In this document: positions 1 to 26,298 of the stretch, piece after piece
Layout of the letters: each line of letters starts with the position of its first letter
Numbering within the stretch: the stretch's first letter is position 1
From: a virus
Length of the DNA: 26,298 nt
Direction: 5' to 3' (one strand)
IMG/VR virus record: IMGVR_UViG_3300003691_000042
Coordinates: 1-26,298 of that record
Program-made: the position numbers and the translations under genes
The notes under the pieces: model-generated
Told to the model about the DNA's origin: nothing
The model's database searches: none
The model's input: the letters and a program-made list of their open reading frames with translations, nothing else

Positions 1-10
1 GTCCCGTTGT

Positions 11-30
11 GGGGTCGGCCTTTTCTTTTG
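11..30 (+). terminator. 3' half of a probable intrinsic terminator cut by the window edge
   Basis: The bases GGGGTCGGCCTTTTCTTTTG match the downstream arm and T-tract of the other terminators in this element, all of which end in GGCCTTTTCTTT or similar. The upstream arm of the hairpin would lie left of position 1, so folding cannot be confirmed. Confidence 0.4.
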
Positions 31-86
31 CCTTAAACTTTTTTGTTCCCCTCTACCTCTTTTATCCTTGCAACACCCAAACATCT

Positions 87-115
87 TTGTTAGGGTACCC
101 CATAGGTTAATTAAT
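87..115 (+). promoter_or_regulatory. possible sigma70-type promoter before the first early gene
   Basis: TTGTTA at 87-92 and ATTAAT at 110-115 are separated by 17 bases, near the usual spacing. The spacer contains the 8-bp palindrome GGGTACCC (93-100), which could be an operator. Neither box is a strong consensus match, so this is a weak prediction. Confidence 0.3.
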
Positions 116-192
116 AATAAATAAAATGGAGTAATGAAATGGCTGTTCTTTTTACCTCAATTATTATTGAGGCTCTTTTCAGGGGTGCATAC

Positions 193-621
193 ATGAAGAT
201 AACGGCGAGCGGATGCCCGTCCGAGATGATCGACAAACTTAAAGAGCTTGATCCTGATGTTAAATTTAAAGACTCATTTCCGGTTTACGGTCGTGGTGGT
301 GGTGGAAGGGGTGGCAGCAAGGATACCAAGAAGGCAAAAGTTTTATCTATCTCAGTTTCAGGAAACAACGGGAGTAAGTTTATCAACCTAGCCTGTGAGT
401 GTAGCGATGGTGATTTTACGGTTGCAGTATCAAAAAAGAAGGTTGAAGACTTCCTTACTGGTGCCAAAGAGAGAATAGGTGCTGAGCACCGAGACAAGCT
501 TGATCAGTCCTCAGCGACTATTATTTTCCGGTTAGATGATCAGATGATCCCCATCAGTTATTTTGAGATAGAGGATAAAAAGTTTTTTGATAGCTTTGAT
601 GGTGGCAGTAATGGCAATTAA
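193..621 (+). CDS. phage early protein of unknown function with Gly/Arg-rich linker
   Basis: I do not recognise this protein. From the ATG at 193 it has 142 residues. The N-terminal part ends in an Arg/Gly-rich stretch (GRGGGGRGG) followed by a basic segment. A more regular alpha/beta-looking domain follows, with a charged C-terminal tail. The RGG-like linker would suit a nucleic-acid-binding protein, but that is only a suggestion. The start is uncertain. An in-frame ATG at 139 has GGAG seven bases upstream and would add 18 mostly hydrophobic residues. The ATG at 193 has AGGGG just upstream and gives a more ordinary N-terminus, so I prefer it. The 3' end overlaps the exonuclease gene by 11 bases, which points to co-transcription and possibly coupled translation. 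Confidence 0.6.
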   Translation: MKITASGCPSEMIDKLKELDPDVKFKDSFPVYGRGGGGRGGSKDTKKAKVLSISVSGNNGSKFINLACECSDGDFTVAVSKKKVEDFLTGAKERIGAEHRDKLDQSSATIIFRLDDQMIPISYFEIEDKKFFDSFDGGSNGN

Positions 622-1438
622 AGAATTTCTCTTTGATGCAGAAACGAAGGCAACCACTAACCCCGTTACCATTCAAAAAATAAGCGAGGAAGAGAAATCC
701 AGGCCGTGCCCCGGAAAGCCAACATCGGCAAACCCGAGGCCAGATACCATAGAGAGATACGAGTCCGCAAAAGCAGAATGGAGAGCAGGACTTTCTTCAA
801 GGATCCAGAAAAAAATAGATGACACAGCAAAGAACCCGCTGCTGGCCGAACCTATTTGCATGTCTGCTATATGTGATCAGGAAAAAGTAAGCTGGTCCGC
901 CATGCATGGCGATACTGAAAAAGAAATGCTGATTAATATTTCAGAGTTCATTACTGATAATTGCGACGAAGAGACCGAATTCTCCGGGTTCTGCATAACA
1001 ATATTTGATCTGCCCTTACTTGTAACAAGGTGCAGGTTACACAGGGTTTCTCTTCCTGGTTTTTTCCCTCAATATCATCGGTACTGGCATGGTAATGTTA
1101 TCGATATAAAGGATTTGATCCCATCGAAAACCCCATTTTTAAGTTTTGACGACGCGGCCACACTGCACGGTCTTGATGGTAAATCTTTGATGTATAACGG
1201 GTCATCAATGCACGGGGGAAGGGTACAGGATGCATTTAGAGCAGGCGAATTTGATTTTATCGTGAGTTATTGCGACAGTGACGCACTGAACGAGTGGGAG
1301 CTTCTCAAGATGTGCAAGCCCATCGGCAACAAATCAAGCCAGACAATAATGGAGCAGGCGCGGGAAATACTGGGCTCAAACCTAAGCGACAGTCAAAAGG
1401 TAATCACGATAAACAATATTTTGTTCCGTATTGGATAA
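611..1438 (+). CDS. PolB-type 3'-5' exonuclease (DnaQ/RNase H fold)
   Basis: This is a predicted DEDD-family 3'-5' exonuclease of the kind related to the proofreading domain of family B DNA polymerases. From the ATG at 611 it has 275 residues. Exo I is FDAET with Asp9 and Glu11. Exo II is FSGFCITIFDLPLL with Asp133. Exo III is YCDSD with Tyr220 and Asp224, the Y-x3-D form. The intermediate segments VIDIKDLI and the GLDGKS turn also match the family pattern, so all four metal-binding acidic residues appear present. No polymerase domain is attached and none is in the window, so it probably works as a stand-alone nuclease in phage replication or end processing. Residues 13-80 form a charged insertion I do not recognise. 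It overlaps the preceding gene by 11 bases. An upstream start at 587 is open but would deepen the overlap. Confidence 0.8.
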   Translation: MAIKEFLFDAETKATTNPVTIQKISEEEKSRPCPGKPTSANPRPDTIERYESAKAEWRAGLSSRIQKKIDDTAKNPLLAEPICMSAICDQEKVSWSAMHGDTEKEMLINISEFITDNCDEETEFSGFCITIFDLPLLVTRCRLHRVSLPGFFPQYHRYWHGNVIDIKDLIPSKTPFLSFDDAATLHGLDGKSLMYNGSSMHGGRVQDAFRAGEFDFIVSYCDSDALNEWELLKMCKPIGNKSSQTIMEQAREILGSNLSDSQKVITINNILFRIG

Positions 1439-1472
1439 AAGGAGCCCGGAGAGATCCAGGCAGAGTGCAATC

Positions 1473-1688
1473 ATGATGAATGAAGAAATAAAAACAGCAT
1501 TAGACGTATTAAAGATGGAATCCCAGCAAGAACGAGTCGAATATTTGTCCGAAAAGATTGGTGCCATAAAATGGTGTCCTAAATGCGAAGAAATGAACCC
1601 GAGAACATCCGTAAACCTTTGGGACCATAAAACGAAATGCAGCTGCGGAACAGTTGTTGTTCAGCGAGTAATTCAGGATTTTTTATAA
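1473..1688 (+). CDS. small zinc-ribbon protein, with a possible -1 frameshift extension
   Basis: This small protein has 71 residues, with a helical, charged N-terminus (residues 3-30) and a C-terminal zinc-ribbon-like pattern: C35-x2-C38, then C56-x-C58. It is probably metal-binding. DNA, RNA or protein could be the partner, and I cannot say which. The start is chosen at the first of two adjacent ATGs (1473/1476). The ribosome binding site is weak (CAGG), and an upstream in-frame ATG at 1431 overlaps the exonuclease gene. The last codons before the stop are GAT TTT TTA TAA, which create the heptamer T TTT TTA in the correct phase for -1 slippage. The -1 frame then stays open for 29 more codons (see the next entry). 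Confidence 0.65.
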   Translation: MMNEEIKTALDVLKMESQQERVEYLSEKIGAIKWCPKCEEMNPRTSVNLWDHKTKCSCGTVVVQRVIQDFL

Positions 1689-1774
1689 AAGAAAGGGCAG
1701 ATGATGCCATGCATGAGGCCTTGATTGTTTTCGAGATGTACAAGGCTGGATCAATTGAAGTGGATGTTGGTTGA
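1685..1774 (+). CDS. short open -1 frame after the zinc-ribbon gene (frameshift product or separate small ORF)
   Basis: In the -1 frame after the T TTT TTA heptamer (1679-1685) the reading continues from IKERADDAMHEALIVFEMYK to a TGA at 1772-1774. The sequence has normal protein composition with an amphipathic helical look. Three explanations are possible: a programmed -1 extension of the zinc-ribbon protein, a formerly continuous gene broken by a one-base indel, or an independent 21-residue ORF starting at the ATG at 1709. A strong terminator follows immediately after, so this is the last coding sequence of the early operon. Confidence 0.4.
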   Translation: MKERADDAMHEALIVFEMYKAGSIEVDVG

Positions 1775-1796
1775 TACTTATTTGTTTTAAACAAAG

Positions 1797-1836
1797 ATGC
1801 CCGACCGTATTAAACCGGTCGGGCATTATTGTTTGT
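1797..1836 (+). terminator. strong intrinsic terminator ending the early operon
   Basis: A perfect 11-bp stem (ATGCCCGACCG at 1797-1807 with CGGTCGGGCAT at 1816-1826) has an 8-base loop. The flanks AAACAA and TTGTTT can extend the pairing. A T-rich tail follows. It separates the early genes from the Mor-like regulator. Confidence 0.85.
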
Positions 1837-1877
1837 GGTAAATGATATTATTATGGTAATATATACCGATACATTAT

Positions 1878-1889
1878 AACGATATCGTT
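1878..1889. promoter_or_regulatory. 12-bp perfect palindrome, candidate operator upstream of the Mor-like gene
   Basis: AACGATATCGTT is a perfect palindrome located 22 bases upstream of the chosen start codon. It overlaps the end of a possible -10 box (TATAAC at 1875-1880). No good -35 box is seen, which would suit an activator- or repressor-controlled promoter. The assignment rests only on symmetry and position. Confidence 0.4.
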
Positions 1890-1911
1890 TTCCCCACAAA
1901 AGGTGCTTTTT

Positions 1912-2484
1912 ATGGATCTGAGAGAAGAATATTTGGAGCACATGAAAAAATTAAAACCAATGGCTGAAGATCTTCCGGGGGAACTGCCGATGATCTCAAA
2001 TGTTATTGAAGAGTCAGCTCCAGGTATGGGCGTCAAGATCACCATGCACCTTGCTACAGCCTACAGAGGGATAAAGGTATATTGGCACTCTCTTGACGGA
2101 TCAATACTCTTGCAGGACTACGCAAGAGGGAAATGGCCTGTTTCCCCCGATGAATTAAAGGAAACAAACTTGCATCACCTTCCTTCAAACGATTTACGGA
2201 TGATTGCTTCTTCCATATCAGAAGTGGCAGCTGGTATGGGGATACAAATCACTCTACGCCTTGCATGGGCATTCCGTGGCATGGTCACCCACTGGCACAA
2301 CATTGATAGGATAACCGAGGCCCACCGTAACTACTGGCTTATGAAACGTTATGATCTGGGGGATGTTACCGGGCGAGAACTTGCTATGGCCGTGGGGATC
2401 AGTCAGCGCAGATCTGAGGATATTCTATCCGGAAATATAGGCGGTACTCATATTGATTCGAGGCAAATTAGATTGTTTGATTAA
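1912..2484 (+). CDS. Mor/C-like late transcription activator with duplicated N-terminal domain
   Basis: This protein resembles the Mor/C activators of phage Mu, which switch on middle and late transcription. From the ATG at 1912 it has 190 residues. AAAAGG about eight bases upstream supports this start over the GTG at 1903. Residues 21-62 and 90-132 are two copies of one module, recognisable by GMGVKITMHLATAYRG in the first and GMGIQITLRLAWAFRG in the second. In Mor the matching region is the dimerisation domain, present once. Residues 145-175 (GDVTGRELAMAVGISQRRSE) form the single C-terminal helix-turn-helix. The gene stands alone between a terminator and a non-coding region, upstream of all late genes, which fits its role. 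The family assignment is from motif pattern and position. Confidence 0.75.
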   Translation: MDLREEYLEHMKKLKPMAEDLPGELPMISNVIEESAPGMGVKITMHLATAYRGIKVYWHSLDGSILLQDYARGKWPVSPDELKETNLHHLPSNDLRMIASSISEVAAGMGIQITLRLAWAFRGMVTHWHNIDRITEAHRNYWLMKRYDLGDVTGRELAMAVGISQRRSEDILSGNIGGTHIDSRQIRLFD

Positions 2485-2696
2485 AAAATATACGGGCTCC
2501 ATATCCTTTTGTGCTGATGAGGACCGGCCACCCGTTAATAACTGGCCGGGTAAACAAAAGATCAGGGATCGTCGTTAACCTGATGAATTAGCACATACGA
2601 CCCATTACTTTAAGAGAAATTTTTATTTGAGTAAGTAGCGCAAACGGTAAAGCGCAGCCATAAAAGGGATAAGGTGTCGGCAATTCAATAACATTA
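2485..2696. other. non-coding, structured interval between activator and late-promoter cassette
   Basis: No convincing gene is seen here. A hairpin CCGGCCA (2524-2530) with TGGCCGG (2543-2549) is visible, and an alternative pairing ACCCG/CGGGT uses the same bases. CTTTTGT just upstream can pair with ACAAAAG just downstream, and an outer TGTGCT/AGCACA pair encloses the whole. There is no T-tract, so it is not an obvious terminator. Around 2636-2690 the text looks like the D-arm of a tRNA (GCGC-AAACGGTAAA-GCGC), but acceptor and T stems do not form. Confidence 0.45.
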
Positions 2697-2732
2697 AAGG
2701 CTGTGTCCATCCGGACGCGGCCTTTTCTTTTT
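2697..2732 (+). terminator. intrinsic terminator in repeat copy 1
   Basis: GGCTGTGTCC pairs with GGACGCGGCC around the loop ATCC, using two G-U pairs. It is followed by TTTTCTTTTT. It would stop any transcription arriving from the regulator region before the late promoter. Confidence 0.8.
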
Positions 2733-2739
2733 CAATCTT

Positions 2740-2783
2740 CCGCAATGCGGTGTCTACCCCGCTTCCGTCCTGCCATGTATATT
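2740..2783 (+). promoter_or_regulatory. candidate activator-dependent late promoter, copy 1
   Basis: The dyad CCGCAATGCGG (2740-2750) is 33 bases, centre to first base, from the -10-like TATATT (2778-2783). If TATATT is the -10 box, the dyad is centred near -45, where Mor binds at the Mu Pm promoter (about -43.5). No -35 box is present. The same dyad, spacing and -10 occur at 11471-11514. Confidence 0.55.
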
Positions 2784-2836
2784 ATATTTATCCAACAATA
2801 AAGGTTTAAAACCGATACTCAACAACGGAGAAAACA

Positions 2837-3433
2837 TTGAATTTAAACGATGAAATAAACATAACACCTTTGTGGCAATGGCCGCTTGTCCTCATGGCTC
2901 CAGCTATGGGCAGTAGCTTGGCCTCAATTGTAGACCCTGAGAGCGTATACCTCAAACTGCTCTATGGTTCCTTATCCCTATTCTTGATGTGGGCAGGCCC
3001 GGCCTTGTTCCAAAAGGTTTTCAGGTTCAGTGCAGATATCTGGCACGGAAAAGGGATGATCCGGCGTGATCTGGATAGCGGCGCAAAACAATGCGCCCGG
3101 ATTTATCTTGGCAGAGACCGGCCTTCTTTTCTCCTGGCTCCGCTCTCCTTCTGTTTTCTCAAGTGGACATTTACAGTCGGCGAAATTGATATAAATACCG
3201 GCTCCATTTCTGTGGGGAAATGTTTTGTCACAAACCTAGTGCAAGAAGAAAAACAGTGCAGGGCTATTGGGACAAATGATCTCATTACCGGGGTAGCAGC
3301 TAGGCACATAATACAGATCGAACGTGATATCCGTCGAAGAAGTCATTCGTTCCGGAATAGCAGTAAGGAACTGCTGGTAATAAATAAATTGCGCGACTCT
3401 GGCTTGATAATTAAAGAGGATGTTTCTCAATGA
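2837..3433 (+). CDS. predicted two-helix inner-membrane protein, first late gene
   Basis: I do not recognise this 198-residue protein. Two hydrophobic stretches near the N-terminus (about residues 13-31 and 38-58) look like membrane helices. The rest is a soluble, basic domain of about 135 residues containing RDIRRRSHSFR. The start is a TTG with GGAG seven bases upstream, and no better ATG fits. It is the first gene after late-promoter cassette 1 and overlaps the following lipoprotein gene by four bases (ATGA). In Mu the matching place holds the lysis genes, so a lysis role (holin-like or regulator) is possible, but nothing in the sequence proves it. No lysozyme, amidase or peptidase motif is visible. 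Confidence 0.65.
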   Translation: MNLNDEINITPLWQWPLVLMAPAMGSSLASIVDPESVYLKLLYGSLSLFLMWAGPALFQKVFRFSADIWHGKGMIRRDLDSGAKQCARIYLGRDRPSFLLAPLSFCFLKWTFTVGEIDINTGSISVGKCFVTNLVQEEKQCRAIGTNDLITGVAARHIIQIERDIRRRSHSFRNSSKELLVINKLRDSGLIIKEDVSQ

Positions 3434-4092
3434 AACCGCTCATCATCTCAGCAATAGCCCTGGCCCTGCTCTCTGGCTGCTCCTCAAAAGTTTATTACGA
3501 GCAACAGCCAAAACGTGATAGTGCCGAGGAGAAAAGAGTCATTGCTATTGGTGAAGGCCTTGGAAAAGTAGTTGCGGCATTTAGGCGAGGCGCTGATCAG
3601 CGCGTCGCCCATCGGCCCAATGCTAAATCGGCACAAAAAAATCTTGAATTTAGTGATGCAGCAATAGCAGAGAGTTTTGAAAACCGTATTCCATACGATG
3701 CGGAGGTAGACAGGTTAGAGGCTCCGGTCGAGGGCACCGGGCAAGCCATAATCATCCACAATCAACCGGCTGAATCGCTGCTGCTCCAGTACATTATGCT
3801 GGAGCGGCAAGCGGTTGCTAAACAGGCGGCGGCAGCAGAAGAAACAAAACAATTAAAAGAAATTATGGCAGCGTATACCAACGCTGTGCTGAAAAAACAA
3901 CCAGAACAAGCAGCACCATATACCGGAAAATCTACCATGAATAAGGTGGCCGATGCCCTGCCATTTCTTGGCACCATCATGGGCATGAATAGCCTTGGTA
4001 AAGCTGGTATTACTGGGGCAATTGGTGATACATCATCAAATCCAGTAACAACAATTATAAAAAATACAACCACTAACAGCGGAATAGAGTAA
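3430..4092 (+). CDS. predicted lipoprotein, possible lysis/spanin role
   Basis: The 220-residue protein begins with a clear lipoprotein signal peptide: a positively charged start, the hydrophobic core LIISAIALALL and the lipobox LLSGC with the acylated cysteine at residue 17. The mature part is charged with an Ala-rich helical stretch (about residues 122-160). Near the C-terminus is a moderately hydrophobic segment (about 177-197, ALPFLGTIMGMNSLG). An outer-membrane lipoprotein with a helical middle and a hydrophobic C-terminus would be compatible with a unimolecular spanin. The hydrophobic segment is weak, though, and other roles such as superinfection exclusion remain open. It starts inside the stop of the preceding gene (ATGA). 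Confidence 0.6.
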   Translation: MKPLIISAIALALLSGCSSKVYYEQQPKRDSAEEKRVIAIGEGLGKVVAAFRRGADQRVAHRPNAKSAQKNLEFSDAAIAESFENRIPYDAEVDRLEAPVEGTGQAIIIHNQPAESLLLQYIMLERQAVAKQAAAAEETKQLKEIMAAYTNAVLKKQPEQAAPYTGKSTMNKVADALPFLGTIMGMNSLGKAGITGAIGDTSSNPVTTIIKNTTTNSGIE

Positions 4093-4099
4093 AAAAAAT

Positions 4100-4840
4100 A
4101 TGGGTCCTGTAAGCAACTACACTTCCACAATAAACTTGATTAATCCACACGGCTTTCCGCTGCGGCTGGAGATTGGGGTGACAGGGTATACCTTGGATGA
4201 TCTCACCAGCACCGGCAGGTTATTGATAAGGGGACCAGGTTCAAACAGAGATCCCTTTCTTGATTCCGAAGCGTATACGGCCATTGATACAATAAATAAT
4301 CGTTACGTCGTGACTGTTCCTGCTGATGATCCGTTATACAGCCTGATATTGGAGGGTAAGCCCTACACATGGAGTTTTACAGCTGATACGGATTCATTCC
4401 GGGTTCAAGGTGATTTTAAATCATCATACGACACCGGCCACGCACCGGGGGAACCTCATGCTGCGCTGGTATCTGTTGGCCCAATTGGCATAGAGATCTA
4501 CTTTCCAGCTGGCCCCCGTGGTGATGTGGGGCCACAAGGACCGGCTGGCCCGTGGTCTGCGGAGGTTCGCCATGCAACCGAGTCAGGGGCAATAACCGCC
4601 GCTGACCAGACAGTCATAATCACGGCATCAGGCGGAACAATCGCCCTTACATTACCCACACCGTCCTCTCTCTATACCGACGGAGAAGGCCCAACCTATA
4701 CCATTACTTTCATTAGGCCTGCCGACGATACCGGCGATGTTACGCTTTCCGGAACTGGCCCTGATCTTCCTGATGATCTATACCCCGGCGAGGCTGGGCA
4801 GATCCAGAGTGATGGACTAAAACTTTATATAATTTGGTAA
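4100..4840 (+). CDS. phage structural/fibre-like protein with short collagen-like segment
   Basis: This 246-residue protein seems modular. The N-terminal half (about 1-135) looks like beta-rich structural sequence. A five-triplet collagen-like segment (GPRGDVGPQGPAGP, about 139-153) follows. The C-terminal half is rich in Thr, Gly and Asp, and resembles the small beta domains that close phage fibres. Such Gly-x-y segments often act as trimeric linkers in phage fibres and head decorations. Its place, upstream of the terminase and beside another structural-looking gene, is unusual for a tail fibre, so a head fibre or decoration is equally possible. The ribosome binding site is weak. Confidence 0.5.
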   Translation: MGPVSNYTSTINLINPHGFPLRLEIGVTGYTLDDLTSTGRLLIRGPGSNRDPFLDSEAYTAIDTINNRYVVTVPADDPLYSLILEGKPYTWSFTADTDSFRVQGDFKSSYDTGHAPGEPHAALVSVGPIGIEIYFPAGPRGDVGPQGPAGPWSAEVRHATESGAITAADQTVIITASGGTIALTLPTPSSLYTDGEGPTYTITFIRPADDTGDVTLSGTGPDLPDDLYPGEAGQIQSDGLKLYIIW

Positions 4841-4845
4841 AATAA

Positions 4846-6168
4846 ATGCAGAGATTCCTTAATTTATTAAATCTTGCAAAGGATCCTATCGACCCCGCTA
4901 CCAAGCAGGGGCAAGACAGTGCAAACGATAGCCTTAGCCACCTGGTAGACAGCGGAATAAAGTTTGATAATGATAATACAGGATCTGATGCCTTTGGACG
5001 GCAGCGGGTATCATCACCCTATACCGTATATGACATCAAGCAGAACACCTCAGCACAGCCACTCTTTTACGATGATCAGGAGGTTTCAGGCAGCGGCACG
5101 TCGTCAGTTTATAATAACGACAAGGCCTCTGTCACCATGTCGGTTGCAGCGGGCACAGCTGGCAAGCGTGTACGTCAAACAAAGGTGTGGAGTCAGTACC
5201 AGCCCGGTAAATCTCAGATGCTTATCTTCAGCGGAAATTTTCGCGGCGCAGTTCCTGGTGTAATAAAACGATCTGGGATGTTTTTTGATTCATGGGGCCT
5301 TTTTTACCAAGTCGATGGTACAGGTATTAGTGCGGTTATACGTACAAATAATACCAGTTCCCCTGTTGATATTGCTGTTCATCAAAATAATTGGAACGTG
5401 GACAAGCTAGACGGCACCGGATCAAGCGGGATAAACCTTGATTTAGAAAAAGCTCAGCTTGGAGTTATTGACTACGAGTGGTTAGGGATTGGGCAAGTGC
5501 GGTTTTGCTTTAAATTTGATGGTAGAATAGTGGAGGTACACAGGTTTACACACTCAAACTCTAACGAAGAAGTATACATGAGCAACCCGAATGCCCCTTT
5601 TCGGTACGAGATTGAGAACGATGGATCAGGCGCGGCAGCTACCTTTGATCATATATGCGTTTCTGTACAATCAGAAGGGGGGCAGGAGGAAAATCAGATA
5701 ATAACCTATGTATCAAGGGATGGGTCACCGATAACGTTGGCAAATCAAGATTTATATACTCCCGTATTATCGATACGCCTGAAAGCTGATCGCCCATGCA
5801 CTAGGATTACAGTAAAAGATCTATCTATCATTATAACTTCCGCCATTAATTATGAATGGATACTTTTTATCAACCCTGCCATTGCTGGCACTGACCAAGC
5901 TGTATGGCTAGATATTGAAAACTCAGCATTGCAATTTGACATATCCAGGAATGCTACAAATTTTTTATCAGGAGGATATAAGCTTGAAGGGGGGTATGGG
6001 GCATCATCCAATCAAATAAAAAACCCAACCGGTGACGCGGTGACATCATTTTTGACAATCGGGAGCATGATTGATGGCAGCATGGACGAATTTGTCCTTG
6101 CTGTAAAAAATATTGAAGGTAACGGTGGCGTCTGTTATGCAGGATTGACTGTTTCTGAATATTGTTAA
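4846..6168 (+). CDS. phage virion structural protein of the 'FGR-x-RVS' type
   Basis: The protein has 440 residues. After an N-terminal segment of about 45 residues comes DAFGRQRVSSPYTVYDIKQ, a pattern I associate with uncharacterised structural proteins of tailed phages. A long beta-rich part follows, with many Gly, Thr and aromatic residues and no membrane helix. A role in adsorption or head decoration is an inference from composition and from the fibre-like neighbour upstream. There is no enzyme motif. The stop lies just before the next gene, and the ribosome binding site upstream is poor, so translation may be coupled to the preceding gene. Confidence 0.5.
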   Translation: MQRFLNLLNLAKDPIDPATKQGQDSANDSLSHLVDSGIKFDNDNTGSDAFGRQRVSSPYTVYDIKQNTSAQPLFYDDQEVSGSGTSSVYNNDKASVTMSVAAGTAGKRVRQTKVWSQYQPGKSQMLIFSGNFRGAVPGVIKRSGMFFDSWGLFYQVDGTGISAVIRTNNTSSPVDIAVHQNNWNVDKLDGTGSSGINLDLEKAQLGVIDYEWLGIGQVRFCFKFDGRIVEVHRFTHSNSNEEVYMSNPNAPFRYEIENDGSGAAATFDHICVSVQSEGGQEENQIITYVSRDGSPITLANQDLYTPVLSIRLKADRPCTRITVKDLSIIITSAINYEWILFINPAIAGTDQAVWLDIENSALQFDISRNATNFLSGGYKLEGGYGASSNQIKNPTGDAVTSFLTIGSMIDGSMDEFVLAVKNIEGNGGVCYAGLTVSEYC

Positions 6169-6182
6169 GCAGGAGAGATAAA

Positions 6183-6599
6183 TTGATTAAGGAAATTTTA
6201 ATTATAACAGCTCTATCTGTGCCCTATTTGTCATTCGCCCAAGATCTTGACGACCCGTTTCCCCCTACAGGTCTTGAGCGGATAGAAAAACAAATGGATA
6301 AGATCGCTGACAGTGTCCACCAAATAGATAAAAATGTCGCGGTCGGGCAAAGGGATATATCGACTTTTGCGGATGCGTTTTCCGAGCAAAAGGAACAGAC
6401 ATCTTTACTAAAGGGAAGAACCCTATCTATTGAAAATGATCTTGTTGCCGTTAAGATAGATACTAAAGGTAATAAGGAAGATATACGGACCATAAAAGGA
6501 AATCTTTTCAAGATAGTTTTATCAATACTAACCATGATTGGAATGATTGCCGCTGCATATATAACAAGAAAAAATCATAACCAAAAGGATAAGACATGA
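6183..6599 (+). CDS. signal-peptide coiled-coil protein with C-terminal membrane anchor
   Basis: From the TTG at 6183, which has AGGAGAG well placed upstream, the protein has 138 residues. An N-terminal signal peptide (IKEILIITALSVPYLSFAQ) probably ends after SFA. A charged, heptad-like region (about 30-110) follows. A hydrophobic segment (about 112-130, IVLSILTMIGMIAAAYI) precedes a basic tail. This would place the coiled coil in the periplasm, anchored at its C-terminus in the inner membrane. That arrangement fits an accessory lysis or envelope protein, but I know of no exact family. An upstream TTG at 6162 is open but has no ribosome binding site. The stop overlaps the start of a 22-residue membrane peptide. 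Confidence 0.6.
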   Translation: MIKEILIITALSVPYLSFAQDLDDPFPPTGLERIEKQMDKIADSVHQIDKNVAVGQRDISTFADAFSEQKEQTSLLKGRTLSIENDLVAVKIDTKGNKEDIRTIKGNLFKIVLSILTMIGMIAAAYITRKNHNQKDKT

Positions 6600-6664
6600 T
6601 TGAAAGCTCTTTATTTACCTTGGTTATTTTAATATTTATACTTGGATTATCAAATTATTTTTAG
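6596..6664 (+). CDS. 22-residue single-helix membrane peptide
   Basis: ATG at 6596 overlaps the stop of the preceding gene (ATGA) and has AAAGGAT well placed upstream. The peptide MIESSLFTLVILIFILGLSN plus two residues is almost entirely one membrane helix. It ends at TAG 6662-6664, twelve bases before the next gene. The good ribosome binding site and tight packing argue that it is real. Tiny hydrophobic phage peptides can be holin-like or inhibit host membrane enzymes, and no role can be assigned here. Confidence 0.55.
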   Translation: MIESSLFTLVILIFILGLSNYF

Positions 6665-6676
6665 AGGAATGTCGTA

Positions 6677-7219
6677 ATGAGTAACGGAGTGAATGAGCAA
6701 AGCACATATCATGAAACGAGAATAAAATTTATTGCAGATTGGACGCGAGAAAGAGAATTAAACAGGCGCATAGTTAACGACTTAGAAACAATCACAGAAT
6801 TCCTTGTGAAAACAGCAAAGGAAGGTATAAAAAAAGATCCACCAATAAAGATTGATGCTGGGACAAGGGATAATATTTACAAATTCTTCAGCCTCACAAA
6901 TAAGGTTGCTGTCGATCAGATAAAGTGTGATCAAGCCCTACTATCTCTTATTCAAGACGGGGAAGAGTCGGGGAATGGTGATGATCTAAAGCGAGTCAAG
7001 GAACTCTTCTCTGATCAGTTATCGTATCTGGAGAGACTGCCAGCGGAAAATAGATCAGACGCAAAATTAAGGGCACTAACCAAGATGAGTGAGGTTATTT
7101 TCAAATGGGATAATGCCCTTTCAATTCTTGACAATTTAGCAAAAGGTGCTGATGAGGATGGCAAACTAACCATAGACGCTCAGACGGTCAAGGATATCAG
7201 AGAGCAGATAGGACTTTAA
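6677..7219 (+). CDS. putative small terminase subunit (by position)
   Basis: This 180-residue protein is mostly helical and charged, with no membrane segment or recognised motif. It lies immediately upstream of the large terminase and overlaps it by one base (TAATG), the usual place of a small terminase or of Mu gp27. The N-terminal 60 residues look helical and basic enough for DNA binding, but a clear helix-turn-helix is not evident. It has a good ribosome binding site (AGAGGAA). The assignment is positional only. It could instead be another Mu-type accessory protein. Confidence 0.5.
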   Translation: MSNGVNEQSTYHETRIKFIADWTRERELNRRIVNDLETITEFLVKTAKEGIKKDPPIKIDAGTRDNIYKFFSLTNKVAVDQIKCDQALLSLIQDGEESGNGDDLKRVKELFSDQLSYLERLPAENRSDAKLRALTKMSEVIFKWDNALSILDNLAKGADEDGKLTIDAQTVKDIREQIGL

Positions 7220-8628
7220 TGGGCAATGCTAAGATAACCCCAAGGGAGCCCAATAAGTATTTTTTGCCTTACCAAGATGCATGGATAGACGATCCTTCCA
7301 GGCTCAAGCTAATGGAAAAATCAAGACAGGTGGGGCTCTCCCTCTCTTCTTCGTTTTCATCCGTAGCCAAGACAGCCCCACAGAAAACACGCTTTGACCA
7401 TTGGGTATCATCAAGAGATGAGATTCAAGCAAAACTCTTCCTTGAGGATTGTAAGCTTTTCTCCGGGATATTAGATAAAGCCGCGAAAGATTTAGGGCTC
7501 ATCATCCTTGATCAGAAGAAAAATAAATCTGCATACGTTCTTGAGTTTTCGAACGAAAGGCGGATACACTCTATGTCGTCAAACCCTGATGCGCAGGCGG
7601 GGAAAAGGGGAGGAAGAACCCTTGATGAATTTGCGCTGCACCCTGATCCGAAAAAACTTTATTCCATCGCTTACCCAGGCATTACTTGGGGTGGACAGCT
7701 GGAGATTATCTCAACTCATCGTGGTAGCCATAATTTTTTTAACGAGCTGGTGAAGGATGTACGGGAGAGGGGAAACCCTAAAGGTTTTTCTTTGCATACC
7801 GTCACTCTCCAGGATGCTCTTGACCAGGGTTTTCTTTACAAGCTGCAAGCTGTCCTTCCAGAGGATGATGAACGACAGTATATGGACGAAGCTCTTTATT
7901 TTGATTTTATCCGGGCTGGATGTGCTGCTGAAGAACAGTTTCTGCAGGAGTACATGTGCCAGCCTGCCGACGACAATAGCGCTTTTTTACCATATGATTT
8001 GATTGCATCCTGTGAATATCACGCTGCTGAAAAGTGGGAACTTGAGCAACAGGAAACAATATCAGAATTGTATATGGGCGTGGACATAGGCCGGAAACAT
8101 GATCTTACAGTTTTTTGGATCGTAGAAAAGATAGGAATGGTCTTTTTTACACGTAAAATTGTTGAATTAAAGAACACTCCATTTACCGAACAACAGAGGG
8201 TTTTTTATAACCTGATTAAATTGCCTGGAATGCGCCGTGTTTGCGGTGACGAATCAGGCCTGGGCATGCAATTAATAGAGCAAGCAAAAGAAAAATACGG
8301 AAATTACAAAGTTGAAGGAGTCACTTTTACGGGGCCAATGAAAGAATCACTTGCCTACCCTTTGCGCACAGCGTTCGAAGATGGAAATATCCGAGTGCCC
8401 ATGAGTGATAAAATAAGAGCTGATATGAGGTCAATAAAAAAGACTATCACGACGGCAGGTAATATCAGATTTGATGCAGACAGAGGGCCTGGAGGACATG
8501 CTGATAGGTTTTGGGCCGTGGCTTTGGCTCTGCACGCAGGATCTACGGAAAGAACAGATTTTAAAATAACGGTGGCCGGGGAAGACCGAGCGACTTTAAA
8601 CATGGGTAGTTTTTTAAGGAGAACCTGA
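7219..8628 (+). CDS. terminase large subunit (Mu gp28-like)
   Basis: This is the ATPase-nuclease motor that packages phage DNA into proheads. The 469-residue protein has an adenine/Walker A-like KSRQVGLS at residues 34-41, where the classic GKT/S loop is altered as in Mu-type terminases. Walker B with the catalytic acid is TLDEF (Asp136, Glu137). A coupling segment ISTHRG sits near 165. The RNase H-like nuclease half shows MGVDIGRKHD (Asp289), CGDESG (Asp344, Glu345) and GGHADRFWA (Asp429), the three expected acidic sites. The length is normal for the family. It overlaps the upstream gene by one base, and the portal gene starts one base after its stop, a typical packaging operon. Confidence 0.9.
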   Translation: MGNAKITPREPNKYFLPYQDAWIDDPSRLKLMEKSRQVGLSLSSSFSSVAKTAPQKTRFDHWVSSRDEIQAKLFLEDCKLFSGILDKAAKDLGLIILDQKKNKSAYVLEFSNERRIHSMSSNPDAQAGKRGGRTLDEFALHPDPKKLYSIAYPGITWGGQLEIISTHRGSHNFFNELVKDVRERGNPKGFSLHTVTLQDALDQGFLYKLQAVLPEDDERQYMDEALYFDFIRAGCAAEEQFLQEYMCQPADDNSAFLPYDLIASCEYHAAEKWELEQQETISELYMGVDIGRKHDLTVFWIVEKIGMVFFTRKIVELKNTPFTEQQRVFYNLIKLPGMRRVCGDESGLGMQLIEQAKEKYGNYKVEGVTFTGPMKESLAYPLRTAFEDGNIRVPMSDKIRADMRSIKKTITTAGNIRFDADRGPGGHADRFWAVALALHAGSTERTDFKITVAGEDRATLNMGSFLRRT

Positions 8629-8629
8629 T

Positions 8630-10114
8630 ATGCCACGACCTATTGTCCGAGAATTAGGCGGATTAACCACTGATCCTGATTTTTTTTATGGGTGGCTTGA
8701 TTACACAGAGAACCCGGACCCCATCCTCCGGTATGAGTCAAATGGTAAGGGCATCACCTTTTACGATGAAATTGACAGAGACGACCGGGCCGGACCGGTG
8801 CTTGAAGCCAGATATGAAGCCGTAGCGGGTGAAGACTATGAAATTGTTCCAGGTGGAAAAACAGCACGTCATAAAAAAATTGCTGAATTTGTCGAGAGTA
8901 ACCTAAGGGCAATAAACCTGCCAAGTGCAACAAAGGATCTGCTGCAAGCAATCCTCTATGGTTATTATGGACTTGAAATCATGATAGACCAAAAAGGCGC
9001 GGGGCAACCAATAAAGATAAGAAAACTTATAGGAAAACACCCGCGCCGTCTTCTTTTTGATGCTGAGCGTAATGTTCGTCTGCGTACCAGAAAAAATTCT
9101 CTCCACGGTGAACCGGTTCCAGATGATAAATTCATCATCCTGAGCTTTGGCGATACGGAAAACCCCTACGGCAAAGGGCTTGGCCGTCGCCTCTGGTGGC
9201 CGGTATGGTTTAAAAAAAATGGGATAAAATTCTGGTCTATTTTTCTGGAAAAATTTGGATCCCCTACCGTCGTTGGAGAACACCCGCCTGGGGCTGATGA
9301 TGATCAGATAAAAGAGATAGAAAGAGCAACAATGCTGGTTCAGCAAAAGACCGGCGTCGTTATTCCTGAAGGATTTGCCCTGAAACTGTTAGAGGCCACC
9401 CGCACCGGTAATGCATCATATGAGGCAATGGTACAGCGGATGGATACGGCAATCTCTATCACAATCTTTAAACAGAATTTAACCACTGAAGTTAAGGGTG
9501 GTTCACGGGCCGCTTCGGAAACCCATGATTCCGTTGCGCACCGTACAAGCAAGATGGATGCCAAGCTTGTTGAGGATGTTTACAATGAAACAATGATCCG
9601 CGATTTGGTTGACTGGAACTTCTCAGGAGTAAAGGAAGAAGAGTACCCGGAAATCCGTTACATCATGGAGAAGGAAACAGTCCAAAAAACAGATGCCGAA
9701 ACCGATGAAATTTTATTGACGAAAATCGGTCTGAATCTTGATCCTGCTTGGCTTGCGAAAAAATATAATGTCAAAACCGATGGAGTTCCAAGGCTTGACC
9801 AACCTGAAGGCGGGAAACCTGCTGCCTTTGCAGAAAAAGCACCACAGCAGACCATAGATAATCAAGAGCAAATTGACAAGCTGACTGATAAGGCAATCGC
9901 CAAGGTTGACTTGGCCGACAACGAGCAAATCATTCTTGACCTCATCAGAAAATCATCCTCATACGAGGAAGTTTATGCAGGATTGGCCGACCTGTATGAC
10001 TCACTCAGCATGAAAGATTTAGAGAAGGTGATGAAAGATGCCCTGCTTATGGCTTATGCCTCCGGGGTAGAGTCTGTTGAAAAACAGGTAGAAAAGGCGG
10101 TGAAAGATGCCTGA
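8630..10114 (+). CDS. portal protein, DUF935 family (Mu gp29-like)
   Basis: This is the dodecameric ring through which DNA enters the head. The 494 residues match the expected size of the DUF935 portal family. Recognisable parts are the N-terminal region ending in YEAVAGEDYEIVPG, the central segment GLRRRLWWPVWFKK-like at about 183-196 (here GLGRRLWWPVWFKKNGIKFW) and the FGSPTVVGEHPPGA turn. A helical, acidic C-terminal part of about 90 residues (from about 405) follows the crown region. It begins one base after the terminase stop and overlaps the F-like gene by eight bases. Confidence 0.9.
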   Translation: MPRPIVRELGGLTTDPDFFYGWLDYTENPDPILRYESNGKGITFYDEIDRDDRAGPVLEARYEAVAGEDYEIVPGGKTARHKKIAEFVESNLRAINLPSATKDLLQAILYGYYGLEIMIDQKGAGQPIKIRKLIGKHPRRLLFDAERNVRLRTRKNSLHGEPVPDDKFIILSFGDTENPYGKGLGRRLWWPVWFKKNGIKFWSIFLEKFGSPTVVGEHPPGADDDQIKEIERATMLVQQKTGVVIPEGFALKLLEATRTGNASYEAMVQRMDTAISITIFKQNLTTEVKGGSRAASETHDSVAHRTSKMDAKLVEDVYNETMIRDLVDWNFSGVKEEEYPEIRYIMEKETVQKTDAETDEILLTKIGLNLDPAWLAKKYNVKTDGVPRLDQPEGGKPAAFAEKAPQQTIDNQEQIDKLTDKAIAKVDLADNEQIILDLIRKSSSYEEVYAGLADLYDSLSMKDLEKVMKDALLMAYASGVESVEKQVEKAVKDA

Positions 10115-10778
10115 TATTGAACCGCTTCCTTTTATTGAAGCAATAGAATTCTGGGCAGATAAAATCACGTTGAGCCCCAAAGAATTTTATGAAATCAGCG
10201 ACGAAGCAAGAGCACTGGCCTTTAGTGTTGCCGGAATAGCAAAAATATCAGAGCTGGACACGGTGAAGGATATTATAGATAAATCCTTGGCCGAGGGCCT
10301 GACCTTTAAGGAGTTCCAAGCGCAAGCCGGAGACCTCTTTTCAAAGAGAGGCTGGGCCGGGAAAAATCATTATCGTGTTGATAATATTTTCCGGACAAAC
10401 ATTCAGACGGCATATAATGCCGGTCAATATAATACGCTCAAGAGAAATACAGATATCCTCCCATACTGGACTTACTCCGCAGTAGGGGATGGAAGAACGC
10501 GACCTGAACACGCCGCAATGAGTGGCAGAACATGGCCAGCAGACCATGAAGTGTGGGATACCTGGTTTCCTCCCAATGGTTTCCGCTGCCGATGCTCCGT
10601 TTACGGCAGCACGCAGGAGCAGGCACAGGGCCGATCTGTTAAGGTCGAAACAAGCAACCCTACAGGTGATCCGGTACCGGTTTACAACTCAAAAGGTGAG
10701 AAGACCGGAACTGTTCCGTTGCAACCTGATCCGGGATTTTCCGCAAACCCTGGTAAAGCATGGGCAGGAAATGCATAG
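10107..10778 (+). CDS. F-like head morphogenesis protein (SPP1 gp7 / Mu gp30 family)
   Basis: This is a minor head protein that binds the portal and helps early head assembly. The 223-residue protein carries the family signature in its second half: FRTNIQTAYNAGQY, then GRTRPEHAAMSGRTW and the Cys/aromatic end WFPPNGFRCRCSV. Mu gpF is considerably longer, so this is a short form, but no frameshift is visible and the start (ATG 10107) overlaps the portal gene as expected. The C-terminal 40 residues are Pro/Gly-rich and probably flexible. Confidence 0.85.
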   Translation: MPDIEPLPFIEAIEFWADKITLSPKEFYEISDEARALAFSVAGIAKISELDTVKDIIDKSLAEGLTFKEFQAQAGDLFSKRGWAGKNHYRVDNIFRTNIQTAYNAGQYNTLKRNTDILPYWTYSAVGDGRTRPEHAAMSGRTWPADHEVWDTWFPPNGFRCRCSVYGSTQEQAQGRSVKVETSNPTGDPVPVYNSKGEKTGTVPLQPDPGFSANPGKAWAGNA

Positions 10779-10779
10779 A

Positions 10780-10881
10780 ATGGACTCTAAGCAAGGAAAT
10801 GAACATTCGCATCTGTTTGTACTGGCAACGCTGAAAGAACTAAACAGTAAGCGTCCTGGTCTCCACATGGTGCATGTATGA
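10780..10881 (+). CDS. 33-residue ORF between F-like and G-like genes
   Basis: ATG at 10780 starts two bases after the F-like stop, with AGGAA nine bases upstream. The ORF ends in a TGA that overlaps the ATG of the G-like gene (ATGA). The product MDSKQGNEHSHLFVLATLKE plus 13 residues ends in GLHMVHV. It fills the whole gap with the same overlap style as its neighbours, which suggests a real small gene or a translational coupler. Its function is unknown. Confidence 0.5.
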   Translation: MDSKQGNEHSHLFVLATLKELNSKRPGLHMVHV

Positions 10882-11384
10882 CTGGCGGGGTGTCTCTTGC
10901 AGTAGATATGTCGTCTTTGCAGAAAGCTGCTAAAGAGCTTACGAAGCGGTTTGAAAAGAAAATTGTTCTGCAAAAGGCAGGTGATTATCTCCAACAATCA
11001 ATAAGATACAATTTCGTTGTAGGAGGAAGGCCGACACGGTGGAAGCCACTGAATTACCGGACAGGGCAACCACTGCGAGATACCAATAGGCTGATGAACA
11101 GCATTACCAGCAAGGTGCGTGGTGAAAAATCTTATGTTGGTACCAATGTAAAATATGCACCAACGCATAATTTTGGGGCAAAAAAAGGGCAGTATGGTAA
11201 GAAAAATGTAACGGTGCCCGCGCATAGCAGGAAGCGTGGTGGAAAAACATACTCTGTCCGGTCCCACAGTCGGAAAATGTCTCTGCCGTGGGGCGACATC
11301 CCGAAGCGTGAGTTTATAATTGTGCAGAACGAAGATGTATTGGAAATAGAGCGGATTTTGAAACGGCTTGCTGAAGGGCAATAA
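10878..11384 (+). CDS. G-like virion morphogenesis / tail completion protein
   Basis: The protein has 168 residues and belongs by pattern to the Mu gpG/phage virion morphogenesis family (P2 gpS-like). Evidence is the basic N-terminal helix, the segment GRPTRWKPLN, the DTNRLMNSI motif, the YAPTHNFGAKKG loop and the C-terminal LPWGDIPKREFI, which are conserved in order in the family. It probably acts at the head-tail joint. It is the last gene of the first late operon, with the terminator of repeat copy 2 following 44 bases downstream. Confidence 0.85.
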   Translation: MTGGVSLAVDMSSLQKAAKELTKRFEKKIVLQKAGDYLQQSIRYNFVVGGRPTRWKPLNYRTGQPLRDTNRLMNSITSKVRGEKSYVGTNVKYAPTHNFGAKKGQYGKKNVTVPAHSRKRGGKTYSVRSHSRKMSLPWGDIPKREFIIVQNEDVLEIERILKRLAEGQ

Positions 11385-11427
11385 AAGATTTCCTTCCTTC
11401 CGGTACCAACAAAACAAATTTTAACCT

Positions 11428-11463
11428 AAGGCTGTGTCCATCCGGACGCGGCCTTTTCTTTTT
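11428..11463 (+). terminator. intrinsic terminator in repeat copy 2
   Basis: GGCTGTGTCC/GGACGCGGCC stem with loop ATCC, followed by TTTTCTTTTTT. It ends the operon that finishes with the G-like gene. Confidence 0.8.
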
Positions 11464-11470
11464 TAATCTT

Positions 11471-11514
11471 CCGCAATGCGGTGTCTACCCTTCTTCCTTC
11501 TTGCCATGTATATT
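11471..11514 (+). promoter_or_regulatory. candidate activator-dependent late promoter, copy 2
   Basis: The dyad CCGCAATGCGG (11471-11481) and TATATT (11509-11514) have the same 33-base spacing as copy 1. The start codon of the protease gene lies about 40 bases downstream of TATATT. There is no -35 box. Confidence 0.55.
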
Positions 11515-11553
11515 TTCAATAAATCAAACATTGAAACAAGAGGAGGATGTCAT

Positions 11554-12672
11554 ATGTCCGATGAAGAAAAAGGGCTTTCCGGTTGGATTACTATTTTTGC
11601 AGGCGGAAAACAAACCGACATGGATGGGGTCGAACATAACGGAGACGATCTGATTGACCAGGCTGTCTCTTCGTTTGACCCGGCATTCCATGAACCACCG
11701 GCTGTTATAGGTCACCCGCAGGACAACAGCCCCGCATGGGCATGGGTTTCAGGATTAAAGACTGAGGTAGCCGACGTCGGTGGGCAAATGAGAAAAACCC
11801 TGCTGGCAAAATTTAGGGACACTGTGCCTGAATTTCAAGAATGGGTAGAGAACAAAAGATATAAAAAACGTTCTGCTTCTTTTTACCCAGATGGCAGATT
11901 ACGTCATGTGGGATGGCTCGGTGCGATGCCGCCTGCAGTTAAGGGGCTCCCTGATCCGCAGTTTGCCGAGGGCGAGGCGGTTGTTTTCGCTTTTGCCGAG
12001 GATTCCCCACCCGCTGATGATGCAGGGATGATCGTCAAAATGTATAATTTACTCAAGACATGGGTAAATGATCAGGATCCTAAAGAGGTGGCTGAAAAAG
12101 AAGAAGACCCTGCCCAACAAGGTCTGGATGAAAATAATAATTTCAAGGAGGATGAAACGGATATGGCTGGATTGTCAGAAGAACAAGTAAAAGAGCGAGA
12201 GGAAGCCGCACAGCTGAAAGGTAAACAGGAAGGCAAGGCCGCTGCCTTTGCTGAATTCCAAAAGCAGCAGGCAGGCCGCAAGATTTCTATTTATTTAGCC
12301 ACCCCCGTGAAAGAGGGTGGACCTGTACCAGCTTTGGTTGATGCAGGGCTTTCAAAGTTTTTGGAACGGATAGACAGTGTTTCATCTTTTGCTTTTTCGG
12401 AGGATGACGGCACGGAAAAACAGACAGATCTTGATTTCTTCATTGAGCATATCGCGCCCCGGCTGAAATCTCCAAAATTTGGAGAACACGCGGGCCGAAG
12501 AAATGCGCCGAATTTTGCAGAAGATGGCGGCACAGAAGATCTTGACCCCGTTGCAGTGGGGACTGCGGCAAAAGCCTACAGATTTTCCGAGAAACAGAAG
12601 GGAAATGCACTTACCGGCGCACAGGCTGACAATTATGTACGTGAAAACTGGAATGAATTTGAGGGGAAATAA
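11554..12672 (+). CDS. Mu I-like head maturation protease with C-terminal scaffold region
   Basis: This is a prohead protease/scaffold polyprotein like Mu gene I. The start is the ATG at 11554 with AGAGGAGG upstream; a further upstream frame-open ATG at 11476 lies inside the promoter repeat and is unlikely. The N-terminal half (residues 1-160) has the family's pattern GWITIFAGGKQ, then PAVIGHP with His near 51, the segment RSASFYPDG with Ser near 108, and LRHVGWLGAMPPAVKGL. Together these are the likely catalytic His and Ser. The C-terminal half is charged, helical and Gln/Glu/Lys-rich, as in scaffolds. An internal in-frame start at 12163 probably makes the scaffold alone. The stop overlaps the next gene's ATG by one base. 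Confidence 0.85.
   Translation: MSDEEKGLSGWITIFAGGKQTDMDGVEHNGDDLIDQAVSSFDPAFHEPPAVIGHPQDNSPAWAWVSGLKTEVADVGGQMRKTLLAKFRDTVPEFQEWVENKRYKKRSASFYPDGRLRHVGWLGAMPPAVKGLPDPQFAEGEAVVFAFAEDSPPADDAGMIVKMYNLLKTWVNDQDPKEVAEKEEDPAQQGLDENNNFKEDETDMAGLSEEQVKEREEAAQLKGKQEGKAAAFAEFQKQQAGRKISIYLATPVKEGGPVPALVDAGLSKFLERIDSVSSFAFSEDDGTEKQTDLDFFIEHIAPRLKSPKFGEHAGRRNAPNFAEDGGTEDLDPVAVGTAAKAYRFSEKQKGNALTGAQADNYVRENWNEFEGK
12163..12672 (+). CDS. nested in-frame scaffold product (Mu Z-like)
   Basis: Within the protease gene, AAGGAGG at 12145-12151 precedes an in-frame ATG at 12163 (MAGLSEEQVKEREEAAQLKG). The product would have 169 residues and correspond to the scaffold half alone. In Mu the scaffold Z is made from inside gene I in this way. 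The Shine-Dalgarno match is as good as that of the full gene, although its spacing of 11 bases is on the long side. Confidence 0.65.
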   Translation: MAGLSEEQVKEREEAAQLKGKQEGKAAAFAEFQKQQAGRKISIYLATPVKEGGPVPALVDAGLSKFLERIDSVSSFAFSEDDGTEKQTDLDFFIEHIAPRLKSPKFGEHAGRRNAPNFAEDGGTEDLDPVAVGTAAKAYRFSEKQKGNALTGAQADNYVRENWNEFEGK

Positions 12673-13052
12673 TGGCTTTTGATCTTTTTTTTGTTGACGT
12701 TGGCAGTGCAGAGGAAACTGTTCTGCCACACAGATTTGTTGCATTTGGGGCCACTGCTGGCAAGGTGAAGCAGGCAGATCTTGCAACAGAAGCAATACTC
12801 GGGGTGAGCGATGAATGTGGCGTAGTTGTTACGGTTGCTACCGATGAAAACAGGGTTGACTTCAACGTTTTGGGGTACGCCAAAATTACCTACGGTGCAA
12901 CCATTATAGCTGGTGCCCACCTGACCACCGATGCAGATGGAAAAGCAGTAACAGCAGTCGCAACCAATAGAGTCGGGGCGATGGCCCTGACAGCAGGGGT
13001 GGCTGGAGACATTCACCTTGTAACACTTATTGCCGGTTCACCGGTACTGTAA
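12672..13052 (+). CDS. DUF2190-like capsid decoration protein
   Basis: The 126-residue protein is small, Ala/Val/Gly/Thr-rich and beta-strand-like, with the repeated short pattern of DUF2190 capsid cement proteins (a GVSD turn, then LGYAKITYGATIIAGAHLTT and a C-terminal hydrophobic LVTLIAG). It lies between protease/scaffold and major capsid genes, the usual place for a decoration protein that stabilises the expanded head. It has a good ribosome binding site (GAGGGG) and overlaps the protease stop by one base. Confidence 0.75.
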   Translation: MAFDLFFVDVGSAEETVLPHRFVAFGATAGKVKQADLATEAILGVSDECGVVVTVATDENRVDFNVLGYAKITYGATIIAGAHLTTDADGKAVTAVATNRVGAMALTAGVAGDIHLVTLIAGSPVL

Positions 13053-13061
13053 GGAGATATA

Positions 13062-14027
13062 ATGCCACCAAAATATATGCAGTTTGCTGAAGGGAACCCG
13101 ATGCCAATTGACTCGGTAGCCCTGTCCGTCCTCGTTGCTTACGTAAACGAGGGAGGGATTGCCGATAAATTTGCACCTAAAGTACCCTGCCCTGGTTCGC
13201 TCTTTGAGTATCTGAAGTACGAAAAGACAGACTTTTACCGCCTCCCTGCTACACGGGTTGGTCGAACATCTCGGACAAACCGTGTCGAGTTTAAGGCGAA
13301 GGAAGAAACCGGCAAAGTATACGATGAGGCCCTTGATTATTTCATTCCGTTGAGGGACGAAAAGGACAAACAGAAATTCAACGTCAGTCAGCGTCAGGTC
13401 GGTACTGAGATGACAATGAACGATGTGCAGCGAGTGAGGGAAAAGCGGGTTGCCGATAAGGCCCAAGATAGTGCCAACTATGATGTAGCAAACGTGTTGC
13501 CCCTTTCGGGGACTGATCAATGGGACGACCCTACAAGCAAGCCTTACGATTTGATTACATCCATCATTAATACGATGCTGGTTAGGCCCAACAAGATGAC
13601 CATAAATGGTCATACTGCATCTGTATTACGCGGGCATCCTGACCTTATCGCTAAAATTCACGGTGCAGGCGGGGCCAAGGGAACCGTTAATATGCAAGAG
13701 ATTGCTGCACTCTTCATGCTTGATGAAATCCTGGTAGGGGAGACGCGAGTTAATACCGCGCAAGAAGGACAAGCAGCAGTGATTGAGCGAACATGGGAAA
13801 ATAACATGATCCTTAGCCGCACTGATACACAGCCTTCTTTGTTGGGTGGAACAAGATCTTTTATGGTTTCTCCGAAGTGGCGTGATATTGCGGTTTCATT
13901 CTTTGATCCAAACATTGGCGCTGATGGTGCCGATGCTATCCGGGTGGGAGAGAGTATCACGGAAATTGTTACCGCTCCTGATCATGCTTTCCTGGTGCAG
14001 ACCGTCCTTGCTAACCCCATCGCGTAA
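13062..14027 (+). CDS. major capsid protein (HK97-type fold expected)
   Basis: This 321-residue protein sits immediately after the protease/scaffold and decoration genes and before the head-completion genes, the standard position for the capsid subunit. Features typical of this group are the early charged loop, the segment GHTASVLRGHPDLIAKIHGA, a long helix-like region through MQEIAALFMLDEILVG and the terminal domain with RSFMVSPKWRDIAVSFFDP. Ribosome binding site TAAGGAGATAT is strong. The N-terminal region is not obviously cleaved. The fold is inferred from context and family knowledge. Confidence 0.85.
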   Translation: MPPKYMQFAEGNPMPIDSVALSVLVAYVNEGGIADKFAPKVPCPGSLFEYLKYEKTDFYRLPATRVGRTSRTNRVEFKAKEETGKVYDEALDYFIPLRDEKDKQKFNVSQRQVGTEMTMNDVQRVREKRVADKAQDSANYDVANVLPLSGTDQWDDPTSKPYDLITSIINTMLVRPNKMTINGHTASVLRGHPDLIAKIHGAGGAKGTVNMQEIAALFMLDEILVGETRVNTAQEGQAAVIERTWENNMILSRTDTQPSLLGGTRSFMVSPKWRDIAVSFFDPNIGADGADAIRVGESITEIVTAPDHAFLVQTVLANPIA

Positions 14028-14040
14028 TTATGGAAACAAT

Positions 14041-14409
14041 ATGAACACATATCTTGTGAAACGTCGTTTACTTCATGACGGTGTTTTTTACGGACCTAAT
14101 GAGGACGTAAACACCACTATTGATCTGCCTCCCAAGGAGGCGGGTCAGTTACTTCTTCTTAAAAATTCTCCTATCGTAAAAATAGTGTCCGGTTTCACCG
14201 CCAATACCGGCGTGGCAATAAAAGCAATATCTCTAAATGAAGCTATCTCCATTATTGCTGAAGAAATGCCAAGAGATGAGGATAAGTTTGCAGGCGATAA
14301 ACCAAAAGCCTCTGCCGTGTCTGATTTGACTGGAAATAAGGTTAATGGATTGGAGCGTGATAAAGCATGGGCTGGTTACCTTGAAAAGAAAGCTGAGTTG
14401 AGCAAATGA
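14041..14409 (+). CDS. hypothetical head-region protein (position of Mu gp35)
   Basis: I do not recognise this 122-residue protein. The N-terminal half (MNTYLVKRRLLHDGVFYGPN) looks like a small beta-rich domain, and the C-terminal half is charged and helical. The chosen ATG at 14041 follows the capsid stop by 13 bases and has only a weak GGA upstream. The frame is open further 5' into the capsid gene, but those residues are a shadow. It overlaps the next gene by four bases (ATGA). By position between capsid and gp36-like it is comparable to Mu gp35, for which no firm function is known. Confidence 0.6.
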   Translation: MNTYLVKRRLLHDGVFYGPNEDVNTTIDLPPKEAGQLLLLKNSPIVKIVSGFTANTGVAIKAISLNEAISIIAEEMPRDEDKFAGDKPKASAVSDLTGNKVNGLERDKAWAGYLEKKAELSK

Positions 14410-14837
14410 CAGCAAGGCTTGCTGAATACCAGGATTTTGAGGATAGGTATGGAATAACCTTCATGACTCGCCTTACTGACCATGAGAGCACAGGGGACCC
14501 CGACAAGCAAAAAGTTGAATTCGCGGCAGATGATGCCACCGCCCTTGTTTATGGAAAGTTGGGTATGCAATATCTTGTCCCTACAGATCCTCACCCACAG
14601 ATATTGGTCAGGATCTGTATTGTAAATTCTATCTGGAACCTAGGGCTTTCCTTGAATGGTGGCCTCGGTGAAGATTGGGATGCAGCAAATCAAGAAGCTC
14701 TTACTCTGCTGGAAAGTATTGCTGCTGGAGACACGACACTAGGTGTTGAGGATCCGCAACACACCGAACCCCCTAATCCGGTAATTGTCAATGCATCTCC
14801 CACCGTTTTTACGGATGAAAAGCTGAGCCGATACTAA
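14406..14837 (+). CDS. DUF1320 / Mu gp36-like head-completion protein
   Basis: The 143-residue protein has the expected start of this family (TARLAEYQDFEDRYGITFMT). A helical middle follows, with ALVYGKLGMQYLVPTDPHPQ and ILVRICIVNSIWNL, and then a variable acidic tail. The family occurs next to the capsid in Mu-type phages and is thought to be a head-tail connector. It overlaps the preceding gene (ATGA) and its stop overlaps the next start by one base. Confidence 0.8.
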   Translation: MTARLAEYQDFEDRYGITFMTRLTDHESTGDPDKQKVEFAADDATALVYGKLGMQYLVPTDPHPQILVRICIVNSIWNLGLSLNGGLGEDWDAANQEALTLLESIAAGDTTLGVEDPQHTEPPNPVIVNASPTVFTDEKLSRY

Positions 14838-15328
14838 TGCGCGAACTTTTAAAGGCCATACAAGAAACACTCCGATCCGGGCTTGACTCCACGGTTTACC
14901 GGATTGGATCCACTCCTGAGCAAAGTGATATATTTATTGCCGACAACGAGCAATATTTACCAAAAGCTTGCCTGTTTCCAGCGGTTGGCATTAAGGATGC
15001 CGGAGAATCTGAGTTGATAGAGCATGCCTGTGGTGAGAACCAGATGGCCGAAGAATCAACATTTACGGTTTCTATAATTTGCTGGGCTCCATCACTCAGC
15101 AATAAGATAGGTGGGGGTATAATAGGGGATCAAACACAGCCAGGAATACAAGATAGTAAAATATATATTCACACTCTGTTGCGGGGTAATACCCTTGGAT
15201 TGGATTTTGTTGAAAGCGTTAATCGTGGAGCCATACCGCCAAGCCAGACCACCATACAGGATGCCGGGACAGCTCAAAGCTTAGTGATTCCGTATATTTA
15301 TGAAATTAAAAAATATTACATGATATGA
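14837..15328 (+). CDS. gp37/DUF1834-like head-tail joining protein
   Basis: 163 residues. The N-terminal helix (MRELLKAIQETLRSGL) and the following beta-rich region with KACLFPAVGIKDAG and FTVSIICWAP match the general look of Mu gp37-like (DUF1834) proteins. These are related to tail-terminator or joining proteins. The position directly after the gp36-like gene supports this. It overlaps both neighbours (one base upstream, four downstream). Confidence 0.7.
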   Translation: MRELLKAIQETLRSGLDSTVYRIGSTPEQSDIFIADNEQYLPKACLFPAVGIKDAGESELIEHACGENQMAEESTFTVSIICWAPSLSNKIGGGIIGDQTQPGIQDSKIYIHTLLRGNTLGLDFVESVNRGAIPPSQTTIQDAGTAQSLVIPYIYEIKKYYMI

Positions 15329-15531
15329 GAAAATATATCCTTAAAAAAGGGGTGCCAGAAATCACCATTATGGATGGCGAATTAAAGGGCCATACATACA
15401 AACACGGGGTGTTTTACAAGAGTATCCCCTCTCAACATAAGTCCTCATTTATCCGAAAAAGTGTGGGTGTTAAGAGACCATTTGGCAAGGAAAAGCTGCC
15501 AGAAAAACAAAAAAATAAAGAGGTCGTCTAA
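15325..15531 (+). CDS. small basic protein in the position of Mu gp38
   Basis: A 68-residue, very basic protein that starts in the stop of the gp37-like gene (ATGA) and whose last base overlaps the tail tube start. Mu carries gp38 (DUF2635) here, but apart from size and position I see little direct similarity. The sequence KKGVPEITIMDGELKGHTYK could be a small beta domain and the Lys-rich tail may be disordered. Function unknown. Confidence 0.55.
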   Translation: MRKYILKKGVPEITIMDGELKGHTYKHGVFYKSIPSQHKSSFIRKSVGVKRPFGKEKLPEKQKNKEVV

Positions 15532-16823
15532 TGGCAAAATCAACTCAATCAATGCTGAACCTGTTTTCAGTTGGGGCCGGGGCGCAGGAAGTTGCAATAA
15601 ATACGTTTGGCACCCTGGATCAATCCATTGTAGTGGGCGAGGGGGACTTTATCCAGATGGCCCCACTCCGGGAAACCAACCGTGGAGAGGCCACCGGCTT
15701 TGAAGAGCCCACTGAAGTTTATGACAATGGACGAACGTATACGATGGCATTCAGTCCAAAATTTTGTACATACAATAAGATGGCGTTTCTTATGGCCTAC
15801 GCCCTTGGAATCTGCACCACTGTTGCTGCTGGTACCGGGTACAAACACACCATAACCCCCATTGCCGGATATGTTGATGATGACCGATCAAACCCTACTT
15901 TCACGGCGGCACAGCGATTGAGTGACGATACACAGTGGACTCGCTTCGCTTCTGGAGCGGTGCAAAGCGTAACAGAAACGTATGCCCCTGGAGAATGGGT
16001 TAAAATCGCCGCCAATCTCGTATTTTCAGGTAAGTATGAAAAAGTTATAACAGAAGAAGAAGTTGCTGATCTTGATAATGTAACAGCTATTACCCTTTCA
16101 ACCGCAGTTCCAGGAGCAACCCCCGCTGAACGTCTTGAAAATATCAGATCAATCCGCGTGCAGTACAATGGAATAAAAGATCAGTACATTTCCCCCGTAT
16201 CGGTCGATGATCAAGACCCGGCTGTTATTACCATCGCAAGCCTTGGAGGCGCGGGTGATACCGTCACCTATAAAGTTCTTTATCGGCATCCTGACCCGGC
16301 ATGGTTACCACTACCAGCAGCAATTTCAGAGCCAAACATAAAAGTTAGTCAAGTGGTGATTACCATCGGTGGAAGCTGGAACGGAACCGAGTTTCAGGGG
16401 GGACGAACTATTTGTTCAGATCTTGGTTCGCTTGAGGCTACGTTTACAAATGACAGCCTCGACCCCATGCAAACGCCATGCGCAGCCGATCCGGATCAAC
16501 AGTACGGCGGTGTCATTAAACGATCTGGAAGAACCCAAACAATCACCCTATCGAAAGAACTCCGTGACGTTTTGACGGGCGCAATTTTCGACGCTGAAGA
16601 TAAGATTGGTCTTGAAATTGTTGCAGATGGGGTGGTTTTCCCAGGGGATACCGAAAAATATAGCTACCGTCGTGTATGGCCGGTATGCGCAATTATGGAT
16701 AATCAGCTCGGAACAGATAATAGTCGGAATCAGGAAACTCTATCTCTTGAAGCCTTGGAAGATGCGACCTACGGATCAACCATTGTGGTTATTCAAAATA
16801 TCGTTGCTGCATACGCTGCTTAA
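15531..16823 (+). CDS. major tail tube protein, siphovirus type
   Basis: The 430-residue protein is beta-rich, begins with AKSTQSMLNLFSVGAGAQEV and contains the segment RGEATGFEEPTEVYDNGRTY, like other tube proteins of long flexible tails. It is followed by tail chaperones and a tape measure, which fixes its role. A Mu sheath protein would be longer and would be followed by a separate short tube gene; none is here. Residues about 165-265 (from VADLDNVTAITLSTAVPGAT) look like an inserted Ig-like domain, which would explain the large size and decorate the outside of the tail. It marks the switch from a Mu-type head module to a non-contractile tail. Confidence 0.8.
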   Translation: MAKSTQSMLNLFSVGAGAQEVAINTFGTLDQSIVVGEGDFIQMAPLRETNRGEATGFEEPTEVYDNGRTYTMAFSPKFCTYNKMAFLMAYALGICTTVAAGTGYKHTITPIAGYVDDDRSNPTFTAAQRLSDDTQWTRFASGAVQSVTETYAPGEWVKIAANLVFSGKYEKVITEEEVADLDNVTAITLSTAVPGATPAERLENIRSIRVQYNGIKDQYISPVSVDDQDPAVITIASLGGAGDTVTYKVLYRHPDPAWLPLPAAISEPNIKVSQVVITIGGSWNGTEFQGGRTICSDLGSLEATFTNDSLDPMQTPCAADPDQQYGGVIKRSGRTQTITLSKELRDVLTGAIFDAEDKIGLEIVADGVVFPGDTEKYSYRRVWPVCAIMDNQLGTDNSRNQETLSLEALEDATYGSTIVVIQNIVAAYAA

Positions 16824-16840
16824 TATAAAAAGGAAATAAG

Positions 16841-17314
16841 ATGAGAACAATAGGCCGTAACGAATTAACCATTCAAGACCCCTATAGCGGGTCAGAAATT
16901 ACTATTTACTATAAAATACCAACTACTACGCAGAGGATACTTTTTGCATCATTAGCTTCAGGTGATATGAAGATGCTGGAATATTATGTGGCAGTAGGCC
17001 GGGAAGTAATCACAGGATACCCGGCTGGTCAGTTCGGGATTGATGATCATGATGGCGTAACAAAACAAATTGATTCTATTCCTTCCTCCTCATTTTTTGA
17101 TAAAAACTGGAAGGAAGAAATATTTCCGGCCTCTGGAGAGAGTAATGAGGATATCTTGGCAGCTCTTGGAAAATGGGTTTTGGGGTGCTTGGTCAAAATA
17201 TCGAATACAGGTGAATCAAAAAAAAAGACGGGGGAAAAACTGCCTTTGAAAGAGATCTCGTTGAGCTCGGAAAATACAAAAAACATGGGAGCTGCACCGA
17301 AAAAAGAAAAATAA
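16841..17314 (+). CDS. tail assembly chaperone, short form (G-like)
   Basis: The 157-residue protein lies between tail tube and tape measure, where siphoviruses keep their tail chaperones. The start ATG 16841 has AAAGGAA upstream. It is helical and acidic with the segment TTTQRILFASLASGDMK. The 0 frame runs on past a slippery A AAA AAG heptamer (17221-17227) and stops at 17314. A -1 shift there leads into a longer product described next. The Lys-rich C-terminus after the slip site (KKTGEKLPLK) may be only a by-product of the overlap. Confidence 0.85.
   Translation: MRTIGRNELTIQDPYSGSEITIYYKIPTTTQRILFASLASGDMKMLEYYVAVGREVITGYPAGQFGIDDHDGVTKQIDSIPSSSFFDKNWKEEIFPASGESNEDILAALGKWVLGCLVKISNTGESKKKTGEKLPLKEISLSSENTKNMGAAPKKEK
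17221..17227 (+). promoter_or_regulatory. programmed -1 ribosomal frameshift site A AAA AAG
   Basis: The heptamer is in the right phase: codons AAA (17222-17224) and AAG (17225-17227) are 0-frame, preceded by A. A AAA AAG is among the most slippery heptamers in bacteria (as in dnaX). It lies at the end of a run of nine A's. Confidence 0.85.
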
Positions 17315-17511
17315 AGTGCAAGGAAGAATATGGTGAATGGCTTGATCATAATTGCGCAGAATGCCCACGGGCAAGAGGAACAATAAGTGATTACACAGCT
17401 TTCCTTCTCAAAATGCACCGATTACAGGGGGCCGGGTGCCCTCTTGATAAAGATGATTTAACAATTGAACAATGGCTTGACCTTGGCCAATTTAAAGGAA
17501 TGATAGAGTGA
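17227..17511 (+). CDS. -1 frame extension of the tail chaperone (GT-like)
   Basis: After slippage on A AAA AAG, reading resumes at 17227 as DGGKTAFERDLVELGKYKKH and stays open to TGA 17509-17511. It adds 94 residues and gives a 223-residue fusion. There is no start codon or ribosome binding site for independent translation near 17227. The frame uses normal codons and fills the otherwise empty gap before the tape measure. In lambda and many other siphoviruses G and GT are made in this way and chaperone the tape measure. The extension carries cysteines spaced C-x7-C-x11-C-x2-C (residues 23, 31, 43, 46 of the extension), a possible metal site that is unusual for a T domain. Confidence 0.85.
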   Translation, partial: DGGKTAFERDLVELGKYKKHGSCTEKRKIKCKEEYGEWLDHNCAECPRARGTISDYTAFLLKMHRLQGAGCPLDKDDLTIEQWLDLGQFKGMIE

Positions 17512-17515
17512 CATC

Positions 17516-19918
17516 ATGCCAAATACAGCAAATCTTGCCATAGTCATAACTGTAGATGATCGGGGGCTTGTCAGCATCGACAATCTGGGCCCCCGCACCC
17601 AACGGTCAACGCGACAAGCAGAACGCTCAATATCCTCCCTGTCTACAGCAGTAAAAAGCCTTGGTGCCTTAATTGCTACAAAGCTGACCTTCGATACAAT
17701 AAAAGAAGGCGTCCTTCAATTTGCTTCCTTTGAAGATCAGTTGCTTATCACTAAGGCTGCTACAGGTGCCACTGCGGACGAACTGGAACTACTGAAACAG
17801 AAAGCCCTTGAGTTAGGAGGAGAGCCAGCACAGACCCCCGCTATGGTCGCTGAAGGCATGGCTGAACTTGCCCGCTCAGGGCAGGATGTAAACGATATTA
17901 TGGAATCAGTTGCGGCAAACGCCCAACTTGCTGCCGGATCAGAGCTTGATTTCGGGCAGGCTGCAGAATTCACTACCGACATCCTTTCCCAGTTTGGCCG
18001 AGAGGCATCAGAGACACAGGACTTGGTTGATGTGCTGATCGCGGGTGCAAATTCTGCCTCCGTAACAGTCACGCAGATGGCTGAGTCGTATAAATATGCC
18101 GGTGCCATATCTGACAGTATGGGTATCAGTACAAATCAAACAGCCGCATCATTATTGGTCCTTGCTAACTCCGGTATAAAAGCGTCCGAGGGTGGTACAA
18201 GTCTCCGTGCAATTTGGAATAAACTACTTAAAAAGAGTGATGAACTGTCAGAAAGTTACGGTATCCAGATTGAGGAGATGCGTAACGGTAAGGTTGTCAC
18301 CCGTGAGCTGTCGGATATCATAGACGATCTGTCAAAGGTCCAGCTGACAGCCAAGGAGCGGACAAAACTTTTCGGCCAGATTGCTGGCCCTGGAATGGCG
18401 GTTCTACTTAAAAAAGGTGGCGATGCCATCCGGGAGTATGAATCTGATTTAAATAATGCTGCTGGGACCGGTGAGCGTGTTTCTAAAACAATGCAGGAAG
18501 GAACAGGCGGGGCACTGCGTACCATAGGCAGTGATGCGCAGGTTGCAGGGCTAAAGATCGGTGAATTCTTTGCACCAGCCGTGCAGAGCATTGCTGACAT
18601 ATCTTTCCTTGCCGGAAAAACTGTTGATACCCTAGCAGGTACCTTTTACAAAAGCGCAGCAGGTATATCTGCATTTGCAGGAACAATTTTTGAATTGCAA
18701 GGAAAAATCGAAGGGCTAACTGATAAAGTTGGCCTCACCGATTCCGCAACAAATTCATGGGCTGAGGCCTCCACCGCTGCATTTGAGTCTGCACTTGATC
18801 TTTCTGCGAAGGGATCAGCATCATTTGATATGATGCTTGGCAAAACAAAGGAAGTTTCCGCAGCTCAGCAGAAATATAAAGAAACCCTTGCTCAGTCCAA
18901 AGATACCATTACTGCTGACCAAGAGGCCCAATCTGCCCGGTCTGATAGTGTTGTTGGTGATATTGAAAAAATAGCTGAAGCTGAAAAGAAAGTAGCGGAT
19001 GAACGAGAAAAAACTGTTGCTGAAATGTACAAAACATTGGGCGTCGGCGGCGAAGAGTATTTTAGAAACGAGGCTCAGAAACTCCTGGATCAGGCTGCAA
19101 AGTGGGAAGAAGCCGGAGCGGACCAGATCGCCACACAGCAGTATCTGTATGACGAGGTAACCAAACTCAGCGAGCAGGCATGGACCGCACAGGATCAGGC
19201 CGCAGGTATATATCTTGATGGTCTGACCGCTACCTTCACTTCTGCGACCTCCGACATTGCAGCTGACATTGAGGCCGTCAATGCTATGGCGATTGATGTT
19301 TCTGCGGATATTATCACGGATCCGTTTTCCGCTGGTGTGTCTGAGGTTGATAGCGAGGTTGATAGACTCAATAAATCGGATGCGCTGGTAACCATAGACG
19401 GCGACAATACCGGCGCAATGGCTTCTCTTGCAGAGGTAACAGCAGGCATTTCGGACGCAACATCGTTGTTAGAATCTGCAATGGGCAAGATAGGCGGGTC
19501 GGGGCGAGTAGCTCTTAACGCCGACGCATTAATAGGAACTGTAAGTGGAAGTACCCGTCTATACCGTGATGCTGAAGGAGCAAGGCAGCGAGGAGAGGAA
19601 ACATTCAGCAGTCGTGGCCACGAATACAAGACCAGCGACTTTTATAGTTTTTCAACTGGTGGGTATACTGGGCATGGACAGCGCAAAGCGCCGGTTGATG
19701 ACGGAAAAGGCGGGTTCCTTGCCGTCATGCATGATGATGAATATGTGATTCCCGGAAATGATTATAGGAGCGGAAAGGGCCAGGCAACGAATAATACTCA
19801 GTCAGTCACTAATCAAAATACTTATATTGTCAATGTTACTCAGCCAATGACCCCGGCGCAGATTGTTAATGTATCAGAGCAACAAAAAATTCTTGCAAAA
19901 AGGACAGTTAAGGTATGA
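17516..19918 (+). CDS. tail tape measure protein
   Basis: An 800-residue protein that sets tail length and guides DNA during ejection. After an N-terminal segment of about 50 residues comes a TP901-type core: SFEDQLLITKAATGATADEL, then MAEGMAELARSGQDV-like and GGTSLRAIWNKLLKK. A hydrophobic, Ala/Gly-rich middle (about 355-420) follows, and then long helices with heptad-like charge (about 480-560). The C-terminal part is polar, with GGYTGHGQRKAPVDDGKGGF typical of tape-measure ends. At about 0.15 nm per residue, 800 residues suggest a tail of roughly 120 nm. It overlaps the next gene by four bases. Confidence 0.9.
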   Translation: MPNTANLAIVITVDDRGLVSIDNLGPRTQRSTRQAERSISSLSTAVKSLGALIATKLTFDTIKEGVLQFASFEDQLLITKAATGATADELELLKQKALELGGEPAQTPAMVAEGMAELARSGQDVNDIMESVAANAQLAAGSELDFGQAAEFTTDILSQFGREASETQDLVDVLIAGANSASVTVTQMAESYKYAGAISDSMGISTNQTAASLLVLANSGIKASEGGTSLRAIWNKLLKKSDELSESYGIQIEEMRNGKVVTRELSDIIDDLSKVQLTAKERTKLFGQIAGPGMAVLLKKGGDAIREYESDLNNAAGTGERVSKTMQEGTGGALRTIGSDAQVAGLKIGEFFAPAVQSIADISFLAGKTVDTLAGTFYKSAAGISAFAGTIFELQGKIEGLTDKVGLTDSATNSWAEASTAAFESALDLSAKGSASFDMMLGKTKEVSAAQQKYKETLAQSKDTITADQEAQSARSDSVVGDIEKIAEAEKKVADEREKTVAEMYKTLGVGGEEYFRNEAQKLLDQAAKWEEAGADQIATQQYLYDEVTKLSEQAWTAQDQAAGIYLDGLTATFTSATSDIAADIEAVNAMAIDVSADIITDPFSAGVSEVDSEVDRLNKSDALVTIDGDNTGAMASLAEVTAGISDATSLLESAMGKIGGSGRVALNADALIGTVSGSTRLYRDAEGARQRGEETFSSRGHEYKTSDFYSFSTGGYTGHGQRKAPVDDGKGGFLAVMHDDEYVIPGNDYRSGKGQATNNTQSVTNQNTYIVNVTQPMTPAQIVNVSEQQKILAKRTVKV

Positions 19919-20289
19919 GTAAGATACTTTTTGAATACGAGTCGTTCTCTCTTCAATTTACTTCAAGCCTTTCCTATCCTTTAGAGGAGCCGGTTTCCTC
20001 CATGCAGGTTTTTGAGGAGACAAACGCCGGAACTCCACGGGTTCAGGAACTCGGAGATAAAGATATCACGATGATAAATCTTAATTTCTCCAAAATAAAT
20101 CTTGTTGACCATGCGGCCCTGCTGGACTGGTTACAAAATAAGGTGATATGGATGGCTAATCCTTTTTATTATACCAATCAGGACGGCCTTAAACGGCTGG
20201 TTATCGCCTTCACTCAAGAATTTAATTTCCCGATAGACAACTATAATTTTTCATCTGGAACCCTTCCTCTCAGGGTGATTACAGCATGA
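19915..20289 (+). CDS. small distal-tail protein (unknown family)
   Basis: 124 residues, beta-rich, starting in the tape-measure stop (ATGA) and itself overlapped by the next gene (ATGA). The sequence includes FEETNAGTPRVQELGDKDIT and ends in SSGTLPLRVITA. In B3/D3112-like phages a row of distal tail proteins follows the tape measure; this is probably one of them. I cannot name the family. Confidence 0.65.
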   Translation: MSKILFEYESFSLQFTSSLSYPLEEPVSSMQVFEETNAGTPRVQELGDKDITMINLNFSKINLVDHAALLDWLQNKVIWMANPFYYTNQDGLKRLVIAFTQEFNFPIDNYNFSSGTLPLRVITA

Positions 20290-22697
20290 GAGATAATTTA
20301 TCACCAGAATTCATCGCAGAACTCAGCCGCCAAGGTTGTTCCCCTGTCCAGGTTGCAATCTTCAAGTTTTCAACAGGTAACCGCGCTCTTTCTGATCGTG
20401 TTTTTGAGTATGCCCCAGGCCTATACACTGAGGATTTAATTGAAAGCTGGGGTGATATGCCAAGAACAGCAAACACCGCAGAAACACTGGCTGGCTCTGG
20501 CGTCCCTATACCCTCTTGTGCTCTAACCATTTTAAATATTGGCCCTGACTGGTTTTCTGGTCAAATCAGCGGCATTACCCTGGAAGAGGTTGAGGTTGAG
20601 TTGTGGCAGTACTTCCGTGGTATAGATGACAGCTATCTAATTGATAGATTTGTCATACAGGATAATTTCCAGCATGGCCAGGGACATTTAACATTATCTC
20701 TTGATCTAGTTTCACCACTGCTCGCATCTGACCCTTACATAGGCACCCTTGATCCCGTTAGCAACACTTACTTAGGTGTCCCTATCGGTTTAATTATTGG
20801 AGTCCCTGGGATTTTATATGGTGTTAACCCATATGCAAAGCTAGATATTTCCCTTACTGGTGCAGAGACTACAATAATTACAGACCGTGATTTATTAACG
20901 GCTGATTTTGTAGCTCCTGGTAGTATAGAGATAGGGGTTAATATTGTGAATTATACCGGTATTTCCGGTAATAACTTTACCGGCTGTAGTAGAGTGGCCT
21001 CCGGCGCAGGCGCAGGTCAGTATATAACAAAGGTTGGTCATGACTATATATTCGCCTTCGGAGCTGGCCCGGTGAGCGTTGCCGGTCCTGTCTATGTAGA
21101 TGGAGAGTCCTATACCGGAGATAGAGACATACGTAACGATTTGAACCCGGTACAAGTAGCTTTCCCGGATAGGCTACCGGGAGAGCTAGCAAAGCCCCCG
21201 TCAGAATACATTGATGCGACACTATTTAACGACTATGCCGAAGCCGCTTTGTCGATAGCAGCGAATACCGGCGATGTGACAATATATTGTGATAGAGATT
21301 TAATTGAGGCAGGATTTGTTACACCATCTTCAACTATTGCAATAATTGACGGTCTTGACGGTTTTTTTTATACCGGTATTTCAGGTAATAATTTTACCGG
21401 CTGTAGCGGAGTGAATGGCATTTTTCCGGTAGGGGCACCGGTTACTATGTTCTGGCAGTCGGGGTCATCACTGAGCGTCCAGGTACAGCCGGGAGACACG
21501 ACGGTATACTGCGACTTAGATCTATTTTCGGCTGGCTTTCCTGCTGCTGGTGGATTTGCTCAAATATATACAAATCCAGGTTTTGACAAATTTTCATACA
21601 CCGGTATTGCTGGCAATAACTTTACCGGCTGTAGTGGGATAGAAAGTACCGTGTCAGCTGGCGCAAGAGTAACGCAATATAGCTGGATGTACACCCTCCC
21701 GCCTGGCGAGATCTTTGATAGTTCAAATCCTAAAGTAAATGGTGTCCCTATAGGCAGGGACCGTTTTTTTTATGATAGCGCAGTTCTTGACGATTTAAGA
21801 GTGATAATAGACTATAGCTTGGTTAAAGACGGGGATGAGGTGGAGGTCAGAGTGAGCGTTTTTGAACGCAGTAGCTCTATTAACGTAACGTTAAGTATTG
21901 GAGATTCCGAATCTAGCGATGTATCACCGGCAGACTTAATAATTTCTATGATCAGTAAAAATAAAAATTTGATAATTGATCAAGCATCCTTTGATGCGGC
22001 AAGGATATGGTTTAATGATAATGGTTACGTGTTCAACGGCTTCATACCAGGAGACCAGCGTTTACTGAAAACTTTACTCGATATGTGTCAGCAATGCAGA
22101 TCGACCCTTATCCATGACAATGGTTATCTCTACCTTAAAGTTAACGGGATAAGTAGTCAGTCAAGTATGCTTTTTTGGTCAGAGCGAGAAAATACTGTTG
22201 CTAAAAATTCAATACAGGTATCACGCCAAAGAGCTGAAGATACAAAGAACTGGATTGATGTTAGATATGATACCTCTGATATTCAGGCCGGGTACCAGGG
22301 TGGATTCACGATTAAAGATCAGCAAAGCATTGATAAACAAGGGCGGCTGCAAGGTACTCTTGACCTATACCTTATTGATGACCAGGTGATGGCCAACGAT
22401 ATAGCCTCTTATTATCTTACCGACCGAAAAACCCCATATACAATAATAACATTCAAGACTTATACCGAGGGGTTCCCGCTTCAAATAGGTGACACTGTGA
22501 CTCTTATTACAAGGTATTCCGGGTTTATCATATTTAAAGGTCGGGTAGTTGATACTTCTCCCAGCTTTGGGAGTTGGAAACAAAAAAAAATGTATCACTA
22601 TAATGTAACAATTGCAGGTTACCTTCCTGCTGCTGGTGATTCAGGATCTACGGGACATGGCGCTGGTTTGCATGGCGTACAGCCTCATGGATTATAA
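20286..22697 (+). CDS. large distal tail/baseplate hub protein with three internal repeats
   Basis: An 803-residue protein after the tape measure, probably part of the tail tip. The N-terminal domain (about 1-155) is beta-rich and begins near a conserved-looking AELSRQGCSPVQVAIFKF. The middle carries three repeats of about 55-65 residues, each with DRDL or DLDL followed by YTGISGNNFTGCS or a close variant. A domain at about 560-800 resembles tail hub domains that contact the tube, with helical segments (NKNLIIDQASFDAARIWFND) and the end YNVTIAGYLPAAGDS. The last 15 residues are Gly/His-rich. No peptidase or lysozyme motif is visible. Confidence 0.7.
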   Translation: MRDNLSPEFIAELSRQGCSPVQVAIFKFSTGNRALSDRVFEYAPGLYTEDLIESWGDMPRTANTAETLAGSGVPIPSCALTILNIGPDWFSGQISGITLEEVEVELWQYFRGIDDSYLIDRFVIQDNFQHGQGHLTLSLDLVSPLLASDPYIGTLDPVSNTYLGVPIGLIIGVPGILYGVNPYAKLDISLTGAETTIITDRDLLTADFVAPGSIEIGVNIVNYTGISGNNFTGCSRVASGAGAGQYITKVGHDYIFAFGAGPVSVAGPVYVDGESYTGDRDIRNDLNPVQVAFPDRLPGELAKPPSEYIDATLFNDYAEAALSIAANTGDVTIYCDRDLIEAGFVTPSSTIAIIDGLDGFFYTGISGNNFTGCSGVNGIFPVGAPVTMFWQSGSSLSVQVQPGDTTVYCDLDLFSAGFPAAGGFAQIYTNPGFDKFSYTGIAGNNFTGCSGIESTVSAGARVTQYSWMYTLPPGEIFDSSNPKVNGVPIGRDRFFYDSAVLDDLRVIIDYSLVKDGDEVEVRVSVFERSSSINVTLSIGDSESSDVSPADLIISMISKNKNLIIDQASFDAARIWFNDNGYVFNGFIPGDQRLLKTLLDMCQQCRSTLIHDNGYLYLKVNGISSQSSMLFWSERENTVAKNSIQVSRQRAEDTKNWIDVRYDTSDIQAGYQGGFTIKDQQSIDKQGRLQGTLDLYLIDDQVMANDIASYYLTDRKTPYTIITFKTYTEGFPLQIGDTVTLITRYSGFIIFKGRVVDTSPSFGSWKQKKMYHYNVTIAGYLPAAGDSGSTGHGAGLHGVQPHGL
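20862..21686 (+). repeat. three degenerate copies of a beta module inside the tail hub gene
   Basis: Copies at about 20862-21036, 21270-21456 and 21491-21686 each encode DRDL/DLDL, a short spacer and YTGI(S/A)GNNFTGCS. The DNA core TATACCGGTATTTC and AACTTTACCGGCTGTAG is nearly shared by copies 1 and 2 and slightly altered in copy 3. A 230-base stretch separates copies 1 and 2, while 2 and 3 are almost adjacent. Confidence 0.75.
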
Positions 22698-22716
22698 TAA
22701 ATAACAAGAGGATAAT

Positions 22717-23337
22717 ATGACCACCCCCCAAACACCTAACATAGGGTTGTACAGTCCTATCTATGAGGAAAGCCCGTGGCAAGCATCATACGAATATAAT
22801 TGGCTTCTTCTTGATACCGTTGTTAACGGGATAAACATTTCTTTAGCAGCCAACACGGTGCATTCTACTGGTACCGGTGCTGATCATGCGGACGTGGCAG
22901 CCAACACGGTACATTCCAGCGGCTCGGGTGCTGATCATGGTTGGCTAGGGCAAAACGTTAGTCCGTCGGAGGGTGTATCTTTCAGCCGAGGCTCATTCGG
23001 CACTACAAGTAATACCAGAAGGTTAGAAGCTGGCTCTGTTCAGCAGATAATTGCTTCGTTCAAAAGTTTAAGCACAATAGAGGGCCGAATTAGCGTGTCG
23101 GATGCGAACACCACTGCTGATAACTTTGTTAGCTATGGGTCCAGAGGTAACGATGCTATTATATATGCTGGGGCGCAGGTAGGTATTATTATCAAGGAAG
23201 ATGGTTCCGTTCAGCTAAAAAGTTTAATAGGGTTTCCAGTATCGCCCAGTGAGGGTGATATTTTTTACCATTCAGGAGTTGGAGAGAAACACTTTTATGG
23301 ATGGGATGGAACGTCTTGGAAACAGCTAGATAACTAA
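22717..23337 (+). CDS. short tail fibre / tail-tip protein with internal repeat
   Basis: A 206-residue protein and the last plus-strand late gene. It has a strong ribosome binding site (AAGAGGATAAT). It contains two adjacent 17-residue units, AANTVHSTGTGADHADV and AANTVHSSGSGADHGWL, a pattern common in phage tail fibres. A Ser/Gly-rich beta part follows, then a typical C-terminal fibre end (GFPVSPSEGDIFYHS, then FYGWDGTSWKQLDN). It probably makes contact with the host surface. No assembly chaperone gene follows it. Confidence 0.75.
   Translation: MTTPQTPNIGLYSPIYEESPWQASYEYNWLLLDTVVNGINISLAANTVHSTGTGADHADVAANTVHSSGSGADHGWLGQNVSPSEGVSFSRGSFGTTSNTRRLEAGSVQQIIASFKSLSTIEGRISVSDANTTADNFVSYGSRGNDAIIYAGAQVGIIIKEDGSVQLKSLIGFPVSPSEGDIFYHSGVGEKHFYGWDGTSWKQLDN
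22846..22947 (+). repeat. two tandem 51-bp repeats in the fibre gene
   Basis: The units start at 22846 and 22897 with GCAGCCAACACGGT and end in GGTGCTGATCATG plus variable bases. They are in frame and encode the two 17-residue units of the fibre. They differ mainly around the central TCTACTGGTACC versus TCCAGCGGCTCG. Confidence 0.85.
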
Positions 23338-23395
23338 TAATTATATAAAGTATTTTTTTGAATCAGTGCAGGGGGCATTACCCACCGCCAGGACA

Positions 23396-23434
23396 TAATA
23401 AAAAAGGCCGTGCCCCGGTAATGGGCACAGCCTT
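23396..23434 (-). terminator. intrinsic terminator between the late genes and the convergent operon
   Basis: AAGGCCGTGCCC (23404-23415) and GGGCACAGCCTT (23423-23434) form a 12-bp stem with one mismatch. On the minus-strand RNA the mismatch becomes a G-U pair and the stem is followed by TTTTTATTATG, so it mainly ends the minus-strand operon. It may also slow plus-strand transcription. Confidence 0.75.
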
Positions 23435-23465
23435 GAATGGGTCTTGATTTACGATGGATTACTTT

Positions 23466-23654
23466 TTATTCATCAAGTAATCTGTAATCCTGCTCAATCT
23501 CTTTTTCCTCATATCTCTGCTGAAGACTTTTTAAATCAGTTACTAAGTAGATAAGTGCTTTTCTCAATTCTTTTCCTGATTTTGCTGCATCAATGGGGCT
23601 CGCACATCTCAGGGCGGTTCCTGAAAGCTCCCTCTTGGCTGAACAAATATACAT
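23466..23654 (-). CDS. 62-residue protein, last gene of the right-end operon
   Basis: I do not recognise this protein. The start at 23654 has AAGGAA seven bases upstream. The C-terminal half (KSGKELRKALIYLVTDLKSL) is strongly helical and may form a coiled coil. Two cysteines in the N-terminal half (residues 4 and 17) do not make a metal pattern. It follows the nuclease gene by 30 bases on the same strand and is followed by the terminator. Confidence 0.55.
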   Translation of the reverse strand: MYICSAKRELSGTALRCASPIDAAKSGKELRKALIYLVTDLKSLQQRYEEKEIEQDYRLLDE

Positions 23655-23684
23655 GATGATTCCTTGTGGAAAAATTAATAGTTA

Positions 23685-24278
23685 TTACTTGATTAAACCC
23701 TGTAAGTTCCCCTTGTAAAGATAAGGCTCCTGATCGAGATACATTTGACGGAAAGGGCTATAGGACGGTAATTTCCACTTACATCCTGTTTCATATTCCA
23801 GGGCGAACCGTGCCCACAGCCTTGAAGCAACCAGCTCTTTATCTCTGACTTGTTTCCTGATCCCCGGCCTTACTGAGTACGGAATACTTCCCTGGATGTT
23901 TGCGAGAAGAGCCTCGGTTTCAATCATGATAGGATACGGCAACAGAAAGGCGTCTCTTTTGACTCGGCGGGGACTATGGTCTGTTTGTATTACTATGGCA
24001 AGCCAGTACTCACAGCCCCGCCTTTCCCGCCATTCTTTGGCATACTCTCGCTGTCCATCGCTCCATGAGTCAAAATTAAACCGCTCAGACTTTCCTGTTT
24101 TCACCTCAACATGGATTTGATGAACAAGGCCACCGGTCAGATCAGGGGTAAACCGTTCCGGGGTATTCCAGCAAATCACCCGGCCATCCTTCACAATTGG
24201 CAAGGCGCGTTCGTGTCGGGTAAAAATATCATACCGGTGTAACATCTTCGTTATTTCTGCTTGATAAATATCAGCCAT
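23685..24278 (-). CDS. PD-(D/E)XK-type nuclease
   Basis: A 197-residue predicted endonuclease. The core is seen as QAEITKMLHRYDI (helix with Glu8), then TPDLTGG with Asp46 and HVEVKTGK with Glu58 and Lys60. Together these are the PD...ExK metal-binding and catalytic set. Gln76 in WSDGQREYAKEW sits where many members have a conserved Gln. The C-terminal 100 residues are basic and not recognised. It could be a Holliday-junction or recombination nuclease, or act in defence or superinfection exclusion; the active-site pattern alone cannot decide. It overlaps the gene upstream by one base (TAATG) and has a good ribosome binding site (AGAGG). Confidence 0.75.
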   Translation of the reverse strand: MADIYQAEITKMLHRYDIFTRHERALPIVKDGRVICWNTPERFTPDLTGGLVHQIHVEVKTGKSERFNFDSWSDGQREYAKEWRERRGCEYWLAIVIQTDHSPRRVKRDAFLLPYPIMIETEALLANIQGSIPYSVRPGIRKQVRDKELVASRLWARFALEYETGCKWKLPSYSPFRQMYLDQEPYLYKGNLQGLIK

Positions 24279-24496
24279 TACCTTTTACCTCTCGTTAATT
24301 TAAAGAGACCTACAAACTCAATCCTGAATGGGAATTGTATTTTGTAATAACCAACTTTTCCACTTGCACCGAGAGCCCATCCTTTTTGATGATAGAAACC
24401 ACCAGGTTTTGCACATTCTCCACATAACCTATCGTTCCCGTACAGCCTTTTAGGATTGATTCTGCCGCAACAATCGCACTTTCTTATGATCAACAT
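24278..24496 (-). CDS. small CxxC/CxxC zinc-finger-like protein
   Basis: A 72-residue protein with C7-x2-C10 and C25-x2-C28 (CDCCGRINPKRLYGNDRLCG region), a likely zinc site. A beta-rich, basic C-terminal half follows. In Mu the small zinc-finger protein Com sits at the right end and regulates mom translation. This protein has a similar place and size but no sequence match I can name, and no Mom-like gene is recognised. It overlaps both the upstream gene (ATGTTGA) and the nuclease gene, so expression is probably coupled. Ribosome binding site GAGAGGAAG. Confidence 0.6.
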   Translation of the reverse strand: MLIIRKCDCCGRINPKRLYGNDRLCGECAKPGGFYHQKGWALGASGKVGYYKIQFPFRIEFVGLFKLTRGKR

Positions 24497-24804
24497 TGCT
24501 TCCTCTCATTCTTGAATTTTTGCCATTGCCTCCAGCTATCCGGGGAGCTGACCGGCCCCACATGAATATCAATTTCCGTGTCCGACGCTCCAAACTCCAG
24601 CAGGGTATCAAGGACAGACTGCCCTTTTTGCCAATACCGGTATTTCGGATCACAATTCCCCGGTATTCTCAATCGCCCCTGATCGTCAAGAAAAGGAAGA
24701 GGGGTTTTCCTGTGCTGCCCTTCCCGTTCCGGCTTTCTTATTTCAGTGGCAGGCCGGGGCACCGGTCCTGCCTTTGAATTATTGAATAGCGGTACCTGAA
24801 TCAT
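24490..24804 (-). CDS. hypothetical protein of 104 residues in the right-end operon
   Basis: I do not recognise it. The N-terminal 45 residues are Pro/Arg-rich and probably disordered (VPRPATEIRKPEREGQHRK). The remainder is more compact with PGNCDPKYRYWQKGQSVLDT and an acidic ASDTEIDIHVGP before a basic end. Translation begins right after the stop of the 42-residue gene, with GGAG upstream. Confidence 0.55.
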   Translation of the reverse strand: MIQVPLFNNSKAGPVPRPATEIRKPEREGQHRKTPLPFLDDQGRLRIPGNCDPKYRYWQKGQSVLDTLLEFGASDTEIDIHVGPVSSPDSWRQWQKFKNERKQC

Positions 24805-24805
24805 T

Positions 24806-24934
24806 TCAATTTACTCCAAGCTTCATTGCAATATCCTTGAGTTCGTTAAATGTTCCGCCTGTGATCGTGATTACCGATCCGGATGCTATGGTGATATAAA
24901 AAATCCATACCCCTTTTTCCTTTACCATTTTCAT
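24806..24934 (-). CDS. 42-residue small protein
   Basis: ATG at 24934 overlaps the stop of the gene before it (ATGA) and is preceded by the near-perfect Shine-Dalgarno AGGAGGTGAT. The product begins MKMVKEKGVWIFYITIASGS and continues for 22 more residues to IAMKLGVN. It looks like a short two-strand-plus-helix fold. The strong translation signal and operon packing make it a convincing gene despite its size. Its function is unknown. Confidence 0.7.
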   Translation of the reverse strand: MKMVKEKGVWIFYITIASGSVITITGGTFNELKDIAMKLGVN

Positions 24935-25149
24935 TCCGTATCACCTCCTAATTTATTCTTTATGTACGATTCATGATTTCTCTTGATCATTCCAAGGAGA
25001 ACATTGTCTATTTCGTAGCTCTCGAATTCATAGCCTCGTTTTTCTTTGAGAAGATCAATCGAGTCAAGAATCATAAGCATAAGCTCATTTTGCATAAGCT
25101 TACTTTTTCTTTTCCGCTGATTTATCTTCGGAAGATCATCAATACTCAT
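24931..25149 (-). CDS. 72-residue charged helical protein, first gene of the right-end operon
   Basis: From ATG 25149, with GGAG upstream, the product is MSIDDLPKINQRKRKSKLMQ and so on to the end KNKLGGDTE. It is helical and highly charged, with a basic cluster (NQRKRKSK) that could touch nucleic acid. An in-frame ATG further upstream at 25263 would run through the terminator and promoter region and is unlikely. The function is unknown; as the leading gene it may be a small regulator. Confidence 0.55.
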   Translation of the reverse strand: MSIDDLPKINQRKRKSKLMQNELMLMILDSIDLLKEKRGYEFESYEIDNVLLGMIKRNHESYIKNKLGGDTE

Positions 25150-25305
25150 CTTCTCCGTCCTGTTAATTTGTATGCAATTGGTCGTAGGTCGCACAAGGAA
25201 TGTTATGTGCAACAAAGAAAAGGCCGACAGCTTATGTTGCCGACCCGGCCTTCTCTTTTGCATTAAATACCAAGCAAGCTTACGCTGGCCGGGAGAAAGA
25301 CCTCC
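25150..25305. other. phage-host junction interval with inverted repeat and terminator
   Basis: No gene is seen here. The inverted repeat GCACA-N10-TGTGC at 25191-25210 lies upstream of the minus-strand operon. A weak -10-like box follows about 28 bases from its centre. The prophage right end should fall in this interval, but I could not recognise Mu-type end repeats or a target duplication. Confidence 0.5.
25220..25262. terminator. bidirectional intrinsic terminator
   Basis: AAGGCCG (25220-25226) pairs with CGGCCTT (25246-25252), with a further CAGC/GTTG pairing inside. T-rich runs flank it on both strands (TTCTCTTTTG on plus, TTTTCTTTG on minus). It probably ends the host gene's transcript, which runs leftwards. 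Confidence 0.7.
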
Positions 25306-26298
25306 TTAAAACAGCGGAGCACCGTCATTTTCCCGGCTGATCAGAGCCGCTCCCACCGCATTCCCTACCTCATAATGCTCAGGAAAACGAACCGTGGTGT
25401 GCAAACGCTCCGCCACGGCAGGCAGAAAACAGCTGGCTGCCGCACCGATCCCGATAATCGGCACCTTCACCGCAACCCGGAGCGAGAACAGCTCGTTATC
25501 CATGCTGCTCAGAAAGGGCGTCGCCTCAACATCCTGCCAAACCTTACGCCCGAGATAATCAAGAATGATGCCCTCAATGGTCTTTTCCGCTTCCGCCACC
25601 ACCTGAAGACAGAGGTACTCAATGCTCATATCTAAGGAGGCGGCCAAGGCACGGGCCCCGTGCTCGGCCTGCTCCTTGCTGCCGATATCCAGCTTCCCCA
25701 GAACATGCAGGTCATCAGTCGGGGTGAAACCGGCCATCCTGACCTGCTGAAGATAGGCCAAACGCTCCAGCCGCTTTTTAAGGAAAATCCCAGCCAAGCC
25801 GGTTTGTTGGGTCAACATCTCCAAATTGGCCGGACCATGCTCCCGAAGGCAAAAGAGTATCTCGTCCTCACTGACGACCTCATCACTCAATCCCTCAACT
25901 GGCAAAACCACAGCATTACGCAGCCCGCAGCCCAACCATTGCTCAGGATCGGGTATATCCTCGGTCATACAGAGAGGCTGAACCCGTGTTGCTTCCAGGC
26001 GAATCTTTGGCCGCTGTTTGCAACCGCCTTCCAGATCCAAAGAACAATCATAATCTGAAGAACAGATGACATGGGAATCCCCGCCACCCGCCGCCGTATA
26101 CATATCAATGGCTTCAACATGGGTTTTCCATTGCCCGATCCGGCAGCCTTGATCGCTCAGAACCGGGTGCCCGTCCCGAATCATGCAGACATCCGTGGTC
26201 GTGCCTCCCACATCAACAACGAGGGCCGTAGGCTCTCCGGCTGTACAGCCAAAACGGGCTGTGGCTGCCGGACCGCTGGCCATAGTGATCGCAGCGCG
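25306..26298 (-). CDS. hydantoinase/oxoprolinase family protein, C-terminal part (chromosomal, cut by window edge)
   Basis: This is the end of an HyuA/5-oxoprolinase-type ATP-dependent hydrolase or ketone/acetone carboxylase-like subunit. The frame is open to the window edge, so the N-terminus is missing; the visible methionine at 26283 is internal. The family's second phosphate-binding signature is clear in SGPAAT followed by VVDVGGTTTDVCMI, an actin-like ATPase element. AAGGGDSH follows further on, where the family keeps its catalytic GGGS/D-like loop. The C-terminus has GIGAAASCFLPAVAERL and a final GNAVGAALI, also typical. It belongs to the host, is more GC-rich than the phage, and lies just outside the prophage. 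Confidence 0.85.
   Translation of the reverse strand, partial: RAAITMASGPAATARFGCTAGEPTALVVDVGGTTTDVCMIRDGHPVLSDQGCRIGQWKTHVEAIDMYTAAGGGDSHVICSSDYDCSLDLEGGCKQRPKIRLEATRVQPLCMTEDIPDPEQWLGCGLRNAVVLPVEGLSDEVVSEDEILFCLREHGPANLEMLTQQTGLAGIFLKKRLERLAYLQQVRMAGFTPTDDLHVLGKLDIGSKEQAEHGARALAASLDMSIEYLCLQVVAEAEKTIEGIILDYLGRKVWQDVEATPFLSSMDNELFSLRVAVKVPIIGIGAAASCFLPAVAERLHTTVRFPEHYEVGNAVGAALISRENDGAPLF

Follow-up and report, generated by a model that had tools for sequence, protein, structure and literature searches.

We describe a protein of 190 residues, related to Mor and C of phage Mu, in which the N-terminal pairing half is present twice in one chain and is followed by only one helix-turn-helix (HTH). 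Its gene lies in a virus contig of 26.3 kb, apparently a fragment; the whole contig, 26,298 nucleotides in length, is referred to below as the window, and the protein as the window activator. The explanation that we favour on balance is that this is a Mor-type late-operon activator with its pairing core built inside a single chain. Activation of late transcription, taken by itself, we hold with considerable confidence. According to this proposal, the two halves would pair within the chain to give the Mor dimerisation core as a pseudo-dimer, the protein would bind a dyad near −45 of each of two late promoters, one upstream of 2837 and the other upstream of 11554, and the bound activator would recruit RNA polymerase at these promoters, which carry no −35 element.

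An internal repeat related to the Mor family

The gene starts with the ATG at 1912, and an AAAAGG sequence ends at 1903 upstream of it. Local alignment of residues 1-82 with residues 83-190 of the product gave a gap-free match between residues 24-62 and 94-132 with a score of 108, which was reached by none of 5000 shuffles, the best of them scoring 47. Over a 42-residue block the two copies agree at 18 residues and at 63 of the 126 bases, and the identical bases are distributed over the first, second and third codon positions as 22, 28 and 13 out of 42, as would be expected if selection at the protein level had kept both copies. These figures indicate that the duplication is old and that both copies look constrained as protein. 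The earlier note had placed the repeat at residues 21-62 and 90-132 and had seen only one HTH after it; both observations stand, with the repeated unit being somewhat longer than first given (about residues 9-63 and 79-133) and made up, in each copy, of two helices and a strand together with an 'LP' stretch. The short linker leaves no room for an HTH after unit 1, and the single HTH of the chain, located by the profile described below and by AF2, is C-terminal to both units (Table 1).

Mor-type open reading frames (ORFs) were searched for at the loci of relatives of the window terminase (53 viral, 33 genome) and of the window portal protein (80 loci), and a profile was made of 18 single-copy Mor-type proteins without any window sequence. 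This single-copy profile gave two matches to the window activator, one of 24.1 bits over residues 8-63 and one of 46.8 bits over residues 86-189; both units and the C-terminal HTH are thus matched in collinear order, the placement of the HTH being seen with AF2 and VIA-align as well. When the units were searched separately, as the earlier note had suggested, each matched: unit 1 (residues 1-82) scored 27.1 bits, the best of 20000 shuffles scoring 9.5, and unit 2 scored 17.4 bits, below unit 1. The Mor/C-like character assigned to the protein in that note is supported by these matches.

A Pfam search with the window activator gave no match at E ≤ 10 and thus did not reach the gathering cut-off of PF08765 (24.9 bits), and we do not file the protein under that family as curated. 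In PHROGs it matched phrog_836, 'late transcriptional activator', at an E value of only 0.33. The link to Mor is made by way of single-copy relatives. The nearest of these, L112, L103, L178 and L179, all have a 'PGxGV' insert. Unit 1 is identical to L112 at 25 of 50 positions and unit 2 at 20 of 44, the two units being identical to each other at 21 of 49. L112 and L103 are matched by phrog_836 with E values of 1.4e-14 and 8.1e-10, and the PF08765 scores of L179, L103 and L112 are 40.3, 30.6 and 22.9 bits, to be read against the cut-off of 24.9. For the window activator as a whole, peptide patterns found no close relative in IMG/VR or in the genome collection, the phage records contained no convincing one, and a sequence search of the PDB gave chance matches only.

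Table 1. Features of the activator gene and of the two promoter modules in the window
Feature	Position	Strand	Basis
Terminator-like hairpin upstream of the activator gene	1796..1827	+	
Two-unit Mor-type activator gene, 190 aa	1912..2484	+	sequence, translation, profile match
Unit 1, aa about 9-63: LP stretch, helices 25-35 and 40-50, strand 55-57	1936..2100	+	single-copy profile, AF2
Linker between units, aa about 64-78	2101..2145	+	translation, AF2
Unit 2, aa about 79-133: helices 93-105 and 110-120, strand 125-127	2146..2310	+	profile, AF2
Connecting helix, aa 132-148	2305..2355	+	AF2
HTH, aa about 149-175; helices 154-161 and 165-172	2356..2436	+	profile, AF2, VIA-align
C-terminal Q..LF motif, common to single-copy relatives	2464..2478	+	comparison with relatives
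Terminator-like hairpin, module copy A	2696..2725	+	
Dyad CCGCA-A-TGCGG (CCGCAATGCGG), copy A; presumed activator site	2740..2750	+	
-10-like TATATT, copy A	2778..2783	+	
Terminator part, module copy B	11428..11463	+	
Dyad CCGCA-A-TGCGG (CCGCAATGCGG), copy B; before head protease gene	11471..11481	+	
-10-like TATATT, copy B	11509..11514	+	

Gene order and the duplicated promoter module

The activator gene is preceded by an unknown ORF, a predicted 3′-5′ exonuclease, a small protein and then a terminator-like hairpin. It is followed, in order, by genes for a virion structural protein, the large terminase, portal, minor head protein, neck protein, protease, scaffold, major head protein, adaptor and tape measure. 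Relatives of the portal protein are found in Chromohalobacter phage YPCBV-1 and in Mu-like phages including JD18 and B3. This gene order and the portal relatives place the activator gene first in the late region of a transposable phage of the B3/D3112 kind. No transposase was seen in this seemingly fragmentary record, and a hydantoinase-like gene at its end (25306-26283, − strand) is probably host chromosome beside the prophage end. No second Mor-type ORF was present among the 472 window ORFs of at least 30 aa. The earlier remark that a separate C gene is not visible is therefore accurate for the window and, the record being fragmentary, does not extend to the phage as a whole; the note's suggestion that one protein may do the work of both Mor and C is accordingly a conjecture.

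An 87-bp module occurs at about 2697-2783 and again at about 11428-11514, with 82 of 87 positions identical, and the two copies stand before the two main late operons. Each copy is composed of a terminator-like hairpin, the dyad CCGCA-A-TGCGG and the sequence TATATT, and the distance from the dyad centre to the first base of TATATT is 33 bp in both. The window contains the dyad at these two places only, and 100 shuffles contained none. No other inverted repeat with at least 4 of 5 bp matching is common to the two copies, apart from the dyad's own shifted form, and no sigma70-type −35/−10 site was matched at the module on the + strand. With +1 assumed to lie 12 bases after the first base of TATATT, the dyad is centred near −45. 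The listed start of the head protease ORF, 11476, falls within copy B of the dyad; the ATG at 11554, which follows GAGGAGG (11540-11546), is the likelier start. The terminator tail of the module, CGGCCTTTTCTTTT, recurs at 16-29, where the record is cut off on its left side. A 19-base pattern taken from the module matched no other viral contig, and nothing clearly equivalent to a repeated module was seen in the single-copy relatives examined.

We infer from its placement that the dyad is the site bound by the window activator, as had been suggested when the gene was first noted. The part of that suggestion which stands is a candidate dyad fittingly placed before both late operons. The half-sites are 1 bp apart, not 6 bp as in Mu Pm, so the dyad may not be read in the manner of Mu, or may be the site of another protein.

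Predicted pairing of the two units

The Mor dimer of Mu is intertwined. AF2 was run on the window activator as a monomer, with an alignment of 17 rows in which unit 1 and the HTH were represented and unit 2 was not, and gave a model with a mean pLDDT of 79.5 and a pTM of 0.66. The two units are folded alike in this model, each as two helices and a strand, and both are matched by the single-copy profile; the outcome that the earlier note had named as fatal to its reading, two segments folding differently or neither resembling Mor, is not what was found. The strands at residues 55-57 and 125-127 are the only ones in the model. Because DSSP assigns a strand only where a bridging partner exists, and each unit contributes one strand, the pairing in this model is between the two units of one chain. 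The model of a compact two-unit protein, L057 (pLDDT 85.8, pTM 0.65), also has its strands paired intrachain. The internal pseudo-dimer envisaged in the earlier note is consistent with these two monomer models, and we lean towards such intrachain pairing in the window activator; since a monomer model cannot show pairing between chains, this is support and not proof.

Structural comparison with Mu proteins was less discriminating. VIA-align placed residues 91-181 of the window activator on Mu C (9l0x_H; Z 4.1, rmsd 5.7, 84 aligned), residues 91-178 on Mor (1rr7; Z 4.0, rmsd 6.9, 86 aligned) and residues 75-179 on Mor (9l0y_M; Z 3.7, rmsd 7.2, 100 aligned), values of about 4 that unrelated HTH proteins equal or exceed. 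With the compact model, Mor and C were aligned over the HTH only, so that the VIA-align list is uninformative on the compact pairing core. Foldseek returned nothing at E ≤ 0.001 for the model of the window activator or for the compact one.

The main rival to an intrachain core is a homodimer with two stacked cores. In this arrangement the units of the late activator would pair between chains (1 with 1′, 2 with 2′), and the dimer would have two HTHs and an extra stacked core. The available parts of two papers describe Mu Mor and C as acting as dimers (PMC4287176, PMC4461284), and both units look intact and kept by selection; on the other hand, the AF2 monomers of two two-unit proteins pair their strands intrachain, even if a monomer run allows nothing else, and we consider the stacked homodimer unlikely. 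We give still less weight to the possibility that the doubled chain mimics a tetramer, two doubled chains supplying four pairing units with only two HTHs. The PDB entries 9l0x and 9l0y hold four chains each, of C and of Mor respectively, and 1rr7 and 9l0y hold five chains of Mor between them. The argument draws on these chain counts, and we regard the idea as improbable.

One could also envision that unit 1 has lost pairing and was recruited as a contact module for sigma, αCTD or a phage regulator. It lacks an HTH, and 24 of 42 positions are not the same as in unit 2; however, it keeps the glycines, the helix pattern and the strand of a pairing half and outscores unit 2 on the single-copy profile, which makes this quite improbable. 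That the window activator is an unrelated HTH protein with a chance resemblance to Mor is scarcely credible. Pfam is silent, and NCBIfam gives only HigA, below threshold (16.6 vs 47.7 bits), yet an independently built profile matches both units and the HTH in order, unit 1 is half identical to a protein that phrog_836 clearly recognises, and the gene order is as expected of Mor. A Mor-type late activator with its core formed within one chain is the reading that we carry forward.

Two-unit activators in other phages and comparison with known systems

Six of the 27 Mor-type ORFs (E ≤ 4e-4) at the terminase- and portal-relative loci have two units, namely the window activator, L053, L054, L056, L057 and L075; these calls were made by eye, and the profile gives two separate matches in each. 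In the Desulfobacterota, the phylum of L060, the Mor profile matched 38 of 395 genomes, and 12 of the 31 Mor-type ORFs at the 30 loci examined were read as two-unit (L203-L214), with the unit profile confirming two matches at E under 1 in only four (L203, L205, L208 and L214). A compact profile, made of ten compact two-unit proteins, matched 84 of 398 genomes of Pseudomonadota; among the 145 matches listed, 117 span both units, 24 cover the second unit and HTH only, and 4 are of other kinds. All 30 loci read there (L215-L244) have two units. The same profile matched 15 of 249 genomes in the phylum of a Clostridia genome, where one of the 20 matches listed spans both units, and none of 235 in the Myxococcota, a survey run without a positive control.

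Among phage records, a compact protein as query matched 149, 134 of them over at least 80% of the query, including DMS3, JBD30, MP29, MP38 and LPB1, with annotations such as 'late transcriptional activator', 'Mor' and 'putative integral membrane protein'. DMS3 gp19 can be read as a two-unit protein, and its match to phrog_836 extends over the full length (5-149 on 2-133), so that the two-unit form seems to underlie this family, though its name is silent on the matter. The search for other two-repeat Mor proteins that the earlier note called for has thus turned up a common compact form that includes known Pseudomonas phage activators. The note was right in its observation and largely right in its interpretation; what changes is the frame, in that doubling is a recurrent feature of Mor-type proteins, of which the window has an unusual form.

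Several loci differ in other ways. Two-unit activators with a longer first unit (GSRxWRxCVYIPKR) occur at L268-L289, of which L273 is not matched by the Pfam Mor family at E ≤ 0.01. Two − strand ORFs of L202 are adjacent single-copy Mor-type genes, like Mor and C of Mu. L029 and L031 have in common a strong promoter-like stretch (TTGACA ... TATAGTTACCCTG) right after the Mor-type gene, and late control there may therefore differ.

The units are spaced by 70 residues in the window activator and by about 40 in the compact form. We dropped the treatment of both as one family because the compact profile misses the window activator (E 3.4); the protein may work like the compact type without being filed as such. 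When the window activator was the query, only weak partial matches were obtained, in 7 of 398 Pseudomonadota genomes, and two further sets, of 8 and 3 loci, are single-copy. In a tree of 35 single units (44 columns), both window units group with the single-copy relatives (support 94/95), apart from the compact units, which suggests that the window doubling probably arose separately from the compact one. With p values of 0.13 to 0.16 in AU tests, a shared origin is not rejected, and a separate origin is therefore likely rather than shown.

A wider proposal, which we put forward tentatively and hold to be rather doubtful, is that among Mor-type activators two pairing halves have been fused at least twice, to form a covalent pseudo-dimer core that carries one HTH and would be placed on DNA unlike Mu Mor, a scheme undescribed for the D3112/DMS3-type late switch. 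If this is true, such a placement would explain why the half-sites of the presumed site are 6 bp apart centre to centre (1-bp spacer) rather than 11 (6-bp spacer). Full-text literature searches and the available parts of five papers (PMC4287176, PMC4461284, PMC8705779, PMC4378225, PMC4390567) gave no description of a doubled Mor. Mor/C has been used as a marker gene of transposable phages, according to the accessible part of one of these (PMC8705779). The doubled form is common, serves phages in frequent laboratory use and escapes Pfam in examples such as the window activator, and it therefore affects how transposable phages are found; it also bears on the modelling of the late switch in those phages. 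A doubled Mor is also a naturally occurring case in which to ask what part dimerisation plays in an activator that takes the place of the −35 element.

Of the known systems, the PGxGV single-copy proteins (L112, L103, L178, L179 and L296) are closest in sequence and have the insert before the second helix and the Q..LF end as in the window activator, but contain one unit instead of two. Mor and C of Mu (1rr7, 9l0y, 9l0x) have the same order of helix-helix-strand, connecting helix and HTH, and their gene likewise stands at the start of the middle/late region, whereas each chain contributes one pairing half and not two. In the parts of the literature available, Mu Pm is a promoter without a −35 whose Mor dyad is centred at −43.5 (PMC4287176) and has 5-bp arms and a 6-bp spacer (PMC4390567). 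The window resembles Pm, a promoter with a −10 element, in that its dyad, near −45 under the assumed +1, is accompanied by a −10-like TATATT and no sigma70-type site, and differs in that its 5-bp half-sites have a 1-bp spacer.

B3 ORF1 (YP_164037.1) likewise serves as late activator, in a transposable siphophage whose portal is related; it differs from the window activator in being a protein of 120 aa with one unit, in having phrog_532 as its best match, and in being encoded at the genome end on the strand opposite to the late genes. The late activator of the DMS3/JBD30/MP type (DMS3 gp19, phrog_836) shares with the window activator two pairing halves and one HTH per chain, the second unit coming after about 40 residues instead of 70 and the compact profile having no match to the window activator. 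The late-gene order of these phages is similar to that of the window, and two boxes are common to their intergenic regions at the window's two module positions. In DMS3 (L295), the regions 3160-3553 and 11820-12163, which precede the lysis operon and the head protease, both contain CGTTGAACCCCTTC and, 45-46 bp further on, TGGCGGCATG. These are perhaps two late control boxes, placed as in the window.

Follow-up and report, generated by a model that had tools for sequence, protein, structure and literature searches.

Genes and late operons of the prophage

The DNA analysed here (the window) is the complete IMG/VR virus record IMGVR_UViG_3300003691_000042, which comprises 26,298 bases. It covers the middle and late regions of a Mu-like prophage that is integrated in a bacterial genome and whose tail genes are of the siphophage type; the transposase region and the left (early) part of the prophage lie outside the record. 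The recognised genes encode (i) a Mu-type portal protein, MuF, a G-like protein, the head maturation protease and the major head protein, and (ii) a Mu gp36-like protein, the tape measure protein and a fibre J-like protein. The G, protease and portal proteins match Mu families in PHROG or Pfam. The right end of the window is occupied by a hydantoinase-like gene of the host, whose best relatives are found in one order of the Desulfobacterota (the phylum being assigned via one genome named Desulfobacteraceae).

The gene order activator, terminase, portal, G, protease is the same in Mu and in many relatives. In the window, a Mor/C-family activator gene (1912-2484, plus strand, with ATG 1912 as its likely start; the listed start is GTG 1903) is followed by two late operons of the same orientation. 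The first (2837-11384) includes an unknown gene (198 aa), a lipoprotein-like gene, a virion protein gene (4846-6168) and the terminase, portal, MuF and G-like genes. The second (11554-23337) contains the protease, decoration/scaffold and major head protein genes, followed by head-tail and tail genes. "The late regulon" of the first-pass annotation here denotes these two operons, the left part of the prophage being outside the record.

Two further observations concern the tail genes. An open frame without a start of its own (17242-17514) continues beyond 16841-17314, with its stop just ahead of the tape measure gene; A-runs are present at about 17300, and the frame probably extends the tail assembly chaperone by frameshifting. 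The tail protein encoded within 20286-22697 has repeated segments of the YTGISGNNFTGCS type, which correspond to three 59-nt repeats at 20934-21637.

Structure of the duplicated cassette

A repeat search of the window revealed an 87-nt cassette present on the plus (coding) strand at 2697-2783 (copy 1) and 11428-11514 (copy 2), the copies being 8731 nt apart and 94% identical. An 87-bp block occurring twice with about five differences had been described in the first-pass annotation; there are exactly five, the second copy has T at each, and no third full copy is present in the 26,298-base record. The local alignment of the copies scores 74.5, compared with a maximum of 15.5 for shuffled sequences, which rules out chance as the source of the repeat. 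Both copies are intergenic: copy 1 is directly 3′ of the activator gene (1903-2484) and copy 2 separates the G-like gene from the head protease gene. Each is composed, in order, of a hairpin with a T-rich tail, a short link, the sequence CCGCAATGCGG, 27 nt, and TATATT. Beyond TATATT the copies diverge gradually, and a gapped alignment extends for about 20-35 nt at low identity. The start codons of the downstream genes are placed 53 and 39 nt past TATATT: TTG 2837 after GGAG, and ATG 11554 after a GGAGG ribosome site (11542-11546).

Both copies contain an intrinsic terminator, i.e. a GC-rich hairpin followed by a T-tract. Terminator 1 (2696-2733, plus strand), which closes the activator transcription unit, has a 13-bp stem; terminator 2 lies at 11428-11464 (plus strand), and both were identified by a terminator scan. 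The two hairpins have stems of 12-13 bp, 4-nt loops and T-rich tails, with folding energies of -26.2 and -25.3 kcal/mol (z = -5.6 and -5.2 against shuffles). A third, diverged cassette terminator (23434-23404, minus strand) consists of the hairpin AAGGCTGTGCCCATTACCGGGGCACGGCCTT, which aligns with the cassette terminator. It faces into the end of the late region and separates the end of the late genes from leftward genes; neither the dyad nor a -10 follows it. A search of 251 genomes from the probable host order gave one occurrence of the cassette terminator pattern, so that a chance likeness within 26 kb is unlikely (estimated at the order of 1e-4 or less). It appears that the phage uses one terminator three times, with promoter parts added only at the starts of the late operons.

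Another strong hairpin/terminator, unrelated to the cassette, is located upstream of the activator gene (1796-1827, plus strand; z = -6.3) and may insulate that gene from the preceding operon. A perfect 12-bp palindrome, AACGATATCGTT, is present at 1878-1889, just upstream of the same gene. It is likely that the hairpin and palindrome (1796-1889) constitute a terminator plus a regulated promoter of the activator gene.

The sequence CCGCAATGCGG is the dyad CCGCA-A-TGCGG, a candidate activator site located at 2740-2750 and 11471-11481 (plus strand) and nowhere else in the window, even when one mismatch is allowed. TATATT, the putative -10 of the first late operon (2778-2783) and of the protease/capsid/tail operon (11509-11514), begins 27 nt past the end of the dyad and 33 nt from its centre in both copies, and a promoter scan of the plus strand found no sigma-70-like hexamer pair at either cassette. 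A -10-like hexamer without a -35 is the sequence pattern expected of a Mu-type late promoter. The scans thus confirmed the earlier description of a terminator, a dyad and TATATT in each copy, with the same 33-nt spacing and without a -35 box. In a search for a third late promoter elsewhere in the window, the best place scored 13 of 16, equal to random sequence.

As signals, the dyad and the -10 are individually weak. Of the shuffles of the 45-nt segment, 18% contain a perfect 5-bp dyad whose spacer lies anywhere in the range 0-11, and 2.3% contain one with a spacer of exactly 1, which makes the dyad alone a weak, near-chance feature. All five differences between the copies fall outside the hairpin, the dyad and the -10, as had been pointed out in favour of selection; with p = 0.023, calculated post hoc, this provides a weak hint only.

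The activator and its doubled N-terminal domain

The protein encoded at 1903-2484 gave no match to Mor in Pfam, as a whole or in halves, or in PHROG. Its homology to accepted members of the Mor/C family (PF08765) is established via homologues, a profile and a fold match. Relatives of the phage were retrieved through the portal gene. Two single-domain homologues (in L008 and L017) are 40-41% identical to the C-terminal 112 residues of the window activator, and that of L008 scores above the Pfam Mor cut-off (PF08765). Within the probable host order, 31 of 251 genomes provided further homologues, several of which score above the Pfam cut-off; a profile of 31 homologues matches Mu C (1.2e-12) and Mor (2.8e-9). 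In one genome (G456), a Mor-family gene is found at three loci (L149, L151, L152) of a single 5.1-Mb chromosome contig, at least one of them within a Mu-like prophage.

The C-terminal half of the activator was modelled with a pLDDT of 87. Its top-ranked solved neighbour in Foldseek is Mu C in the initiation complex 9l0x, with a probability of 0.97 and an E value of only 0.29; Mor ranks sixth. The full-length AlphaFold model was set aside for its low confidence (pLDDT 55).

Members of the Mor/C family have one N-terminal dimerisation domain and one HTH within about 110-150 aa, whereas the window activator, of about 190 aa, combines a single HTH with a doubled N-terminal domain. This domain is single in all 36 related regulators. 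In Mor, it is responsible for dimerisation (Mor structure, 1RR7). The structures 9l0x and 9vw8 each contain four C chains. An activator with a dimerisation domain doubled within the chain might read the late regulon, the compact 5-1-5 dyad being a matching changed operator and the chain itself supplying part of a multi-subunit arrangement for which Mu C uses four separate chains (9l0x). We consider this rather doubtful, and relating the doubled domain to the four C chains is speculation.

The cassettes as a candidate late promoter pair

In phage Mu, the late promoters Plys and PI are located at the same two junctions as the cassettes, i.e. after the C gene and between G and the protease gene I; they also lack a -35, and a Mor/C-family activator gene lies just before the first of them (promoter sequences: PMC4461284). 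Both cassettes thus have the location of a Mu-type late promoter, one after the activator gene and the other at the G/protease junction. At the C/lys junction of Mu, a perfect hairpin extends into the C site of Plys, and at the G/I junction a hairpin immediately precedes PI, so that a hairpin followed by a late promoter at both junctions is the Mu plan. However, the two Mu junctions share just about 13 bp and have two different hairpins, whereas the window repeats hairpin and promoter as one 87-bp unit, whose dyad differs in sequence and spacing from the Mu late promoters. Equating the two sites with Plys and PI, as in the first-pass annotation, proved correct as to position; a literal lysis operon after copy 1 is not supported, since no lysis gene was recognised across 2837-6599 and the product of 4846-6168 is a virion protein. 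The name Plys for the promoter of copy 1 is therefore only positional.

The Mu promoter Pm has a -10 without a -35 plus an upstream activator site, and in its Mor element, centred at -43.5, a 6-bp spacer separates two 5-bp arms (PMC4390567). The window shares the solitary -10, and its dyad would be centred near -45, assuming a transcription start at about 2790. The earlier proposal of a dyad at a Mor-like position fits in distance, but binding of the dyad by the Mor-like protein is not supported, given the 5-1-5 geometry (a spacer of 1 bp in the window dyad against 6 bp in the Mor site) and the absence of the dyad from relatives. The window regulator also differs from Mor in having two N-terminal domains. 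The 5-6-5 pattern is found with one mismatch in copy 1 only and is missing from copy 2. On a 6-bp repeat, a Mor-like dimer would not place its two recognition helices as it does on an 11-bp one.

A test independent of the window used other Mu-like phages, in each of which the whole genome was searched for similarity to its own G/protease junction. The best match was (i) the junction after mor in Pseudomonas phage D3112 (31, null maximum 20.5), (ii) the gap before the holin gene in Chromohalobacter phage YPCBV-1 (24 versus 19), and (iii) a site in the lysis region of phage B3, not above the null; AFS-2018a, Lsp-JY19, KP12 and the partial record of Mu yielded no convincing partner for this junction. 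D3112 and YPCBV-1 thus have, as does the window, an element common to the mor/lysis and G/protease junctions, although their elements are shorter (30-75 nt), less alike, built on another core (CGTTGAACCCCTTCC; CCGCTGAAGTCCTTCGCCT) and without a shared terminator. The reading of the window repeat as a late promoter pair gains support from these two phages, whose partner lies at the predicted junction.

Among the closest relatives, G and the protease gene are mostly contiguous (gap of at most 30 bp in 29 of 41 loci), and a terminator follows mor in 3 of 34, which is not enriched over a background of 2.9%; the cassette plan is thus not fixed in the group. No other Mu-like contig carries the dyad with this spacing to TATATT. 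The exact cassette core has 0 matches across IMG/VR, in a search from which the records nearest to the genome of the window may have been excluded and which does not imply uniqueness. With the same possible exclusion, the pattern dyad-N27-TATATT has four matches, but these loci encode no relative of 13 tested window proteins and were rejected as relatives. Neither the 258 genomes searched from the probable host order nor 10 further genomes contain the cassette, which also finds nothing longer than 23-32 nt in annotated phages and has no match in Rfam. Two other candidates were discarded: the motif ATAACCAA downstream of mor in 35 relatives, which is mostly inside coding DNA, and long repeats upstream of the protease gene in L028, L033, L020, L036 and L054, which are dispersed repeats and not the cassette. 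These five related prophages contain dispersed intergenic repeats in their late regions, in several copies each. In a 187-kb viral contig (L108; 1786-1829, minus strand), a terminator precedes CCGCATTGCGG, with TATATT 27 nt further downstream; the fetched stretch contains no Mu-like genes, and this arrangement is probably due to chance.

Taken from the sequence, the likely role of the two cassette copies is that of a Mu-type late promoter pair bounding three transcription units. The hairpin and T-tract of each copy would stop RNA polymerase arriving from the upstream unit, and the host-sigma -10 TATATT, lacking a -35, would start the next late operon, for which it would need an activator at a site some 45 bp before the start. 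The most likely activator would be the Mor/C-family protein whose gene lies just before copy 1. We infer that transcription starts at the cassettes, late in timing, that activation is due to the Mor-like protein and that the dyad is the site of this protein. The proposed fusion of terminator and promoter-like element has found support, also from the Mor/C-family gene just ahead of copy 1, and the third terminator, placed without promoter parts where only termination is needed, also argues for a promoter pair.

The same third terminator, lacking dyad and -10, would also be explained if only the terminator were functional and had been duplicated. A recent duplication or gene conversion would then have brought the dyad and TATATT with it, and another promoter would serve the late region. 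The copies are alike enough for a recent origin, dyad and -10 are each weak alone, and the G/protease gap of close relatives is usually too short for a promoter. Such strong terminators would, however, leave the downstream genes promoterless unless a promoter lies within the 50-110 nt preceding their start codons; furthermore, the part shared by the same two junctions in D3112 and YPCBV-1 is mainly not a terminator, and all the copy differences avoid the dyad and the -10 (p ~0.02). We regard this explanation as improbable. Slightly better placed, though still unlikely, is a promoter pair controlled by another factor (a host regulator, a phage repressor or an activator from the left part), with the dyad as the operator of that factor. 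The GC-rich 5-1-5 dyad is unlike the Mor geometry, and other regulators may exist in the early region outside the record, but the gene immediately before copy 1 is of the Mor/C family, which parallels the position of C ahead of Plys in Mu, and the order mor-terminase-portal is common to many relatives.

It is very improbable that the cassette is a dispersed host-type intergenic repeat (REP-like) found at two gene junctions by chance. Dispersed repeats do occur at these junctions in L028, L033, L020 and L036, but they are present in many copies and differ in make-up from the cassette, which is missing from all 268 genomes searched (258 of them from the probable host order), and whose terminator pattern was found once in 251.

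Interpreted as a late promoter pair, the arrangement is a tidy variant of the known Mu late-promoter scheme and not a new kind of system. It would provide a cleanly delimited, naturally duplicated terminator plus activator promoter for Mu-like late genes outside the enterobacteria. The two-junction scheme of Mu can be detected from sequence alone by junction comparison, as in D3112 and YPCBV-1, and the doubled domain of the activator offers a testable case for the assembly of Mor/C proteins on DNA.

The G/protease gap measures 100-340 bp in 11 of 41 loci, including that of the window, and may be a common insertion point. In D3112 (L156, 18796-19918), acrF2 and two small genes are located inside this junction.
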